Shown: positions 1 to 64,000 of the stretch, piece after piece
Layout of the letters: each line of letters begins with the position of its first letter
Numbering within the stretch: position 1 is the first letter of the stretch
NCBI GenBank assembly: GCA_029237735.1
Contig: JAQZBU010000001.1
Span: 1-64,000, forward strand
Direction: 5' to 3'
DNA: 64,000 nt
Source: Ramlibacter sp.
Lineage (GTDB): Bacteria; Pseudomonadota; Gammaproteobacteria; Burkholderiales; Burkholderiaceae_C
The notes under the pieces: generated by a model
Told to the model about the DNA's origin: nothing
Seen by the model: only the letters and a program-made list of their open reading frames with translations
The model's database searches: none
Position numbers and translations under genes: made by a program

Positions 1-2
1 CA

Positions 3-59
3 ATGGCGTTTGAGCAACGCTGGATCGCGGCCCAGCAGCAAGACAGGAAGTCCGCATAA
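3..59 (+). other. possible 3' end of a gene cut by the window edge
   Basis: An open frame runs from the left edge to a TAA at 57-59 and would encode about 18 residues ending QQQDRKSA. It has an ATG at 3 but no visible ribosome site, so it is more likely the tail of a gene lying outside the window than a micro-gene. No function can be given. Confidence 0.25.
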
Positions 60-95
60 TGGGCAGTCTATGGAGTGCGGATAACAGGGGCAAGG

Positions 96-503
96 TCAGT
101 TCTCACCCAGGATGGTTGGCAGCCCGCCATCGATGTCCTGTCCAATGAAGCGCAACTCGTATTCCGAACCGAGCACGTCCGTGACCCGCCGGCATTCGGC
201 TAGGAACTCCAAAAGAGCCAGCTCACGTGTTGGGCAGCTTGAGACGGTAGAGTGTCCGGGGTAGTTCGTAACGACCACCAGCGCAGCGCCCGGGTCGCCG
301 TCAGGACTCGCGTGCTGTGCACCGGTGGCGCCTGGCGGTTTCGAAGCCGCAACTAGCGTGTGCCAGTCCTTGGCGCCATGCATGAATGCCACCGCCTCCA
401 GGGCATGCGTGTGCTTCAAAGAGACCCCGGCCGAAGCTAGAAACTCCTTCAGACGCTTAGCCTGGTTCTTAAAATCTTGCTCCTGCGAGCGATCCTGTGC
501 CAT
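96..503 (-). CDS. small protein with glyoxalase-associated N-terminal domain
   Basis: A 135-aa cytoplasmic protein. Residues about 8-52 (AKRLKEFLASAG...HALEAVAFMHGAKDWHTLVA) match the short helical domain often found at the N-terminus of plasmid and chromosomal glyoxalase-superfamily proteins, with the hallmark 'ALE...HG..DW..L'. The rest (residues 70-135) has no metal-site pattern I can recognise, so enzymatic activity is not supported. The start is set by a strong ribosome site, GGAGG, 7 nt before the ATG. It reads away from the recombinase block and is the last gene of the minus strand here. Function unknown; genes with this domain are common on large plasmids. Confidence 0.6.
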   Translation of the reverse strand: MAQDRSQEQDFKNQAKRLKEFLASAGVSLKHTHALEAVAFMHGAKDWHTLVAASKPPGATGAQHASPDGDPGAALVVVTNYPGHSTVSSCPTRELALLEFLAECRRVTDVLGSEYELRFIGQDIDGGLPTILGEN

Positions 504-691
504 GAGAACACCTCCAGATTCGCGGATATTTCGGTGTTCGCATTGCCGAACCGACCCGCTGAATTGGTCGAGTGCAACAGTTCAGGATTACCAGGCGCAA
601 AGCGGTGTGGCTGCGTAGCAGGTACCGCGAAAAGCATTGCCAGCTTGATTTGCCATGCCTTGCGGCTGCGAACGGACAGGCTCAAGTGAGG

Positions 692-717
692 GCCTGGGGG
701 CAATCGTACCCCCAGGC
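692..717. terminator. strong hairpin downstream of the small membrane-protein gene
   Basis: Perfect 9-bp arms GCCTGGGGG (692-700) and CCCCCAGGC (709-717) with an 8-nt loop. It lies just past the stop of the minus-strand gene at 728-997. No T-run follows, so it may be an mRNA-stabilising hairpin or weak terminator. The rest of 504-727 shows no gene I trust. Confidence 0.45.
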
Positions 718-727
718 GGCAAACAGT

Positions 728-997
728 TCAAGAGCCGGCCGGCGGCGCCTGCAGTCCTCTAGCGCCCGCACCTAGCGGAACGAGGCCCTGCGGGCATCCA
801 GCTGCCGTCTTCGCGTCCAAGCACTTCGCCATCTCGACCAGGCTATCGCCAAGGTCGGCGATCGCCTGGTCACGAGCTGCAACCGGCCCGTGCCAAATCA
901 CTACTGCAACAATCGCCCCGCCCACAACGGCACCGAGCACGGCGGACATCACCATGTGCACGATTAGAAAGTCTTTAGGCTGTTTGCTCATCGTCAT
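728..997 (-). CDS. small inner-membrane protein overlapping the integrase gene
   Basis: An 89-aa protein with one clear membrane segment at residues about 12-35 (VHMVMSAVLGAVVGGAIVAVVIW), then a soluble tail with two Cys. The ATG at 997 is preceded by AAGGGAG at good spacing, so translation starts inside the last codons of the recombinase gene (overlap of 23 nt), implying translational coupling. A longer frame reaching upstream to 1096 is only open because it lies inside the integrase gene. No known family recognised; a superinfection-exclusion or membrane-anchoring role would be a guess. Confidence 0.5.
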   Translation of the reverse strand: MTMSKQPKDFLIVHMVMSAVLGAVVGGAIVAVVIWHGPVAARDQAIADLGDSLVEMAKCLDAKTAAGCPQGLVPLGAGARGLQAPPAGS

Positions 998-2324
998 CCG
1001 AATCTCCCTTGGAGGAACCCTGGCCAGTACCAGATCCAGATCGTTCCCATTGCTCTTCCAGCGCATCCGCCAGTTCGCGGGATGTCTTCGTGTCATAGAC
1101 CTTGGTAGTTATGGCGATCGACGAGTGCCCGAGGATCGCCTGGGCCCGACGCGCTTCTCCGCCGGCCGACATGAATTGCGTGGCCATGGTGTGGCGAATC
1201 GAGTGCGGGCCGCGGCCCGCCTTGGTGAATTCCTTCACCAGCTCCGCCGCCTTCGTTTTGTCAGGCTCCAGCTGGCCAACTCTTTCGACCGCGAGCTTGA
1301 ACAGCTCGACGATGTCGCGATAGAAGGTGTCGTCGCTGATCGGCCCCTCCGCTCCGACGCGGCCGCCAATCCAATACATGCTGCGCCCGTTTTCATCATC
1401 CGCGCATGGAAGCATCGGCAGGTCCAGTGCGTTGCGGAAGAGAGCAATCTCCTGGATGAGTGATTCGGGCACCGCCTCGAACACAGGCCCGTCTCCTTTG
1501 CGAGTGCGCTGCAACATCCAAGTGCCATCGCGCGACCTCTGAAGGTCACCCCACAAAAGTTCGGCTGCGGCTGAGCGACGCTCCCACGTCGCCCTGAGCA
1601 TGGCGAGGGCGAGACGGCGACGCGCTGCGACACGGCGGCTGCGCGGGTTACCCGGGTCGCCCTGCGCCTCGCACGCGACTTGCCATAGCAGCGACCAGGC
1701 CCGGTCGGACAGGGCCTTCGCCACGCCTGATGCGTCTGGCGTCAGTCCCTGGCCAGTGAGCGCGCCCTTGCCTTTCCTCTTCTTGCCTTTTCGGCGGAAG
1801 GGCTTGAACGGGTTTACCACGACCGCCGGCTGAGGCGGCTCACCCACCATGGCGCCGGCGAGTTCCTCGTACATGCCATGCAGGATCACCATGGCATTGC
1901 GCAAGACGGCCTTTGTGCGCTTTGGCCGAAGATGACTAACGCCCCAAATCGCGGCCGCCCATACAGGCAGATCCGAGAACGGCGGCTCGGGCAAATTTGG
2001 CTGAACTGGAGCACCTTCGGGCTGGATCCACGCCACGTAGCTGGCCGCATCGTCGTAGCGAGCTTGGCGCAGCAAATTGTCGCTGGGCGGCACCTGTGCC
2101 CGCAGCGCGGCGAGCGCGGCGAGGAAAGCGAGCCAGCGGCCGGCCTCGCGACGATACGCCCGAAGCGTGTGCTCGGAATCTTCCGCACGAGCTGTTAACC
2201 AGTACGCGAGGCACCAGGAATCGCTTCCCTCCAATCCGCGCGCCAGTTCGCCCTCGGCGACAGGAAGGCCTACCGGCACGGTCACCGCGAACTGGGAGGG
2301 CGATTCATTCGGCATCAGCGCCAT
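975..2324 (-). CDS. tyrosine site-specific recombinase (integrase)
   Basis: 449 aa. The C-terminal catalytic domain shows the family set: an Arg in the ERRSAAAELLWGDL helix, H374-x-x-R377 (HSIRHT), H400 in LGHSSIAITT and the nucleophile Tyr410 in KVYDTK, so the enzyme looks intact. The N-terminal part (about residues 30-180) fits a core-binding SAM-like domain. Length is normal for plasmid or ICE integrases. The start is supported by GGGGGAG upstream of the ATG. The acidic tail (GDSDDDEQTA) is unremarkable. It could serve integration, multimer resolution or mobility of a local segment; no attachment site was recognised nearby. A small membrane gene overlaps its 3' end. Confidence 0.9.
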   Translation of the reverse strand: MALMPNESPSQFAVTVPVGLPVAEGELARGLEGSDSWCLAYWLTARAEDSEHTLRAYRREAGRWLAFLAALAALRAQVPPSDNLLRQARYDDAASYVAWIQPEGAPVQPNLPEPPFSDLPVWAAAIWGVSHLRPKRTKAVLRNAMVILHGMYEELAGAMVGEPPQPAVVVNPFKPFRRKGKKRKGKGALTGQGLTPDASGVAKALSDRAWSLLWQVACEAQGDPGNPRSRRVAARRRLALAMLRATWERRSAAAELLWGDLQRSRDGTWMLQRTRKGDGPVFEAVPESLIQEIALFRNALDLPMLPCADDENGRSMYWIGGRVGAEGPISDDTFYRDIVELFKLAVERVGQLEPDKTKAAELVKEFTKAGRGPHSIRHTMATQFMSAGGEARRAQAILGHSSIAITTKVYDTKTSRELADALEEQWERSGSGTGQGSSKGDSDDDEQTA

Positions 2325-2356
2325 TTTCTCACTCCCCCAGTCCGGTTCGACCCAAA

Positions 2357-2374
2357 TTGCGCGGACCCGCGCAA
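2357..2374. terminator. hairpin between the DUF3085-like gene and the integrase
   Basis: Perfect 7-bp arms TTGCGCG (2357-2363) and CGCGCAA (2368-2374) with a 4-nt loop, sitting just past the stop of the minus-strand gene at 2381-2893. On the minus strand it is followed by TTTG, a short T-run, so it is a plausible weak intrinsic terminator. Confidence 0.5.
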
Positions 2375-2380
2375 ACGCAA

Positions 2381-2893
2381 CTAGTGGAGGCCAACGGACG
2401 GCGAACTCGGTTGCTCCTGCTCCTCGTCAGGCCCCGGAAAGGTGAAGCCCATCGACAAACTGGTCTGGGTAACCGATACCTCCAGGAACTCAGCACCCTG
2501 CACTGCGGAATCGAGAATAGCCTGGGGCAATCCAAAGAGCGTGATCACTGTGTCGTCACCGCCCATGATCTCCCGAGCAGCCGAATACCAGTCATCAAAA
2601 TCCATGTTGTTCGGATCGCTTTCGCGGGCGTAGGTCACGCCAGGCGACGGCTCTCCAACACCCGCGCTCATCAGGTAGACGCCCTGGTCTTTGACGAGCA
2701 GCAAGGCGGGGCCAATCGTGGCCATGTCGATGTTCGCCTTGTCCGGCCACCCATCCACCTCTTTGACTTTCCCGCCTTTGTGGTGCTTCGGCTCGAACAG
2801 CACGTCGTAGCCAAAGGTTCGTTCGGGTGCCGCCATGGCGTGCTGAGCGAGCTTGACGACGGGCTCGATCGCGAATTTCAGTGTCTTTGCCAT
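2381..2893 (-). CDS. hypothetical protein resembling DUF3085
   Basis: 170 aa from the ATG at 2893, chosen because AGGAG lies 7 nt upstream; the frame is open further but without a better ribosome site. The opening TLKFAIEPVVKLAQHAMAAP and the central LLLVKDQGVYLMSAG resemble DUF3085 proteins, which are small proteins of unknown function found on proteobacterial plasmids. No catalytic motif or membrane segment is seen. It starts 20 nt downstream of the stop of the nrdJ fragment and may be read through from it. Assignment rests on memory of the family pattern. Confidence 0.5.
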   Translation of the reverse strand: MAKTLKFAIEPVVKLAQHAMAAPERTFGYDVLFEPKHHKGGKVKEVDGWPDKANIDMATIGPALLLVKDQGVYLMSAGVGEPSPGVTYARESDPNNMDFDDWYSAAREIMGGDDTVITLFGLPQAILDSAVQGAEFLEVSVTQTSLSMGFTFPGPDEEQEQPSSPSVGLH

Positions 2894-2912
2894 CCTGCTG
2901 CTCCTGCCGCAT

Positions 2913-4555
2913 TCACCCGCAACTGCCCAGGTGGCCGCATTGCGTGCAATAGTCACAGCCGTCCTTGCGGATCATCGCGTGGGCTCCGCACTCCGGGCAT
3001 TTGGAGCCGGCCAACGTGAGCGGCGGCCCACCTTCGACGCCTGTGGCGGCACTTCCACTATTGGCCTCATTGGCGCGCGAACCGTCGCTCGCGTCGATGC
3101 TCGCCGACGCCAGCGCCGTAGCACCATTGCGCTGTGCGATCAGGTTCTGAATGGAAAAGGCGATCGCAGCCACTTCCGAGTCGTGCCACATCGGCACCGA
3201 GGTTCCGTCGGCCTTCTGGTACGTCCCCAGGCGCACCGGACCCCGATCCCACGCGACCTTCCGCATGTCGCTCAGCGCCCGGTCCAGGAACCCTCCGCGG
3301 GCGGCCAATGACAGCAGTCGCATGCTGGCGGTGATCCACTCCTGCGACTCGCCACTTTGGCCGACGGGCATGAAGAATTCGACCGCCCGTTCGCGGCCGT
3401 CGGGCAGCGGAATGAACGACACGACCAGGTAGAGCGCCTGGCGGCCCTGTTGAGTCCAGTATTCGACCTTCTCCACCATGCCAGGCAATACGCCCTTCGG
3501 CCGTTTCGCGATAACGGAGCGCATCGGGTCCACCGGTTGCACCGCGTGCCTCTCGCGAGCGGCGTAGTCATCGATGGCCGCGTTGAGTTCGTTGACGGCG
3601 CGCATCGGGTCGACCTGGGGTGCTGCGGCCGGCTCCACGGATGCTGGCGCGGCCGCACCGGTGTCCAGCACCGACCCCAGGATCGGGTTGGGGCGGTAGG
3701 TGGCCATGCCCTTGAGGCCCGATTTCCACGCCTCGTGATACAGATGCTTGAAATCCTCGTAGGGGTAGTCCTCGGGAATGTTTACTGTCTTCGAAATGGC
3801 AGTGTCCACGTAGGGCTGCACCGCTTCCATCATTGCCAAGTGATCGGTCACGCTCATTTGCAGCGCCGACACGAAATACTCGGGTAGCCGCGTCATATCG
3901 CCGCCGAGCGCGCGGTACAGGCGCCAGGCATGGTCCTCGACGGCGTATTCGGTGGTGCTGCCGTCGGCCTCCCGCTTCTTGCGCCGATAGCTCCACGAGA
4001 ACGCGGGCTCGATACCGTTCGATGCATTGTCGGCAAAGGCGAGGCTCACCGTGCCCGTGGGAGCGATTGCGAGCAGGTGGCTGTTGCGGATACCGTGCGT
4101 GCGGATCGCCTGCTGGAGGGGCTCGCTCAGCCGGCTGGCGAAGGTACCTTCCTCCAAATACTGCTCGATGTTCAGTGCCGGGAACGCGCCCTTCTCCCGA
4201 GCGAGTTCCACCGAGGCGGAATAGGCTGCGTCGCGCATCCGTTCGGCGATTCTCCTCGCAAGCTCGCGGCCTTCGGGCCGGTCGTATCGCAGACGCAGCA
4301 TCGCCAGGGTATTGCCCAAGCCGGTGAACCCCACGCCGATGCGGCGCTTGGCCATGGCTTCCGCGCGCTGCTGGTCCAGCGGCCAGTGGGTAATCTCGAG
4401 GACGTTGTCCAGGGCGCGCACCTGCAGCGCCACGGCCTCCGCAAACGCGTCGAAGTTGAACTCGGGCTGGCCGCCGATGCCGAAAGGATTGGACACGAAC
4501 CGCGTCAGGATGACCGGGCCCAAGTCGCAGCACCCGTAGGCCGGCAGCGGCTCCT
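2913..4555 (-). pseudogene. nrdJ: 3' fragment of class II (B12-dependent) ribonucleotide reductase
   Basis: The frame reads as the C-terminal half of NrdJ: PLPAYGCCDLG...LTRFV, VGFTGLGN, APTGTVSLAFADNASNGIEP, the TSCPD-like domain (around KRPKGVLPGMVEKVEYWTQQ) and an intact C-terminal zinc ribbon (CPEC...CDYCTQCG). Class II enzymes need the catalytic N-x-C-x-E loop just upstream of PLPPYGCC. Here homology stops inside that loop (only CEEPLP remains) at the inverted-repeat junction near 4557, and the barrel half with the substrate and cobalamin sites is absent. An ATG at 4589 keeps a 558-codon frame open, but the extra codons belong to the neighbouring sequence. It is a truncated, presumably non-functional copy. 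Confidence 0.85.
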
Positions 4556-4579
4556 CGCAGGAGCCCCTCCCCGCCTTCG
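4535..4579. repeat. imperfect inverted repeat at a head-to-head gene-fragment junction
   Basis: Arms 4535-4555 and 4559-4579 match at 17 of 21 positions around a 3-nt centre; the innermost 7 bp (GGCTCCT/AGGAGCC) are perfect. The nrdJ fragment reads leftwards out of the repeat and the DUF4942-type fragment reads rightwards, and both encode EPLPA at their first residues. The site marks a DNA rearrangement that joined two 5'-truncated genes. Confidence 0.7.
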
Positions 4580-5853
4580 AAGAGGCCACCGTCCGTCAAA
4601 CCCTAACCGGTCTACTCGCCGCCCGCACCCAGTTTTTTGCCGAGCGCGTCGACGGCGTGTTTCGGGGCTTATCTGGTGAGCACGTCACGAACCGGCCCGA
4701 AGGCTTCGGCAAGCGGATGATCATCAGCTACGTCCTGAGCTTCGGCTCGGTGTCACACGACCGGGCGGGCTTGATCAACGACCTGCGATGCGTGATCGCC
4801 AAGTTCATGGGTCGCGACGAGCCCCGCCACCAGTCAATACAGCCGTTGCTGGCGCGAATGAATCAAAGCACGGGCGAATGGCATACCGTGGACGGGGGCG
4901 CGATGCGCATCCGCGTCTACAAGAAGGGCACCGCCCACCTTGAAGTGCATCCTGATATGGCCTGGCGCCTGAACCAGGTGCTCGCGCATCTGTATCCGCT
5001 GGCCATCCCGGCAGAATTTCGCGCGCGCCCCAAAAACCGCATCAAAGAGTTTACGCTGATGCAGCGGCCGCTGCCGTTCGCCGTGCTCGAAGTCCTTGGC
5101 ATGGTGGCCTATGGACATCGGCCAGGCAAGGTGTATTGCCTGTCGCACGATGCCCGCAAGAAGGGCAGGGCGTATGACGAAGCCTGCCATGTCCTGGAGC
5201 TGCTCGGCGGAGTGGCCACCGGTGCCGGCGAGTTCAGCTTCGACTATGTGCCCGACCCCGTGATCGACCAGGTGATGCTGACCGGCTGCGTGCCGGATCA
5301 GAAGAGCCATCAGTTCTATCCGACACGCGACTACCTGGGCGAGCTCGCGACCGAGCTCGCCGAGATCGGCCCGGAGGACACCGTGCTCGAACCGGAGGCC
5401 GGCCGAGGCGACCTTGCGAAGCGCCTTCCGCTCGATCAGACCACCTGCGTCGAGATCTCGTCGCTCCACTGCGAAATCCTGCGCGCCTGTGGCTTCACCA
5501 CCATCCAGGCCGACTTTCTCGAGTACGCGGTCAAAGCCCACGCTGCCGGCATCCGCTACAGCAGGGTGGTGATGAATCCGCCCTTTAGTGACGGCCGCGC
5601 GCAACTGCACGTCGAACACGCCAGCCAGCTGCTCGGGGCGGACGGGATCCTCGTGGCGATCCTGCCGGCAGGCATGCGCGGCAAGAACTTCCTACTTGGG
5701 TTCGAGCACGAATGGAGCCGGCTGCACGACAACGAGTTCGCTGGCACCACGGTCTCGGTCGTCCTGCTCAAGGCGAGGCGGGTGTTGCCTACGGACATCA
5801 GCCCCCTACACGATCGTCGACAGTCCAAGGGCCGCAAACCGCGGCAGTCCTAA
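4559..5853 (+). pseudogene. 5'-truncated DUF4942-type class I methyltransferase
   Basis: The frame is open from the junction at 4559 and reads FEEATVRQTLTGLLAARTQ then VFRGLSG...FGKRMIISYV, typical of the DUF4942 helical region. It continues into a SAM-dependent methyltransferase: VLEPEAGRGDLAKRLP as motif I and VVMNPPFS as motif IV (about 5568-5591), the NPPF type that goes with N6-adenine or protein/RNA amino-methylation. No start codon with a ribosome site is visible before a GTG at 4657, which would cut into the DUF4942 domain. The catalytic half is complete, so residual activity cannot be excluded, but the N-terminus is lost at the same point as that of nrdJ. These proteins are common on plasmids and phages. 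Confidence 0.7.
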
Positions 5854-5958
5854 GTTCTCGGGCCAATCGGCATGTACTCGGTGGCCTGGTGCCGCGCACC
5901 ACGGGTAGCGCGTACATGGTTTGCCATGACAATGGCGACAACTTCGAGGGACCTTGCT

Positions 5959-6789
5959 ATGCGCTCATTTCTCCTGGCCGTCACTTTTGCCGTCGTCAGT
6001 CTTACCGTGCCACGACATTCGGTCGCCGCGAATCTCTCAGCCGACGACCTTGGCACCAGCGTGACTTTGAGCGGCGCGATCGTACCGGGGGACGCGGAGC
6101 GTCTGGCGAGCCACTTCATGTCCACAAAGCCGATTCAGATTTCAACTACCAGCTCCTACTACCCATTCCCCAATACCTTGTATCTGAACTCTCCCGGCGG
6201 TGACGTGTTGGAGGCGGTTCGCCTTGCTGAACTCGTTCGTGCGCTCGGCCTCGCGGTGGCCGTCGCGCCCGGCGCCAAGGGATCGTGTGCAAGTTCTTGC
6301 TTCCTGATTTACGTGTCGGCCGTCGCCCGAAGTGCGGCGGGCATCGACACGCTGCGCGCCCAGGGTGCAAGGCGAAACCTGGGCGCCCTTGGCGTGCACC
6401 GTCCATATCTCCGCGAGATCGCTAGTGGTCCGGCGGGAGCGCGGGAACAAGAGGAAGTGATGGTGGCGATGCGCGCACACCTGACGAAATTCGGGGTTGG
6501 CCAAGCGTTGATCGACAAGATGATGTCGCACGCGTCCAACGACATCTATTGGCTCGATGCAGAGGACATTCGTGCGCTGGGCGCTTACTCCGCGGGTGTC
6601 GAAGAGCAACTCATTTCAAAGTGCGGGTACAACTCGAAGCGCGACGCCAAGCAATCCGCTCGGGACTTTCTCGAATCCATGAACTCAGGATCAGGTAATT
6701 GCATCACTGCCTATATGACCGCGACCTATGATCCGGTACGGCTCACAACCGTGGACCGGATGCGGCAAGGGTGGCGTCCCTGGAAGTAG
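5959..6789 (+). CDS. periplasmic ClpP-like protein (COG3904 type)
   Basis: 276 aa from the ATG at 5959, which has GAGGG at suitable distance and opens a clear signal peptide (MRSFLLAVTFAVVSLTV...SVAA). The mature part has the ClpP/crotonase-fold core: LYLNSPGGDVLEAVRLA (about 74-90), the Cys-flanked nucleophile loop GSCASSCFLIY (109-118) with the candidate catalytic Ser, and HRPY (His147). These fit the periplasmic ClpP-like family COG3904, whose substrates are unknown. The gene stands alone between the methyltransferase fragment and the coiled-coil gene. It may be a cargo gene; the plasmid role is not evident. Confidence 0.7.
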   Translation: MRSFLLAVTFAVVSLTVPRHSVAANLSADDLGTSVTLSGAIVPGDAERLASHFMSTKPIQISTTSSYYPFPNTLYLNSPGGDVLEAVRLAELVRALGLAVAVAPGAKGSCASSCFLIYVSAVARSAAGIDTLRAQGARRNLGALGVHRPYLREIASGPAGAREQEEVMVAMRAHLTKFGVGQALIDKMMSHASNDIYWLDAEDIRALGAYSAGVEEQLISKCGYNSKRDAKQSARDFLESMNSGSGNCITAYMTATYDPVRLTTVDRMRQGWRPWK

Positions 6790-6825
6790 GGCGCAGAACG
6801 AAGGATTTGTCGCTTGGGTGAAGTC

Positions 6826-6954
6826 ATGTCAAGACAGCGTTCCGTCCAGATCGTCCTTCCGACGATCCCCCGATTGCTTGATCACCGGATTGCCAAAATG
6901 CCGGATTACCAGCACTTTGCCGCGATCACACTCAAGAGCATCGCCAACTCCTAA
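6826..6954 (+). CDS. possible 42-aa small protein
   Basis: An open frame (SRQRSVQIVLPTIPRLLD...) with a GGTGAAG-like ribosome site 3 nt upstream, filling most of the 194-bp gap between the ClpP-like and coiled-coil genes. It has an amphipathic, mixed composition and no recognisable family. It could equally be leader sequence. Low confidence. Confidence 0.2.
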   Translation: MSRQRSVQIVLPTIPRLLDHRIAKMPDYQHFAAITLKSIANS

Positions 6955-6983
6955 AATCGTCACCATAACTGTTGAGGTTGCTT

Positions 6984-8588
6984 ATGAGTGCCATGCCCGC
7001 TATCGAAACCACGGAATCTCAGGCTGCGGCCGCAGCTGCGCTTGCAGCCGGCGGAATCGAGCCGATCTGGATGAACTTTGTCATCTCCGACCCGGAGGTG
7101 ATCCTGGCGGCCAAGGAATACCCGGACGGCCGCGCGCGCACGGATTTCCTGCTCACTGCTCTCAAGATCGGCGTCCTGTCGCTGCGCACGGCGCGGGGCG
7201 TCGTCGACGGCGACCTGGTGCGCAAGGAAGGCGACCGCCTGCTCGAGCAGCTGGGAGAGCGGCTCAATAGCTGGCGAGGTGTTTTTGAGGAGCGCGTGAC
7301 CAATTCACTGTCGCACTACTTCGACCCGAAAGAAGGCAAATTCGTCGAGCGCGTCGAGCGCCTGGTGAAATCCGACGGCGACCTGGCCACGGTCGTCCAG
7401 CTGCAGGTCCAGGGCGCTCGGGAGAGCCTGAGCAAGGTGTTCGAGCAGTTCATTGGCGAGAACAGCCAGCTGCTGAAGGTCCTCGACCCCTCCGGCGAAA
7501 ACCAGCTGGTGATGGCGCTCCAGCGAACCCTCGACACTGTGGTGCAGACCCAGAATGCGGCGATCCTTGGCCAGTTCTCCCTGGACAACAAGGACAGCGC
7601 GTTGACGCGCTTCCTGAGCGAGCTCGCGGCCAAGCACGGTGACCTCAACACCGCGCTCTCGCGCAACATGAGCGAAGTCGTTGCCGAATTCAGCCTGGAT
7701 CGGCCCGACTCGGCCCTGAGCCGGCTGGTCAACCGGGTCGAGACGGCCCAGCGCAGCCTCACCAGCGAGCTGAGCCTGGACAACCAGGGCTCGGCCCTGT
7801 GCCGGCTGCAGGCCATGCTGCAGGAGAACCATCGCCAGCAGCTGGAGATCTCGAGCCGGCTGTCCGAAACGTTGAACGTGGCGATCGGGCAGTTGCAGGC
7901 CCGCCGCCAGGAAGCCGACAAGAGCACCCGGCACGGCATCGAGTTCGAAGCGACCGTCGGCGACCAGCTGCGGTCTATCTGCGAATCCGCTGGCGACGTG
8001 GTCCAGGACTGCGGCCTCACCACCGGCCTGATCCCGAATAAGAAGGTGGGTGACTTCGTGATCACCATCGGCCCCGAGAAGGCGGCCGCCGGCGCCCGGA
8101 TCGTTATTGAGGCGAAGGAAAGCGCCTCCTATGACCTGGCCTCGACGCTCGAAGAGTCCGACGTCGCCCGGCGCAACCGCGGCGCGGCGGTTTGTGTCTT
8201 TATCCACTCCGAGAAGACCGCGCAGGCGGGCATCCCCGTGTTCAACCGCTATGGGCATGACATCGTCGTGCGCTGGAACGCCGAAGACCCTGCCACTGAC
8301 GTTTGGCTGAAGGCCGCGCTGATGGTGGCCACCGCCATGTCCGTGCGCGCCGCAGTCCACGACAAGAAGGACGCCGCCAGCTTCCAGAAGGTCGACGAGG
8401 CCGTCGCGCGGATCCGCAAGCAGGTCGAAGGGTTCGAGCAGATCCGCAACAGCGCGACCACGTCCAGTAACGCCGCGGGCAAGATCCTGGAGCGCGCGAA
8501 GATCATGGAAGACACGCTGCTCTCGCAGCTAGAGACCCTCTGTGAGCAGGTGGCCAAGCTCAAGGCCCGGCAGGACACGGAGGAATAG
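6984..8588 (+). CDS. coiled-coil protein with a C-terminal PD-(D/E)XK-like domain
   Basis: 534 aa from the ATG at 6984 (TGAGG upstream). Residues about 60-310 are helical with repeated motifs 'FSLD..DSAL.R' at three places (about 190, 230, 265), suggesting an elongated repeat scaffold. Residues 320-430 show VGDFVITIG (D357) followed by IVIEAKES (E376, K378), the D...ExK pattern of restriction-endonuclease folds. The arrangement, coiled coil then nuclease-like core then a short helix, recalls RmuC and DUF2130 proteins but is not a clear match to either. A final helical segment ends in LKARQDTEE. It is followed within 60 bp by a helix-hairpin-helix gene on the same strand, so a DNA-related two-gene unit is likely. 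Function unknown. Confidence 0.6.
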   Translation: MSAMPAIETTESQAAAAAALAAGGIEPIWMNFVISDPEVILAAKEYPDGRARTDFLLTALKIGVLSLRTARGVVDGDLVRKEGDRLLEQLGERLNSWRGVFEERVTNSLSHYFDPKEGKFVERVERLVKSDGDLATVVQLQVQGARESLSKVFEQFIGENSQLLKVLDPSGENQLVMALQRTLDTVVQTQNAAILGQFSLDNKDSALTRFLSELAAKHGDLNTALSRNMSEVVAEFSLDRPDSALSRLVNRVETAQRSLTSELSLDNQGSALCRLQAMLQENHRQQLEISSRLSETLNVAIGQLQARRQEADKSTRHGIEFEATVGDQLRSICESAGDVVQDCGLTTGLIPNKKVGDFVITIGPEKAAAGARIVIEAKESASYDLASTLEESDVARRNRGAAVCVFIHSEKTAQAGIPVFNRYGHDIVVRWNAEDPATDVWLKAALMVATAMSVRAAVHDKKDAASFQKVDEAVARIRKQVEGFEQIRNSATTSSNAAGKILERAKIMEDTLLSQLETLCEQVAKLKARQDTEE

Positions 8589-8646
8589 CCATGTCGATCA
8601 GAGGCCTCACCTACTTCGTGCTGGACAACCCGCCACCGCCGCCGTG

Positions 8647-9354
8647 ATGAAAGGCTTGCTCCAAGCCATCTTCGGGCCCAAGGACCCTCCCAAGCCCCCG
8701 GCAACGGTGTCGACCGATGCGCCGCCGATCGTGCCCGGCGAACCGGTCTCCTTTACGGGGGACGCGAATTACCTGCAGAACTCGGACATCCTGGACGGCC
8801 TTCGTTTCAACGCAACGCTGAAGGTCACCACTCCGCTTGCCGTTCTTCGCCGGCATGGAGAGAGATTCGATGGCCCGCCCAGCCAAGCCCCGGCGTACGG
8901 TGACATGTCGCAGGGCATCTGGATGGCCCAAACGACAACATGGAAGAGCATGGGGATCGATCTCCCGGAGTTTGGCGCTGTCAGCACGCACGCGTCCGAC
9001 GTTGGGCCGGTCAATCCTGATGACTATCTGCCTTTCCTGATCGAGTTTCGGACGATCTTCGAGAGCGAAGCCACCGACGAAATCAAGCTCGAACAGTTGG
9101 CCGAGCTGGGAAAGAAAGAACCGTACCGGGCCCACTGGAAGACCCTCCGCGCCAACCGCGATTTCCCCTTGTCGCTCTTTTTCTATCCGTTGTGCAAGCT
9201 CGATGGAGTTGGCAGGGTCACAGCTCGCAGCCTGTACGAGGCTGGGTTTCGTAGCAAGAGCCAAGTCCTCGCCAGCACACCGCAGGAGCTGTCTACCGTG
9301 CGCGGCATCGGCCTGGCCCTGGCAGCACGAATTCTGGCCACTAAGGCCGAATGA
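8647..9354 (+). CDS. helix-hairpin-helix protein
   Basis: 235 aa starting at the ATG at 8647, which overlaps the TGA of an upstream 18-codon frame (GTGATG). The C-terminus carries a helix-hairpin-helix pair: LCKLDGVGRVTARSLYEAG and LSTVRGIGLALAARIL (last about 50 residues), a non-sequence-specific DNA-binding element. The N-terminal 180 residues (proline-rich opening, then GIWMAQTTTWKSMGIDLP) match nothing I know. It follows the coiled-coil/nuclease-like gene on the same strand and probably works with it. No good Shine-Dalgarno is visible, so the exact start is uncertain. Confidence 0.55.
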   Translation: MKGLLQAIFGPKDPPKPPATVSTDAPPIVPGEPVSFTGDANYLQNSDILDGLRFNATLKVTTPLAVLRRHGERFDGPPSQAPAYGDMSQGIWMAQTTTWKSMGIDLPEFGAVSTHASDVGPVNPDDYLPFLIEFRTIFESEATDEIKLEQLAELGKKEPYRAHWKTLRANRDFPLSLFFYPLCKLDGVGRVTARSLYEAGFRSKSQVLASTPQELSTVRGIGLALAARILATKAE

Positions 9355-9366
9355 CCGCGATCGCCG

Positions 9367-9804
9367 CTACGGGACCCCGCCGGCGGCTGGCTCCAACCCC
9401 GCAATGACCTCGGGGGGCTGGTACGGCCCGCTTAGAAGGACCTGGTCCCAGTCCTGCTCGGGACGCTTGGAGCCGTCGTCCAGAAAGTGAATGACGTGGT
9501 GGCATGTGTCGCACACCGTGGCCAGCGCCTCATCCCGTTCACCCCGCATGACGTCTGCGTCATAGCTGCGGTGGTGGACCCTCAAGCCGCGACCGCCGCA
9601 ACGGCGGCACACCTTGTTGTCACGCTTCAGGACGCGGCGGGAGATTTTTTTCCAGAGTTTGGTCTGCAGGTACGCTGAGTAGTCATCAAGGAAAATCTCG
9701 TACGGATCCAGCGTGCCGGCGAGGCGCCTCGCCTCCTTGGCTTCGAGCTCCGCGCGCAGCTCGGCGAGTGTGGCCTGAATTTCTTCCTGGGTCGGTGCGT
9801 GCAT
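9367..9804 (-). CDS. HNH endonuclease
   Basis: 145 aa. A helical N-terminus (residues 5-30) precedes the HNH fold: CRRCG (66-70), the catalytic-strand VHHRSYD (76-82) and CDTCHHVIH (98-106). The two Cys pairs make the structural zinc site and His77/His78 plus His102/103/106 supply the beta-beta-alpha-metal residues. Size and layout fit small stand-alone HNH nucleases of phages and plasmids. It converges with the helix-hairpin-helix gene (12 bp apart). It might be a homing, packaging or restriction nuclease; the neighbourhood of DNA-modifying enzymes makes a restriction-related role possible. Confidence 0.75.
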   Translation of the reverse strand: MHAPTQEEIQATLAELRAELEAKEARRLAGTLDPYEIFLDDYSAYLQTKLWKKISRRVLKRDNKVCRRCGGRGLRVHHRSYDADVMRGERDEALATVCDTCHHVIHFLDDGSKRPEQDWDQVLLSGPYQPPEVIAGLEPAAGGVP

Positions 9805-9849
9805 GTCGTGAGAGGGCGGCTGAGGGGCTGCCCTGCGCATCGTGGTGCG

Positions 9850-10362
9850 ATGGATTTCACCACATCGGCGCGGTCGCCCGCTGCTACGCCGGCGCCGTTT
9901 GAAATTGCGGTTGGCGCCCGAGACAATATTTCGATGAACACCGCAGACCAAGCCCAATTTCGCAAGCACCAAGCTCGCGCGGCCGCGCCGGCCGTTGCAC
10001 CTTGCGCCGACTCGTGGCGGGGCGTGATCCCCGCCGACATTCCGTCCCTCGCGGGCACGGTGATCAAGCTGCAGGATGGAACCTACGATGTGGTGCGCGG
10101 CGCCTCTGAGGCGAATGGCATCCTGGGGGCGAGCGCGCGCCGCTTTAACCTCGAGGAGGTGGCGATCGCCGTAGGGGCGCCAGTCGATCATGGTACCGCC
10201 CACCAGTTTGCGCAGGCCCTGCGCCGCAGCGGCTACGCGGTGGCAATCTTCAGTCCGCAGGACCTGGGTGGCGTCGAGCCCGATCAAGTCGAAGAACGGC
10301 TCGTTGCCGAAGGCAACGCCATGATCGAGAGCTCGGCGTCACAGGAGCGGCCGCGGGGCTGA
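9850..10362 (+). CDS. hypothetical protein
   Basis: About 170 aa from the ATG at 9850; the internal ATG at 9934 is an equally possible start and neither has a clear ribosome site. The central part (WRGVIPADIPSLAGTVIKLQ, then SARRFNLEEVAIAVGAP...HQFAQALRRSGYAVAIF) looks like an ordered alpha/beta domain and codon bias is that of a real gene. Not recognised. It is divergent from the HNH gene and convergent with the mom-like gene. Confidence 0.4.
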   Translation: MDFTTSARSPAATPAPFEIAVGARDNISMNTADQAQFRKHQARAAAPAVAPCADSWRGVIPADIPSLAGTVIKLQDGTYDVVRGASEANGILGASARRFNLEEVAIAVGAPVDHGTAHQFAQALRRSGYAVAIFSPQDLGGVEPDQVEERLVAEGNAMIESSASQERPRG

Positions 10363-10388
10363 GGCGGATCGACCGGAGTGGGTTCCCA

Positions 10389-11180
10389 TCAGGCCCATTT
10401 CCAGATGAAGGCCAGGTTTCCGGGATGCCGCAGCGGGCGCAAAAAGCCCTCCCTTCGCAGCCGCGCGATCCAGTCGCGCGGCTCCTCGGCCAGGCACCGG
10501 GAGGATGCTCCTGCGTCGAGCAGCTGCCGCACCGCGTAGTCGTAGCCCTGCTCGCCGTTGCGGATCTTCGAGAGCGTGCGATCGGAGACGGACAGGCCAT
10601 TCGGCATTAGCAGGAGCGTCCGCGGCAGCGTGCGGCCGGCGTGCTGCGCGTTGTGCGATCGGTAGATCACACCGGTGTGGCTGCGCTTCACCTCATGCCC
10701 AGCCTGGTCGTAGCGCGCCACGGGATCGCAAAACGAAACGATCCCGTCGATGTCGAGCGCGGCACGCACCAGACGGAAGGCGCGTGCGAGAGCCCAGGAC
10801 TCGCCGTTTCCCGGCACGCTCTGGTCGAGGACGAAGCGGCCCAATTCAACACCCTTCGCCGGCGGTGTCCCCAGATATTTCGGAACGAGGCTCTGCGTCA
10901 TGGGCACCGAGAAAACCGCCACGCCCACCAGCTGCGGTTTATTGAATGCGCGGTGCTCGAACATGCCGGCCCGAAAGCGCGCGGCCGGATAACTGCGGCT
11001 GTAGTGGTGTTCCAGCACAAAGGCCTTCGCCCTGGATTGGTCTAACGGTTCGACGCTGTAGCGCTTGGTATCCAGGGGCTCGCCGGCGGGACGGTACCCG
11101 TGCCGCCGACCGTTCCAGCGCAAGCAGCGTTCGGTGATCGAAGCCGGCACTTCGCCAGTGTTCACGTTGAGGTTACGCAT
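10389..11180 (-). CDS. Mom-like DNA adenine modification enzyme
   Basis: 263 aa with the conserved pattern of the Mom family (GNAT-like fold, named for phage Mu Mom, which converts adenine in DNA to a carbamoylmethyl derivative and blocks restriction). Seen here: HHYSRSYPAARF (58-69), LVGVAVFSVP (84-93), VELGRFVLDQSVPGNGESW (111-129), VSFCDPVAR (148-156), VIYRSHNAQHAGR (171-183) and SDRTLSKIRNGEQG (199-212). It is the last gene of a minus-strand operon, starting 1 nt after the stop of the 96-aa gene (TGAGATG), so translation is coupled. Function in this host is inferred; the modified base and donor cannot be read from sequence. Confidence 0.75.
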   Translation of the reverse strand: MRNLNVNTGEVPASITERCLRWNGRRHGYRPAGEPLDTKRYSVEPLDQSRAKAFVLEHHYSRSYPAARFRAGMFEHRAFNKPQLVGVAVFSVPMTQSLVPKYLGTPPAKGVELGRFVLDQSVPGNGESWALARAFRLVRAALDIDGIVSFCDPVARYDQAGHEVKRSHTGVIYRSHNAQHAGRTLPRTLLLMPNGLSVSDRTLSKIRNGEQGYDYAVRQLLDAGASSRCLAEEPRDWIARLRREGFLRPLRHPGNLAFIWKWA

Positions 11181-11181
11181 C

Positions 11182-11472
11182 TCAGTCCTGGTCGACTGGA
11201 ATTTCGAGGAGCGCAGCTCGCGACGTCAGGCGCCATTTGCGCAACACCTGGTCCGCGTCAGGGACGCCGTTGCGGCGCGCCACGTTGTACCGCTTGCTGA
11301 CCGGATAGCCCACCAGCATGATGCGGGCGTACTGCCGGGCATCCTTTGGAATGAGCCTGGCGGCCTGACGAACCTCACCTTGCGTGCAGAACGAGCGTTG
11401 CGGCGCCCCCTCGTTAGGAGAGAGCACGTAACACTGTTCCAAGCGAGATGGTCTATCGATATTGGTTTCCAA
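11182..11472 (-). CDS. small operon protein of unknown function
   Basis: 96 aa using a TTG start at 11472, chosen because GGAG lies 6 nt upstream and the frame otherwise runs back into the transglycosylase gene. The protein is basic (ARLIPKDARQYARIMLVGYP, SKRYNVARRNG, LRKWRLTSRA) and may bind nucleic acid. No family recognised. It sits between the TGT-like and Mom-like genes with gaps of 17 and 1 nt, so it is almost certainly co-translated with them and may be an accessory of the modification system. Confidence 0.55.
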   Translation of the reverse strand: METNIDRPSRLEQCYVLSPNEGAPQRSFCTQGEVRQAARLIPKDARQYARIMLVGYPVSKRYNVARRNGVPDADQVLRKWRLTSRAALLEIPVDQD

Positions 11473-11489
11473 TGTGATCTCCAGTCTTC

Positions 11490-12638
11490 TCAGCAAGCTG
11501 GCGCCGGCGCCAGCGGCTCGTTGGGATGCAGATGGCCGACTTCGATAAGCGCGTCGCGAACAGCGGTGTAGACGATGCCCAGCCCGAAGTCGTCGGCCGG
11601 CTCCTCCTCCTCGAAGGCCTGCACGCCGTGCATGCGCAGCAGGACGTCCACCAGCCCGCCGTTTTCCAGCGTCAGCCACCTGACATCGGGATAGGAAAGG
11701 TCGTTCGACCCGAATAGGTCGCCAAGGGCTTGGCCAGCGGCCTCCAGTGCGACTTCCTGCGCGCTGCGCTCGCGCTCGATGTCGCTCAGCAGCGTGCGCT
11801 GCTCGCCGACCGGCTGCTGTCGTACTTGGTGCAGCAGCTGCACTTGGCGTGCGTGCCAACCTGCCATCGCCTCCGCCCGGATCGCCTGCGTCCGGCCGGT
11901 AGGCATCGTGCGGCGCACGGCGGCATCCCAGGCCATGCTGTCAACGGAGGCAACGCGGTGGGAGTAGGGCGCCAGCGCGGCGAGGGCGCCTGACTTGACT
12001 CCGAACAAGTGCAGCTGACTTTCGGCGGGCATCACCTGGTCCAGCGCGCGCACGATCGCCAGCACGCCGTCAGGCCCATGGATCTGGCGACGACACACCG
12101 AGCCCACGCCTACGACTGCAGGCCAGTGGCCACCGAACATCTCCTCGGCACAGCGGGCGTATTCATCTGCATACCAGCCTTGGATCACGCCGAGGATGGG
12201 GACCTTCACGCCGCGGCGCTCCGCGAGGTTGAGTGTGCGGAAATACATGGCGATCGTCGCATCGATGCGCAGCCGACGTACGGCCGCATCCGTGGCGACC
12301 TGGGGCTCGACGCAATAGTCCGGGGCTGCAGCCCAGGTCCAGCGACGGGCAGCGACGAGCTCCATGTACTGCTCCGGCGCCCAGCGATAGTCGCCGAACA
12401 TGACCGAGGCGGTGAAGCCCGCTGAGTCCAAGGCCGCATCGAGGGTATCCGGCAGCTCGCCAGCGGCGTCCAACTTGAACCCCAAGAACTCGCGGTTGCG
12501 GTCGATGCGCGCGAATGCGTTCGCCGAGAAGAGCAGGGGCAAGCCGGTGCTCAGCCCGAGCTGAAGCAGTTGCCCGCGCACGAGCGGCATGCCCACGCGA
12601 ATCGTGGGGTGCCAGGCCTGCAGGTCGCGCGCGCTCAT
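11490..12638 (-). CDS. TGT/DpdA-like base transglycosylase
   Basis: 382 aa with the layout of tRNA-guanine transglycosylases: LDSAGF (70-75, the TGT 'DSGGF' loop with the general base), PDYCVEP (106-112, cf. 'DEC'), GVIQGW (150-155, cf. 'GIVQGG'), VGVGSVCRR (176-184), LHLFGVK (209-215) and VDSMAWDAAVRR (232-243) carrying the candidate nucleophile Asp. The C-terminal Cys3-His zinc site of tRNA enzymes is not visible. That combination is what is known of DpdA-type and phage enzymes that insert 7-deazaguanines into DNA, so DNA is the inferred substrate. It starts with an ATGA overlap on the preceding gene. No preQ0 synthesis or amidotransferase gene is in the window, so the base would come from the host queuosine pathway. 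Confidence 0.7.
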   Translation of the reverse strand: MSARDLQAWHPTIRVGMPLVRGQLLQLGLSTGLPLLFSANAFARIDRNREFLGFKLDAAGELPDTLDAALDSAGFTASVMFGDYRWAPEQYMELVAARRWTWAAAPDYCVEPQVATDAAVRRLRIDATIAMYFRTLNLAERRGVKVPILGVIQGWYADEYARCAEEMFGGHWPAVVGVGSVCRRQIHGPDGVLAIVRALDQVMPAESQLHLFGVKSGALAALAPYSHRVASVDSMAWDAAVRRTMPTGRTQAIRAEAMAGWHARQVQLLHQVRQQPVGEQRTLLSDIERERSAQEVALEAAGQALGDLFGSNDLSYPDVRWLTLENGGLVDVLLRMHGVQAFEEEEPADDFGLGIVYTAVRDALIEVGHLHPNEPLAPAPAC

Positions 12639-12928
12639 GATGCGTCCCCGCTGCAGGTATCGAGCAGCCCGTCGGCATCGGTCCTGCCGTCCTCTTCGCC
12701 GAGCTCGGGCTGCGACAACCGCAGAATGCGCTTGTCCTCGGGAAGGGCTGCCCAGTACGTTTGGGCGAGATGCAGCCAGTCGGCCTCCGGGTCGATGCCG
12801 CTATCAGCGTCGATCACGTTCAGGAGCGCCTCGCGGTACCGCCGCGCCCATTCCAGCGGCATCGTTGAACCATCCGGCGTCCGAATCGCCTTCAGCATTT
12901 CGAGCCCCGAGGCGCGAGCGAGCTGCAC
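12635..12928 (-). CDS. small helical operon protein
   Basis: 97 aa with a GTG start at 12928 (GGAG 8 nt upstream); the ATG at 12898, which overlaps the methyltransferase stop as ATGCTGA, would give 87 aa. The sequence is helical and acidic at the end (LEWARRYREALLNVID, GEEDGRTDADGLLD). Not recognised. Overlaps at both ends (with the methyltransferase and, as ATGA, with the TGT-like gene) show it is a fixed part of this operon. Confidence 0.55.
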   Translation of the reverse strand: MQLARASGLEMLKAIRTPDGSTMPLEWARRYREALLNVIDADSGIDPEADWLHLAQTYWAALPEDKRILRLSQPELGEEDGRTDADGLLDTCSGDAS

Positions 12929-14520
12929 CCGGAGATCTCCGGGCAGATCGGCAGTTCGCGCAGCAGCGTGGTCGTGAGCGAGAAGTACCCGTTCTCCAGC
13001 CTCGGCGCCCGGGCACGGACCCAGGCCTCAGCCTCGGGTCGGAGGAGGGCGCGCTCCAACGTGTCCAGATCCATGGCGCCTGCCGAAACGATGCTGATAC
13101 CGTGGTCTAGCGGCAGGATGCCGGCCGGCACGCGCACCGGCCTGAGCGACGCAGCGATGCGCGGGATGAGCAGCGACGGCTTGCTGAGGTCCATGCGCTC
13201 GAAGCTCTCCGGCGGCCGCCAGCGCATCGTCGTGCGCTGCTTGGTGCGGGGCATGCGATCGAGGTTGGCCTCCAGGTGACGCATCACCGCCGCGGGCGGC
13301 ATGCGATCACGACTGGTGCGGATCGCGAACTTCGTCGGCGCGGTCAGCACCCCGCCGCGGATGTTGTCCGTATCGATAGCGGGAATCAGCAGGTCGGCGG
13401 CAATGCCAGCAGCGCATGCCGTGGCAGCGTCGATGACGAAGATTCCGTGTGGTCCCAGCCACGGCGCCAGCCGCGCCTGGGCCACATCGGCCAGCTTGCT
13501 CCAACCAATGAAGGCCGCATCGTCGGCCTCCGGGTAGATCGGTGCGCGGGTGAGGGCGCGTTCGCACAAGTGCGCCTCACACAACACGACCGCCACCGGA
13601 TGGATGCGCGGGGGCTGGCCAGCGCGTCGATTCTTCGGACGGTAAAACGCTGAGGTGCAGTCCAGGCGCTCCAGGTGATGGATCCCCATCCTGCGGCCGA
13701 TCACCTCGCGCAGCTGCGCCGCGCTTTGGGTAAAAAGCCAGCGGTCGGACGAGACGAGGGCGATCTCCCCACCAGGCCTCAACGTGGCAGTGCAGCGATC
13801 GATGAAGCTGTGCAGCATGTCACCCTGGCTGTAATCCGGCAGCTCCGCTTCGTATTCGGCGCGAAGGATCGCTGGCAAATTGGAATAGCGCAAAAAGGGT
13901 GGGTTGCCCGCGACGCAGTCCCATGTGGGCTCGCTCGGGGCTTCGGTCAGAAAGTCGCCGAGCACCACCATGCGCTGCACCAGGCGGGCGGCGGCTTCAA
14001 CTGTGCGCCCGTGGCGCGCCAGGATACGGGCCAGACGCTCCCGGGCCTCCGCGGCCGCGAAATAGTGGATCTCCCAGCCCTGAACACAGCGGGCGATCAA
14101 ATCGTCGCTGGCCGCCGGGTGGCGCTCGAGCAGCAGCTCGAGTGCGGCCCCGAGGAATGCGCCGTCGCCACAGCTGGAATCGACAAGGCGGCGACCCGCG
14201 GCCGGCCAATTGAGCATGGCCAGCAGCTGGTGGACCACCGGCTCGGCCGTATAGAAGGCAGTCGCCTCGTGCAGGCGCTCGATCGCGGCCGCGCGGTCAA
14301 TGACAAGTTCGGCTTGCGACATCAAGGACTTCTTCGATGGCGAACCAACCCGCTCGACGATGACCGTGACGCGCACTTGGTCAGGACGCTCCTCGCGATG
14401 CCGCCTCGAATACAACTCTCTGTTCATGGTCGGCAGGTCGTGGAGGCCGGCGTCGTTGACTAGCTCGGCCAGGACCTTGCTCAAGGGCAGGCTCGTGTAT
14501 GCAGTACGGGTGAATTTCAT
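12892..14520 (-). CDS. N6-adenine-type DNA methyltransferase (Eco57I-like)
   Basis: 542 aa from the ATG at 14520. Gamma-type motif order: FYTAEPVV (89-96, motif X region), LVDSSCGDGAFL (112-123, SAM-binding motif I) and AGNPPFLR (204-211, catalytic NPPF). The C-terminal 250 residues would hold target recognition. Proteins of this kind are type IIG/Eco57I-like adenine methyltransferases; there is no N-terminal nuclease domain here, only about 60 unassigned residues (TRTAYTSLPLSKVLAELV). It is the first gene of the modification operon. It could methylate DNA alone, or act as an orphan or partner of the transglycosylase and Mom-like enzyme. An amino-methylase acting on RNA or a modified base is an alternative. 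Confidence 0.7.
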   Translation of the reverse strand: MKFTRTAYTSLPLSKVLAELVNDAGLHDLPTMNRELYSRRHREERPDQVRVTVIVERVGSPSKKSLMSQAELVIDRAAAIERLHEATAFYTAEPVVHQLLAMLNWPAAGRRLVDSSCGDGAFLGAALELLLERHPAASDDLIARCVQGWEIHYFAAAEARERLARILARHGRTVEAAARLVQRMVVLGDFLTEAPSEPTWDCVAGNPPFLRYSNLPAILRAEYEAELPDYSQGDMLHSFIDRCTATLRPGGEIALVSSDRWLFTQSAAQLREVIGRRMGIHHLERLDCTSAFYRPKNRRAGQPPRIHPVAVVLCEAHLCERALTRAPIYPEADDAAFIGWSKLADVAQARLAPWLGPHGIFVIDAATACAAGIAADLLIPAIDTDNIRGGVLTAPTKFAIRTSRDRMPPAAVMRHLEANLDRMPRTKQRTTMRWRPPESFERMDLSKPSLLIPRIAASLRPVRVPAGILPLDHGISIVSAGAMDLDTLERALLRPEAEAWVRARAPRLENGYFSLTTTLLRELPICPEISGCSSLAPRGSKC

Positions 14521-14549
14521 CGGGTGCTTTCGTAGTCGGCCTGGGGGGC

Positions 14550-14586
14550 GCATACGGAAATTCGTACGGTAGGGAAATCCGTATGC
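14550..14586. promoter_or_regulatory. 9-bp inverted repeat upstream of the modification operon
   Basis: Perfect arms GCATACGGA (14550-14558) and TCCGTATGC (14578-14586), separated by 19 nt that contain a third TACGG copy (about 14564-14568). It ends 30 bp before the methyltransferase start, where an operator over the promoter is expected. No regulator gene is adjacent. The region from here to 14620 is AT-richer than its surroundings, as expected for a promoter. Confidence 0.5.
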
Positions 14587-14619
14587 AGAAATAGAAGAGT
14601 GGGATTTACAAGATCACAA

Positions 14620-14667
14620 GCAAAATCAATGATTTGCGTGCGAGGCGCCACCACCGGGAAGTGGCGC
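14620..14667. terminator. two hairpins after the zinc-ribbon gene
   Basis: One near-perfect stem, GCAAAATCA with TGATTTGC (14620-14637), and a second with perfect arms GCGCCAC (14645-14651) and GTGGCGC (14661-14667). Both lie past the stop of the minus-strand gene at 14713-14946 and before the modification operon promoter. They may separate the two transcription units, although no T-run follows. Confidence 0.35.
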
Positions 14668-14712
14668 GGGGCCGCTCATGCGGAGTTCCTTGCGCGACGT
14701 CTGCATGCGAAG

Positions 14713-14946
14713 TCATCGGCGAACCTCCGAGGTCGGAATCAGGCTCAGGTCGCGCACGCGCCACTTGTGGCCGCAGCCGGGGATTGAACATTTGGCTTCG
14801 GCGCGGACGGGGCAGGGCAGCGCCGCGAGGCCGGAGAAGACCACGCGGCCGTCTTCGACATCGACGTTGTGGCCTTCCTCGATCACGACGCCGAGCGTGT
14901 AGGTTGCGCCCTTGCACTTGGGGCAGCGAAGCGTGTTCTCAGCCAC
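14713..14946 (-). CDS. small zinc-ribbon-like protein
   Basis: 77 aa with a GTG start at 14946, fixed by GGGGGAGG 6 nt upstream; the start overlaps the preceding stop (GTGGCTGA). Two Cys sets, CPKC (near residue 8) and C...CSIPGCGHKW (near residues 45-58), fit a zinc ribbon. Between them is a beta-rich segment (GHNVDVEDGRVVFSG). Such ribbons are seen in transcription or DNA-binding accessories; no specific family recognised. Confidence 0.55.
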   Translation of the reverse strand: MAENTLRCPKCKGATYTLGVVIEEGHNVDVEDGRVVFSGLAALPCPVRAEAKCSIPGCGHKWRVRDLSLIPTSEVRR

Positions 14947-15292
14947 GGGTGACCTCCCCCATGCCATCCGGGATTGCTCGCGCCAGGTGCAGCGCATTCA
15001 CGCCGAGGGCTCGAATCTCCGTTGCGAACTCGCGGGCGATCCACGCGTTTCGGAAGTGGTAGCGGCTCATCGGCGGCTTGCTCTTATCCCAGCTCTTGTG
15101 CGCAGCACCGCTCCACTTCACAGCGAGGCGCCGCAGCGCCTGGCTCAGCGCCTTTGCGGCCGCCGGGTGCTCGACGGCCAAGTCGCGCATGATCGCGGCC
15201 ACTTCTTCGTCGCCTGCGATGGGGTTGCGCACCTCGGCTCTGTTGCTGCGAGCCGTCATTTGGAGCTCCAGCGGATCGCGTTGTTGGCCCAT
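14939..15292 (-). CDS. hypothetical helical protein
   Basis: 117 aa. Mostly helical (EEVAAIMRDLAVEHPAAAKAL...LRRLAVKW) with a basic, aromatic middle (HKSWDKSKPPMSRYHFRNAW). AGAGGAACACAGGA precedes the ATG. It overlaps the zinc-ribbon gene by 8 nt and follows the gene at 15359-15727, so the three form one minus-strand unit. Not recognised. Confidence 0.45.
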   Translation of the reverse strand: MGQQRDPLELQMTARSNRAEVRNPIAGDEEVAAIMRDLAVEHPAAAKALSQALRRLAVKWSGAAHKSWDKSKPPMSRYHFRNAWIAREFATEIRALGVNALHLARAIPDGMGEVTRG

Positions 15293-15358
15293 GGTCCTGT
15301 GTTCCTCTTGGGAATGAATTTGCCGAACTGATTTCGAGAATGCAAACGCGCGGCGAAC

Positions 15359-15727
15359 TCAGTCGGGCATGCGATGCGGCTGTGTCGCCGCTTCGTCACC
15401 ACTGCGCCCCAGGTAGGTGAGGGAAAACAGCAGGCCGGAGGGCGCGAACCAATGCGTGACGGCGCCGCCGGCGTCGGTGACGTAGCCGTACTGCGATGGC
15501 AAGTCGCGCGGGCCCACGCCTTCCTGGACCAGCAAGGTCTTGTCCTGTTGCAAGCGGCGGACGGCGGCCGTGCCATCGGTGCAGCGCACGAAGCTCTCGC
15601 GCATGTACAGGCGAACGCTGTTGGCCAGCGTCGCCGGCGCCACCGGCTTGTCGCCGATCCGGAAAAGGTGAACTCCATCGAGCGCCACGCCCTTGGCATT
15701 GGTGTACAGGTCGTCGGCTTTTGGCAT
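15359..15727 (-). CDS. hypothetical protein
   Basis: 122 aa with a good ribosome site (AAGGA) before its ATG. Mixed alpha/beta composition (FRIGDKPVAPATLANSVRLYM, QDKTLLVQEGVG, YVTDAGGAVTHWF); no family recognised. It is the first gene of a three-gene minus-strand unit that starts at the AT-rich divergent region 15728-15971. Confidence 0.45.
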   Translation of the reverse strand: MPKADDLYTNAKGVALDGVHLFRIGDKPVAPATLANSVRLYMRESFVRCTDGTAAVRRLQQDKTLLVQEGVGPRDLPSQYGYVTDAGGAVTHWFAPSGLLFSLTYLGRSGDEAATQPHRMPD

Positions 15728-15823
15728 GGGATTTTTCCTTTCGGCGCTGGGCCATATAGAACCATTTATCTACTGGATATTTTTATAGCAGCCGCCCTAC
15801 CGCTGAGCTTCGTTTTCTTGATA

Positions 15824-15877
15824 ATAACAGTTATCACGCAAACCACAAGTGCGAGTAATCATATTCCCTCGGAATAT
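15824..15877. promoter_or_regulatory. AT-rich divergent control region with two palindromes
   Basis: Between divergent genes at 15727 and 15972 lie ATAAC-A-GTTAT (15824-15834) and ATATTCC-CTC-GGAATAT (15861-15877), both perfect palindromes with 5- and 7-bp arms. The AT content is far above the surroundings. This is a likely two-way promoter with operators; exact -35/-10 boxes cannot be assigned with confidence. Confidence 0.45.
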
Positions 15878-15971
15878 CCGTGTTTCGTGCAACTCTGTAC
15901 TATCATGCACAACAAGGCCATGCCCCGCTCGTACTCGTGGTCGCGGCCCCAAAAGGAAGGGAAAACGGGCA

Positions 15972-16550
15972 ATGAGGGACGTAAATGAGGCTCCCCAGCA
16001 AGAAGCAGCCGCCTGGCTGCACGAAGACGGCTCGCGCTCGATCACGGCCGCTGAAAAGAAATCGATGCTGGAAAATCAGGGCGTGCCAGGGAAGCGCGTC
16101 GCCGCGCTATACAACATCCCGCTCGTGCGAGCCAAGGGCACGCCGCCGGCCGCGGCGCCCGACGTGGCACTGCCATCGACGCCTTTGCCAGTGGTGCGCC
16201 ACCCGCAGCTCGGCGAACTCTTCGACAGGTTCCAGCTCCACCAGTTCGCCGTGCGATACGCCGATCTGACCTGGGCGGCCGCGCAGAGCCCGGGGGGTGC
16301 GCGTGCGATCGTGTTCCAGCTAGGCGAAGGCCCTGAAGGCGTTCGAATTGAACTCGCGCGCCAAAAAGACGGAGCCGAGATGTGGGCGGTGCGCGACCGT
16401 GTCGGCAACTGCCTGCGCCTGGACGGCGACTGGGAGATCGAGCCGTCACCAAGCAGCAGGGACGGAGAGTTCCTGGGCCGCACTCGCTTCCCCGCGGTCG
16501 ACGGAGCGATCGCTGCGGCGGCCGCCGCAGTCGGGAGGACAGGCACATGA
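15972..16550 (+). CDS. hypothetical protein
   Basis: 192 aa from the ATG at 15972 (AAGGAAGGG upstream). The N-terminus (LHEDGSRSITAAEKKSMLEN...KRVAALYNIPLVRAKG) is helical; residues 90-175 look like a small beta-rich domain. No signal peptide or membrane segment. Not recognised. It reads towards the KfrA cluster and is followed by another small gene 82 bp on. Confidence 0.4.
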   Translation: MRDVNEAPQQEAAAWLHEDGSRSITAAEKKSMLENQGVPGKRVAALYNIPLVRAKGTPPAAAPDVALPSTPLPVVRHPQLGELFDRFQLHQFAVRYADLTWAAAQSPGGARAIVFQLGEGPEGVRIELARQKDGAEMWAVRDRVGNCLRLDGDWEIEPSPSSRDGEFLGRTRFPAVDGAIAAAAAAVGRTGT

Positions 16551-16632
16551 GGCTTCGCCGTTTGGCTTCCGACATCGCAACTATGCGCGAGCGGTACATT
16601 GCACCGTCAGCCCCGCCCTTCTCCAACACCCC

Positions 16633-16890
16633 ATGAAAAAGCCGCTGCACGTTCCTGCCGAAGCGCTTGAAGCTGTGACTCCGGTCGTGCTCGCTGCGCG
16701 CATCAAGAAATCCAGCAAGTACTACGGCCAGGGCGCCGCCGAACGGCCCGCCGACGATGGCTTCCCTGTGTTCATCAAAAGCGATCCGATGGGCTATGTG
16801 GTGCAGGGCGGCCCTGGTGGCCAGTACCGACTCGCCGACGTTGAGTTGTGGGCTTTGAGGGGGACGCAATGGATTCTGATCAAGGCATAG
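16633..16890 (+). CDS. hypothetical 85-aa protein
   Basis: Starts at the ATG at 16633. It has a helical start (PLHVPAEALEAVTPVVLAAR) and a beta-rich end (MGYVVQGGPGGQYRLADVELW). No motif recognised. It lies between the gene at 15972 and kfrA on the same strand with gaps of 82 and 123 bp. Confidence 0.4.
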   Translation: MKKPLHVPAEALEAVTPVVLAARIKKSSKYYGQGAAERPADDGFPVFIKSDPMGYVVQGGPGGQYRLADVELWALRGTQWILIKA

Positions 16891-17013
16891 CCGCGGTGCA
16901 GGAGGCATGTCGTCGCCAACCCGCTCCTTCCCCGCACAGTCCAAGTCGACCGCAGGCCTGTTAGGTCCCCGAACCAACGTGGCCCATCCCAACAACCCGC
17001 CCACTTCAAGACC

Positions 17014-18162
17014 ATGAGCGACTCTTCAATGCCGAACAGCGCCCCACCCGTCCAGCCGCCCTCGGACGGCGCGGCTCCCGCCCTCCCCGGCGAGATCGAC
17101 GACGACACCGCGGCGAACCCCATCGATCCGCGGCAGCAGCTAAAGCTTGAAGAAGAGGTCAAAACGTGGGCGCTCGAAAACCGCCATGTGTTCCCGAATC
17201 GGCGGGACTTCAACATCGCGATATGCGACAGGCTGGCTGCTCGCGGAATCGCCCCACTCGCCGGCGTGCTGCGCAGGCTGGGAGGCAGAGGAACATCGAC
17301 AAGCCAAGCCGAGGACGTGAGGCAGTGGTTCGCCGCTCTGGCGGCCCGCTTCAACCTTCCCCAAGCACAAATCCCGCTCGGCGCGCGGCGCCAGGCCAAC
17401 ACATTGTTCGAGCAGCTCTGGCTTGCAGCCAAGCATGAAATTGACCAAGGCGTTGCCGCTCCGCTGCGCGCCGAGCTGGCATCCGCTCAGGAGGCGCTGG
17501 CCGCCGCTTCCGATCGCTCGCAGCAGCTGGAAAAGGCCCTCGCCGCAGAACAGGAGCGTGCGGGCGGCCTGGCCAGCGAGCTCCAAGCATCACAGGAACT
17601 CGCCCGGGACGCAGCCGAGCGCGCCGCCGGCGAGTTACAGGCGCTACGCGCTACGCTGGAAACGACAAAGCGCGAACACGCCCAAGCAATCGACCAAGCC
17701 AATTCCGAGCGCGAGCGCCTGCGCGCTTCGCTCGACGCGGAAATCCGCCAACTGCACGATCGAAACGAACACCTGGTGCGCACGTCGGCCGACGAAAGAG
17801 CACGCCTTCTGCAGCAGGTCGACCAGGAGCGGCAGGCCGCGCGCGAGTGGCAAACCCGTCACGACGCGGTCCACAACAAGCGCGAGCAGCTGCAGGGGCG
17901 CGTCGAGGCCCTGCTGGAAAGCGAAACGCGCGCTGTCGCAGCCCGAGACAGCGCGCTCGAGCAGGTCGAGGCGCTGCAAGGCAGGATCACCGAGGCTCAA
18001 AGCGCGGAACGTGAGGCATTGGCAACCGCCGGCGAATGGCGCGAACGCGCGGCCGGGAGCGAGGGCCGCGTCACGCAGCTCCAATCACGTGTTCAGGAAT
18101 TGGAAAGGCAACTCGCTGCCGCGACCACGCCCAAAAAGGCGGACGTTAAGGGCAAGAAATAG
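17014..18162 (+). CDS. kfrA: KfrA-type plasmid DNA-binding protein
   Basis: 382 aa: a disordered Pro/Ala-rich start (1-40), an N-terminal helix-turn-helix domain (about 45-140: EEEVKTWALENRHVFPN, DRLAARGIAPLAGVLRRLGG, QWFAALAARF) and then a continuous Ala/Glu/Gln-rich coiled coil (150-370) with a Lys-rich tail. This is the architecture of KfrA, the DNA-binding, filament-forming protein of IncP/IncU and many environmental plasmids; it represses its own promoter and helps stable inheritance. It heads a cluster with a small membrane protein 27 bp downstream. KfrA supports the plasmid nature of this DNA. Confidence 0.85.
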   Translation: MSDSSMPNSAPPVQPPSDGAAPALPGEIDDDTAANPIDPRQQLKLEEEVKTWALENRHVFPNRRDFNIAICDRLAARGIAPLAGVLRRLGGRGTSTSQAEDVRQWFAALAARFNLPQAQIPLGARRQANTLFEQLWLAAKHEIDQGVAAPLRAELASAQEALAAASDRSQQLEKALAAEQERAGGLASELQASQELARDAAERAAGELQALRATLETTKREHAQAIDQANSERERLRASLDAEIRQLHDRNEHLVRTSADERARLLQQVDQERQAAREWQTRHDAVHNKREQLQGRVEALLESETRAVAARDSALEQVEALQGRITEAQSAEREALATAGEWRERAAGSEGRVTQLQSRVQELERQLAAATTPKKADVKGKK

Positions 18163-18189
18163 CGCCCCCCCATCCCACGCGAGATCTCC

Positions 18190-18396
18190 ATGGACATCTT
18201 TGAATCCCCATTCGCGCAGGCCACTCTGGTCACAGTCGGTCTGTTCGTCAGCTACTACGCTATGCGTTTTGGCTACAAGCTGGTGTTTTCAAGCGACAAC
18301 ACAAAAGAGCTTGCCTTCCTGCTCCTTGTTGAAGAATGGATCGGAGAGAACTTGCCCCTGGTGTGGCTGCTCACCATCGCTTTGTTGTTCTTGTGA
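18190..18396 (+). CDS. small membrane protein, copy 1
   Basis: 68 aa with two hydrophobic segments (about 10-26, TLVTVGLFVSYYAMRFG, and 53-68, LPLVWLLTIALLFL) joined by a short polar loop. The N-terminal half is nearly identical in protein and clearly similar in DNA to the gene at 19281-19508 (MDIF.SPFA.ATLVTV.LF.SY). It follows kfrA by 27 bp. Function unknown. Confidence 0.55.
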   Translation: MDIFESPFAQATLVTVGLFVSYYAMRFGYKLVFSSDNTKELAFLLLVEEWIGENLPLVWLLTIALLFL

Positions 18397-18427
18397 CAGT
18401 TCCCATTACTACATCATTCATCCTCAG

Positions 18428-19201
18428 ATGAGCTTCGGTCCTCTACTCCGCAACCAGCACTCCTCAACCCCGAGCGTTGTTCTTTTGGAGGTGAGAGATC
18501 GCAACGAGCCGGCGACCAGTGACCCCATTGCCTGGGTCCTGGTCTCGCGCCATGAAGCCGTAAAAATGCATCCCGCCGATGGACGCGTCCTCGAAGCCAG
18601 CATCACTTTGAGCTACGAGCGTCTCGGCGCCGCTCGCGGGCTAAAGGCAGGATTCTTTGGAGGCAGCTTTAGCGCGTTCGGTCGCGAGCCCATGGTCTCT
18701 CTCTCGTCGAGCTCGCCCGGCACGCCTGGCGCGATCTTCCTCGACTTGGACGGGCTCCGCGGCCAGCGCATCGGAAGGTACCTGTTCGACCAGGTCGTTG
18801 CCTGGGCGAAGCGGTGGCCCGAAGCGCAAGTCGCCCAGATCCGACTTCGGGCTGACGACGCTTCCGACGAGAACAACGGTCCTCGCCGCAACAGGCTCTA
18901 CGAGGCGTGCAACATCGAATTTGACTATGAGGGCGACGGGCTCAAACGTGCCGGTCGCTCCCGCCCCATGCGGGCAGAAGCGCTGCGGACGGTCAACACT
19001 TGGAGGGTGAACATTTCGGAGCGGCCGGCGATGGACTGGTTCAACAAGTTGGTCGACGAGCGATTCGCTCTTCAAGCTGACACCGCTAGGCTGCGGCAAG
19101 CGCTGAAGGAGCGCAACGCCGAGGTCCGGGACGCGGAGCAGCGCCCGGTTCGCTGGGCGCTGGTGCAGTTGTGGCGCCAGGTCGCTTGGCGACTTTCGTA
19201 A
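18428..19201 (+). CDS. GNAT-like acetyltransferase-fold protein
   Basis: 257 aa from the ATG at 18428. Residues about 115-170 carry the acetyl-CoA loop and following helix (GLRGQRIGRYLFDQVVAWA) and the 'N..L Y' segment (NRLYEACNIEFDYEG) of the GNAT fold. The last 45 residues form a predicted coiled coil (LQADTARLRQALKERNAEV) and a basic end. The substrate is unknown. It lies between the two paralogous small membrane proteins and may have been brought in together with one of them by the local duplication. Confidence 0.6.
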   Translation: MSFGPLLRNQHSSTPSVVLLEVRDRNEPATSDPIAWVLVSRHEAVKMHPADGRVLEASITLSYERLGAARGLKAGFFGGSFSAFGREPMVSLSSSSPGTPGAIFLDLDGLRGQRIGRYLFDQVVAWAKRWPEAQVAQIRLRADDASDENNGPRRNRLYEACNIEFDYEGDGLKRAGRSRPMRAEALRTVNTWRVNISERPAMDWFNKLVDERFALQADTARLRQALKERNAEVRDAEQRPVRWALVQLWRQVAWRLS

Positions 19202-19221
19202 GCAAGGCCGGCCGCGCGGGC

Positions 19222-19257
19222 TTGTCTTTTTACGTTTTGCCGTTTATGCTTAAACGG
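19222..19257 (+). promoter_or_regulatory. promoter with operator hairpin for the 19281 gene set
   Basis: A sigma-70-like pair, TTGTCT (19222-19227) and TATGCT (19245-19250), is spaced by 17 bp. A perfect inverted repeat CCGTTTA (19240-19246)/TAAACGG (19251-19257) overlaps the -10 box, the usual place for a repressor site. KfrA or another plasmid regulator could bind here. Confidence 0.5.
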
Positions 19258-19280
19258 AACTCATAGCAGACCAACTCCAC

Positions 19281-19508
19281 TTGGACATTTTTGATTCACC
19301 ATTTGCTCGGGCCACTTTGGTCACGGTCGCTCTGTTCATCAGCTACCACGTGATTCGGTTTGGCTACAAGCTCACGTTTTCCACCGACAACAAGAAGGAG
19401 GCGGCGATCTTCGACTCCGTTGATAGTTGGCTCAAGAAGCCGCTGAACTTGCTGCTGCTGGTGCTGACGTGGCTGCTCGCCCTCGTCGCAGTGCAATGGC
19501 TTTGGTAA
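19281..19508 (+). CDS. small membrane protein, copy 2 (TTG start)
   Basis: 75 aa, starting with TTG where the paralogue at 18190 has ATG. Two membrane segments (about 9-26 and 57-75, LLLLVLTWLLALVAVQWLW). About three-quarters of the bases match over the first 110 nt of copy 1, so the two arose by duplication, while the second halves differ. It follows its own promoter/operator. Function unknown. Confidence 0.55.
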   Translation: MDIFDSPFARATLVTVALFISYHVIRFGYKLTFSTDNKKEAAIFDSVDSWLKKPLNLLLLVLTWLLALVAVQWLW

Positions 19509-19522
19509 ATGACCTTTCCACT

Positions 19523-19975
19523 ATGAACCGCAACTACGACCAAACAATCGGCACGCCGCTGCAATCCGCCCCGGCCGATGCCATCGTAGACGCGCTTGTG
19601 GATGCCCTCGATGTGCCTGCTTGGAGCACGTACCGAGCCCTTGCGTCCAGATTGGTGAACGCGGCCATTCCGCTGGCGGTCAGTATGCGCGATGCAGGGA
19701 TCCTTTCGCTGGATGAGCCTACCCTAGCGGTGCTTCTGCAGGTTGATCGACTGGAGCTGCTTGCGTGGTGCGGCGAGTCGCTTTGGCCGCACGCCCAGCA
19801 CCTTCAAGATCCACTGCGCCAGTATTTGTTGCTGCTCCCTGGGTACCAACGGTCACGCTTCTTCCCGCACGGCCAGCTCCCTGTCACCATCGAAAAACAC
19901 GAATACGCTCGGAGTATTGTTATGGCGGCCGTGCACCAGATCGCCCGCAACGCATGTTCGACGCCGAGCATCTAA
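19523..19975 (+). CDS. hypothetical protein
   Basis: About 150 aa from the ATG at 19523; an ATG at 19496 inside the upstream membrane gene is an alternative start. Almost entirely helical (APADAIVDALVDALDVPAWS, LAVLLQVDRLELLAWCG). No signal peptide, membrane segment or motif. It overlaps the next gene by 22 nt in another frame, which suggests coupling. Not recognised. Confidence 0.45.
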   Translation: MNRNYDQTIGTPLQSAPADAIVDALVDALDVPAWSTYRALASRLVNAAIPLAVSMRDAGILSLDEPTLAVLLQVDRLELLAWCGESLWPHAQHLQDPLRQYLLLLPGYQRSRFFPHGQLPVTIEKHEYARSIVMAAVHQIARNACSTPSI

Positions 19976-20688
19976 AGGCTCCCCAGAACCGATTCATGCC
20001 CGTCGACATCATCCATTCGGCTACCCGAAACACTAACGAGTGGCTCGCCCGCGAAGACGCCCGCTTGCTCGACTGCACTGTGGGGCTGCAATATCTCAGT
20101 GCACAGGATTTGGGTGACGAGATGTCGCGGGATCCACTCTTGGTGCTGCGCCGGATTCTCGAATCGGAAATCCCAGCGATGGTCGGGTTCGATGTGCCGC
20201 CGGGATCGGAGGAAGAGGCCGAATTCCTTGGCCTGGGGCTGTCTGGTGCACCACTGCCCCTCATCCTTCGCTGGTGCACTGCCACCGCCGACCAGGATGA
20301 TCGTCCCGAATGGGACGAGCTCGCGATGTACATGACAGAAGATCTGCGATCGACCACCGAGCTCGTGCGCCAGACGGGGCTGTGGCTCACGAGCGCCGGC
20401 CAGGTCGATTCGCTCAAGTTCCTCGCCGCGCAACCAGTAGACCTCGTGCGAGCGGCCGTTCAGAAGGTTCTCGATCACGTGGACGTGCCGACCCCGTGGG
20501 TCATCGAAAACGAACTGCGCGGGAACGGCCGTTCCGAACCGCCGGTCGACTGGCACGCGGTCTGCGCAACCGCCGCCCGGCGGCGCGGCCGCATTCGGTA
20601 CGGTGGGAAAAAGCGGCGACCCGCTGGGAAGCGGCGATCCGCGGAGACTCTGCCACGGGCGCGCCGCCGGTCCAACGCTCGTCGCTGA
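19954..20688 (+). CDS. hypothetical protein with basic tail
   Basis: 244 aa if started at the ATG at 19954 (or 230 aa from 19996, MPVDIIHSATRNTNEWL, which looks like a natural N-terminus). Helical, with DARLLDCTVGLQYLSAQDLGD and a helix-rich middle; the last 35 residues are strongly Arg/Lys-rich (KKRRPAGKRRSAETLPRARR), fitting nucleic-acid contact or a shifted 3' end. It forms a pair with the upstream gene. Not recognised. Confidence 0.45.
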   Translation: MFDAEHLKAPQNRFMPVDIIHSATRNTNEWLAREDARLLDCTVGLQYLSAQDLGDEMSRDPLLVLRRILESEIPAMVGFDVPPGSEEEAEFLGLGLSGAPLPLILRWCTATADQDDRPEWDELAMYMTEDLRSTTELVRQTGLWLTSAGQVDSLKFLAAQPVDLVRAAVQKVLDHVDVPTPWVIENELRGNGRSEPPVDWHAVCATAARRRGRIRYGGKKRRPAGKRRSAETLPRARRRSNARR

Positions 20689-22463
20689 CCGAGCCCCCGC
20701 TTCACGAAGGGCCTGCGTGCAGTTCCTGGCGAAGCAGCCTGGTGAGCATAATGATGAGCATGGAGAGGCCTTTTGTGGCCTAGCAGGAATGACGCCACAA
20801 GAATTCATTGCGAAGTGGGGACCCGGCGGACCTTCGTACGGCCTGAACGAGCGGCAGGGCGCCCAGCCGCACTTCATCGATTTGTGCGTCGTTCTTGGCG
20901 TGCCACCACCCGGCACGTCCGACGACTACGTGTTCGAGCAGGACACGTTTCTTCTTGGCCAGGCACGCGGCTTCGCCGATGTTTTCAAGCGCAACCACTT
21001 TGCCTGGGAGAACAAGGCGCCCGGAAAAAACCTCGACGTGGCGCTCAAGCAGCTTCTCGGCTACAGCCTGGCCCTCGGCAATCCACCCCTCCTCGTGGTG
21101 TGCGATCGACTGACAATCCGCATCCACACCCAGTTCAACGGACACCCCAGCGAAACTCACACGGTTCGGCTGGACCAGCTTGATCAGCCGGAGATGCAAG
21201 GGCTACTTCGCGCGCTGTGGCTGGATCCAGAGCGGTTTCGACCAAAGAGCACGACGCGAGACATCACGGAGGCAGCCGCACGCAGCTTTGCGACGCTGGC
21301 TGAACAGCTTCGCAAACGCGGCAACGACGCCGAGGAAGTGGCTCATTTTTTGACGCAGTGTCTGTTCTGCTTCTTTGCAGAAGACGTTGGGCTGCTTCCT
21401 GGCCGCATGTTCGAACGACTCGTAAATAACAGGAAATTGACCAGCGATGTGCTCACGAAGGGGTTGGGCGAGCTATTCAGAATCATGCGTGACGGCGGCC
21501 TATATGGTCCAGACGAGATTCCTTGGTTCAACGGCGGGCTATTTGCCAAGGTGAAGGTGCCGCCACTGCAGGTCCTCGATGTGACGGAGCTGCGCAATGC
21601 TGCAGGCCTGAACTGGAGCGCGATCGACGTCTCGATATTCGGAACCTTGTTCGAGCGGGGACTTGATCCGGCCAAACGTGCCCAGCTCGGCGCGCACTAC
21701 ACAGACCCGGGCACCATCCTCCGGCTTGTAGAGCCCGTAGTCGTTCGACCCATAACCCAGCGGTGGGAGCAGGAGCGAGAAGCAATTGCCGCGCGTCTCC
21801 GCAAACGAGACGAGCTGCGGGAGAAGGCCGAAACCATCCCTGACAAGGTCGCCTACGGCAGGATCCGGACGAGCGCGAACAGCGAGGAGCGAAAGGCGAA
21901 AGAATCGTTCATCCTGTTCTTGGAATCACTCGCCGCATACAAGATTCTGGACCCGGCATGCGGGAGCGGAAACTTCCTGTTCCTCAGCCTGAAAGTTCTC
22001 AAGGATCTGGAGCACCGCTGCCATCTCGAAGCAGCAGCCATGGGCCTGGACCGCCCGCAGGACCTGGTGTCCGGACCGCATAACGTACTGGGTATCGAAA
22101 TCAATGAGTACGCCGCGGAACTGGCCCGAGTGACGGTGTGGATTGGTGAACTGCAGTGGCGGCTCGCTCACGGCTACGACTTCAAGACCAACCCAGTGTT
22201 GGAGCCTCTCGACAATATCGAATGCCGGGACGCGCTGCTTTCACCGGCCGACACGCCAAGTGGCTACCAGGAGGCTGACTGGCCGATCGCCAACGTCGTC
22301 GTTGGCAACCCGCCATTCCTTGGTGACAAGAAGATGCGCAAAGAACTGCGACCCGTACACCGATGCGTTGCGGCAGGTGTACAAAGGACGCGTTCCGGGT
22401 GGCGCGGATCTCGTGACCTACTGGTTCGAGAAGTCGCGCGCGCAGATTGAGCAGCACGGCCTA

Positions 22464-23627
22464 GTGTAGTGTTTGAGTCTTGAGGGAACTTAATTGAACA
22501 GCTTGTCTCCAATGCTCTACTACGGTTTGTATTGGAGCGAGCAAGTGCGAGTTGCCCCGACGATTGAGTTGACGACAGAACAGGAGAGCGAGCTGACGCG
22601 GTTGGTGCGCTCCAAGCGCACCAGCGTCAGGCTGGCGCAGCGCGCGCACATCGTGCTGCTGGCCGCGCTGGGCATGCAGAACAAGGAGATCGGCGAGCAG
22701 TTGGGCATCGGGCGCGTGCAGGTCGCGCGCTGGCGCGAGCGCTATTTGCAAGCCGGGCTGGAAGGCATCGAGCGCGACTTGCCGCGTGGCGCACCGCCGG
22801 TGAAGGTGGACGTGGCCAAGCTGGTGGAGCTGACCACGCAAACTACACCCGAGGCTGCTACGCACTGGAGCACACGCAAGATGGGCGAGGTTCTGGGCGT
22901 CAGCGCCAGCACTGTCATGCGGCATTGGCAGGCGCACGGCCTGAAGCCTCACATCGTGCGCGGCTTCAAGGTTTCGCGCGACCCGAAGTTCGTTCAGAAG
23001 CTCGAGGACATCGTGGGGCTGTACATGTCCCCACCCGAGCATGCCTTGGTGTTGTGCTGCGACGAGAAGAGCCAAGTGCAGGCGCTGGACCGCACGCAGC
23101 CGGGCCTGCCGATGAAGAAGGGGCGCGCGGCCACCATGACACACGACTACAAGCGCAATGGCACCACCACGCTGTTCGCCGCGCTTAACGTGCTGGACGG
23201 CCAGGTCATCGGGCAGTGCCAACAGCACCACACACACGTCGAGTGGCTGAAGTTCCTGCGCCAGATCGACCGCGAAACGCCCAAGGACAAGACGCTGCAT
23301 CTGATCGCCGACAACTACGCCACGCACAAGCATCCCGTCGTACAGCAATGGCTTGCAAAGCACCCGCGATTTCACATGCACTTCACGCCGACCTCGGCGT
23401 CGTGGCTGAACATGGTGGAGCGCTTCTTCCGCGATCTGACCACCGAGCGGCTGCGCCGCGGCGTGTTCACCAGCGTGCCTGACCTGATCGCTGCCATCGA
23501 AGGGTACGTCGCTCATCACAACACCGATCCCAAACCGTTCATCTGGACCAAGAGCGCGCGCGACATCCTGCAAAAGGTGATTCGCGCCAACAATCGCTTA
23601 AGTTCCAAACAGAACGCAACACTACAC
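22464..23627 (+). mobile_element. IS630-family insertion sequence
   Basis: A 1164-bp element bounded by imperfect terminal inverted repeats (left GTGTAGTGTT...GGAACTTAA, right the complement) and flanked on both sides by TA (22462-22463 and 23628-23629), the IS630 target duplication. It contains one transposase gene. It sits inside the MmeI-like gene; joining the flanks at a single TA gives an uninterrupted reading frame. Confidence 0.85.
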
Positions 23628-23630
23628 TAG
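22545..23630 (+). CDS. tnp: IS630-family transposase
   Basis: 361 aa from the GTG at 22545 (GGAG upstream, and VRVAPTIELTTEQ is the usual start of this subgroup); a TTG at 22494 keeps the frame open earlier. N-terminal helix-turn-helix of the homeodomain-like type (NKEIGEQLGIGRVQVARWRERY, about 45-65), a second winged domain, and the DDE RNase H-like domain: VLCCDEKSQ (first Asp), LIADNYATHK (second Asp) and SASWLNMVERFF (Glu). The stop TAG is completed by the TA target repeat plus one base of flanking DNA. It appears intact and potentially active. Confidence 0.9.
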   Translation: MRVAPTIELTTEQESELTRLVRSKRTSVRLAQRAHIVLLAALGMQNKEIGEQLGIGRVQVARWRERYLQAGLEGIERDLPRGAPPVKVDVAKLVELTTQTTPEAATHWSTRKMGEVLGVSASTVMRHWQAHGLKPHIVRGFKVSRDPKFVQKLEDIVGLYMSPPEHALVLCCDEKSQVQALDRTQPGLPMKKGRAATMTHDYKRNGTTTLFAALNVLDGQVIGQCQQHHTHVEWLKFLRQIDRETPKDKTLHLIADNYATHKHPVVQQWLAKHPRFHMHFTPTSASWLNMVERFFRDLTTERLRRGVFTSVPDLIAAIEGYVAHHNTDPKPFIWTKSARDILQKVIRANNRLSSKQNATLH

Positions 23631-24928
23631 GTGCCGCGGGACTGGTCGCGACGAACTCAATCAGGCAGGGAGCCAACCGGCGCGTGCTTGAACGCGTGGT
23701 CGCGACGTCGCGGATTTTCGAAGCCTGGCGCGACGAGCCTTGGGTAAACGAAGGCGCTGCCGTGAGGGTGTCGCTTGTGTGCCAGGGCCATCCCGCCGGC
23801 CCAGCTCGCCTGAACGGCGTTGAGGTGCAGCAGATCAATGCAGATCTCACCGATGGTTCAGGTGGACTCGACTTCACGACTGCGCTTCCGCTCCCCGAGA
23901 ACGAAAATGCTTCGTTTTTTGGTATGTCACTCGCAGGCGCATTCGCTATCGACGGCAAGACGGCCCGTCGGTTCCTGGCTGAGAGCGGCAACCCAAATGG
24001 ACGGCCGAACTCCGACGTCGTTCGCCCGATCTGGAATGGCTATGACTTAACCAAGCGCCAGCGGGACCGCTGGGTTATCGATTTCGGTATGCTCGATGAG
24101 GAGGACGCGGCTCAGTACCATGCCCCGTTCGAGCATGTAAAGGCGGCGGTGAAACCCAAGCGCGCCGCGAATAGGGAAGCCGTCCGTGTTTCTAAGTGGT
24201 GGCGTCACGGTCGGCCGCGGCCGGAGCTACGCGCTGCCATTGCACCCCTCTCGCGTTTCATCGTGACGGTGGAGACGTCAAAACATCGCTTCTTCGCGTG
24301 GTGCCCGAAGTCGGTAGCACCGGAACACAAGTTGGTCTGCATTCCCCGTGATGACGATGTCACGTTTGGTATCCTGTCCTCACGGATCCACGTGTGCTGG
24401 GTTCTTGGCGTTGGAAGCGCTTTAGTGGATCGGCCTGTGTACACCACGGGCATCGTCTTGAACCCCTTCCCGTTCCCCGCCGGCCTCACCCTTTCGACGG
24501 CTCCGTCTGAGTTCGCGAATCCGTATGCGGATGAAATCCGCCAGGCTGCAGTGGAACTGAACGATCTGCGTCAAGCCTGGCTCAATCCGCCGGATTGGGT
24601 GGATGTCATACCGGAGCCTGTGCAGCCAAGTCCTCCAGCAGAGCCCTACCCGCCGCGTTTGGTCCCCAAAGCAGGTCGCGAAAAAGCCCTGGCCATTCGG
24701 ACGTACACCAAGCTCTACAACGAACGGCCCGACTGGCTCCGAAATGCTCATGCAAAGTTGGATGAGGCTGTCGCACTCGCATACGGGTGGTCCGACTACT
24801 CCACCGCGATGCCCGACGAAGTCATTCGCAGCAGACTATTGGATTTGAACCGGGCGAGGCGGGGGACCGTTCCTTCTAGCTCCGTTTGAACCGGAGTCGC
24901 TCCGAAACGTGAGAGGAGGAAACTTCCG

Positions 24929-25747
24929 ATGGACGAACCCACAGTAAGACCGCCGGTGTGGCGCTTGGTCCGCGATGCCGCGCGCGAAATTGGCATAGCA
25001 GGCAAGGAAATGCCCTACGCTGCAATCAAACAGCACGTCTGGGACAGGTACCCCGACGTCAACCCATCGACCTTGGCCTGCCAGATCATCATTTGCACGG
25101 TCAATCAACCTTCGCGGGTGCACTACCCAGAAAACAAGAAGCCGCGGCGGGCAAACGGCAACTACGACTTCCTGTACAGCGTCGGGCGAGGCACCGTCGT
25201 GCTTTACGACGAGGAGAAGCATGGCCAGTGGGAGATCGTGCCTAAAGGGGCGGGCCTGGCCGTGCGCCTGGTCAGCGAGCCCGTCGATGAAGAGCCCACG
25301 CCGGCCGCGCAGAATGCGCAGGGTGGCACTTTCGCACTTGAGGCCCACCTGCGCGACTACTTGGCCAGGAACCTCCCAACACTGGACGAAGGTGCCACGC
25401 CGTTGAAGCTTTTCACAAGTGACGATGGGCGCGGCGGCGTGGAGTTTCAGACCGACGTGGGACCCATCGACATCCTGGCGGTGTCCGTTGCTGGCCATTT
25501 CTACTTGTTCGAATTGAAACTGGGTCGCGGCGCCGACGCGGCGCTTGGGCAAATACTGCGATACATGGGTTGGGTGAAACACCATCTTTGCGGTCCAGAC
25601 CGCCAGGTCCACGGCATCGTGGTGGCCTCTGACATCGGCAGCAAGCTGCGATACGCGGCCACCCAGGTCCCGAACGTGCGCCTCATGGAATACGAATTGA
25701 GCGTGGCCCTGCGGCCATGCCAGCTTGTAAGCGGCCTCGGCGAATAG
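24929..25747 (+). CDS. DUF7669-like / NucS-type PD-(D/E)XK nuclease
   Basis: 272 aa. The N-terminal domain (about 8-105: VWRLVRDAAREIG, MPYAAIKQHVWDRYPDVNPS, IIICTVNQPSRVHYPENKKP, YDFLYSVGRG) resembles the winged-helix-like DUF7669 module. The C-terminal domain has GPIDILAV (D181) and LFELKLGR (E195, K197) then a Q..RYMGW helix, the signature of NucS/DUF91-like nucleases. GAGAGGAGG lies upstream of the ATG at a wide spacing. It sits 40 bp after the dead MmeI-like gene and 9 bp before the next nuclease gene, so it belongs to a defence operon. The target (mismatch, modified or foreign DNA) is unknown. Confidence 0.65.
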   Translation: MDEPTVRPPVWRLVRDAAREIGIAGKEMPYAAIKQHVWDRYPDVNPSTLACQIIICTVNQPSRVHYPENKKPRRANGNYDFLYSVGRGTVVLYDEEKHGQWEIVPKGAGLAVRLVSEPVDEEPTPAAQNAQGGTFALEAHLRDYLARNLPTLDEGATPLKLFTSDDGRGGVEFQTDVGPIDILAVSVAGHFYLFELKLGRGADAALGQILRYMGWVKHHLCGPDRQVHGIVVASDIGSKLRYAATQVPNVRLMEYELSVALRPCQLVSGLGE

Positions 25748-25756
25748 GCGGACGCG

Positions 25757-27103
25757 GTGCTCACAGAGCATGATCTGACCGAGGCTATCGCCGAAACCCT
25801 GCGCTCAGGATTCACGGGCTTCGAGATGACGCGGGTGGCCTTGGAGGCCGCGCAGCTCGAGCTGCCGTCCGGCGAAGGTTTCAGCAAAAGGGACCGCGTC
25901 CGTGCTGCGCTGGAGGGGAAGAGCCGTATTCGGGTTGCCGAGATTGCTCGCGACATCGGCCGGCATACCAAGAACTTCAACCTGGAGGAGCTGGGGCTGC
26001 AAGTTCTTGAGGAGTCCACGCCCCCGATTACCGAAATCACCCGGCGCGACGTGGCCAAGTGTTTCGGAGACGATCTCTCAGGCGAGCGCCATGTCGTAGG
26101 CCTGGTGGGCGAGCTTTTCCCGGGGATTGGGAGCGTGGCGAACGGCTTCGTCGTCGGCAAATCGCTGGCGGAGGAAATCGATCAGCACATGGTCCGTAAC
26201 CCAGGTGACTGGGATGTGGAGTACCTGTTCGACCGGATTGGCGCCTATCAGTGTTCGCGGGACCGGTTCGCTCGGCTTCTGGCGGCCGCACTGCACCCTC
26301 TCTGCGTGCGCGGCGACTACCAGCAGAAGTTGGCCGGCGAAGTCTCGGCGGTACTCGCGCGCGACGGCTACGCCTTGGTGCGAGCCGGCGAAGAGTCGAG
26401 CTTTCCGATCTATGCGGTCAACCCCATTGCTCGCGGCGTGGCCGGCGCGGCGAAGAACCTGGTGTTCGCGTCGAACGGGCCGAAGCCAGAAATCGGTTTT
26501 GCCGACGCCATCAACAACGACATCAAGATCCTGTCCAACGAGGACAGTTGCCTGGTCTATGACAGGCCTATCCGCCGCGACGGCTTGCTGTGGAACGAGG
26601 TAGTGGTGTGGTGGGCCGCGCGGGAGGCCACAACGTCGACGAAGGATGCGGCCAGGACGCTGGGTGCGCGCTTGCAGGCTTCGCTCGCGTCCGATGGCGA
26701 GCGCAACTTCTTCAACAGCTACTTCAAGTTGTATCGCGAGCGGCTGGGCGACCGGCTGCCGGCACTCGTGCCGCAGGTCTATCTCCACTATGACCCGGCG
26801 ATCGTCAAGACACTGCGGCACCGCGACGGCCTCAAACGCCAGCGAATGGATTTCCTGTTGCTCCTGCCAAACGCGCACCGTGTCGTGATCGAGGTGGATG
26901 GCTCGCAGCACTTCAGCCAGGGCGGCACGCCGTCCCTGGCGCTCTACGCGGAGATGGTTTCAGCAGACCGCGAGCTGCGCCTAACCGGTTACGAGGTCTA
27001 CAGGTTCGGCGCGAATGAATTGGTGGGCCCGCAGGCCGTTTCAACCATCGAACGGTTTTTCGGCGGCTTGTGGGCGCGGCACAGCATTGCGGGCGCCCCG
27101 TAG
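25757..27103 (+). CDS. AbiJ-like protein with DUF559/Vsr-type nuclease domain
   Basis: 448 aa with a GTG start. Residues 1-90 (EHDLTEAIAETLRSGFTGFE, SGEGFSKRDRVRAALEG) look like an AbiJ-type N-terminal helical domain. Residues 360-440 form a Vsr/DUF559-like nuclease: RMDFLLLLP (D365), VVIEVDGSQH (E379, D381, Q384, H385) and ELRLTGYEVYRFGANE. The middle is unassigned. AbiJ-like proteins are linked with abortive infection; the nuclease would be the toxic effector. It starts 9 bp after the NucS-like gene and is followed by the TrlF-like gene at 27242. Confidence 0.65.
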   Translation: MLTEHDLTEAIAETLRSGFTGFEMTRVALEAAQLELPSGEGFSKRDRVRAALEGKSRIRVAEIARDIGRHTKNFNLEELGLQVLEESTPPITEITRRDVAKCFGDDLSGERHVVGLVGELFPGIGSVANGFVVGKSLAEEIDQHMVRNPGDWDVEYLFDRIGAYQCSRDRFARLLAAALHPLCVRGDYQQKLAGEVSAVLARDGYALVRAGEESSFPIYAVNPIARGVAGAAKNLVFASNGPKPEIGFADAINNDIKILSNEDSCLVYDRPIRRDGLLWNEVVVWWAAREATTSTKDAARTLGARLQASLASDGERNFFNSYFKLYRERLGDRLPALVPQVYLHYDPAIVKTLRHRDGLKRQRMDFLLLLPNAHRVVIEVDGSQHFSQGGTPSLALYAEMVSADRELRLTGYEVYRFGANELVGPQAVSTIERFFGGLWARHSIAGAP

Positions 27104-27241
27104 GGACGTTCAGGCACTCGGGCACTCGGCACGATCGTGCGCAGGCCCCGACCTACAAATGGAGCGAGCGGCCGCGCACTTATCATCCGGATCAGTAGGT
27201 GGGCGCATCCAGGTGCCCGGCGCACAGGCGGGAGGATTCTT

Positions 27242-30223
27242 TTGGACGCAATCAACAGCACGAATAGCGATCGCGGTTCGCTTTGGCATCGGTGGGATCC
27301 ACACATCCACACGCCCAACACCGCGCTGAACAACCAATACCGGGGTGCCGATCCCTGGGAGGCTTTCTTGTCGAAGGTCGAGGCATCCGACCCCCCAATC
27401 GAAGTCCTGGGCATCACCGACTATTTCAGCATCGACAACTACGAGAAGGTGCTCGCTTTCAAGCGCGCGGGGCGCCTGGAAAAAGCCGGCCTCATCTTCC
27501 CGAACGTGGAGTTGCACCTAAGCATTGAAACCAATCGGGGGGCGCCGCTCAATCTCCATCTGCTGTTCCCGCCGGATGATCCCGACCATGTGGACCGGAT
27601 CAAGCGATTCCTGCTCGAGTTCGAGTTCCAGTACCAGAAGGACAACTTCCGATGCTCGCGCGAGGATCTGATTCGACTCGGAATGCAGCATGCACCGGAT
27701 ACGACCGATCCTGAGACAGCCCGCTCGATCGGCGCCAACCAGTTCAAGGTGAGCTTGGAGCAGCTGATGGAGGCACGCAACAAGCACGATTGGGTCAAGG
27801 CGAATGCGCTAATTGCCGTCGCCGGCGGCCAGAAGGACGGCACGTCGGGCCTGCGCGACGCGTCGGACTCCTGGGCGGCACACCGCAAGAACATCGAGCA
27901 ACTCGCGCAGATCATTTTCGACTCCAATCCGAACCAGGTCCGGTTCTGGCTTGGCCAAGGTACGCTAACGCGACAGCAGCTCGACGAACAGTACGACGGC
28001 CCCAAGCCTTGCTTGCATGGCTCGGACGCCCACAAACCGGAGACTGTTGGCATCGTCGAACAACAGCGCTTCTGCTGGATCAAGGGCGACCTGAATTTTG
28101 AGTCGCTTCGCCAGACCTGTCTGGAGCCGGAGGAGCGTGTCCTGCTCGGGCCTGAGCCGCGCCGCGGCTCTCTGCAGAGCCACACGATCCACACGATGAC
28201 CGTCACCGGCGCTTCGTGGCTCACCAAGCCGACCATCCCGTTGAATCCCGGCCTTGTGGCAGTCATTGGTGCACGTGGATCTGGCAAGACGGCCCTGGCC
28301 GATTTGGTGGCCGCCGGCGGCTTTGCTCTATCGCCTCACATCAAGAAGGAGTCGTTCGTCACCCGCGCCCACGAGCACTTGGCCACGTGCAACGTGGAGC
28401 TTGCCTGGGAAAACGGCGAGACCACCGGCAACGAGGTGATTCATGCTGACATGGAAGATCTGTTGGACGAGCCCCACGTTCAGTATCTCTCCCAGCAATT
28501 CGTTGCCGAACTGTGCAACGCCGAGGACGCCAACAATCCGCTGAATGCGGAGATAGAACGGGTGATCTTCAACGCGCACCCGCGCGACGAGCGAATGGGC
28601 GCGTCGACCTTCGTTGAGCTGCTGGACCATCAGCTTGAAGGGTCGCGCCAAAAGCGCCGCCGCCACCAAGACACCCTGCGCAAGGCGTCCGGCGACTTGA
28701 CCGCGGAGCGCATGCGCAAGGCGGGCATGGCCGCGTTCATCAAGGAACGCGAGGACAAGGCCAAGGCGCTGGAACAGGACAAGCGCGATCGCTCCTCACT
28801 AATCCCAAAAGGAAACGAAGACCGCGCCAAGCGCCTGGAGGAGGTCACGCAGGCGGCCGAGCAGAGACGTCAGCTGGTGGAACGAGCGAAGCGCCGCGTC
28901 CAGACCTTGTTGCACCTGGAGATGGATGTCGCCGACTTTCGCGATCGCCGGGCGCCCGATCTCTTGAGCGAGATGCAGCAGGAGCGGCAGGACACGGGGC
29001 TGTCGCAAGACGACTGGAGCCAGTTCAAGGTCGGTTTTGTCGGTGACGTGGATTTACTGTTGCAGACGCGCCTTCGCGACGCGCGCGCGCTCGTAGGACG
29101 GTTGCAAGGCCCGGCGGACTCCGATCCAGCGGCTCGGCCCGACGCTGATCCCAAGGTCGAGCTCATCGCCGACGAAGCAGATCTCGCCAAACAAACCCTG
29201 TCGTTGCTCGATCGCGAAGTCGCGCGCCTGAACCAGCTGGTCGGCGCCGACCAGAACAAGGTGAAGCGCTACGCGACTCTGACCGACAAGATCAACAAGG
29301 CGGAGGGCGCGCTGGTCAAGCTCGACGAGCAGATCAAGCGGGCGCGTGAGGCCGACGACAGGATCGAGTCGCTGATCCAGTTGCGCCGAACCTCCTATGA
29401 GGGAATCTTCGAGGCCATCGTCGAAGAGGAGACCGCGCTCGGCCAGCTCTACGCGCCCATCAAGGCGAGGATCGCGGCCGACACCGGTTCGATGGCGAGG
29501 CTTGCATTTACCGTAAGACGCCAGGTGGACATGGAGCGGTGGGCCGCCGTGGGTGAGTCTTTGCTGGACCTGCGGACCGGACCGTTTCGCGGCCGCGGGC
29601 AGCTGCAGGAGGTGGCCACTTTGGCTTTGTTGCCGGCGTGGCAGCAAGGCACTGCGAATGAAGCTGCTGCAGCGCTCCTGTCCTTCGTGAAGGCGAACGA
29701 GGACAACCTGCGTGCGCACCGGCCAGAAGGAGCGGACTTGCGCGAGTGGGCGCAGCGCGTGTCGGACTGGCTGTACAGCACCGATCACATCAAGGTCGCC
29801 TACAGCCTCCAGTACGACGGCGTCGACATCGAGCAGCTCTCTCCGGGCACGCGCGGAATCGTGCTGCTGTTGCTCTACCTATCGATCGACGCAGAGGACG
29901 ATCGGCCCTTGATCATCGACCAGCCGGAGGAGAACCTTGATCCGCAGTCTGTCTTCGAGGAACTGGTGACGCGGTTTCGCGAGGCCAAGAAGAGGCGCCA
30001 GATCATCATCGTCACCCACAACGCCAACCTTGTGGTGAACACTGATGCCGACCAGGTCATCGTCGCTTCCTGCGGGCGCCACCGGCCGGGCCAGTTGCCC
30101 GAGATCTCCTATGAGTGTGGCGGGCTAGAAAATCCGGTGATCCGGCGGCGTGTGTGCGATATCCTTGAAGGTGGGGAGCGGGCATTCAAGGAACGCGCGC
30201 GTCGGCTGCGTGTCGTACTTTGA
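27242..30223 (+). CDS. TrlF-type PHP domain / AAA-like ATPase
   Basis: 993 aa using a TTG start (GGGAGG 7 nt upstream). N-terminal PHP phosphoesterase part: WDPHIHTPN (about 18-26), LGITDYF, and HGSDAHKPE near residue 260. SMC/ABC-like ATPase part: Walker A GARGSGKTA (343-351), a long coiled coil (about 460-800), LSPGTRGIVLL as signature-like loop, Walker B LIIDQPEENLD (about 889-899) and IIIVTHNANLVV. This matches the TrlF family (tRNA ligase-linked PHP-ATPases), found in defence islands and suspected to act on nucleic acids. It closes the plus-strand defence operon. The intact catalytic motifs suggest an active protein. Confidence 0.8.
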   Translation: MDAINSTNSDRGSLWHRWDPHIHTPNTALNNQYRGADPWEAFLSKVEASDPPIEVLGITDYFSIDNYEKVLAFKRAGRLEKAGLIFPNVELHLSIETNRGAPLNLHLLFPPDDPDHVDRIKRFLLEFEFQYQKDNFRCSREDLIRLGMQHAPDTTDPETARSIGANQFKVSLEQLMEARNKHDWVKANALIAVAGGQKDGTSGLRDASDSWAAHRKNIEQLAQIIFDSNPNQVRFWLGQGTLTRQQLDEQYDGPKPCLHGSDAHKPETVGIVEQQRFCWIKGDLNFESLRQTCLEPEERVLLGPEPRRGSLQSHTIHTMTVTGASWLTKPTIPLNPGLVAVIGARGSGKTALADLVAAGGFALSPHIKKESFVTRAHEHLATCNVELAWENGETTGNEVIHADMEDLLDEPHVQYLSQQFVAELCNAEDANNPLNAEIERVIFNAHPRDERMGASTFVELLDHQLEGSRQKRRRHQDTLRKASGDLTAERMRKAGMAAFIKEREDKAKALEQDKRDRSSLIPKGNEDRAKRLEEVTQAAEQRRQLVERAKRRVQTLLHLEMDVADFRDRRAPDLLSEMQQERQDTGLSQDDWSQFKVGFVGDVDLLLQTRLRDARALVGRLQGPADSDPAARPDADPKVELIADEADLAKQTLSLLDREVARLNQLVGADQNKVKRYATLTDKINKAEGALVKLDEQIKRAREADDRIESLIQLRRTSYEGIFEAIVEEETALGQLYAPIKARIAADTGSMARLAFTVRRQVDMERWAAVGESLLDLRTGPFRGRGQLQEVATLALLPAWQQGTANEAAAALLSFVKANEDNLRAHRPEGADLREWAQRVSDWLYSTDHIKVAYSLQYDGVDIEQLSPGTRGIVLLLLYLSIDAEDDRPLIIDQPEENLDPQSVFEELVTRFREAKKRRQIIIVTHNANLVVNTDADQVIVASCGRHRPGQLPEISYECGGLENPVIRRRVCDILEGGERAFKERARRLRVVL

Positions 30224-30246
30224 TCGGCACCGCGCATGACGATCAA
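30220..30246. terminator. hairpin between convergent genes
   Basis: Perfect 7-bp arms TTGATCG (30220-30226) and CGATCAA (30240-30246) bracket the 19-bp gap between the TrlF-like gene and the convergent gene at 30243. It could act for both strands, although no long T-run is present. Confidence 0.4.
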
Positions 30247-30779
30247 GCGCGGGTCGGTCGCCAGTAGACCTGCACGTCCTCACCCCAGGTGAGGGCAGCG
30301 GCGGCGACCGCCACCCGCATCAGCGTGGCGATGCGCGGCCGGTTCATGTTGGTGTCGATCACCCAGCCCTCGACCAGCGTCCGGCTGAACTTCGCCGCCC
30401 ATGCCGCGGGCTTTCCGGGAAACAACTCCGCCGGCGTGCGCGCAACATAGGCGCGCGAGTAGCCGCGCGCGCCTATGGCGCGTGCCATCGCCTCGCGCCG
30501 CTCGGGGAAGTCCGTCCACAGGCGCCGCAGCAGCCCCGCGTGGATGTCGATTGCACTCCACGCGCGCACCATCTCGCCGCGGTAGCGCAAGCCCGGGCCG
30601 ATGATCTTCGGCGTCGGCGGCGCCGGGCGCGTGATGCGCTCCAGCTCGCTGGTGAGAAGTTCGCGGCGCAGCTGCAGCGTGGTCACGCAGTCCTGCGCGG
30701 CCGCGATAGCGCGCTCGATCTGCTCGAGCTCCTGCAGCGGGAAGGCCTGGGGCGGCGGGGTGTGGGCAGCAGGTTGCAT
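30243..30779 (-). CDS. hypothetical helical protein
   Basis: 178 aa from the ATG at 30779 (GGAGGAAG upstream). N-terminal coiled coil (LQELEQIERAIAAAQDCVTTL), then a domain with GLRYRGEMVRAWSAIDIHAGLLRRLW and AMARAIGARGYSRAYVA. No motif I recognise. It begins 2 bp after the stop of the 90-aa gene and is the last of three coupled minus-strand genes. Confidence 0.5.
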   Translation of the reverse strand: MQPAAHTPPPQAFPLQELEQIERAIAAAQDCVTTLQLRRELLTSELERITRPAPPTPKIIGPGLRYRGEMVRAWSAIDIHAGLLRRLWTDFPERREAMARAIGARGYSRAYVARTPAELFPGKPAAWAAKFSRTLVEGWVIDTNMNRPRIATLMRVAVAAAALTWGEDVQVYWRPTRA

Positions 30780-30781
30780 GA

Positions 30782-31054
30782 TCACTTCCTCCAGATTCGG
30801 CGCGTGCGGTGGCCGATGGTGATGGTCTGGCCATCGGCGGCGCGCACCTTGTACGCGTCGAGCCACTCGGCGAGGCGCGCGACGGGGCGCCGGCCCAGGT
30901 CACGCTCCATCGCGCGGATGGATTGCTTGTCCAGAAAGAGGACCACGGCGCCGTGGCCGTCGTGCTGCTCGTGGCCGTAGCGGTCCAGCAGTTCGTCCAC
31001 CAGCGGCGGGATGCCGCGCTGCTGGGCCCGAATCTCGGCGTGCTGGGTGTTCAT
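30782..31054 (-). CDS. conserved small hypothetical protein
   Basis: 90 aa. The pattern 'QHAEIRAQQRGIPP', 'DGHGAVVLFLDKQSIRAMER' and 'ITIGHRTRRIWRK' is one I associate with a common small proteobacterial plasmid protein of unknown function. The layout (short beta-rich C-terminus ending in a basic string) recalls RelE-like folds, but that is only an impression. Its ATG overlaps the stop of the preceding gene by one base (TGATG), so the two are translated together. Confidence 0.5.
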   Translation of the reverse strand: MNTQHAEIRAQQRGIPPLVDELLDRYGHEQHDGHGAVVLFLDKQSIRAMERDLGRRPVARLAEWLDAYKVRAADGQTITIGHRTRRIWRK

Positions 31055-31821
31055 CACAGCGACTCCAGCAATTCGTCCAGGGCCTTGGTGCGGCGACGCT
31101 CGGCCTCGTGCCCGGGGATACGCCAGTCCGGCACGAAGCAGTTCAGGCCCAGCAGGTCGGCGTCCTCGCCGACTTTCTGCTCGAAGAAGACTGTGTGCAG
31201 CGCCGGCAGCGGTTCCGGCTCGCCGTCGAGCCCGCGCAGCACCTTGATTTGTGCGCCCGTGCCCGGCACCTCGTAGTCCTCGGCGCCGGCGCCCTCGTTG
31301 AACAGCTCCAGGCCGGCGCGGATCGCCCAGAACGGATCGACCGGGGCCTCCAGCGGGTAGAAGCCGCTTTCGAAGAAGGGCCCGTCGTGCTTGAACTCGC
31401 TCCACACGGCGGTGCGCCACTTCGGGTCGTCAGGGAAGAACAGCTTGTCGACCGTCTTGGGCCCTGCGGCCAGCAGCAGGAACAGGCGGTTGAAGAAGGC
31501 GTCGCGCACGATGCGCTTGCGCTTGCAGATGTCGTGCAGCTGGTTGGCCAGCTCTGGCGCCAGCGCGATGCTCACCAGCTTGCGGTCCAGCGCGTCCAGC
31601 CGCTCGAACGTGAAGTCGTGGGCCGCAGGCGAGTTCGCGAGGCTCACCTCCGCATCCAGCTGGTCCAGCTCTCCGGCCAGTAGCTTGGCCAGGTAGGCAT
31701 CGCGCCGCAGGCACGCGGCGTCGAGCTTGGCGTCCAGCTTGTCGATGATAGGGCGCCAGATCTTCACGGAGATCTTGGGCGGGGTCTTCAGAGGCTTCGG
31801 GGCGGCGACGGTGGCTTCCAT
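31054..31821 (-). CDS. hypothetical protein, first gene of a coupled trio
   Basis: 255 aa with CTGGAG before the ATG. The N-terminus (PLKTPPKISVKIWRPIIDKLDAKLDAACLRRDAYLAKLLAGEL) reads like a ribbon-helix-helix-type segment: a strand then two helices. The rest contains KLVSIALAPELANQLHDICKRKRI, a second such segment. This suggests a DNA-binding or antitoxin-like regulator. The C-terminal 120 residues are unassigned. It is transcribed from the AT-rich region 31822-32069. Confidence 0.5.
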   Translation of the reverse strand: MEATVAAPKPLKTPPKISVKIWRPIIDKLDAKLDAACLRRDAYLAKLLAGELDQLDAEVSLANSPAAHDFTFERLDALDRKLVSIALAPELANQLHDICKRKRIVRDAFFNRLFLLLAAGPKTVDKLFFPDDPKWRTAVWSEFKHDGPFFESGFYPLEAPVDPFWAIRAGLELFNEGAGAEDYEVPGTGAQIKVLRGLDGEPEPLPALHTVFFEQKVGEDADLLGLNCFVPDWRIPGHEAERRRTKALDELLESL

Positions 31822-31913
31822 TAACGTTCTCCAGCAAGCGATGGAGTAACTTTAGGCGATTTGCTGCGCCATATGGATAAAGAGTTTTCTTTGTCAGAGA
31901 GCAGCGTGTCATT

Positions 31914-32016
31914 TTGCATTGAAAGGACGCTGGGCGGGGCAATGCCTCTGTCGCAAGTGATTGTTTTAAAACAAGTTTTCTACACCAACCGTGTCAATCT
32001 GCATGGAAAGGACGAA
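31914..32016. promoter_or_regulatory. AT-rich region with direct repeat and palindrome
   Basis: The gap 31822-32069 holds a near-identical pair TGCAT(T/G)GAAAGGACG (about 31917-31931 and 32001-32015) and a perfect 14-bp palindrome TTGTTTTAAAACAA at 31961-31974. It lies upstream of the gene at 31821. These are candidate binding sites for the trio's own ribbon-helix-helix-like protein. No credible gene lies inside. Confidence 0.35.
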
Positions 32017-32069
32017 ATGTCCCATGTGCGGCTGACACCATCTAGCGCAAAACAGCTGGTTGGATATGT

Positions 32070-34349
32070 CTAGCTGCCGCTCGGCCGCCACGAATATGTT
32101 CGGGCGACGGTGTCGATGGTCAAGCGGATCGTCTCGCGAGGTTGCACCCCGCGCTCCGTGAGCTCGTGCGCCAGCCTGGCGATCTGCCCCTTCTTGTCGA
32201 TCCGGATGCGCAGGTCAGGGTCCTCATGGTGCAGATAGGTTCCCTGCACATGCAGGGCCGCGGAAACCGGTGCGTACACGTAGCGCTTCCCTTTCGTCGA
32301 CGAGGTTTGGTTCACGTCGAACTCGATCACGTCGGCAGCGGCGACGACCGCTCGAGCTGGGCTGGCCGGCAGCGGGAACACCCGGTTGCCGTACTTCGAA
32401 GATGTCTTTTCAATGGTGAACCGTCGCCCTCGCAGCGCATAGATCCCGTACCCAGGCTGGTAGATGTGGCTCGAGGACTTAAGCACCACGCCAAAAGTGA
32501 TCGGATTCAGCAGCTTTGAATCCACGATCGCATGCCGCAATTCCTTCCATGAGGCGATGCTTCCGAGAGACTCCAGTGTGCGGAATATCAACTTCTCTGA
32601 CTCGCCCTCCATCAACGAAAGCGGGTCGACGCCCTCGACGAGCCGGAAGTTGTCGTACTGGGCGACTGCCAGGTCGGGCTGCATCTCGAGCAGTTTTCGA
32701 AAAAGCCAGGGCGGGGGCATCGTGCCCCCGAATCGAGAAGAGTTTTCCCGGTTCATGACCTGGCGCCGACACGCCACCAGCCCAGCAAAGATGTCCGTGA
32801 TGTCCAGGCTGGTCGGAAAGGCCACGGCAAGCATCTTGCGGACCTCGGTGAACACCGGTGCGTCGCCAGCCCCGTGCAGTGTGCCCCAGCCCGCGTCCCG
32901 ATTGACCCAGCGAAACTGCTCGCAGCTGTCGATCACCGCTTCAACTTCCGCGTGGGAAATGTACGCCTTGAGCTCCTCACTGACGTCGCCCGCAACCGCC
33001 ACCACGTGAAAGGCCCCAGCCCGCGCAATCATCGCGCGGGCCGAGCGCAGGATCGCAGTCACGTCAGGTACGGCCAGTCGCGTGCTCCAACACCCTACCC
33101 TGAGGCCGTAAGCCGGGTAGACAACACCTGAGATCACCCATCCTTCGCGGGGCTCCCCCAGTACCGCGCGCGCGGCCGTTATGGCGCCGACAGGCGCTTG
33201 CCCGCCGAGGTCCGCGGCGAACGTCTTCGCGAGACTCGCGATCGACGCGAGCGGGACTTTATGGACAGCCTCGGCAAACCGTCGTAGGGCTGGCGCATAG
33301 ACCGTACCTTCCGTCACTTGCCCTTCAAAGCCGGCCTGCAGTTGCCGCACTCGTTCCCGCGTAATTCCGCTGCCCTCACCACACTCCTCAAGGGTCAGGA
33401 CCTCACCGCTCAACCCATATCGGCCGGCAACGATGTCGACCGCTTTCAACAAGCCAGCGTTTCGAGGCAGCACGGCCTCGATCAGCGCCCGCACTTCTTC
33501 AGCCGTGGTCATCGCGGCCGCCTGATCAAGCGCTTCCTCCAACCAGGCCCATGTGACCTTGAGCGGCTCGCTGGCAGAGGTCTTGACCGAGTCAGCAACT
33601 TGTCGCGGCGACTGACCGTCCAGCGGAAGCAGGCCGTTCACACGCAGCAACGCCCAGCCGAACCTAGGGTCCTTTGCCGTCACCACCCCACCGTCCTCCA
33701 GGGTGAGGCGCACGTCAGTTGGGGCTACCGTGCGGAGCTTGCGCCACTTAGCCGGTGGGCCGAGCGGATGCCAGATGGAAAAGGGGTGCCGGCGTTGAGC
33801 AAGCCGCGATTTCTTGTTTTCTTCGTCGAGCGGTGAAGAACGAGTTTGGTTGCGGCGGAGAGCTTTCGCAGGGACTTCCAGCAGCTCGAGGGCATCAAGG
33901 TGCAAGGTCGGCCCAGGGACTTCTACACTGCGGTCGGCGCACTGCAGAAGCCGATTCGGGCGCCGGCCGATGAAAGGCATCGCATCTGCGATAGTCAAGG
34001 TCTCGGGCTGCGAGCTGCGAGGCGTTCCATGGCGGCTCAGGTGAAATCGCACTTCGGAGACTGCCCCTGCACGGACCGGCGATTTCAAAAGCATTTCAGG
34101 AAGCGTCAGGTGCGCAAGCGGCTCGCGCAGCTTGCGCCTGAGTGCCTCCTCGTACGCCTTAGCCAGACGTTTGTCTAGGGCGGCGACGACCAAAGGATCT
34201 GACAGTGCAACGATTGGCAGCGGCAGGGCCCACCCGGGCGCATCCAGCTTCCATGGGAACGCGGCCGCAATAACCGCCGGCAGTGGCAGCCACTCACCGG
34301 ACGAGTCCTCGTTCGTGCTCTGCTGCACCAGCTGGCTATAGTCGTTCAT
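32070..34349 (-). CDS. large protein with sigma region 4-like helix-turn-helix
   Basis: 759 aa from the ATG at 34349 (CAGG upstream). Near residues 316-336 the string TLEECGEGSGITRERVRQLQ matches sigma-70 region 4, the -35-recognising helix-turn-helix with the 'G.TRERVRQ' signature. No region 2 is visible, so it is not a normal sigma factor. The N-terminal 130 residues (ALDKRLAKAYEEALRRKLRE, PEMLLKSPVRAGAV) and the C-terminal 350 residues are unassigned; SWKELRHAIVDSKLLNPITFG near the end resembles a winged helix. Proteins of this 'sigma factor-like HTH' type turn up in mobile DNA next to restriction or defence genes. It is divergent from the membrane gene across a large palindrome. Confidence 0.5.
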   Translation of the reverse strand: MNDYSQLVQQSTNEDSSGEWLPLPAVIAAAFPWKLDAPGWALPLPIVALSDPLVVAALDKRLAKAYEEALRRKLREPLAHLTLPEMLLKSPVRAGAVSEVRFHLSRHGTPRSSQPETLTIADAMPFIGRRPNRLLQCADRSVEVPGPTLHLDALELLEVPAKALRRNQTRSSPLDEENKKSRLAQRRHPFSIWHPLGPPAKWRKLRTVAPTDVRLTLEDGGVVTAKDPRFGWALLRVNGLLPLDGQSPRQVADSVKTSASEPLKVTWAWLEEALDQAAAMTTAEEVRALIEAVLPRNAGLLKAVDIVAGRYGLSGEVLTLEECGEGSGITRERVRQLQAGFEGQVTEGTVYAPALRRFAEAVHKVPLASIASLAKTFAADLGGQAPVGAITAARAVLGEPREGWVISGVVYPAYGLRVGCWSTRLAVPDVTAILRSARAMIARAGAFHVVAVAGDVSEELKAYISHAEVEAVIDSCEQFRWVNRDAGWGTLHGAGDAPVFTEVRKMLAVAFPTSLDITDIFAGLVACRRQVMNRENSSRFGGTMPPPWLFRKLLEMQPDLAVAQYDNFRLVEGVDPLSLMEGESEKLIFRTLESLGSIASWKELRHAIVDSKLLNPITFGVVLKSSSHIYQPGYGIYALRGRRFTIEKTSSKYGNRVFPLPASPARAVVAAADVIEFDVNQTSSTKGKRYVYAPVSAALHVQGTYLHHEDPDLRIRIDKKGQIARLAHELTERGVQPRETIRLTIDTVARTYSWRPSGS

Positions 34350-34371
34350 GATCGCCTGCAAATTATGGCTC

Positions 34372-34391
34372 TAGAGGCACACGTGCCTCTA
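34372..34391. promoter_or_regulatory. 20-bp palindrome between divergent genes
   Basis: TAGAGGCAC-AC-GTGCCTCTA: two perfect 9-bp arms around 2 bp, placed 23 bp upstream of the minus-strand helix-turn-helix gene and 78 bp before the plus-strand membrane gene. Its position upstream of both genes makes an operator much more likely than a terminator. Confidence 0.55.
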
Positions 34392-34468
34392 TCCATGTGC
34401 CAGGGTGGGGTTGAGTGAGCGCTTTAATTGCGCAACAATGGACGTTGCGAAATACAAAGACGCCGTCC

Positions 34469-34987
34469 ATGACCTTCAACGTCATATCCATCTGGACCCC
34501 CCAATTCAGCGTACTCGACCTACTGGAGTGGTCCGGATCGCTGGTTGGCCTCACCGGCGCCCTCCTCCTAGCGGTCAACATGAAGGTGTCCCGATGGGGC
34601 TGGGTCGCATTTCTCGTCTCGAACGTGATTCTCATCGCCCTGATGATCGGACTCCAGCGCCGGGGCCTTCTCGTTCTGCAGGTGGGGTTTCTGGTCAGCA
34701 GCCTCCTCGGCATCTGGCGGGGCTTCGCTAAGCGCCCGGTGCGGGTGGTTTCGCATGAACCGCCGGCACCGGTGTACCTTGCCGCCGGCCGGATCCAGGT
34801 CGACCTGCATGTCCACGAGGACGGCCAATTCATCAAGCGAAGCTCGATCTCCTACGACGCCGATCAGGTCAGTTCGGTAATGGTCGAACGCTGGCTCGAG
34901 CAGCGCAACCTGGTGGCCATGCCCGCCAGTGTCGATTTCAGGCCCCGCGCACCGGTACCTGCGCCGCCTGGCGCCACGCCGTCTTGA
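34469..34987 (+). CDS. small membrane protein (PnuC-like hydrophobic core)
   Basis: 172 aa from the ATG at 34469; a GTG at 34415 with GGGG upstream is an alternative. Three hydrophobic segments (about 13-35 VLDLLEWSGSLVGLTGALLL, 40-60 WGWVAFLVSNVILIALMI, 65-82 VLQVGFLVSSLLGIWRGF) resemble the short PnuC-like module seen in phage and plasmid proteins. A soluble C-terminal part follows (VDLHVHEDGQFIKRSSISYDADQ). Transport activity is unlikely for so short a protein; no function is assigned. Confidence 0.5.
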   Translation: MTFNVISIWTPQFSVLDLLEWSGSLVGLTGALLLAVNMKVSRWGWVAFLVSNVILIALMIGLQRRGLLVLQVGFLVSSLLGIWRGFAKRPVRVVSHEPPAPVYLAAGRIQVDLHVHEDGQFIKRSSISYDADQVSSVMVERWLEQRNLVAMPASVDFRPRAPVPAPPGATPS

Positions 34988-34996
34988 GTTCCAAGG

Positions 34997-35926
34997 ATGT
35001 CGTCCGTCCCCACAGCCATACCGGCTACTGGTCGCCACGTTCGCGGTAGCCCGGCAACCAGTAGCAGCATGCCCGCTGCGGTCATGCTTCAAAATCCTGC
35101 CAGTTGCGAAACCCGCACCGTCCGGCTGGCCGCGACCGTCGCGCCGGAGCGGATCGACGTGCAAAGCTGCACCGCGGCCCAACTCAGGGAGCGGGCGACG
35201 CTTCTCCGTTCGGGCCTGTGCCTTCCTGTCGGCAGCGTCGAATACGTGCGCCTCGCGATGCAGGTTGCCGGCATTTCCGAGCCGGCCTTCAGCTGCTATC
35301 CCGGCCGGCTCGCCACGTATATGTGCGAGCGCCCTTGGCGCACCACCCTCGGCGCCGCGCTCGCGAGCCCCAAACCGGTGTTCATCAAGCCCCAGCGGGT
35401 CAAGGTGTTCGACGGGTTCGTCTACAACCCCACGGGGTTCGACCTCGCCGCCAGCGCCGAGAAGTGGCGCCTGGTTCGACTCGATGTTCCGAAGGCGGTC
35501 CAGGAAGACGCCGCTGCGTATCAAGAGCACCTCGCCGGCGTGAACAAGCTCGATCCGGCCTTGGCCGTCTGGTGCGCTCATCCTTGCACGTTTGCGAGCG
35601 AGTGGCGCTACTACCTTCAAGCAGGTCGCGTTCTGGGTTTCGCGCGCTACGACGATGGGCCAGACGATGCACCAGAGCCAAATGACCTGGACGTGACCAG
35701 CATCATGGCGGACGCGCCGGTGGACGCGATCTGCAGCTTGGACGTGGGCGTCTCCGCCGACGGCGGCACCTGGCTGATTGAGTTAAATGACGCCTGGGCG
35801 CTGGGCTACTACCGCGGCGACTCAACCCCGACACCTCGTGCCTACCTCGGCATGCTCTGGGCGCGCTGGCAGCAGCTGGTGGCCAGCTCGGGAGTGCCAG
35901 GGAGCTGCGGCGCCACGCAGCGATGA
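34997..35926 (+). CDS. ATP-grasp domain protein (DUF4343-like)
   Basis: Up to 309 aa from the ATG at 34997; the ATG at 35069 may be the true start. The pattern LCLPVGSVEYVRLAM, KPVFIKPQRVKVFDGFV, ASEWRYYLQAGRVLGFARYDDG and WLIELNDAWALGYYRGD is that of DUF4343-type ATP-grasp proteins. The Lys of FIKP binds ATP, and the E-L-N of the last motif binds Mg. ATP-grasp enzymes join a carboxylate to an amine or thiol; the substrate here is unknown. It overlaps the next, secreted-protein gene by 4 nt (ATGA). Confidence 0.6.
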   Translation: MSSVPTAIPATGRHVRGSPATSSSMPAAVMLQNPASCETRTVRLAATVAPERIDVQSCTAAQLRERATLLRSGLCLPVGSVEYVRLAMQVAGISEPAFSCYPGRLATYMCERPWRTTLGAALASPKPVFIKPQRVKVFDGFVYNPTGFDLAASAEKWRLVRLDVPKAVQEDAAAYQEHLAGVNKLDPALAVWCAHPCTFASEWRYYLQAGRVLGFARYDDGPDDAPEPNDLDVTSIMADAPVDAICSLDVGVSADGGTWLIELNDAWALGYYRGDSTPTPRAYLGMLWARWQQLVASSGVPGSCGATQR

Positions 35927-36471
35927 ATCCGCTTCGCCAATTCAACTGGAGAGTTGCCCTGGTCCGGATATTCGGGCTCTGGCTCACTCTGTGCGCCGCC
36001 GGCGCCGCGGGACAGGGCGCGTCCACCGCAGCCGAACCGCCGCCAGGGCTCGGGCCATTGAGTCGGTACCGAATGTCGTCGCCGCTCTTACTCGGTCGCT
36101 TCGGCACGCCGATACCGGCTGGCCACCCGCTACTCGGCAGTTGGCGAGGCAGCCACCTTCACGAGGAGTGCTCCGCCGAGATCGTGGTGCTCTCCGATGG
36201 CACGAAGTCCGCGCAATCAGCTGGCGTTCACAGTCGGTCTCACGTCATCGTTTCCGAGTTTCCGAGCCGCGGGAGACTGTACAGATTGGCGGACCGCATG
36301 GTCGAAGGCACAGCGCCAAATTGCTCTGGGCTTCAGGCGCACGCCGGCGAGGTGCTCGTGCAAGTTGTGCGCATTCATCCGGACGGCAGTCGATTCCTGC
36401 TCTGCGACGGCGAGGAGATGGTGCAGTGCTTCGCGGAGTTCTACCGGATCGTCGGCGAAGGCGCGCGCTGA
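35923..36471 (+). CDS. secreted hypothetical protein
   Basis: 182 aa with an N-terminal signal peptide (about 1-30, basic start then ALVRIFGLWLTLCAAGAAG). The mature part is beta-rich with three Cys (HEECSAEIVVLSDG, NCSGLQAH, LLCDGEEMVQC), consistent with a periplasmic, disulfide-containing small domain. The ATGA overlap with the ATP-grasp gene shows co-translation. Not recognised. Confidence 0.5.
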   Translation: MNPLRQFNWRVALVRIFGLWLTLCAAGAAGQGASTAAEPPPGLGPLSRYRMSSPLLLGRFGTPIPAGHPLLGSWRGSHLHEECSAEIVVLSDGTKSAQSAGVHSRSHVIVSEFPSRGRLYRLADRMVEGTAPNCSGLQAHAGEVLVQVVRIHPDGSRFLLCDGEEMVQCFAEFYRIVGEGAR

Positions 36472-36517
36472 CTGGAATCTGCGGATGCGGGACTGTAGGG
36501 GTGTTGCCCGCAACAAA

Positions 36518-37159
36518 CTACCGCTGGACGCCTGCCAGGACGTCAGGAAACCACTCGAACATCTGCTGGCAAAGCTGCACGCCCCCGCCGGCCTTGATCT
36601 GCCGCGAAACCGAGGATCCGGGGTTCGCGATGTCGTTGTTTAGTGCCGCGCCAATGCTCTGTTTCAAGTTTTCAAGCGGCATGAACCCGCGCTTGTCGTT
36701 GTGGCCAAACAGGGGGCGACCCAAGGGCTCACCGGACTTCAGCTTGTAGACCAGCCAGATCCAGTGACCCGCCGGGCTGCCCATGCGGTCCATCACGGCC
36801 GTCCAGGTGGCCGCTTCGGTGACCGCGCAAGCCGCGGCGGTGAGCGCCATCTGTGCGTCCCGATGGTCCATCGGCACGTGGCGCTTTCCGCATTCGAGGA
36901 TCGCCATGCCGGCCGCGCCAGCCACGATGCCTGGCTTCAGCTTGGACTTGGACAGCTCCCGCTTGGCCCTCAGCAGTTCCGCGCTCGTCGTCGAGCCTGC
37001 GGAGATCCAAAGCGTGGACGTGTCGACCAGGTATAGACAGGTGTCGTGCGTGGCGAGCATGGTGCCGACCTGGGCACCGTCGTTTCCCATGCCGATGGTC
37101 CAGCCCGGGTTCAGTTGCTGCGCTACATCGATCCAGAATCGTTCTTCCGCATCCTTCAT
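36518..37159 (-). CDS. hypothetical protein
   Basis: 213 aa from the ATG at 37159, selected for GGAAGGAG upstream. The sequence (QVGTMLATHDTCLYLVDTSTLWISAG, LKPGIVAGAAGMAILECGKRHV) looks like a compact alpha/beta protein without a signal peptide despite some hydrophobic stretches. No motif recognised. It converges with the secreted-protein gene. Confidence 0.4.
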   Translation of the reverse strand: MKDAEERFWIDVAQQLNPGWTIGMGNDGAQVGTMLATHDTCLYLVDTSTLWISAGSTTSAELLRAKRELSKSKLKPGIVAGAAGMAILECGKRHVPMDHRDAQMALTAAACAVTEAATWTAVMDRMGSPAGHWIWLVYKLKSGEPLGRPLFGHNDKRGFMPLENLKQSIGAALNNDIANPGSSVSRQIKAGGGVQLCQQMFEWFPDVLAGVQR

Positions 37160-37247
37160 CCTTGCTCCTTCCGAGAATGCCGCCGTCCATTTTGCCAATC
37201 TTCAGCTGATGAGCGATTGGGTGCGCCTAATCGGGATCGACGTGCGG

Positions 37248-38225
37248 TCAGGAAGCCTTGTCAAGCAGCCAGCCCGTGAGGCCGCCGCGCACCGCCTGGG
37301 TGGCCAGGTGGTCGATGCCCCAGAACACGAAGCTCTCGTCAGCATCGTCCTTCACCCAAGCCTCAAAGGCGCTGTCGGAGGTGTGCGTGACGAAGTAGAA
37401 CCGTGCGAAGCCCTGCATGTCCGCAAACTTCTCTTTGTAGGCTCTCCAGTCCGAGCGTTTGGCCTTGGACTTCACCTGCACGGCAATTCGCTCGGAAGTA
37501 ACAGGCGAGATGAGGTCCAGGTCGATATCCTTTTCGGTGCCTCCGGCCACGCCGACGCGCTGCCACCCTGATTGGCGGAATATCAGGTCGACCAGGATCT
37601 CAAGGTCCTTTGGCTGCAAGGATCGGATGATCGGAAGAAGCGCGGCCTGCAGTTGCTCGTACGCGGCCTGCGCCGCAGCCACGTGTGGCTCGACCGTGCC
37701 GTTGATCTTGTGGAGCAGGTAGTCCAGCTCACGTACAGTGCAGATCGTCCCCTGGAACATCTGCAAGGCCAGCAGCTTGCCGCTCAGTTTGCCTTTGATG
37801 AGCGGCTGGCCATTGATGTCTCGGTCACTCCACTTTCCAATCGCGGGCCTGGTCTTTTCCGCGTTTGGAGATTGAGCTCCTTGCGCACCCGATGACATGT
37901 CGTGGACAGATATCCGGGGCTCGGAAAAACACCACCACAACCGGTCCGAGTGGAACGTGACCCACAGCACGTCACTCGCTGCCGTGTAGAACTCCTTCAC
38001 CTGATTCAGGTGCCGCGTCACCGCGCCTTGATCGCTGGAGTATTGGTGCAGGGCATTCTCCACCGCCTTCCAGTCGCCGGCGACGCACCTGTCGTGCGGG
38101 ATCCTGTGGTAGCCAAACCGCAGCGTCCCGCTGGCAATGCACTCCGGTTCCCAGTCGCCCCCCTCACCCAGCTTGATGTAGAGAGCGCGCCTCGCGGTGA
38201 CGATTCCAGGCGGCGGCGATTTCAT
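37248..38225 (-). CDS. Mrr-like restriction endonuclease-fold protein
   Basis: 325 aa from the ATG at 38225. The C-terminal domain (about 205-300) begins LQPKDLEILVDLIFRQSGW and continues with EKDIDLDLISP (D235/D237) and IAVQVKSKAK (Q250-x-K252), the D...(Q/E)xK core of Mrr-type nucleases that cut modified or foreign DNA. The first 200 residues are unassigned and may recognise the target. The start overlaps the stop of the upstream 129-aa gene (ATGA), making a two-gene unit that could be a small restriction or defence system. Confidence 0.6.
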   Translation of the reverse strand: MKSPPPGIVTARRALYIKLGEGGDWEPECIASGTLRFGYHRIPHDRCVAGDWKAVENALHQYSSDQGAVTRHLNQVKEFYTAASDVLWVTFHSDRLWWCFSEPRISVHDMSSGAQGAQSPNAEKTRPAIGKWSDRDINGQPLIKGKLSGKLLALQMFQGTICTVRELDYLLHKINGTVEPHVAAAQAAYEQLQAALLPIIRSLQPKDLEILVDLIFRQSGWQRVGVAGGTEKDIDLDLISPVTSERIAVQVKSKAKRSDWRAYKEKFADMQGFARFYFVTHTSDSAFEAWVKDDADESFVFWGIDHLATQAVRGGLTGWLLDKAS

Positions 38226-38611
38226 GACGCCCCCGCGCCGGCGGCGAACGGGACGAACCCGCGGTTGAGCATTGGCAGTTTCAAGCCCCCTCGAAGCATG
38301 TCCACGGCATGCTGGTTCACCTGGGTCTGGGCAACATCCCGCGGCGCGTCGGGAATGCGCAAATCGAGAACGTTGCTGCATAGGCGCGCATGCAGATAGA
38401 TCAGCCCCGCGGCCGTGACCGCTTCCTGGGACCACGTATCGGCCTGGCCCGCCACAAGGCGACTGGTGGGGTCGTCAAGGTGCTTCTGCAACTTGGAGCA
38501 CATGGCGTGAGTCGCGGGAACCGCGGGAAGGCGTCGAAGGTAGTCGAGCGCCTCCTGCAGCATGGCCAGGGTGGCCCGATGCTTTTCGTCAGTACTGATG
38601 CTGTCGCTCAT
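38222..38611 (-). CDS. hypothetical helical partner of the Mrr-like gene
   Basis: 129 aa, almost all helical (TLAMLQEALDYLRRLPAVPATHAMCSKLQKHL, AVTAAGLIYLHARLCSNVLDL). No motif recognised. The ATGA overlap with the Mrr-like nuclease gene downstream suggests equal expression of the two, as in toxin/immunity or two-subunit arrangements. Confidence 0.45.
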   Translation of the reverse strand: MSDSISTDEKHRATLAMLQEALDYLRRLPAVPATHAMCSKLQKHLDDPTSRLVAGQADTWSQEAVTAAGLIYLHARLCSNVLDLRIPDAPRDVAQTQVNQHAVDMLRGGLKLPMLNRGFVPFAAGAGAS

Positions 38612-38690
38612 GGGAGTCCGTCGGCGAGTTTGGCGGCAAGCCTAGCACGGCGGGATCGCCGCCCCGCCAGGGGTCGGCCGCGCCCCGGGG

Positions 38691-39359
38691 TCAGTTCCTT
38701 TGGCGCGCCCGTTCGGGCAACCGGCACTCGAGGAGCGCGCTCGCCGCGGCGATGTCCGCAGCCATCTGCGGCAGCATGGCCTCCGTCTCTGGTCCGGTAA
38801 CCAGCACCTGAACAGCGCCCAGCACGGCTAGGTGGGCACGGCCCAGCGCCCGGCACTCATTGGGGCTGATCTCCCTTTTGCTTGCGAGCTTCACCACCAG
38901 GTTCACAAACTCGGCGACGCGCGTCATTGCAGCGGTGAACTTCGTAAGCTGCTCGGAGCTGGTGGTAATACTGCATAGCACGGTGAGCGTGCCGAAACGC
39001 CGCAAGGCCGCGCGCAACAGAACCTCCGGGTCGTCCGAGACGACGCTCGGCGGGGGCAGCTTCAGGAACTTGAAACCCGGCCCCACCATTGCCTCGAGGG
39101 GTGCGATGCTGCCGGTGATCTTCATGATCTCCTGCGCATCTTCCACCCCCAGCTTCGGGGCGGCTTTGTAGTCGCCCGGCTTCACGAGGCTGTCGATCTC
39201 CTGGCGCAGTCGCTTGGCAGTCTTGTTCATGCGCTTGCCGACCTCCTCGAAGCCGCCCGGGTGCGCTTCGATCGCGGTGACAAATGCGACGTGCATAGCC
39301 AGGCAGTGCGCGCGGTGAGCGGCCTCGTCAAAGGCGTGTATTTCGGCGGGTGGCGCCAT
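38691..39359 (-). CDS. hypothetical protein, possible CII-like regulator
   Basis: 222 aa, helical. The opening (HCLAMHVAFVTAIEAHPGGFEEVGKRMNKTAKRLRQEID) faintly recalls the Pro-Gly-Gly segment and helix-turn-helix of phage CII-type regulators; the similarity is weak and not relied upon. Further on are LLRAALRRFGTLTVLCSI and LGRAHLAVLGAVQVLVTGPE. It is divergent from the Mrr-fusion gene at 39611. Confidence 0.35.
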   Translation of the reverse strand: MAPPAEIHAFDEAAHRAHCLAMHVAFVTAIEAHPGGFEEVGKRMNKTAKRLRQEIDSLVKPGDYKAAPKLGVEDAQEIMKITGSIAPLEAMVGPGFKFLKLPPPSVVSDDPEVLLRAALRRFGTLTVLCSITTSSEQLTKFTAAMTRVAEFVNLVVKLASKREISPNECRALGRAHLAVLGAVQVLVTGPETEAMLPQMAADIAAASALLECRLPERARQRN

Positions 39360-39502
39360 GCGGGTTTTTCCTTGAATTGGGCGGGGCCGGCGCTTCCTGG
39401 CCCCGGCGCAAGTCCAATTGTCCCGCTCGACCCGCCTGAGCGCTATGGCGATCTTTCGTGAAATTGGCTATTGACAAGGCGCCGCGCGGACACCCTGCTG
39501 GC

Positions 39503-39530
39503 TTGGCACGGCCGCGAACCTCCTTACACT
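39503..39530 (+). promoter_or_regulatory. sigma-70-like promoter for the Mrr-fusion gene
   Basis: TTGGCA (39503-39508) and TACACT (39525-39530) with a 16-bp spacer, 80 bp upstream of the GTG at 39611. The rest of the 250-bp divergent gap 39360-39610 has an imperfect inverted repeat around 39376-39419 (AATTGG...CCAATT outer arms, GGGGCC/GGCCCC inner) and no gene. Confidence 0.45.
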
Positions 39531-39610
39531 GACGCCGAGCCACATGGAAAGTAGGTGGTTTGCAGAATCGCGCCGGCTGCAGCTGCGGCGCTACACGGGC
39601 GGAGCGGCAA

Positions 39611-41998
39611 GTGAGCACCACTGACAGAAAAATCGGCACACCGGTCGCGTATGGGGAGCCGACGGCTGCGCCGTGCGATTGGCAGCACGTGGCGGAACTC
39701 CTGAAGCCCTTTCAAGGCCAGTCGGTCGCCCAGATGTACCGCGGCCCTTCGTGGGTGAACTCAGACGGCGTTGCCTGCATCGTCGTCGTCGCCTACGACA
39801 AGCAGTGGCCGCGGCGCGTCACGGCAGTGGGTCATTGCGCGTTTCTGACGTGGCGCTGGAACGATACCCCCTCGGTCTACTTCTCCTTGACCGCGATGGT
39901 GCGTGGGGTACCGACCCCGCGGCCGCACGCGCGCTGGCTGGCGCCCAGCGACGACCCAGTTGTCCAGGCGATCCGCCGGCAAGGGCGCTTCCTCGTTGTG
40001 ATTGCCCACCCCGATGGCCAGCACACATCCTGGTTCGACGCGGCCTTTCGAGATGTGCCGGGCATCGAAGCGTCCCATGACCTGCCTGCGCTGGAGACGC
40101 TGTGGCAGCGCATGAGCACGCCAGGGATTCCCTTTTCCAAACGAAACGTGCGGTTCGACCCGGCGCGTACGGAGCCATTCAACGATGGCCGCGACGAGGA
40201 GCTGCCGCTGTGGCCCCAGCCAGAGAGCGATTTCTGGCGGACCATCCACTATGAGGGCCCCTGGGCCGAAGACCTTAGTCACCGCGACCGCGCCCAGGCT
40301 GCTTGGGGGGCTCTGGCACTGCGCCGGCGCGCACGGGCCGCCGGCTTCATCCAGATGCTCCGGGACCAGCACGATATTGACGGCGCCCCGCACCTGTTTA
40401 CCGCTGACGGCCAGTGGGCACAGGACGACGAGCTGGGGATCCACTTCCGCGAACTGGTTCGGCGATACCCGCTCTTGGCCACCTGGCTCGCCGCGCTCGC
40501 AGGGCCGGCGGCCGACGCTGCGGCTGCACACGCCGCGGCCCTCCAGGCCGTAAGTCACGGGCCCACCGCCTTCGCCATCTTCGACAAACTGTTGGGCCTG
40601 CTGGCCAACGCCCCAGTTCCCGAGCTTGGCGAAGCGGTGCGCTATTCCTTCGAGGCTGCAGCCACCGACGCCAGCGTGACCAATGAGGGGCGAGCGCGGC
40701 CCTGGTTCGCAAACACCGGCAAATACGCAATGGAGCTGCGGTCGCTGCCGATCGACCTGGACGCTCCGTTGGAGGACATAGAGCGGCTGTGGCATGCGGG
40801 CCTGGACCCCCTTGACCTGATCGACGCCGGCCTGGTGCTCACATCGTCCGATTTCCCCGCGCCTCTCTCTGATGTGTGCGAATCCCTGGCGAATGTGTCA
40901 CTGGACTGCTCCATCGAAGAGGCGGAGGACAAGATCCAGACCCTTCTCATGGAGGCTCAGGCGGCGCGGCAATGGTCCGTCCCATGGGGAGCCCGTGTCG
41001 CGGTTGCATTCGGAACTTTCGTGGCCGTTCGAATCTTCGAGGTCGATGGCGAGTTCACGTGCCTCTTTCTAGACGACCAGGAGCGCTACTTCCACGTCGC
41101 CGTCGGCCTGCGCCACCAGCCCCCGCAAAGCTCGACCCATCACTTGGTCCGCATGCGAAGCGACGATGGCCTGCCAATGTGGAATGAAGACGCTGAACTC
41201 TCGCTGAAGCTCATTGCTGCGGCGATCGTGCGCGACTTTATCGTGGTGGAAGAACGGGAAAGCCTGTTTACCTGCAGGCCCATGCGCCGGCGACTGCGCG
41301 GCCGCGACGTGCGCACGGTGATCTACCTGCCGCGGGTGCGCTACACGACGCCCGCCCTGAGCCGTATCCCGGAGGACGACCCCAGCGGCTTACTCCGGAA
41401 GCGCCACCCTGTGGAGCACCATTTGCGCCGCGCGAACAATGCTTCCCCGACGCAGCGCTTCCTTGCGCAGCGTTATGGAATTCACCTCCCGGCCGGATTC
41501 ACCTTCGTGAAGCCTCATGAACGGGGCACGGCCGCCAAAGCGGAACGAATCCGCATCTATCGGAGCCGCTCCGCTTCACGGATGATTTTCCAGGAGCTTG
41601 ACACCGCCCCAGCCGGCACGCGGCCGCTGTGGTTCGAGTTCGAAAAGGATTGCGCCAGGTTGCTTCGCTCAAGAGGCATGAACGTCATCCACCAGGCGGC
41701 ACACCGAGATGGCGACGGTGGCGTGGACCTGTTCGCCGTCGATGCGGCCGGGGCATCCTGGGTGGTTCAGTGCAAATGCTGGGCGGCCCATCGGCCGGTT
41801 GGCCCCGACGTTGTGCGAGAGCTCGAGGGCGCGATTCGGCTGGCCGGCGCTGGGCAGGAGAACTCGAGCAAGGGAATGCTCATCACCACAAGCTCTTTCA
41901 CGAGTGGTGCGGTGAGTGCTGCATTAGCGCTTGGATTCGAAGTGGTGGACGGCGCCAAACTGGCGCGCCTCCTCACCGACGCCACAAGCCCGACCTGA
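39611..41998 (+). CDS. large protein with C-terminal Mrr-like nuclease domain
   Basis: 795 aa with a GTG start at 39611 (GGAG 6 nt upstream). The last 120 residues are an Mrr-type endonuclease: FEFEKDCARLLRSRGMNVIH, GDGGVDLFA (D706), VVQCKCWA (Q720-x-K722) and GMLITTSSFTSGA. About 670 residues precede it with no domain I can name; they include WRWNDTPSVYFSLTAM, a helical region near 260-330 and VAVAFGTFVAVRIFEVDG near 470. The long N-terminal part may sense or regulate. It stands alone between divergent and convergent genes and is a plausible stand-alone anti-phage or type IV restriction protein. Confidence 0.6.
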   Translation: MSTTDRKIGTPVAYGEPTAAPCDWQHVAELLKPFQGQSVAQMYRGPSWVNSDGVACIVVVAYDKQWPRRVTAVGHCAFLTWRWNDTPSVYFSLTAMVRGVPTPRPHARWLAPSDDPVVQAIRRQGRFLVVIAHPDGQHTSWFDAAFRDVPGIEASHDLPALETLWQRMSTPGIPFSKRNVRFDPARTEPFNDGRDEELPLWPQPESDFWRTIHYEGPWAEDLSHRDRAQAAWGALALRRRARAAGFIQMLRDQHDIDGAPHLFTADGQWAQDDELGIHFRELVRRYPLLATWLAALAGPAADAAAAHAAALQAVSHGPTAFAIFDKLLGLLANAPVPELGEAVRYSFEAAATDASVTNEGRARPWFANTGKYAMELRSLPIDLDAPLEDIERLWHAGLDPLDLIDAGLVLTSSDFPAPLSDVCESLANVSLDCSIEEAEDKIQTLLMEAQAARQWSVPWGARVAVAFGTFVAVRIFEVDGEFTCLFLDDQERYFHVAVGLRHQPPQSSTHHLVRMRSDDGLPMWNEDAELSLKLIAAAIVRDFIVVEERESLFTCRPMRRRLRGRDVRTVIYLPRVRYTTPALSRIPEDDPSGLLRKRHPVEHHLRRANNASPTQRFLAQRYGIHLPAGFTFVKPHERGTAAKAERIRIYRSRSASRMIFQELDTAPAGTRPLWFEFEKDCARLLRSRGMNVIHQAAHRDGDGGVDLFAVDAAGASWVVQCKCWAAHRPVGPDVVRELEGAIRLAGAGQENSSKGMLITTSSFTSGAVSAALALGFEVVDGAKLARLLTDATSPT

Positions 41999-42020
41999 CC
42001 CGACGGCACACGGCAGCGTT

Positions 42021-42620
42021 TTACCCCCGCGCGCGGCACGGCTCCGGATTGTCTACGCCCACTACTTCCGGCTCACCACGCTCTTGAGCCGTCTCGGCCG
42101 CTTTGACGGCGATCGAGGACAGCAACAATCCAAGGTCCGCGTCGACGCAGAACACGGCAAGATCGCCCTCTTCCGTTGCGGGTTCGACACGCATGCCGAG
42201 CCTGGCGGCCAAGCGCGCTGACGCCTTGTTGTCGGGATAGATTTCCGCCCAGATCACGTCCACATCGTGGAACCGCTGAAGCGCCCCGATCACTGTATGT
42301 GCGGTGCACAGCGTCCCGATGCCCCAGCCGAACCAATCCGGTCTCACCGCGTAGGAGAGCACAAGTCCAGGTTGCTGGCCGCGGAACCGGCGGACCGCCT
42401 CGGCCATGCCCACCGCTTCGTTCGCCTCGTTGAGCGCCACCAGCCGGTATCTGCCCTGCGCAAGCCCGAACGGGCTGCGCTGGGAGGTGCGCCGGTACGC
42501 ATGCTTGAATTCCGGCCCGGACGTATCCAGGCTTACCCAATCGGACTCAATGATCCGCAGGTTCTCACCTTGCCATACCACCGTCGGGCGCGTCGGAGCC
42601 GGCGGAGGGAACAACAGCAT
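42021..42620 (-). CDS. GNAT-family N-acetyltransferase
   Basis: 199 aa from the ATG at 42620. The GNAT core is visible: GRYRLVALNEANEAVGMAEAV (beta strands), LSYAVRPDWFGWGIGTLCT (motif A with the acetyl-CoA loop) and AEIYPDNKASARLAARLGMR (motif B). The C-terminus (AVKAAETAQERGEPEV) is a helical tail. The substrate is unknown. The start has a poor ribosome site but follows the stop of the secreted-protein gene by 16 bp, so it may be coupled to it. Confidence 0.65.
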   Translation of the reverse strand: MLLFPPPAPTRPTVVWQGENLRIIESDWVSLDTSGPEFKHAYRRTSQRSPFGLAQGRYRLVALNEANEAVGMAEAVRRFRGQQPGLVLSYAVRPDWFGWGIGTLCTAHTVIGALQRFHDVDVIWAEIYPDNKASARLAARLGMRVEPATEEGDLAVFCVDADLGLLLSSIAVKAAETAQERGEPEVVGVDNPEPCRARG

Positions 42621-42636
42621 GCCGAGCGCCCAGGCG

Positions 42637-43929
42637 CTACTTGGTCGCGGCCTGGTGCGCCGACGCGAGCTGCGGCAGCATTTCGGCACGAACCGCAGTT
42701 CCAAACTGCTGCCCGGACGTGACCGCGATGTAGTCCAGCTTCGTGTTGATCTGTGACATGAGGTAGAGCTGGAAGGCCTGCATCGAGGTCTGCTCGCGCA
42801 CGTGGCCTTCGGCGGACAACTCGGCCATTCGCACCTGCCATTCCTTGTTCAGGTGCCGCCTGGACGATTCGATGTCAATCATTTCGTCGAAGCTGATGCC
42901 ACGTGCTTGCCACTGCGGCGCCGACCTCGACAGGCGCTGCGCCACCCAGTTCCCGTGAATGGGGCTCGTCACCAGCTGCTTGACATAGTCGATCAGAGAA
43001 CGGTCCTCGAGACGGTTGGCCAGCAGCGCCTGGGCGGGCTTCTGGGCGACGGCCATGCGGGCGTCGTAGGCATCCTTGAGCGCCATGTAGCGCCGTCCGG
43101 AATCTGTGGTGATCTCCGCGCGGCGCAACTCGCGCAGGTCCAGGGGGGTGTCGAGGTTCTTCAGCAGGGACTGAACGGCGCGATAGTCCGAGCTCGTCGC
43201 CTCCCCGTTGACGGTAAGCCGACGCGTCATGCGGCTCGGATCACGTTGCGGTCCATCGAACAGCGTCTCGGCGCGGATATCCGCGTCGGGATTGCCGTTG
43301 CTGGCCCCGGTCGGCAGGTTGGCCACCTGGCACCGGTTCAGGCGCGCCGAACTGCTGGCGCCACCCACAAAGCTGGCGCACGCGCCGGATGCCGCCAATG
43401 CCGCCTGGACTTCGGGCTCGGGCGCGACGCGCGCACCGGCGGCGATGCTCAAGGAAGCCGCCTGGTTGGCCGAGAGACCTCCGCCCCCGCCGCCGTTCCC
43501 GCCACTGGCTGGACAATTTCGGCCTGAGCACTTGGCCGTCGAGTTCGCCGCAGCCTCGGCGATACCCTGCGAGGCCGCCGTGACGCCACATTCGTCGGCG
43601 ATCTGCCAGTTTCGGGAATTGGCGGACCTGGCCACACTGGCTTGCGAGTCCGTGTTGGCGTCCGAGGCAGTCTGCGTGGCCTGCGCCTGCATCGACGCAT
43701 TCACCTGCCCCACACCCTTGATCGTATCGATGATGCTCTGGTGGCCATACTGCATCGCAGCTTGGGCTGTGCCGATCGCCGTCACGATCGCCAGACTCGC
43801 CACTTGAACGGCGGCAACGACGCATCCGTCGCAGACCGCGTGTGCGGAGGTCGAAGGAAAGAAGCCGAGGCCGAAGACGAACGCGGGCGCCAACAAGATC
43901 TGGCGCACGCGATTTAGCAAACGCTTCAT
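42637..43929 (-). CDS. secreted protein, probably conjugation-associated
   Basis: 430 aa from the second ATG at 43929 (AAGGGA 6 nt upstream). Signal peptide MKRLLNRVRQILLAPAFVFG...STSAHA, then a Cys pair (CDGC) and a hydrophobic Ala-rich segment, a Gly-rich linker (GGNGGGGGGLS) and a mostly helical remainder. It follows another secreted gene and lies in the same minus-strand run as the transfer-type genes, so a role in the type IV secretion envelope complex is likely but not shown. I do not recognise a specific Tra family. Confidence 0.5.
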   Translation of the reverse strand: MKRLLNRVRQILLAPAFVFGLGFFPSTSAHAVCDGCVVAAVQVASLAIVTAIGTAQAAMQYGHQSIIDTIKGVGQVNASMQAQATQTASDANTDSQASVARSANSRNWQIADECGVTAASQGIAEAAANSTAKCSGRNCPASGGNGGGGGGLSANQAASLSIAAGARVAPEPEVQAALAASGACASFVGGASSSARLNRCQVANLPTGASNGNPDADIRAETLFDGPQRDPSRMTRRLTVNGEATSSDYRAVQSLLKNLDTPLDLRELRRAEITTDSGRRYMALKDAYDARMAVAQKPAQALLANRLEDRSLIDYVKQLVTSPIHGNWVAQRLSRSAPQWQARGISFDEMIDIESSRRHLNKEWQVRMAELSAEGHVREQTSMQAFQLYLMSQINTKLDYIAVTSGQQFGTAVRAEMLPQLASAHQAATK

Positions 43930-43939
43930 TGTCATTCCC

Positions 43940-44551
43940 TTAGCAATTTCCGGTCACCCAGCAGCCCATCCGCGACCAAACGGACTGTTGCTGCTGCTGC
44001 ACCTGCGTGTTGAGTTGATTGCCGGCGTTCGAGATCGCACCGCTTACAGCGCCCGTCACAGCACCCGTCGCGTTGTTCACGGCCCCATTGACAACGCCGT
44101 TCACTGCAGTGCCGAGTGTGCCGTTGAGGCCGCTATCGAGATTGATAGAGCCGATGTTAGGCAGGGTGGTGCCTCCGGCCAGGGAGGTCAGCCCGCCTGT
44201 GGCGTCAGAAAGGTATCGACTCGCGGTGCCCGCCGCTTGCTGGCAGGCGCGCTCCATGGCCCCGTTGGCCAGCGACATCACGATGGAGCCGCCGGGAATC
44301 CCCAGGGGCGGGATCTGCGTCAGGCCGAACCGCTCGAGGCAGGCCATCCGGATCCTGGAGGCACGCATGACGTCCGCTGCACTCTGGTTGAGGAGGTTGT
44401 TCTGTGCGTTCAGTCCTCGCAAAGCGGCTTCGCGGATCGCGCCGCCGTCGACACCGCAATCCGCCCCCCACGAAGCCGCAGGCATCGAGCACGCCGCGAG
44501 GAGCATGAGGCTCGCGGCGAGCCGCCGCTGCCAGTTGAATTCAAGTCGCAT
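43940..44551 (-). CDS. exported protein, possible lipoprotein
   Basis: 203 aa from the ATG at 44551. The signal sequence contains LMLLAAC, a lipobox-like site, although cleavage after ASWGA is also possible. The mature protein has a helical part (IREAALRGLNAQNNLLNQSAADVMRAS, CLERFGLTQIPPLG) and a low-complexity part rich in Gly/Ala/Asn/Val (GTAVNGVVNGAVNNATGAVT), then a Gln run and a C-terminal CWVTGNC. The start overlaps the preceding gene by 11 nt. Likely part of the transfer apparatus. Confidence 0.5.
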   Translation of the reverse strand: MRLEFNWQRRLAASLMLLAACSMPAASWGADCGVDGGAIREAALRGLNAQNNLLNQSAADVMRASRIRMACLERFGLTQIPPLGIPGGSIVMSLANGAMERACQQAAGTASRYLSDATGGLTSLAGGTTLPNIGSINLDSGLNGTLGTAVNGVVNGAVNNATGAVTGAVSGAISNAGNQLNTQVQQQQQSVWSRMGCWVTGNC

Positions 44552-45890
44552 GGGATTCCTTGTTGATCGGCTCATTGAGGAGTGCGTCATAGAGGCCGTC
44601 AGCCACTTGGGCCGCGCCGTTCTCGATATAGACAAAGGTGCTGCGCGCGTACTCGACGATGCGCGGCAGCGTTTCGATGGGGAAGCGCTCGCACGCCTGG
44701 CGGCGCCGGGCAACGGCCTCGGTCGCCGGCAGGCCCGGCTCGCCGATCCAGTTCATGATGGCCCGGGTCCGAGTCACGTATTCGGAGCCGATCAGGTTCG
44801 TGAATCGATTGATCGAGTTCTGCATGTGCGACACGCGCAGGTCACTGTCCTGGGGGTTCACCACGAACGTGCTGGCCTGGTCGACGGCCGCGCGCAGGAG
44901 TTCTTGAACGATCTCGTCGGCCCGTTGCCCGAACGTGAAGAAGCAGCTAGGGTGCTCGCCCTTCGGATCCAGGGAAAGGCAGTCGTGGGTCACCCAGTCG
45001 TACATCTTCCAGGCGCAGCTCGCGAAGGTGACGCTCAGCCGACTGCGGGCGTCGTCTTGCGTCTCGCAACGGTGGTAGGCGTCGTTGCACGCACCTTCCA
45101 CCACCTCGCGAAGCAGGCCCGCGTGCTCGCTGCTGATGAGGGAGAGGTCCTCGGCGAAACCCTGGATCTCCGCTTCGGTCAGCGCCGAGCGTCGCTTTTC
45201 CACGCGCTTGGCAACCTGCTCCCCGATAGCCGTCATCAGCTGCGTCTTGATCCACTGCGGCACCGGCTTGCCAGAGGTTTGGGTGAACGTGCCGGCCACC
45301 CGGTCCGCCACGCGCTCCGTCGCGAGCAAGGTCGCCGCGAGTGCCGCGCGACGTTCGGCCGGCGGGCGCGCGCTACCCGGCGCAAAAGACACCGCCGCCA
45401 CAAGGGGCGTGAGGACCTTCGCGCCCGCCATCGCCTTCTTCAGCGATGCGCCGCCGTCATCGGCAACGCGCGCGATGCGATCGAAAACGCTGGATGCGGC
45501 GCCCGGGCCGGCATCCACCGCCGCACCGTTCGGGGCTGCCGGGGGCGTTGCGCCCTCACGCGGGGCATCGTCCACCTGGACCGGAGTCGAAGGAGCCGCC
45601 CGCTGGGAGGATTGATGCTCGCCGCCGGCGTTACCCCGCGTCAGGCGCGCGAAAATGTCGCCGCTGGCCGCAGCGGGCGGCGCCACGACGATCTGCTCCG
45701 GCGCCGCCGGATGGGCACCCTTGGGCGGCGTCTCGGCCCTCGCACCAGCAGATGCTGTTTCCTGGGCAAAAACGGCGTCGAGAGCCGACGTGTCGCTCAG
45801 CGCCGGCGGGACGGCCGGGCGCGACTTCGCTACCCCGCTGCGGGCTGCCTTGGAGAGCGTTGTGCTGGCAGGCATGTCCGATGTGGCCAT
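44541..45890 (-). CDS. hypothetical protein of the transfer-type cluster
   Basis: 449 aa: a disordered Ala/Pro-rich first third (1-135), then a helical globular part (KAMAGAKVLTPLVAAVSFAP, AALAATLLATERVADRVAGT, LREVVEGACNDAYHRCETQDD, ASCAWKMYDWVTHDCL). No signal peptide. Not recognised. It overlaps the downstream exported-protein gene and is 16 bp after the gene at 45907-46407, so all belong to one operon. Confidence 0.45.
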   Translation of the reverse strand: MATSDMPASTTLSKAARSGVAKSRPAVPPALSDTSALDAVFAQETASAGARAETPPKGAHPAAPEQIVVAPPAAASGDIFARLTRGNAGGEHQSSQRAAPSTPVQVDDAPREGATPPAAPNGAAVDAGPGAASSVFDRIARVADDGGASLKKAMAGAKVLTPLVAAVSFAPGSARPPAERRAALAATLLATERVADRVAGTFTQTSGKPVPQWIKTQLMTAIGEQVAKRVEKRRSALTEAEIQGFAEDLSLISSEHAGLLREVVEGACNDAYHRCETQDDARSRLSVTFASCAWKMYDWVTHDCLSLDPKGEHPSCFFTFGQRADEIVQELLRAAVDQASTFVVNPQDSDLRVSHMQNSINRFTNLIGSEYVTRTRAIMNWIGEPGLPATEAVARRRQACERFPIETLPRIVEYARSTFVYIENGAAQVADGLYDALLNEPINKESHAT

Positions 45891-45906
45891 GAATACAGTT
45901 CCTTCG

Positions 45907-46407
45907 TCAGCTCACGGTTTCGGGAATGGCGCTGCTGGCGGCGCTGTCCTGGCGGGGCTGAGCGCGCTGCGCCCTTCCCTCCAGGAATGGAGCGAACAGG
46001 TGTTCGCGCAGCTGCGGCGCAACAGTGGTAATTTCGACGGCGCCGTTCGGCCTCACGCCGAACAGCGTCGTGCAGGCGTCGACCAGGAAGAGCGCACGGT
46101 ACAGATCGGCCGTATGCGCCGTGACGGGAGGGCCGCTCACACGCACGCCCATGGGCGCGTCTGCGTAGGCTTCGAAGCGATACCCGAGGTCAGCCTGCAT
46201 CAGGTCACGCCCGTTCTGGTGCGCCACCCAGGCCACGGCCGGAAAGAGGAGCTCTTCCGAGAGCACCGCCGCCGCGGACGCCTCGGCGCCGTCGACCAGG
46301 AAGCGGAAGTTCTGCATGTCGCACAGGGCCGCCAACAGTGCCGGCGCGGGGATGACGCGCGCCACGTCGGCGGCCATCGTGGCGGCTAGGGCTTCACCGG
46401 CCAGCAT
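45907..46407 (-). CDS. hypothetical protein
   Basis: 166 aa from the ATG at 46407 (MLAGEALAATMAADVARVIP); the frame is open further upstream only as a shadow of the overlapping gene. It contains ALLAALCDMQNFRFLVDG and TAHTADLYRALFLVDACTTLFGV. Overlaps its upstream neighbour by 14 nt. Not recognised. Confidence 0.45.
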   Translation of the reverse strand: MLAGEALAATMAADVARVIPAPALLAALCDMQNFRFLVDGAEASAAAVLSEELLFPAVAWVAHQNGRDLMQADLGYRFEAYADAPMGVRVSGPPVTAHTADLYRALFLVDACTTLFGVRPNGAVEITTVAPQLREHLFAPFLEGRAQRAQPRQDSAASSAIPETVS

Positions 46408-46822
46408 GCGACCCCTCGCGTGCCGTGAAGCTCCGTGGCGCCGAGCTCGCAGCCCCCGCACCGTCAAGATGGATTGCGCGCATCGATTGCATGAGCCCGA
46501 AGACCTCGTCACCCGGAACGCCCGGGTCTTCGGTCTGCAAAGCATGCTCGATACCCAGCAACTGGGCCATCGCTTCCGCGGGCCGCTCCAGAAATGTGCC
46601 GCGAAGCTGCTCGCGTCGAGACGACAGCCCGATCGCCTGAATCGCAACATCGAATCCGATAGGCGCATCTGCCACGCTCGGGCCGCCGCGGATCCACTGG
46701 CGCGCGTGCGCAGCGTCATCGTCCTCACCTTCCTGCAGGGCCTTGGCTGCCCAGGCGAGCGCGCCGACTGCTGCGAGGGCGTAGCCCTTGCAGGCGAAGA
46801 AATGCGAGTCGCCGGTTCTCAT
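46394..46822 (-). CDS. hypothetical protein
   Basis: 142 aa from the ATG at 46822, set by AAGGAGG upstream. A hydrophobic N-terminal stretch (CKGYALAAVGALAWAAKAL) might be a weak membrane segment. The rest is helical (DVAIQAIGLSSRREQLRGTFLE). It overlaps both neighbours (ATGA with the gene at 46819-47052), so the three small genes are translationally coupled. Confidence 0.45.
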   Translation of the reverse strand: MRTGDSHFFACKGYALAAVGALAWAAKALQEGEDDDAAHARQWIRGGPSVADAPIGFDVAIQAIGLSSRREQLRGTFLERPAEAMAQLLGIEHALQTEDPGVPGDEVFGLMQSMRAIHLDGAGAASSAPRSFTAREGSHAGR

Positions 46823-47052
46823 ACGGCACCTCCTTCGGTTGGAGAGCCGCCAGCGCCGCCGGTCATGCCGCACAGGCTGCGCATCATGGCTCGATGAGCC
46901 ATCGCGAACTCCGCGGTTGTCAGCTTGCGCCGCTCGCAGACTTCCTCGCGCGTCAGGCCTGCGACGAACAGGTCGTCGAAGAGCTGGCGCTCGGACTCGG
47001 CCAGCCGGGTAGCTGCGACCGCGATGCGCTCAAGTAGTGAGAAGGCGCTCAT
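46819..47052 (-). CDS. small sigma region 4-like helix-turn-helix protein
   Basis: 77 aa: LLERIAVAATRLAESERQLFDDLFVAGLTREEVCERRKLTTAEF reads as a helix-turn-helix of the sigma-70 region 4 or LuxR kind ('GLTREEVCERRKLT'). It is too short to be a sigma factor and may be a regulator or adaptor for this operon. Located in a coupled run of small genes. Confidence 0.45.
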   Translation of the reverse strand: MSAFSLLERIAVAATRLAESERQLFDDLFVAGLTREEVCERRKLTTAEFAMAHRAMMRSLCGMTGGAGGSPTEGGAV

Positions 47053-47066
47053 CGGATGCGCCAGCC

Positions 47067-47366
47067 TTACCGGTGCTGCGCCGCCGGCCGGACGGCGTCG
47101 TTCGAAACCTCTGCCTCGCGGTAGGCCTGGCGCAGTTCCTCCACCTCGCGGCGCGCCTCGAGGCAGAGCGCCTGGGAGGGCAACACCCCGGTGGCGAGGA
47201 CCGAGACCACATGTCGCGCGGTGGGCGCGCTTCCGTTTTGCAGCTCGGGTGACGAATCCAGGGCTCGCTGGCAGATTTCCACGTTGAAGGCCGCGGGCAT
47301 TACCCCGCTTGCGGCGAACCCCAGGTTGCGGCTGGCCAACTTCGCTTCATTGTTCGCGTGCAGCAT
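47067..47366 (-). CDS. hypothetical protein, first of the small-gene run
   Basis: Up to 99 aa. ATG at 47366 without a clear ribosome site; later starts (for example the ATG of VMPAAFN) are possible. The C-terminal half is helical (SQALCLEARREVEELRQAYREAEV). It sits 22 bp after the topoisomerase C-terminal gene. Not recognised. Confidence 0.35.
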   Translation of the reverse strand: MLHANNEAKLASRNLGFAASGVMPAAFNVEICQRALDSSPELQNGSAPTARHVVSVLATGVLPSQALCLEARREVEELRQAYREAEVSNDAVRPAAQHR

Positions 47367-47388
47367 ATATGTTTCGCAATGTAGTTAG

Positions 47389-47982
47389 TTACGCGCCACC
47401 GATTGTGCACCGAAAGGGCCCCGATGTGTTGAGGAATTTGCTCCGTTTGCGGGTCCTGGCGCGGGCTTTAGCGCGATCGAGGACACCGCCGCTTCCCCGC
47501 TTTTTCGCGTCTTCGACAATGCCCACGAGCGTGCGATCCAGGTGCGCCTGCATCTGCTCCGGTGTGGCCTTGCCCTGCTCCACCAGGCGGAAACCCAGCT
47601 CCCACTTGGCCGTCGTGGCCACGCTGGTCAGCGCAGCCGGCAAGTACCTTGCGATGGTGCGCCCCTCCTGGGAGCTCACGATGACACCCTTCTTCTTGCC
47701 GCCGCGGCCAGCCACGCTTTGCAGGGTGAGAAGGCCGCGACCGATCAGATTGGCGATGATGGCGGCGCGCGTGCGGCTTGTGCCCAGGCCGGAGATCTCC
47801 GACAGCACCGCGCGCTCGTTCGCATCCGATGCGAACTTGTGGGCGCTGGTCATGTCTGCCAGCAGGCTGTCCTCGGTATAGCGATCCGGCGGGCTGGTGC
47901 GCTGACCTTCCACCCGCGCGGAGACTACGCCAACCACCTTGCCCACCTGGTAGGTGCCGTTCTTGAAGTCGTCGGCTTTCAT
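47389..47982 (-). CDS. separate C-terminal part of topoisomerase III
   Basis: 197 aa. SARVEGQRTSPPDRYTEDSLLADM and EISGLGTSRTRAAIIANLIGRGLL correspond to the last part of the topoisomerase I/III core (normally 'T.PP.R..E..L...M' then 'GIGTPATRA..I..L..RG'), followed by a basic C-terminus. In ordinary TopB it is continuous with the toprim and active-site Tyr part; here it is a gene of its own. Its ATG overlaps the upstream stop (ATGA) and has its own GGGGAG ribosome site, so it is made as a second polypeptide, presumably assembling with the first. Confidence 0.75.
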   Translation of the reverse strand: MKADDFKNGTYQVGKVVGVVSARVEGQRTSPPDRYTEDSLLADMTSAHKFASDANERAVLSEISGLGTSRTRAAIIANLIGRGLLTLQSVAGRGGKKKGVIVSSQEGRTIARYLPAALTSVATTAKWELGFRLVEQGKATPEQMQAHLDRTLVGIVEDAKKRGSGGVLDRAKARARTRKRSKFLNTSGPFRCTIGGA

Positions 47983-49499
47983 CGCTGCTGCTCCCCTTGT
48001 TCCTGGCGGTCATCGTCGCGCTGGGGGTTGTGGGCCGCGTCGTTGATCTCGCCCTCAGCTTCATAGTCGCCTTCCACGCTCTTCCAGCCGTGCCGCAGCA
48101 CTTCGCGCTCGCTCGCCCGGAATTGGTCCATGCCGAACTTGGCGCCCAAGCGCATCTGGGCGAATTCATGGTTCGGATAGAACTGCGCCATGAAGCGCTT
48201 GGCCACCAGGCCGAACACGCTGCGCTCGGCGCCGGTCAAATTGGCAGAGGCTTTCCCCGTCGGGATGATGGCGAAGTGTTCGTCGACCTTGCTCTCGTTG
48301 AAGGCGGGGCTGCGGAGGTCCATGTTCGCGCCGGCCGCGACCTGGGGGAACATGCTGTGCAGGGCCTGCACAGTCACGCGCGCCGACTGCAGCACGGACT
48401 CGGGCAAGTAGCGACAGTCCGTGCCGATGTAGCTGATCATCTTGTGCGTGCTGTACAGGCGCTGCGCGGCGTCGCCGGCTTCCTTCAACGTCATGCCAAA
48501 GCGCTTCGCGGCCGCCACCTGCAGGCTGGACAAGTCGAATGGCAACGGCGCCGATTCGCTGCGCTTGACGCACTCGGCGAGGTCGAACTTTCCTTGTGCG
48601 CCGGCGAGGATGCGCTTGACGATCTCCTCGGCGATGGCGCGGTTGACGATCCGCCCCTGGTCGTCGAACCCGGGCATGCCCTCGCACCCCTGCCGGGCAT
48701 GCCAGCGCATCACGGTGCCGTCCTTCAGCACCAGCACCGGTACGAAGTAGTCGACTGCCTTGAAGTTTTCGATCTTCTCGTCACGCAAGACCACCAGCAG
48801 CAACACCGGGCTCTGCACGCGGCCGGCGGACATGCGCCGATATTGGGTCACTTCACTCCAGGCGCGAGAGGCGCTCATGCCCATGCACCAGTCCCCCCGT
48901 TCGCGAACTTCAGCGGCCAGGCGCTTGCGGCGCCAGCGGGGATCCGCGTTCGAGTCCAGGCCCTTCTTCAGGAGCGCCGCCATCGTCTCGGGGTCGGGGT
49001 CGTCGTGCTTGAAGCGGTGGACCGGCTTCTTCGATCCGTCCGGATCAACGCCGGCGTACTCCAGCAGCTCGTCGACAATCAACTGGCCCTCGCGGTCGGT
49101 GTCACCCGCGTTCACGACCTCGCGTGCCCGCCTCACCAGGTCGACCACCGCCCTCAGGTGGGGCGATGGCGACGGGGCCTTGATCTCGCCACGGGGCCGT
49201 GCGGCACCGCGTTTCGCATCTTCGGCCTTGGGCCACTTGACCAGGCGGGCGGGGGACAACGGCAGGTACTGGAACACCGAGCCGCGGCGCTGCTCGTCGG
49301 TCAGGTAGACGTCGGGCGGGGCGTTCTCGAGCATGTGCCCACGCAGGTACGCGATCGCGTCGCCGTTGGAAAGCAGCAAGGCGAACTGGTCGCGGGCATC
49401 CCGGGTCACGGTGCAGCCGTAGGCCAGCTTCAGACCTTCGGCCAGAGCCAGCCCCATCTCCCTTTTCTCCGTGATCCAAACTTTGTTGATTGCGGTCAT
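47979..49499 (-). CDS. topB: topoisomerase III, toprim and active-site part
   Basis: 506 aa from the ATG at 49499. Type IA layout: toprim Glu11 in VWITEKREM, D133-x-D135-x-E137 in AGDTDREGQLI, the gate-domain GRVQSPVL (226-233) and the active-site region KMISYIGTDCRYLP (353-366) with the nucleophile Tyr357. The normally conserved Arg two residues after the Tyr (Y-P-R-T/S-D) is Gly359 here. The protein stops in the linker before the last core segment, which is encoded by the overlapping gene 47389-47982. Plasmid topoisomerases of this kind act in replication or conjugative DNA processing; it lies 52 bp after the giant helicase gene. Confidence 0.85.
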   Translation of the reverse strand: MTAINKVWITEKREMGLALAEGLKLAYGCTVTRDARDQFALLLSNGDAIAYLRGHMLENAPPDVYLTDEQRRGSVFQYLPLSPARLVKWPKAEDAKRGAARPRGEIKAPSPSPHLRAVVDLVRRAREVVNAGDTDREGQLIVDELLEYAGVDPDGSKKPVHRFKHDDPDPETMAALLKKGLDSNADPRWRRKRLAAEVRERGDWCMGMSASRAWSEVTQYRRMSAGRVQSPVLLLVVLRDEKIENFKAVDYFVPVLVLKDGTVMRWHARQGCEGMPGFDDQGRIVNRAIAEEIVKRILAGAQGKFDLAECVKRSESAPLPFDLSSLQVAAAKRFGMTLKEAGDAAQRLYSTHKMISYIGTDCRYLPESVLQSARVTVQALHSMFPQVAAGANMDLRSPAFNESKVDEHFAIIPTGKASANLTGAERSVFGLVAKRFMAQFYPNHEFAQMRLGAKFGMDQFRASEREVLRHGWKSVEGDYEAEGEINDAAHNPQRDDDRQEQGEQQR

Positions 49500-49550
49500 G
49501 TGGGAAATTGTGATTCGGAGACTTCCCGATTGCAAACCGCATCAATCCCT

Positions 49551-52500
49551 TCAGGCAGCGGGCGCTACGGCGGGCGTGAAAACCTCGCCGTCTTCCTCCT
49601 CTTCCTCATCGGCGGCGACCGCCGCGGGAGCGTCATCGTCCTGCTCGATAGCGGCCTGCGTTTGGCTCTGGCTGCGGATGGCCTCCAGGCGCTCTCGCAG
49701 CGAGTCTTTCTTCGCTTCGAAGTACTGCTCCTGCACCACCTGCGCCAGATCGCCCAGCATTGAACCGCGCAGCAGGTACAGCTCGATTCCCGCCGCGCGG
49801 GCGATCATTTCGGCGGCCCCTCGCAACTGTGCTTCGTCCCTGACCGGAATCCGGATCGCCGCCATCCCTTTGGCGGCGCGGCCGCCCTTCTTGGCGCCGC
49901 CACCGCGCAGCTCCGGCCAAAGGAAGGCCTCTTTGGCCTGGGCCAGCCGCTCGGGGGTGTACGTCCGCGCCTCGGGGTGGGCGGCGGTAAAAGCCCGCTT
50001 CGCCTCCGCCTTGAGGGCGCGATCGATGCGATGGGCGTCCACCTTGGCCACCGACAGCATCAGGCAGTCGCCCGGGCGTAGTGCCACCACGGGCTTGTTC
50101 CTGGTTGACGCGGTGTGGCCGCCGGTACCTTTCATCGCGACGCGCAGGTCAGTATTGAAGAAGTAGGTCTGTGCCGGGCCGTTTTGCGGGATGAACCTAC
50201 GCAGCACGCGCTCGCGCTCGAGCCGCCGCGCAGCGGCGGGGTCCACAGGATGTCCCGGCTCGCCGGCTTCCACCACAGGCCCATCCGGCGGCTGGAGATC
50301 CTGCGAGGACGCCCCCGCCGAAACCCCCTCATTGCCAACGGCCTCCACGATGATGGCCGGGTCGAAGGTCTCGCCGCCGTTGGCCACGGGCTGGGCCTCG
50401 CCGCCGCCTTGGCCGGTGCGGGCGCTCTCATCCAGGGCGGTGGACCACAGCCGCCACATGAAATTGCCGATCATCTCCGGCGACCACAGGCGCACCGGCA
50501 GGTCGGCCGACAGCTCGCCGTGGCGGTTGAGCATCGACTTGTGCAGCATCACACCGCGGTGGCGAACGCCCTGCTCGTCCGTGTAGACCACGCCTGAGCC
50601 CATGCGGGTGGCGGCCGCCCACTCGGAAGCCATGTACATATTGCCGTCCAGAACGTGTGCCGTCATCATCCGGTCGCCACGGGGCATCCAGTCGAACTCT
50701 CGCAGCAACGGCCGAACGTGCCAGGCGTTTTCTCCGAGGTCCGTGTACTGCAGCGCGTTCATGTTGCGCGCATTGGCCATGCGGACATCGTGCACGTGCG
50801 CCTGCGGCCGCCAGCCGCCCACGACCGACACGGTTTCAGCTCCGCGGTACGTGTACTTGATCTCGTCGAGCTCATCCATCAGCGTGGCGAGCGACACCAC
50901 CCGCGGCTTCTCGTCTCCCGGGGTGATCACTTCGAATTTCCAGCGCGCGAGGTTGTGCTCCTTCCCCTTCGGCGGCAGCTTCAGATCGAGCACCAGGTAG
51001 CTGGCCGAGAACCGTTCTTCGAACTTCTTGCCCTTCTGGATGACCGGCGAATCAACCACTGCGCCCGGCACAAAGGCGGGCAGGCACTGCAACACCCAGC
51101 GGCGCTGCAGATCCAGGCGCTTCACGCCATTTGCACCTTCAGCCGCCAGCGCCGCCTGCACATCGGCGAAGCGGGTTCCCGGGAGCTCCAGGATCATCTT
51201 GGCTTCCAGGATCTTGGCCAGGCGGCGCGCGATCGGTTCGAGCGAAATGACGGGCACTTGCAACGCCGCCTGCATCCACCGCAGCTTCTCCGGCACGCTC
51301 TCGGCCTCCTCACGCTCTTCCGCCAGTTCGGCAAGGCCTGCGGCCAGTGCCACTCGCAGCGTTGCGCCATCGGGGGCCTGCGCATGCGCCACTTCGACGA
51401 GGTCCGGCTCGCCCAGCGCGAGGGCGGACGGCAACATCCCTGCGTTTTCCATGCTGGAATACGACGGTGGCATGAAGCCCCCGTGCGGCACGGTCTCGTG
51501 TACCGCCGCCTCCTCGGCGTCCGATGCAAGCTGCTCGAGCTCCAGCTCGTCCTGGCGCAGCTGCTCTCCGCGATCGACGGCGGGTGCCGGCTCATCGCCT
51601 CCAGCGGGCTGCTGCGCGGCGTCGGCCGCAGTGACCGCGTTTTGGCCCTGACGCCGGAATTCGATCAGCGCCTGGTGCTCCTCGAAGCTGCTGTCGCGCG
51701 CTACGCCGGCGTCCACCAGCTTGCGAGAGTTGGCCGCGGCGATCGCGAAGGCCTGCTCGGGCATGATCGGCTTCAGCTCGGTGCGCCACTTCACCTTCGT
51801 GAGGAATACGGGACCGTCGAATGTTGACCCCAGGCCCTCCATATCGATGCCGGTGACGATCTCCCGCTGCGCAAGCTTGGCGCGCCAGTCGAACTCGCGC
51901 GGCTTGAGGGGGTTTTCTCCGGAAAGCTCGTACCGCGCGATCTCGTCGTTGTACATCTCCGTGATTTCTTCGTACACGGTGCGCTGCTCCGAAACCTTCA
52001 GCAGGGCCACGCGGGACGTCAGGCGCGCGGCCGCATCGAAGGTCGGGCGCTCCAAGTCCGCGTCGGTGATGCCCAGCCGCGAGCGAATTCCCCCGTTGTC
52101 CATCAGGAAACGGTGGCACACATCGCGCCCGACGGTGTTCAGCAGGTCCGGGATGGACTTGAACTCGGCAGCGTTCTCGCGCGACGAGCGCACGTTGGCC
52201 GAGAGTCTGGCCAGCTTCTTGTTCTGCATCATGAGCGCACGCACCTCGCCATAGATGCCGGTCGTGCACATGCGGATGATGGGCGTGATCACCTGGTCGA
52301 AGCGGTTCACCCGGCCGTACAGCTGGATGCGGTTCGTGGGGTCTTCCGGGATCTGGAGTTCTTCAATCTCGCGCTGCCGCGTGTCTGCGAAGCGCGGGGA
52401 CGCGTGAAGCGAAATCCCGGTCGCTGCGGAACGGTTCACGCAAACGGCGTCCAGATCGCCGTTGTTGAACGCATAGGCGGTCGCGCTCACGGTGCGCTTG

Positions 52501-55500
52501 CGCTTGTCGCGCCGGTGGAGGTGCCACTTGTTCTCGGACCAGGCAGGCGAGTCGATCGGCTCGGCCCGGGCCACGGCCGGCGCCTCCAGGCGCAGCTGGC
52601 GCCCGGAGATCTCGCCGTAGGTGATGCCGGCTTCCGCCAGACGGGCCTGTACCACGTCGATCGCGTTCAAAGGAAGGGGCGGCAGCGCCTCGATCATCTG
52701 CAGGATGCGCTCCATGCCGTAGCGGTAATCCTGCGCCTGCTCGGCCGTCATCCCGGGCAGGTCCTCCAGCACCAGGACGCGGTGCTGCGAGCGAGCCGTG
52801 TCCTCCTGCTCGAGGACGGCGTCGATATCCACCGCCTCGTCGGCGCCAGCGTCTTCGTCCACCGCGTCGGCCGCACCGGTGTGCGCCCGACGCGCGGCGC
52901 GCTCCGCGCCTGCCAGGTCGTTCTCGGTGACCTTGTCGTAGGAAATGACGCCCAGGCGCTGGATGACGTTGCGAAGCAGATCGCGCACCGTGGGTGCATC
53001 CACCGAATCCGGCAGGCTCGGGCGCTCGCCGTCGATGCCGGGGATCATCTCGCGTTGCACGATGCGGCGCACAAAGGCCTCGCCGGTGTCGTCGAAGATG
53101 ATGACCGGCTTGCGATTCTCGGCAACGGCGCGGATCGCCGACCGCGCGACGTTGTCGGCGTTCATGACAGCCAGGCTGCGGCGCATGACTTGATAGAGCA
53201 CCGAGCCGGCGCCAAAGCTCGATCGGAAGATCCGGTCTTCAGCAGCGGCCGCGCCTGCCCGCACGCGGGCCTGCGGCAGGTTCCCGCCTTCGTCGCCCAC
53301 CCGTGCGGCGCGCGCGCGCTTCAAGACCTTCACGGTATCGTCGTTGAGGCGCGCGAGCAGCTTGTTGATCTCCCCGCCCACGAAAGTCATCGCCGCCAGC
53401 ACCTCGGAAACCCGATCCGAGAGCATTTCATTGCGCAGACGGTTCTCGTCGTCGATCTCGACGATGAAGTCCACCTTGGACAAATCGTGTTCGCGCCGGA
53501 TGAACGCGCCGTCACGAGCCAGCATGGAGGAGAAAAGCTCCGAGAAGGCTTCGCCGCCCTGGCGCATGGTCTGCGCGAGCGAGGAGACGTTGATCGATTC
53601 CGGCAGGGCACGCCCGTACACGTGCAGGTTCTCGCTGGTCTTTGCCCACGTGGCCGAGCTGTAGGCGACATACTTGGCGGCCGTCGTCAGGTCCACGATG
53701 GCGCGCGAGATGTTGGAGTCGCTTCCGGCCGCCACGTGCGCCTCGTCCGAGATCAGCAAGCAATCCCCGATGATCTCGCGCAGCCAGTCGGCCTTGGGGG
53801 AGTCCTCCCCCGAGATCTGGGAATACGTCGTGAAGATCAGGTTCACGCCCAGCTCGCCGGGCTTCTTGTGCTCCTCGATGGCCCGGGCCAGCAGCTTCGG
53901 GTCTGGCTTGTCGACCAGGACCTCGTTCGTGAAGACGTCCACGATGGTGCCGTCGGCGTTGGTGATGAGCGGGCGAAAGCGCCCCCATTCTTCGATGTCA
54001 CGCAGGTCACGCACGAAGTCCGAGAACAGGTTGGCGCGGTCGGTGATGAAGACGATCGGGCAGTTCTGCTTGTTGGCGAACACGGCGACGCCCGCGAGTT
54101 GGCGGCCTTTGCCAATCCCGGTCTCGTCGCCGATGATCATTCCGCGCCCTTGCATGCCGCGGTGCAGGGCCAGCGCCAGGGCATCCACTTGCTCCGCGGA
54201 AAATCGCCGGCCGAGGGTATGGGGGCCGAAACCCAGGCTGCGCTCTACGAAAGCGTCCACGGGGCCGTGCACCTGCTCGACGGCTGCCAGCGCCGCTTGC
54301 AGGGGCTCCTGCAGGTTGGCCGGAACCATTGTGCGGGGCTCGCTGACTTTGGAGAATGCCACGTAGGGGCGCTGGAAGTGGTTCTCCTGCGCCGCCCGCG
54401 CTACGTCGATGCTCTCGCTTTCGGCTTCGCGCACCTTGGCCGTGGCCAGCACCTCGTCGACCTCGCTCTTCAGCGCGTCCCAACCGGCAACCACCTTGAA
54501 CTCTTCCAGGCGCAGCGAATGCCCCACCGGCGGGCGGTTGCGAAGGCTCACCAGGCGCAGACAGGCGCCGGAGCCGAGCTTGCGCGTGAGCGCCTCCGGC
54601 AGCTGCATGGCGCTTTCGACGTCGTAGCGCCTGGCGATCGCGGAGAAGAACGTCCGCTCAGCCGGCGTGATCTCGCCGCTCGCCGCGCCGGCCGCGAGCA
54701 CCAGCACTGCGCGACCACCAGCCTTCAAGCCCCGCAACGCCGTCATCGCACGGACCAGGTCCTCGCGGGAGCCGTCGTTGCCGTAAACGGGGTCGGCGTT
54801 GTAGAAGAGCCCATCCAGGTTCTGATGCAGATCCGGCGCGCGGGCATCCAGCCAGCGCACGTCCTGGACGCGGACGCGTGCCGCGTGGCGCGACAGGCTG
54901 TCCTCGTGGCCGGCGGCCAGGATCTCGGTGCCGGGCGGAAAGAACGCGAAGCTGGCGCCATCCCAGGGCTGGGGCACGGCGATGCGCAGGCCCTTGGTGT
55001 CGCCCAACAAACGCTGGGCTATCACCGAGAGCGGCAACGGCATGGCGGCTTCGCCACGCCGCGGGCCGCGGTAGCCGGGAAGGTTGTCGTACAGGAGGCG
55101 GGCATCGCCGAACGCCTCGGAGGCGGTCTCGTAGGCACCGTGCAGGAAGCGTACGGTTGCGGCGTCGACCACCGATTGCACATTGCCATACTCCTCGACC
55201 GTGTACGGGCCTTCACGGTCCAGAACGGCGAGCAGGAAGTCATCGAGGTTTTCGGAATGCTGGACTTCGCCCTGGAGCATGGCCTGCACGAATCCGTCGG
55301 CGCAGCGATCGAGGGCTTCCTCATCCGGCGCACGCAGGAACATCTCAGGCCGCCCGAGCTTGCCCTCGAAAGTGCGCGCCCCGTTTCCATGGAGGACGAA
55401 CCGGCCGGCCGCGCTGGCGAACACCTCGTCGCCCTCGGCGTTGCGGCCAAGACGCCGCACGGTCCCGGTTTCCACCGCCGCGCGTGTTTCGTCCGCCGTG

Positions 55501-55853
55501 CGGGGCTCTTCCGTCAGGCGTGTCTTGCGCACCGCGTTGAGATCCAGCACCGCATCCTTGCGGTCCATCATCGCGGCCTGGGCATTCGCCCAGACCGGAT
55601 GGAACATCGCCGGCGTGATCGTCCGCGGCTCATCGTCCGCGCGAACCCGCATCAAGTATTTGCGGGTCGCACTGGGCCGAAACCCCAGACGTTCGATCGC
55701 CTGGTTCCACCGAGGCGAGTCAGCCTTGATGCCCATGAGGAAGAAGATGGTGCGCTGGCGTCCATCCTCGTCAGCCACCAGGCCGACCTTGAGACGGGCC
55801 GGGTGCATCTGGTCGCGCAGGTCAATCCACTTGATGGAGTCGCTCGAGGACAT
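49551..55853 (-). CDS. 2100-aa Strawberry-notch-type SF2 helicase/methylase-like protein
   Basis: N-terminal 480 residues: an unassigned start, then a segment with the look of a methylase or TaqI-like fold (GRAVLVLAAGAASG, ERTFFSAIARRYDVESAMQLP), lacking a clear NPPF motif. Central SF2 helicase: Walker A GDETGIGKGRQLAG (about 573-586), TTYSQIS, DEAH box LLISDEAHVA (about 697-706), SSATWAKT. A C-terminal Strawberry-notch-like helicase part: QLYGRVNRFDQV in the 1170-1190 region. The last 700 residues are mixed, ending in an acidic Glu/Asp stretch. Proteins of this kind are large, carried by conjugative elements and phages, and their substrate is unknown. It follows a terminator and leader hairpin and precedes topB, forming a DNA-processing block. 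Confidence 0.75.
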   Translation of the reverse strand: MSSSDSIKWIDLRDQMHPARLKVGLVADEDGRQRTIFFLMGIKADSPRWNQAIERLGFRPSATRKYLMRVRADDEPRTITPAMFHPVWANAQAAMMDRKDAVLDLNAVRKTRLTEEPRTADETRAAVETGTVRRLGRNAEGDEVFASAAGRFVLHGNGARTFEGKLGRPEMFLRAPDEEALDRCADGFVQAMLQGEVQHSENLDDFLLAVLDREGPYTVEEYGNVQSVVDAATVRFLHGAYETASEAFGDARLLYDNLPGYRGPRRGEAAMPLPLSVIAQRLLGDTKGLRIAVPQPWDGASFAFFPPGTEILAAGHEDSLSRHAARVRVQDVRWLDARAPDLHQNLDGLFYNADPVYGNDGSREDLVRAMTALRGLKAGGRAVLVLAAGAASGEITPAERTFFSAIARRYDVESAMQLPEALTRKLGSGACLRLVSLRNRPPVGHSLRLEEFKVVAGWDALKSEVDEVLATAKVREAESESIDVARAAQENHFQRPYVAFSKVSEPRTMVPANLQEPLQAALAAVEQVHGPVDAFVERSLGFGPHTLGRRFSAEQVDALALALHRGMQGRGMIIGDETGIGKGRQLAGVAVFANKQNCPIVFITDRANLFSDFVRDLRDIEEWGRFRPLITNADGTIVDVFTNEVLVDKPDPKLLARAIEEHKKPGELGVNLIFTTYSQISGEDSPKADWLREIIGDCLLISDEAHVAAGSDSNISRAIVDLTTAAKYVAYSSATWAKTSENLHVYGRALPESINVSSLAQTMRQGGEAFSELFSSMLARDGAFIRREHDLSKVDFIVEIDDENRLRNEMLSDRVSEVLAAMTFVGGEINKLLARLNDDTVKVLKRARAARVGDEGGNLPQARVRAGAAAAEDRIFRSSFGAGSVLYQVMRRSLAVMNADNVARSAIRAVAENRKPVIIFDDTGEAFVRRIVQREMIPGIDGERPSLPDSVDAPTVRDLLRNVIQRLGVISYDKVTENDLAGAERAARRAHTGAADAVDEDAGADEAVDIDAVLEQEDTARSQHRVLVLEDLPGMTAEQAQDYRYGMERILQMIEALPPLPLNAIDVVQARLAEAGITYGEISGRQLRLEAPAVARAEPIDSPAWSENKWHLHRRDKRKRTVSATAYAFNNGDLDAVCVNRSAATGISLHASPRFADTRQREIEELQIPEDPTNRIQLYGRVNRFDQVITPIIRMCTTGIYGEVRALMMQNKKLARLSANVRSSRENAAEFKSIPDLLNTVGRDVCHRFLMDNGGIRSRLGITDADLERPTFDAAARLTSRVALLKVSEQRTVYEEITEMYNDEIARYELSGENPLKPREFDWRAKLAQREIVTGIDMEGLGSTFDGPVFLTKVKWRTELKPIMPEQAFAIAAANSRKLVDAGVARDSSFEEHQALIEFRRQGQNAVTAADAAQQPAGGDEPAPAVDRGEQLRQDELELEQLASDAEEAAVHETVPHGGFMPPSYSSMENAGMLPSALALGEPDLVEVAHAQAPDGATLRVALAAGLAELAEEREEAESVPEKLRWMQAALQVPVISLEPIARRLAKILEAKMILELPGTRFADVQAALAAEGANGVKRLDLQRRWVLQCLPAFVPGAVVDSPVIQKGKKFEERFSASYLVLDLKLPPKGKEHNLARWKFEVITPGDEKPRVVSLATLMDELDEIKYTYRGAETVSVVGGWRPQAHVHDVRMANARNMNALQYTDLGENAWHVRPLLREFDWMPRGDRMMTAHVLDGNMYMASEWAAATRMGSGVVYTDEQGVRHRGVMLHKSMLNRHGELSADLPVRLWSPEMIGNFMWRLWSTALDESARTGQGGGEAQPVANGGETFDPAIIVEAVGNEGVSAGASSQDLQPPDGPVVEAGEPGHPVDPAAARRLERERVLRRFIPQNGPAQTYFFNTDLRVAMKGTGGHTASTRNKPVVALRPGDCLMLSVAKVDAHRIDRALKAEAKRAFTAAHPEARTYTPERLAQAKEAFLWPELRGGGAKKGGRAAKGMAAIRIPVRDEAQLRGAAEMIARAAGIELYLLRGSMLGDLAQVVQEQYFEAKKDSLRERLEAIRSQSQTQAAIEQDDDAPAAVAADEEEEEDGEVFTPAVAPAA

Positions 55854-55907
55854 AGAACTTCGTTTGGTTGCTGGTTACGGGGAAAAGGGCATGCCGAAGC
55901 AGGCACT

Positions 55908-55939
55908 CAGCGAAGCGCGGGCTGGCTCGGGCTTCGCTG
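55908..55939. promoter_or_regulatory. leader hairpin ahead of the giant helicase gene
   Basis: Perfect 9-bp arms CAGCGAAGC (55908-55916) and GCTTCGCTG (55931-55939) with a 14-nt loop, 55 bp upstream of the helicase start and 22 bp past the terminator of the preceding gene. It could be an operator, an RNA leader element or a processing site. Confidence 0.35.
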
Positions 55940-55961
55940 AAGGCCCGGAGGACCCCCAGTG

Positions 55962-56001
55962 AAAAAAAGGCGGGCGCGCCCCGAAAGGAGTCGCGTCCGC
56001 C
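55962..56001 (-). terminator. intrinsic terminator after the ssDNA-binding-like gene
   Basis: Read on the minus strand: stem GGCGGACGCG / CGCGCCCGCC (one G-T type mismatch) with a 13-nt loop, followed by seven T. This is a textbook rho-independent terminator directly after the stop at 56016, separating that gene from the helicase gene unless bypassed. Confidence 0.75.
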
Positions 56002-56015
56002 TTGGTGCCCGGAGA

Positions 56016-56723
56016 TCAGCCGCGCGCGCGCATGCCGGCGATTTCGGTCGGATCGATGTCGGCCTCGCTGACGCCGCCGCCGGAGCCCTGCTGCTGCGAC
56101 TGGCTGTTGGCGTTGCGCGGGTTCTCGGCGTCCAGGCGGGCGGTGAGCTTGCCGACCAGGTCTTCCATGATCTCGGTCCAGCCCGGCTTGACCTTCACGG
56201 TCTTGTTCGTGCCTTCGATCTTGCGCTCTTCCATCGGCGGCAGTTCGGCGCCGCGGCCGGCGAAATCGGGCTTCACGGTGACCCAGGCGCCGGTCTGGTC
56301 CTGCTGCTTGAACGAGATGTGCCCGCCTTCACGGTCGAACACGAAGTCGCCCAGCTTCAGGCCCTTTTCGGCGAACCAGGGCTTGATGGACACGGCCTTG
56401 GTGGTGTCGGCCGCGAACAGGCGAGCCAGCAGCTGCACGCCCTGCGAGCTCGCTTCATGCGCTTCGGTGTAGATCGTGAAAGCGACGCACATGTTCGGGC
56501 CACCATCGGGATCCTTCAGATACAGGTTTGCCCGCAGGCTCTTCTGGTCTTCGAAGGTGTCCTCCTGGATGGCCAGGCGGTACGGGACACCCTCGATCGC
56601 GGTACGGCCCGCTTCGTAGGTCTGCTTGTTCGGGCCGCTGCCGCTGGTGAAGCAGCCGAGCTTCTGGTTGATGGTGAAAAACTGGACGTTGCCGCCGTTA
56701 CCGCCGCCGGTTTTGATACCCAT
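56016..56723 (-). CDS. possible ssDNA-binding or annealing protein
   Basis: 235 aa from the ATG at 56723, which has an ideal TAGGAGG ribosome site. The beta-rich body (NVQFFTINQKLGCFTSG, EGVPYRLAIQEDTFEDQKSLRANLYLKD, GVQLLARLFAAD, IKPWFAEKGLKLGDFVF) is followed by a flexible Gln/Gly linker and a tail (EADIDPTEIAGMRARG). The fold suggestion and its place directly after a YqaJ-type exonuclease gene fit the ssDNA-binding/annealing half of a phage-style recombination pair, but no SSB signature is certain. The strong ribosome site suggests high expression, as for an ssDNA-coating protein. Confidence 0.5.
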   Translation of the reverse strand: MGIKTGGGNGGNVQFFTINQKLGCFTSGSGPNKQTYEAGRTAIEGVPYRLAIQEDTFEDQKSLRANLYLKDPDGGPNMCVAFTIYTEAHEASSQGVQLLARLFAADTTKAVSIKPWFAEKGLKLGDFVFDREGGHISFKQQDQTGAWVTVKPDFAGRGAELPPMEERKIEGTNKTVKVKPGWTEIMEDLVGKLTARLDAENPRNANSQSQQQGSGGGVSEADIDPTEIAGMRARG

Positions 56724-56785
56724 GATGTACCTCCTAAGGTGTGTAGGGTGTGAATAAACGAAGAGAAATTCGCTGCGCCTTGCCT

Positions 56786-58174
56786 TCAAGACCGTGAACC
56801 TGGGACATGGCGCAGCGAGCGGTGTCCCTCACGATCGTCCTCGTTGTCCCCGTCGGCATCTGCGTCGTGGACATTGACCAATGCGGCGACCGTTTGCGCG
56901 GCGCCACCAACCAAGTTGTCGACGTGGGTCTGGGCCCACATCACCGTCTGTTCCGCGACGCCTTTATCGACGCGCGAAATGAGCTTCTCCGTGACGATCG
57001 CGTCCGGGTCTGCTCCGTGTTCCAGCAGCGCCGTGCGCACCGCCTCAGCCTCGAGGTTGTTGGGCTTGAGGCAGTCCTTGAGGTCGGTGTCCGGCGCGAT
57101 CGCCCTGATTCGGGCCACCAGCTTGTCCTCGTCCCAGCGCTTCGTGGACGACTTCTGCAACGGCAGGCCGGTGAGAACTTCGAGGGGCAGCTTTTCGCGC
57201 ACCTGCTCCATGTCGATCTCCTGGGAGGCCGAGTAGGAGATGCCGCCGACCGCCAGCTTTGCCGAGCCGAAGCGCAGCTCCGCCAGCTTGGGCTTGACCT
57301 GCGCTTCCAGTTCTTCGATCTTCTTGCCCACGTACGTCGCCAGGGCCTTCAAGCGGGACAGCTGTGTGAGCGGTGCCAACACCTGCTGGACGATCTCACC
57401 GGAGGGGTCCAGCCGCGGCTTGAGCACGTAGGGCGGGACCACGCCGCGCATGACGAACTCGTTCCAATACCGATTGCCGGCGGCCGTGATGCGCTTCTCG
57501 AGCTCCTCGCTCGAATCGATCCATTCGTCGCGCATGTCCCAGTTGGCCCAGTCGAACTGGGAGAGCATCAGCCCGTCGACCTGAAGCCCCTTTTCCCGGC
57601 AGATGATGTTGCCCATGGCCAGCTGGCACTGGTACTCGAAGTTCACGGCGTGGGCGGCGGAAGGGGCCTTGAAGTCGGCCAGGATCCGCACCGCAGCTTG
57701 CGGGCGGCCCAGCACTGCGCCCGGCATCCAGCAAAGCTCGTCGGGCGAGTAGCGCATCCAGGATGCGACACCGGTACTGCTGCTCAGGAGCTTGAAAGCC
57801 GCCTCGTCGCGCCGTGCGCCCCAGCGGGCGTAGAACATCTCACGGTGATGCGGCTCCATCCACACGCCGCGGCGCATATGTCCATTGGGCTCATCGGGCA
57901 GCCGGCGCAGAAGCGCCCCTTCGACGATGTCGTGGGCGCTGCCGAAATCGGCGCGCACGCCCAGGTCGTTGCGCACCAGAGCCCCAATCTGGGAGCCGCC
58001 GAAGCCGCCGGCGCGTGTGGCATGCCACAGCGCGAGATCCTGGTACCGGTCAACAACTTCCTCCGTCCAGAAGCGCGCATCGTGCTCGGCGATCAGCTCA
58101 CGCTGCGGCAAGGCGTCCACCTTCTGGCGGACGGCCTCTCTCAGCTGCTTGACGTCGAATTTCGTGCTTTGCAT
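56786..58174 (-). CDS. YqaJ-family (lambda exonuclease-like) recombinase nuclease
   Basis: 462 aa. Motifs: GGSQIGALV (59-67), RGVWMEPHHREMFY with Glu107 (102-115), DELCWMPGAVLG (145-156, metal-binding Asp), LADFKAPS (D167-x-K169) and YQCQLAM (181-187), the RecB-like nuclease core of YqaJ/lambda Exo enzymes, which degrade one strand of duplex ends for annealing-type recombination. The C-terminal half (coiled coil near 280-310, then unassigned) is longer than in phage enzymes. It starts 38 bp downstream of its own promoter and precedes the putative annealing protein. Confidence 0.75.
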   Translation of the reverse strand: MQSTKFDVKQLREAVRQKVDALPQRELIAEHDARFWTEEVVDRYQDLALWHATRAGGFGGSQIGALVRNDLGVRADFGSAHDIVEGALLRRLPDEPNGHMRRGVWMEPHHREMFYARWGARRDEAAFKLLSSSTGVASWMRYSPDELCWMPGAVLGRPQAAVRILADFKAPSAAHAVNFEYQCQLAMGNIICREKGLQVDGLMLSQFDWANWDMRDEWIDSSEELEKRITAAGNRYWNEFVMRGVVPPYVLKPRLDPSGEIVQQVLAPLTQLSRLKALATYVGKKIEELEAQVKPKLAELRFGSAKLAVGGISYSASQEIDMEQVREKLPLEVLTGLPLQKSSTKRWDEDKLVARIRAIAPDTDLKDCLKPNNLEAEAVRTALLEHGADPDAIVTEKLISRVDKGVAEQTVMWAQTHVDNLVGGAAQTVAALVNVHDADADGDNEDDREGHRSLRHVPGSRS

Positions 58175-58211
58175 GGACTATGTCTAGCGAAATGAATTAC
58201 GATTGACAAGC

Positions 58212-58240
58212 AATGTAGCAACCACAAAACCCGAATGCAA
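58212..58240 (-). promoter_or_regulatory. sigma-70-like promoter for the YqaJ gene
   Basis: On the minus strand TTGCAT (58240-58235) and TACATT (58217-58212) are separated by exactly 17 bp, 38 bp upstream of the start codon. Inverted TTGACAA/TTGTCAA motifs flank it (about 58203-58209 and near 58275-58281), candidate regulator sites for the divergent promoters. Confidence 0.5.
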
Positions 58241-58300
58241 ACGAGCGACTTCAGGCGTAATGCCCGACTGAATTTGTCAACCACCGGGGGCATTCGCGTG

Positions 58301-58708
58301 ATGGCTCTCGCTCTCTTGCGCGTACCCCCGGTAGACACTGACCGCGCCCAAGTCCCCCGCCTGGCCGTCGCCGTGACCGTGCTGTGGCTGGTGGTGACCG
58401 GCGCATTCCTGGTGGCCCTGCAGGTCGAGCGCGTCCGGGCCGCCCAAACGTTGCGGCTGACGCTTGCCATCCCCGCGTTCGGGCAAATGACTTCCAGTGA
58501 GAGCGCGAACGCGCGTGAGATCGCCGCGGCCTGCGACCTGGTCGGCGTCGCAATGACCAAGCGCGCGGTGGTGGAGTGCCTTCACCGCGGCGCCGCTGCA
58601 CTGGATCGCCGCGACGGGCCGGACGGACACTGGGAGCCGCTCCTGGCACACATGCTGGTCCGCAGTCCGCAGGCCGCATCCCCCCTATTCCCATCGGAGA
58701 ACCCATGA
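58301..58708 (+). CDS. single-span membrane protein
   Basis: 135 aa from the ATG at 58301 (a start at 58235 is possible but lies inside the divergent promoter). One membrane helix at about 25-45 (VAVTVLWLVVTGAFLVALQV), then a helical soluble part (RAAQTLRLTLAIPAFGQ, SANAREIAAACDLVGVAM). Its stop overlaps the next start (ATGA). Not recognised; it may tether the downstream oxygenase to the membrane. Confidence 0.45.
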   Translation: MALALLRVPPVDTDRAQVPRLAVAVTVLWLVVTGAFLVALQVERVRAAQTLRLTLAIPAFGQMTSSESANAREIAAACDLVGVAMTKRAVVECLHRGAAALDRRDGPDGHWEPLLAHMLVRSPQAASPLFPSENP

Positions 58709-59889
58709 ACACTCAGACGTTGATGGCGCCCATGCCTTTTCAAGTGCCTGGCGCCTTGGTGGTGCCACCACCCGCTCCGGAACCTCTGATCGCACCTCGG
58801 CCGCCGCTGATTGCACCGCGCCCCCCCAAGGCCGTCGAGGCGGCGGCCCCAGTCTCGGGCAAGGATCTCGATGACGGAATGATCCAGTGGCTCGCAGAGA
58901 ACCGGCTTCGCAACTGCGCCCCTTCCCTGCTGCTGGACGTGATGGTGCGCACCGGTGTAGATCGCGAGTTGGGCGCTGCCGCGCTCGAGGCGCTTGATCG
59001 CGATCCGGTATTCCTCGCCGCCCTGGCCAATCAGCAAATGCACCGCAAGCTGGAATCCGTCGTGGGCAACCTGCAGTCGCTTTGGGCCTCTTCGCCCTCC
59101 TACGACGAGATCGAGCGGCGTGACAGCGTGCCCCACGACGAGTTCGTCGAGCGCTATGTGCGCGGCTGCCGCCCGGTCATCCTTACGGCAGCCGCCAGGG
59201 ATTGGCCGGCCCTTGCCAAGTGGACGCCCCAATACCTCAAGACGCGCTTCGGCGACCACGAAGTGGAGATCCAGGGCAACCGCAACTCGGACCGCAATTT
59301 CGAGCCGAACAAGAACGCCCACAAGCAACGCGTGATGATGTCGGACTTCGTCGATCGAGTGGTCGCCGGCGGGCCCACCAACGACTACTACCTCACCGCA
59401 AACAACGAGTTGCTCATGAACCCCGCGTTCGCGCCGCTGCTCGAGGACATCGGCACGCTGCCTTCGCTGTGCAATCCCAATGCGCTGGCGGGCTCCAGCT
59501 CGCTGTGGTTCGGGCCCGCGGGAACGAACACGTGGCTGCACCACGACACGCTCATGCTGTTCCACACCCACGTATACGGTCGCAAGCGCTGGCGCTTTCT
59601 CTCACCCCTGGAAACGCCCAACCTCTACAACTTCAACCTGTTTTACAGCCTCATCGACCTGGATGCGCCCGACACCCACCGCTTTCCTCGGTTCGCCAAC
59701 GCGAAGGTGATCGAGGTCGTCGTCGAACCGGGCGAGACGGTGTTCCTGCCCCTGGGCTGGTGGCATCAGGTGACGTCGCTCGACGTCTGCATCTCATTCA
59801 ATTTCTCGAATCTTGCGATCCCGAACCGGTTCGACTACGTCCACAGCGAAATCTCAACCTTGCTCCTACCCAATGCCCCAAGCCGTTGA
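58705..59889 (+). CDS. Cupin_8/JmjC-type Fe(II)/2-oxoglutarate oxygenase
   Basis: 394 aa from the ATG at 58705 (GGAG upstream). After a Pro-rich start and a helical domain (about 50-130), the JmjC-like region begins with VERYVRGCRPVILTAAARDW (about 150-170) and contains LWFGPAGTNTWLHHDT with the iron ligands H279-x-D281, KRWRFLSP, and GWWHQVTSL with His354, so the metal triad is complete. Family members hydroxylate proteins, tRNA or small molecules; the substrate here is unknown. It is coupled to a membrane protein upstream and a helical protein downstream. Confidence 0.75.
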   Translation: MNTQTLMAPMPFQVPGALVVPPPAPEPLIAPRPPLIAPRPPKAVEAAAPVSGKDLDDGMIQWLAENRLRNCAPSLLLDVMVRTGVDRELGAAALEALDRDPVFLAALANQQMHRKLESVVGNLQSLWASSPSYDEIERRDSVPHDEFVERYVRGCRPVILTAAARDWPALAKWTPQYLKTRFGDHEVEIQGNRNSDRNFEPNKNAHKQRVMMSDFVDRVVAGGPTNDYYLTANNELLMNPAFAPLLEDIGTLPSLCNPNALAGSSSLWFGPAGTNTWLHHDTLMLFHTHVYGRKRWRFLSPLETPNLYNFNLFYSLIDLDAPDTHRFPRFANAKVIEVVVEPGETVFLPLGWWHQVTSLDVCISFNFSNLAIPNRFDYVHSEISTLLLPNAPSR

Positions 59890-60301
59890 CTACACCCATG
59901 AGCTGCTCCAGCTCATGAAATTCGCCGGGCTGACCGCGACAGCAATCCGCATGTACAGCGCGTACAACCCGCAGGGCTACGAGAGCGGATTCTTCGGCGC
60001 GCGGCACGCCGACCCTGCTCGCTCCCCGGTCGATCTCATGTTCCTTGCGGACGCAGTGCACCACTTCGAACGTCTCGGCCTGGACATCGAGAGCGGCGAC
60101 ACAGGGCGCATCATTGAATCCTGCGACCACCTGCTGAAGACCTTCAGCGACTACCAGGTGGAAACGCCGCAGTTCGCAAGCCAGGCGAAGCCCGCATTTG
60201 AGCTGTGGGGGCACCTCGTGAAGCTCGACGACGCCAAGGATGCTTTTCTGCGAATCCGAAACAAAGCTGTGGCAACTCCGTCCGCTCAGCCACCCGCCTA
60301 G
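59873..60301 (+). CDS. hypothetical helical partner of the oxygenase
   Basis: 142 aa from the ATG at 59873, overlapping the oxygenase gene by 17 nt. Helical throughout (YTHELLQLMKFAGLTATAIRMYSAYN, VDLMFLADAVHHFERLGLDI, IIESCDHLLKTFSDYQ). Not recognised; its fixed overlap suggests it is a subunit or substrate of the oxygenase. Confidence 0.45.
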   Translation: MPQAVDYTHELLQLMKFAGLTATAIRMYSAYNPQGYESGFFGARHADPARSPVDLMFLADAVHHFERLGLDIESGDTGRIIESCDHLLKTFSDYQVETPQFASQAKPAFELWGHLVKLDDAKDAFLRIRNKAVATPSAQPPA

Positions 60302-60309
60302 ACCGGTTC

Positions 60310-60330
60310 GGCCCGGCGCGGTGCCGGGCC
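60310..60330. terminator. strong bidirectional hairpin between convergent genes
   Basis: Perfect 8-bp GC-rich arms GGCCCGGC (60310-60317) and GCCGGGCC (60323-60330), 5-nt loop, lying in the 36-bp gap between the oxygenase operon and traU. No T-run, but the position fits a two-way terminator. Confidence 0.55.
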
Positions 60331-60337
60331 TGGAGCA

Positions 60338-63300
60338 TCAATCGTTCTCGAGCAACTCCGGCGGCGCCGCAAATTGCTGCTGGTCGCAGAACTCCTGCAG
60401 CTGCGGCCGCAATCCCTTGATAACGCGCCGCGTGAGGGTGGAGCTATCCATGTCGTCGCCGCCCATGCGGATTCGGACGCGGTCGATCTCTGCCGCGGCA
60501 CTGCCCGACGGGAAGTGCTTGGCAAGGAACATCAGGGTGTTCCGTGGGCCCATCGCTGCATAAAGCGCGTCGCGCAGCGGGTTGTCCGATGGCGACGTAC
60601 TGAAAGCCCATTTCTCAATCGGGCCCGGCCGTGTGTAGAGCAGCTGGGACAGCATGCCGCGCTTGGTCTTGAAGATGCAGAAGAAGCGGCCAGGCCTCAC
60701 CAGCTCCCGCAGGATCACCAGGCGTTCGGACTCCGTGAGGTCGAAGCGCTCTGCGATCTTCTTGGACTCCTCGGCGTTGGCGCAACCCATGATGAAGAAG
60801 TTCGTGCACTGGTTGACGAGCTCCTTGGGAAAGTCCTGCAGCTCCTGGCTGGACAGCATGCCCACCACGAAGTACTTGCGCCCCTCGCGCGCGTCCTTTT
60901 CAATGCGAGCCTGCGCGGCCGGCACGCCCCGCATGTTATGCACCTCGTCGTACATGAGGAACTTCAGCTGCTCCTGGATGCCTTCCAGTCGGCGGGCGTG
61001 ATACGCCACGGCCTCCGGCGGGCATACCCCCTTCAGGTCTTCCATGCGCAGGAAGTATTCGCGTGCGCCAAGGCGCCTGGCGAACAGCATCATCACGCCG
61101 AAGCGCCGCATCCCCTCCTCCGACTGGGCCGCGCCCGCCAGCCCCTCAATGTCGATCACCTTGAAGCGCACGTCCGCGCTGTGACGCGTGTAGGCACACA
61201 GCAGACCGTATTCCTTGGCGGCGGTCTGGATGTTGCGCGTGAACACCTTGGTGACCGGCTCATTGGTCGGCGTGGGCATGTCGCCATAGATGGCTTGGAT
61301 GCGCTCGTTGCCGACCACCCGCGCCAGGTCGGGAATGGTGGGCACCGCATGGTATTGCGCCTCCTGCGCTTCGCGGAACATACCGGCCGAAAAGAACGCC
61401 TTGACGACCTCCCACACGAACGGCGGCTGCTCTTCGTCGAAATGGATTCCTACGGAAGCGAGCTTGGCGCTCAAGCCCTCGTTCAGGCTCCATTGCCACT
61501 TCTTTCCGCGCACCGAAGCGCGGCCGAAATCTTCGTAGGCCTGCTGGACGACCATGCTCAAGAAGCGGCTGCCCTCGGGCCCGAGGTTGGGGCAAATACT
61601 CGCCAGGACCGAAACAACATAGTCGAGGTCTTCCGCTGTCGGCTGATCGCACATCAGGTAGGTATCCAGCGGATTACAGGCGTAGCTGATGTCGTCAGGC
61701 AGCGGTCGCCAGTACTCGATCTGCGCCGCCTTCTCCGGGGGCAGGACCGCCTTGGCGTACATCACGACACCCTTGGCCGACGGTCCTTTGTCGATCAACG
61801 TCAACAGCGGCAGATCCGTCAGACCAGGGGAGAACAGCGCTCCCCCGTTGAACATGTTCATGAGGAAGGATTTGCCGGAGCCGGAAGGAGCGAACGTCAG
61901 CGTTCCCCAGAATTGCTGCAGTTCCGGATGGCCCAGCCGGATGGGGTACGGGTTGCCCTCGCGCGTGAAACAGATCAACTGGCCGTCGTCATAGACCGAC
62001 GCCGGACGCGCCAGCGGCAGCATGCGCACGGCCTCGGACAGCGGCGCCGGGATGTACGGCGCCGGCATCACCTTGGCCAGGCCCGGAGCTGCAGCAATCA
62101 ACGCCTGATCCGGGTTGCCGATTTCGTTGGACAGGCCCGCCTGGCCCCACGACTCAATCACGCTGCGCATCAGGTTCAGGCGATCGGCCGCGACCGCCTC
62201 AGTGTTGCCCCACGTGAAGAACAAGGCCCGGATCGCTACAGGCTTGTCGCCGGCGGAATTTCGTTCGCGCAGTTCCTTGTAGGCGCGCGCGACCTGCTGG
62301 TTGTGCTCGCCGGCGGCGCCCATGATCGCCAGGAACATGGTCTCCATCTTGTTGTAACCCAGACCATTGGGCAACAGCTCCATGGACATCTGCCACGGCA
62401 CCTGCCCCGACAGCGCAGTCGCCAGCTGGTTGAAATAGGGCACGGGGTCTTCCTGCGGGGCGACCTCCAGCACGAGCGGGGCGTACCAGAGGCGGTTGTG
62501 CCGAGCGAGCTCCACGTCTCCGAAATGCGCCTTGATCGGGCCGACGATCAATTGCCGACCCACCGGCGGAGGCAACAGGCCGTCGGCGCTGCGCGTCGCA
62601 CGCTGCAGTTCCGCCCCACCTGGCTTCGCGCCAATGAACTTCGCGTGCCACTCCGGAGCGTAGTGCGAGGCGTCGATGAAACGGCGCAGCTGCGTCGACG
62701 CCTGCTCCACCGTGAGGGTGTCCAGCATCAAGCCGATGCGGTCCTCCATGTTTTCCTTGAAGGTCTTGCACGCGGCCTCATGGCGCGACATCAGCAGCGG
62801 AGACGTGCCATAAGGCGTCTGCACGATCCGCGAATCCAGATTCGGCGCTTTGCTTTGCGCCAGCTTCTTGGCCGCCTCCTCGCGCTGCGCCGCGACCTTC
62901 TCGCGCTCAGGACGGGAAAGACCACTCACATGGGAATGAACCGCCACCACGGCCAGCTCGTCTACCGCCCCAGTGCTCAGCGTTTGCAGCTTGTCGCCGA
63001 GCATCCAGCCGAGAACCGCCTTGTCGCAGCCGAAGCGTAGCGCCGTATTCAGAGAAGGCTCGAGGATGCGCTTGATCACCGCCTTGCCGTTGGCGGGGTC
63101 ACTGCGAAACCCGAATGAGAGCGTGTGCAGCCCGCTGCCCGCGCCGAAGAGCGTCGACACGACGTCGTTCAGCGCGGCGGCCTGGTCGAGCGCTTCCTGG
63201 GGGCCCATGAACTTGCGTGATCCCCGGATCAGAAAATAGGTGACCAGGCTCCCCGAATCTGTGGCGAAGGTGTAAGCGTCCACCGGCGAGGTGATGGTGC

Positions 63301-63448
63301 AGGACTGCGCGGCATCCTTGCCCGTCAGCGAATCGAACAGGTAAATCAGGCGCTCGAACGCCTCGGTAGACGGCCCCCCCAAGACGAACCAGATGCCGGC
63401 GACGGGGACAGCAATGAGGATCCCCAGCAAGATTGCGGTATCAGACAT
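60338..63448 (-). CDS. traU: TraU/IcmB(DotO)-like conjugation ATPase
   Basis: 1036 aa, close to the length of IncI1 TraU (about 1010). An N-terminal membrane segment (ILLGILIAVPVAGIWFVLGG), a long N-terminal domain, then a VirB4-like ATPase: Walker A FAPSGSGKSFLMN (about 516-528), Walker B KFLMYDEVHNMRG (about 828-840) and GMLSSQELQDFPKELV. The VirB4-type ATPase powers assembly and substrate transfer of the I-type (IncI/Dot-Icm) type IV secretion system at the inner membrane. The motifs are intact, so the element probably carries or once carried a full transfer system; other mating-pair genes are not recognised in this window. Confidence 0.75.
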   Translation of the reverse strand: MSDTAILLGILIAVPVAGIWFVLGGPSTEAFERLIYLFDSLTGKDAAQSCTITSPVDAYTFATDSGSLVTYFLIRGSRKFMGPQEALDQAAALNDVVSTLFGAGSGLHTLSFGFRSDPANGKAVIKRILEPSLNTALRFGCDKAVLGWMLGDKLQTLSTGAVDELAVVAVHSHVSGLSRPEREKVAAQREEAAKKLAQSKAPNLDSRIVQTPYGTSPLLMSRHEAACKTFKENMEDRIGLMLDTLTVEQASTQLRRFIDASHYAPEWHAKFIGAKPGGAELQRATRSADGLLPPPVGRQLIVGPIKAHFGDVELARHNRLWYAPLVLEVAPQEDPVPYFNQLATALSGQVPWQMSMELLPNGLGYNKMETMFLAIMGAAGEHNQQVARAYKELRERNSAGDKPVAIRALFFTWGNTEAVAADRLNLMRSVIESWGQAGLSNEIGNPDQALIAAAPGLAKVMPAPYIPAPLSEAVRMLPLARPASVYDDGQLICFTREGNPYPIRLGHPELQQFWGTLTFAPSGSGKSFLMNMFNGGALFSPGLTDLPLLTLIDKGPSAKGVVMYAKAVLPPEKAAQIEYWRPLPDDISYACNPLDTYLMCDQPTAEDLDYVVSVLASICPNLGPEGSRFLSMVVQQAYEDFGRASVRGKKWQWSLNEGLSAKLASVGIHFDEEQPPFVWEVVKAFFSAGMFREAQEAQYHAVPTIPDLARVVGNERIQAIYGDMPTPTNEPVTKVFTRNIQTAAKEYGLLCAYTRHSADVRFKVIDIEGLAGAAQSEEGMRRFGVMMLFARRLGAREYFLRMEDLKGVCPPEAVAYHARRLEGIQEQLKFLMYDEVHNMRGVPAAQARIEKDAREGRKYFVVGMLSSQELQDFPKELVNQCTNFFIMGCANAEESKKIAERFDLTESERLVILRELVRPGRFFCIFKTKRGMLSQLLYTRPGPIEKWAFSTSPSDNPLRDALYAAMGPRNTLMFLAKHFPSGSAAAEIDRVRIRMGGDDMDSSTLTRRVIKGLRPQLQEFCDQQQFAAPPELLEND

Positions 63449-63561
63449 GCAATGAAACTCTCGAAGAAATGCTGGTGGACAGGCAAGCGTGGCTGAGACT
63501 CACCCCGCGCGAGGCGGGGCGCCTCCGGCTACTGGCGACGTTGCTTAGGGCCGGGTGGCGT

Positions 63562-63879
63562 TCAGGCGACGCGTTCGACTTCGCCGGCTGCCGCCGGTGT
63601 GCCAACCTCGTCCCGAAAGGCAGGTGGCAACTCGACTTCGCCGCCTCGGCGGGCGAGGATTTCGCCCTGGAGCGCCTCGCGCATTCCGGCCGCGCGGGAC
63701 CGCTCGAGCACGTCGGGGTACTCGTTGGCGAGGTTCGAGAGCGCCCGAGCGGCCGTGAAAGGCCGCATGGCTGCCTGCTGCATAGGCAGGAGGTCCAGCT
63801 CGGACGAGCTCCCGCGGTACAGCGAAATGCTGCACAGGAGGCGCATGCGCGCGGCGTCGAGATGGATAATTGCGTCCAT
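63562..63879 (-). CDS. hypothetical protein upstream of traU
   Basis: 105 aa from the ATG at 63879 (a TTG at 63885 is also in frame). Helical (AIIHLDAARMRLLCSISLYRG, ARALSNLANEYPDVLERSRAAGM) with no signal peptide. It is 113 bp upstream of traU on the same strand and probably co-transcribed. Not recognised. Beyond it, 63886-64000 shows no gene. Confidence 0.4.
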   Translation of the reverse strand: MDAIIHLDAARMRLLCSISLYRGSSSELDLLPMQQAAMRPFTAARALSNLANEYPDVLERSRAAGMREALQGEILARRGGEVELPPAFRDEVGTPAAAGEVERVA

Positions 63880-64000
63880 GTCCAAATTCTATTTTCCGGA
63901 CCCGCATATTTGCAAACGGGCCTCGCGGCATCGCCAATTGGCAGGACGTAAGAACTCACACGCCCTCCTCAGTCAGTAATCCGTGCTCATAAAAAATCGG

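Follow-up and report, generated by a model that had tools for sequence, protein, structure and literature searches.

Organization of the operon

Five open reading frames occupy positions 10389-14520 on the minus strand of the window, i.e., the 64,000-nucleotide stretch of Ramlibacter sp. DNA that was analyzed. From methylase to mom, they encode a methylase, small protein 1, a DpdA-like protein, small protein 2 and a Mom-like protein (Table 1), and the gaps between successive genes are -37, -4, +17 and +1 nt; small protein 1 overlaps the methylase gene by 37 nt and the DpdA-like gene by 4 nt. An inverted repeat lies immediately upstream of the methylase start and is a candidate operator.

Table 1. 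Features of the operon region
Feature	Position	Strand	Description
Inverted repeat, candidate operator	14550..14586		two 18-nt arms, 78% complementary
Eco57I/N6-type DNA adenine methylase (predicted)	12892..14520	-	542 aa; further ATG of the same frame at 14553
Small protein 1	12635..12928	-	97 aa, GTG start; open frame and codon pattern
DpdA-like transglycosylase (predicted)	11490..12638	-	382 aa; PF23859 match
Small protein 2 (P0002)	11182..11472	-	96 aa, TTG start; open frame and codon pattern
Mom-like GNAT-fold DNA-modification enzyme (predicted)	10389..11180	-	263 aa; PF25680 match

All five frames have a coding-like composition, with a GC content of 0.72-0.82 at the third codon position vs 0.46-0.51 at the second. 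Frame length alone is no proof of coding, since mononucleotide shuffling of the stretch (20 replicates) left runs without a stop codon as long as 403 codons at this GC content. However, three of the five proteins score above the cut-offs of curated Pfam families, and the operon is therefore not a chance arrangement; the two small frames were called solely from spacing and codon pattern. Frames, spacings, codon pattern and the three Pfam matches together confirm the five close-set genes of the preliminary description, and Pfam also supports its placement of DpdA-family, Mom-family and adenine-type methylase proteins in a single operon. No nuclease gene is present in the operon. A promoter/terminator scan of the minus strand from 10150 to 14760 returned neither a sigma-70-like promoter match nor a terminator, and no non-coding RNA scored above the gathering score within 9000-16000.

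The only backbone genes found in the window are of plasmid type. A Pfam scan of 29 distinct window ORFs lying outside the operon detected no relaxase or type IV secretion (T4SS) families, and no TraG/VirD4 coupling protein was found in the whole, incomplete bin; the element thus cannot be called conjugative, as had been proposed. Several defence genes were detected in the window (Pfam, PADLOC).

The DpdA-like protein

DpdA-type enzymes exchange guanine in DNA for 7-deazaguanines. The window protein matched the Pfam DpdA family (PF23859) with 72.1 bits (cut-off 27), and its score against the tRNA transglycosylase (TGT) model, 18.7 bits, was below the cut-off of 26.3. A structure model (pLDDT 93.0) has a predicted TGT-type fold that does not distinguish DpdA from tRNA TGT: in Foldseek, the lowest E-value was that of the DpdA structure 7ui4 (9.5e-7), though with a TM-score of 0.44 and an rmsd of 25, and several tRNA TGTs were closer by TM-score (0.47-0.52). 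Identity as a tRNA TGT was thus rejected on the Pfam models and not on fold; the earlier assignment to the DpdA type holds at the level of family, and the fold is nearly equidistant to both. In homologue searches, Pfam gave the DpdA family, and the linkage to Mom recurs (see below).

The catalytic aspartates D71 and D233, as well as Q153, are kept in 63/63 alignment rows and D107 in 62/63. These are presumably the residues that hold guanine or attack the sugar in TGT, with D107 and Q153 assigned to the guanine pocket. The cysteines of the TGT-type zinc site are absent from the window protein; the cysteine pattern occurs in 5 of 12 rows of an actinobacterial/phage branch and in none of the other 51, which include the window.

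In bacterial Dpd islands, DpdA acts with further Dpd proteins and restriction. The window protein is likewise a DpdA relative in bacterial DNA, but it is weak on the models of these islands, reaching 35.6 bits against the NCBIfam equivalog NF041059 (far under its cut-off of 200) and 24.8 bits against the PADLOC DpdA model. No companion Dpd proteins were named among the Pfam-scanned window ORFs; PADLOC covered eight window proteins. A second group of known systems is the DpdA/7-deazaguanine DNA modification of phages 9g, CAjan and Rosebush (PMC6884629). Family membership and conserved active-site residues liken the window protein to these, but it lacks the zinc-site pattern, is carried by a plasmid-like element and is paired with Mom in an operon without folE, queD, queE or queC.

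With regard to base supply, QueC is a preQ0 enzyme and its gene is present in the bin, although with a bin contamination of 8% this gene may lie outside the host of the element. Relatives of the window DpdA also occur in actinobacteria, in which we take preQ0 supply to be doubtful. Two plasmids carry DpdA relatives directly behind a queuosine-precursor transporter gene (VUT), an arrangement similar to that of the CAjan cluster, where yhhQ, a preQ0-type transporter, lies alongside (PMC10002423). Of 17 plasmid records tested, VUT was present on 2, and it was absent from all four of the closely paired actinobacterial records. This rarity, together with the lost zinc-site pattern, would fit an enzyme that does not use 7-deazaguanine, i.e., one that inserts another base or targets another purine, as would phage Orion, which has DpdA alone with no preQ0 source and whose DNA is reported to lack 7-deazaguanine (PMC6884629). 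Against such an enzyme stand the near-invariant pocket residues D107 and Q153, the VUT neighbors in two plasmids and QueC in the bin, and we regard it as improbable.

The Mom-like protein, the methylase and the small proteins

Mom places a carbamoylmethyl group onto adenine N6 in DNA. The window protein scored 71.5 bits against Pfam PF25680 (cut-off 27.1) and 92.3 bits against the PHROG Mom-like family, and its profile aligned with the 8bv8 sequence (E 1.4e-13), including the HY, N.E, D and Y positions. The invariant columns among Mom relatives are H59-Y60, N125, E127, D152 and Y173. The best fold matches of its structure model (pLDDT 92.3) were the two chains of Mu Mom, 8bv8_A (E 3.5e-11) and 8bv8_B (E 1.0e-9). 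Family, profile and predicted fold agree in identifying a Mom relative, in line with the preliminary description.

In phage Mu, com-mom carries out adenine carbamoylmethylation, and Com is a zinc finger encoded before mom. The window resembles this system in the family and fold of Mom, in the retained HY, N.E, D and Y positions, and in the small frame that closes just ahead of mom. Yet the structural alignment shows only 20% identity to Mu Mom, and the window operon additionally contains DpdA and a methylase. Small protein 2 was considered as a Com-like zinc finger and rejected, as it contains two cysteines and matches no family above threshold. It stops 1 nt ahead of mom, and translational coupling of the two genes is possible.

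The third enzyme is a predicted N6-adenine-type DNA methylase, as previously suggested. It exceeded the Pfam models Eco57I (39.2 bits, cut-off 25.3) and N6_Mtase (26.4 bits, cut-off 20.4), scored 106.8 bits against the PADLOC Type II methyltransferase, and carries NPPF, which we take to be the motif of adenine-type methylases, and SSCGDGAFL, presumably the SAM motif. Like plasmid Eco57I-type adenine methylases, it has no nuclease of its own in the operon, but it differs from them in sharing that operon with two base-modifying enzymes.

Neither small protein matched a family above threshold (Pfam, PHROG, NCBIfam), had plasmid relatives at E 0.1 or had a convincing counterpart in the 173 loci surveyed (a weak match of small protein 2 in locus L035, E 0.04, was left uncounted). 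The idea of two fixed small partners was rejected on these searches.

Recurrence of the DpdA-Mom pairing

The exact five-gene operon had no second instance in the 173 loci and was rejected as a conserved unit. A Piscinibacter locus (L008) contains all three enzymes within ~8.5 kb in a different arrangement, and another (L015) has DpdA and a methylase. What recurs is the DpdA-Mom linkage, and the two genes also share genomes more often than expected. The 298 genomes of one family included 20 with DpdA, 14 with Mom and 9 with both (expected 0.94, p 6e-9). Among the 97 relaxase carriers, the corresponding numbers, from hand-counted tables, were 17, 13 and 9 (p 8.6e-6); part of the enrichment may still stem from cargo common to a single plasmid lineage. 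In the window's taxonomic order, without the window's genome, DpdA was found in 3, Mom in 2 and both in 1 of 398 (on two contigs), numbers too rare to weigh as a second co-occurrence sample. Among the matches listed, plasmid records numbered 94 for DpdA and 71 for Mom, with 30 common to both; these records are not independent samples.

In two actinobacterial plasmids, the DpdA and Mom frames overlap by 4 nt with DpdA first, and in three sphingomonad-branch loci (L009, L269, L270) Mom follows DpdA with gaps of ~11-12 nt; the order of repeated neighbors is mostly the same. Adjacency falls at five separate places in the DpdA tree (5 changes). In the Mom tree, which kept rows of at least 200 aa and an E-value no higher than 1e-35, DpdA-paired Moms were likewise scattered at 5 places among unpaired ones (5 changes) and did not form one clade. 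Two Mom clades are almost entirely DpdA-linked, which could reflect specialization, although their rows came from DpdA loci. From the other side, with some flanks truncated, 77 of 80 viral Mom loci had no DpdA in their flanks (3 did), the best 80 genome DpdA loci included none with an adjacent Mom and 9 with Mom within ~8 kb, and Mom lay within ~8 kb of 2 of 80 viral DpdA loci. Two mycobacteriophage DpdA loci had no Mom within 5 kb. The pairing is optional, and tight coupling is disfavored.

These data bear on whether DpdA, Mom and the methylase are functionally coupled at all or are separate anti-restriction genes that accumulate on the same large plasmids. At least three plasmids (Azospira, Sphingosinicella, Erythrobacter) carry all three genes tens of kb apart, in a comparison from which 12 weak methylase rows of 30 listed were left out; this, the lack of a second five-gene operon among the loci surveyed and the defence genes of the window are what accumulation would predict. 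But adjacency is repeated with an order mostly the same and overlapping frames in two plasmids, and the enrichment persists when relaxase carriers are taken by themselves, which makes mere accumulation rather unlikely.

A DpdA-XF1762 fusion

On one viral contig, DpdA is fused to an XF1762-family GNAT (140.6 bits, cut-off 50) in a single 943-aa protein. XF1762 aligned with Mom by hhalign (94.6%, pairwise E 6.4e-8) and is a distant Mom relative; in locus L099, it sits 170 nt ahead of DpdA. No paper on XF1762 was found among those searched.

GNAT-fold enzymes usually modify amines. DpdA might thus install an amine-bearing 7-deazaguanine (e.g., preQ1), the amine of which a Mom-like GNAT would decorate, giving an undescribed base in two steps. 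The fusion, the L099 arrangement and the overlapping or closely spaced DpdA and Mom frames described above fit this scheme, but most viral Moms are not flanked by DpdA, paired Moms are not one clade, and the fusion is confined to one contig, a scan for close relatives having returned only the fusion itself. We consider the scheme possible but unlikely. Its general form is offered equally tentatively: DpdA and a Mom-superfamily GNAT (Mom or XF1762) might constitute a modular machine for plasmid and phage DNA that decorates freshly installed 7-deazaguanine into an undescribed hypermodified base, with the fusion as its single-chain form.

Proposed function

Our preferred reading, to which we assign a probability of about 0.5, is a DNA-modification shield on a large plasmid or a comparable mobile element, in which G and A are marked separately and restriction is blocked. 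In its favor are the DpdA and Mom family assignments, the retained TGT residues, QueC in the bin, the VUT neighbors, and the co-occurrence and repeated adjacency of the two genes. Points against it are the optional pairing, the missing zinc-site pattern, the low equivalog score, the higher TM-scores of several tRNA TGTs, the lack of 7-deazaguanine in Orion, the doubtful preQ0 supply of actinobacteria and the two largely DpdA-linked Mom clades. The DpdA-like enzyme would cut guanine from the DNA strand and insert a 7-deazaguanine, most likely preQ0, probably made by the host; the Mom-like enzyme would add a small group onto adenines, and the methylase additional adenine marks. Each enzyme would act independently, and in combination they would stop restriction enzymes whose recognition depends on G or A. 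We lean toward two bases rather than one base in two steps, since pairing at 5 places among unpaired Moms needs no special Mom type and so favors separate bases. The data show directly how the genes are ordered, to which families and overall folds the proteins belong, that active-site residues are conserved and that DpdA-Mom linkage recurs. That DNA is the substrate, what the products are, that restriction is countered and that the two enzymes target different bases are inferences.

DpdA and Mom are familiar from phages as two separate strategies. Among the published papers searched, none treated both together; mentions stand apart, in one case with Mom in the reference list alone, and a published mention of the pairing may still exist elsewhere. 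No described adenine-modifying mycobacteriophage DpdA was found in this search either. The recurrence of DpdA-Mom on other plasmids suggests chemical disguise against restriction enzymes. If true, mobile elements would disguise two kinds of DNA letters simultaneously, and the double disguise would help large plasmids spread past restriction. The pairing also supplies named, clonable gene pairs for modified-base discovery.

The DpdA-Mom operon

Five minus-strand frames with spacings of -37, -4, +17 and +1 nt occupy positions 10389-14520, and all five have a GC3-rich codon pattern. The five-gene operon of the preliminary description is confirmed. Its methylase is of the Eco57I/N6 type. The two small proteins matched no family above threshold in family-model searches and, at an E-value limit of 0.1, had no relatives among the plasmids searched. 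The true host of the window is uncertain because its source bin (5.75 Mb, 253 contigs) is 94% complete and 8% contaminated.

The TGT-like protein scored above the Pfam DpdA cut-off and below that for tRNA TGT, so that these family models place it with DpdA rather than with the tRNA enzymes. Its AlphaFold2 model (pLDDT 93.0) had its lowest Foldseek E-value (9.5e-7) with a solved DpdA, 7ui4. Since the TM-score of this match was just 0.44 and several tRNA TGTs reached 0.47-0.52, the predicted fold is TGT-type and does not discriminate between DpdA and tRNA TGT. The fold is no argument for DpdA over tRNA TGT; the family models still favour DpdA. D71, Q153 and D233 are invariant among 63 aligned DpdA relatives and D107 differs in one; the four presumably correspond to TGT residues for guanine binding and attack on the sugar. 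A zinc-site pattern was present in 5 of 12 rows of the actinobacterial/phage branch of the alignment and in none of the 51 other rows, the window protein included. By eye, the sequence tails of six DpdA proteins from the actinobacterial branch (L127, L174, L175, L177, L178 and L181) appear to have glutamate in place of one cysteine of this pattern, and in four of these loci DpdA and Mom are closely paired.

The Mom-like protein scored above the Pfam Mom cut-off, its family profile matched the Mu Mom sequence (E 1.4e-13), and its model (pLDDT 92.3) was nearest in structure to Mu Mom (8bv8). Its match to the XF1762 model was sub-threshold (19.8 bits, cut-off 50).

Recurrence of the DpdA-Mom pair

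Relatives of DpdA occurred on 112 plasmid records and on 397 of phages, of which 390 were mycobacteriophages, and those of Mom on 89 plasmid and 24 phage records and in 80 viral loci. Among the matches listed, 30 plasmid records were common to 94 with DpdA and 71 with Mom. Methylase matches occurred on 59 plasmid records in all; the 18 strongest of the 30 among the matches listed were kept, and of these 18, 6 carried a DpdA from the listed matches, 8 a Mom and 5 both.

In 298 genomes of the family of a Sphingobium genome (G022), 20 had DpdA, 14 Mom and 9 both, against 0.94 expected (Fisher p 6e-9). Among the 97 TrwC relaxase carriers in this set, used as a control for plasmid carriage, the counts, tabulated by hand, were 17, 13 and 9 (p 8.6e-6). 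Mom matched in 24 of 50 genomes with a known DpdA, weakly in one of them.

Other counts argue against tight coupling. Among the best 80 of 281 genome DpdA loci, Mom was adjacent in none and within the flank, sometimes incomplete, in 9. Nearby Mom was found in two of the best 80 of 149 viral DpdA loci (L094 and L127), and DpdA in the flanks of 3 of 80 viral Mom loci, one of which (L183) is the same contig as L094. Two mycobacteriophage DpdA loci had no Mom within 5 kb. The exact five-gene set was not found elsewhere among the DpdA loci examined. The DpdA-Mom pair recurs independently of the small genes and of this element, a gain over the first reading.

Spacings are listed in the table; further pairs are adjacent by coordinates, e.g., in S. 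nojiriensis, NBC_01454 and NBC_01775. Adjacency, labelled by hand, requires at least 5 changes on a quick tree built from 63 DpdA rows, and likewise at least 5 on one built from 98 Mom rows, or 7 counting any DpdA within the flank. These counts do not distinguish gain from loss, and both trees have SH-aLRT support only, many weak branches and a row choice that favoured paired loci.

DpdA-Mom gaps and parts of the apparently split type IIG gene
Feature	Locus	Gap or position	Remark
DpdA-Mom gap	window	309 nt	small gene in between
DpdA-Mom gap	L009 (sphingomonad branch)	12 nt	
DpdA-Mom gap	L174 (Streptomyces sp. NBC_00445), L181 (plasmid)	4-nt overlap	
DpdA-Mom gap	L177	117 nt	
DpdA-Mom gap	L178	140 nt	
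DpdA-Mom gap	L269 (G022), L270 (G105)	~11 nt	assuming Mom's second listed start
DpdA-Mom gap	L094	~0.45 kb	
DpdA-Mom gap	L204	82 nt	order reversed
Type IIG, N-terminal, helicase and methylase parts	window	20603-22450	
DDE_3 transposase gene	window	22494-23630	between the type IIG parts
Type IIG, target-recognition part	window	23684-24889	

Proposed function

The operon is real and out of the ordinary, and a variant on known DNA-modification enzymes, not a new kind. We consider it a DNA-modification shield in which DpdA acts on guanine and Mom on adenine, with a probability of about 0.5. DpdA would most likely replace guanine by a 7-deazaguanine, because the guanine-pocket residues are kept, QueC was found in the bin, and transporter genes are neighbours in related loci. 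A VUT queuosine-precursor transporter gene lies directly upstream of DpdA on Embleya and Nocardia plasmids (L175, 6288-7744; L176, 5417-7290), with a Mom match ~4 kb further on in Embleya; the family occurred on just 2 of 17 plasmid records tested. The DpdA of L176 has an additional C-terminal part with weak HTH matches. Against this assignment, phage Orion has DpdA alone, no preQ0 source and DNA without 7-deazaguanine, according to a published report (PMC6884629), which would fit a DpdA-like enzyme using other substrates; we regard this as improbable here.

Mom most likely modifies adenine, because paired Moms are scattered over five places of the Mom tree between unpaired Moms, and no DpdA was found in the flanks of 77 of the 80 viral Mom loci. 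Action of both enzymes on the same base, although unlikely, is kept viable by the overlapping DpdA and Mom frames and by a viral fusion. The latter, a single 943-aa protein (L103, 7890-10721), joins a DpdA-like part N-terminally to an XF1762-family GNAT domain (140.6 bits, cut-off 50), and profile comparison by hhalign connected XF1762 with Mom (94.6%, pairwise E 6.4e-8). A further viral scan found no close relatives of the fusion besides L103 itself. An XF1762 relative lies 170 nt before DpdA in L099, and others some kb from it in L028, L029 and L030. Specialisation of Mom is possible in two clades, sphingomonad and actinobacterial, because these are almost entirely DpdA-linked.

PAPS-reductase-family genes lie beside mom on two plasmids (L008 of Piscinibacter, 2802-6889; L180, 4886-6007) and ~5 kb before it on a third (L181, 576-1706); their product is possibly a further partner.

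Other genes of the element

KfrA, a topoisomerase and a strawberry-notch helicase protein of 2100 aa suggest that the window belongs to a plasmid or related element; relatives of the helicase protein occur on 296 plasmid records. Its earlier designation as conjugative is unproven: a scan of 29 window ORFs revealed no recognisable conjugation gene, and TraG/VirD4 was not found anywhere in the bin.

A type IIG (MmeI-like) restriction-methylase gene at 20603-24889 is seemingly split. It is followed by consecutive genes for a DUF7669/NucS_C protein, an AbiJ N-terminal domain 3 protein and a 1028-aa ATPase (24929-30223), a likely defence cluster, and two Mrr-type restriction endonuclease genes lie on opposite strands at 37248-41998. 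On the minus strand at 975-4589, a 558-aa frame containing a ribonucleotide reductase barrel domain lies upstream of a phage-type integrase gene. Positions 4657-5853 encode a DUF4942 protein whose C-terminal part is methylase-like; Burkholderia contaminans (L010) has a DUF4942 gene too, located after mom.
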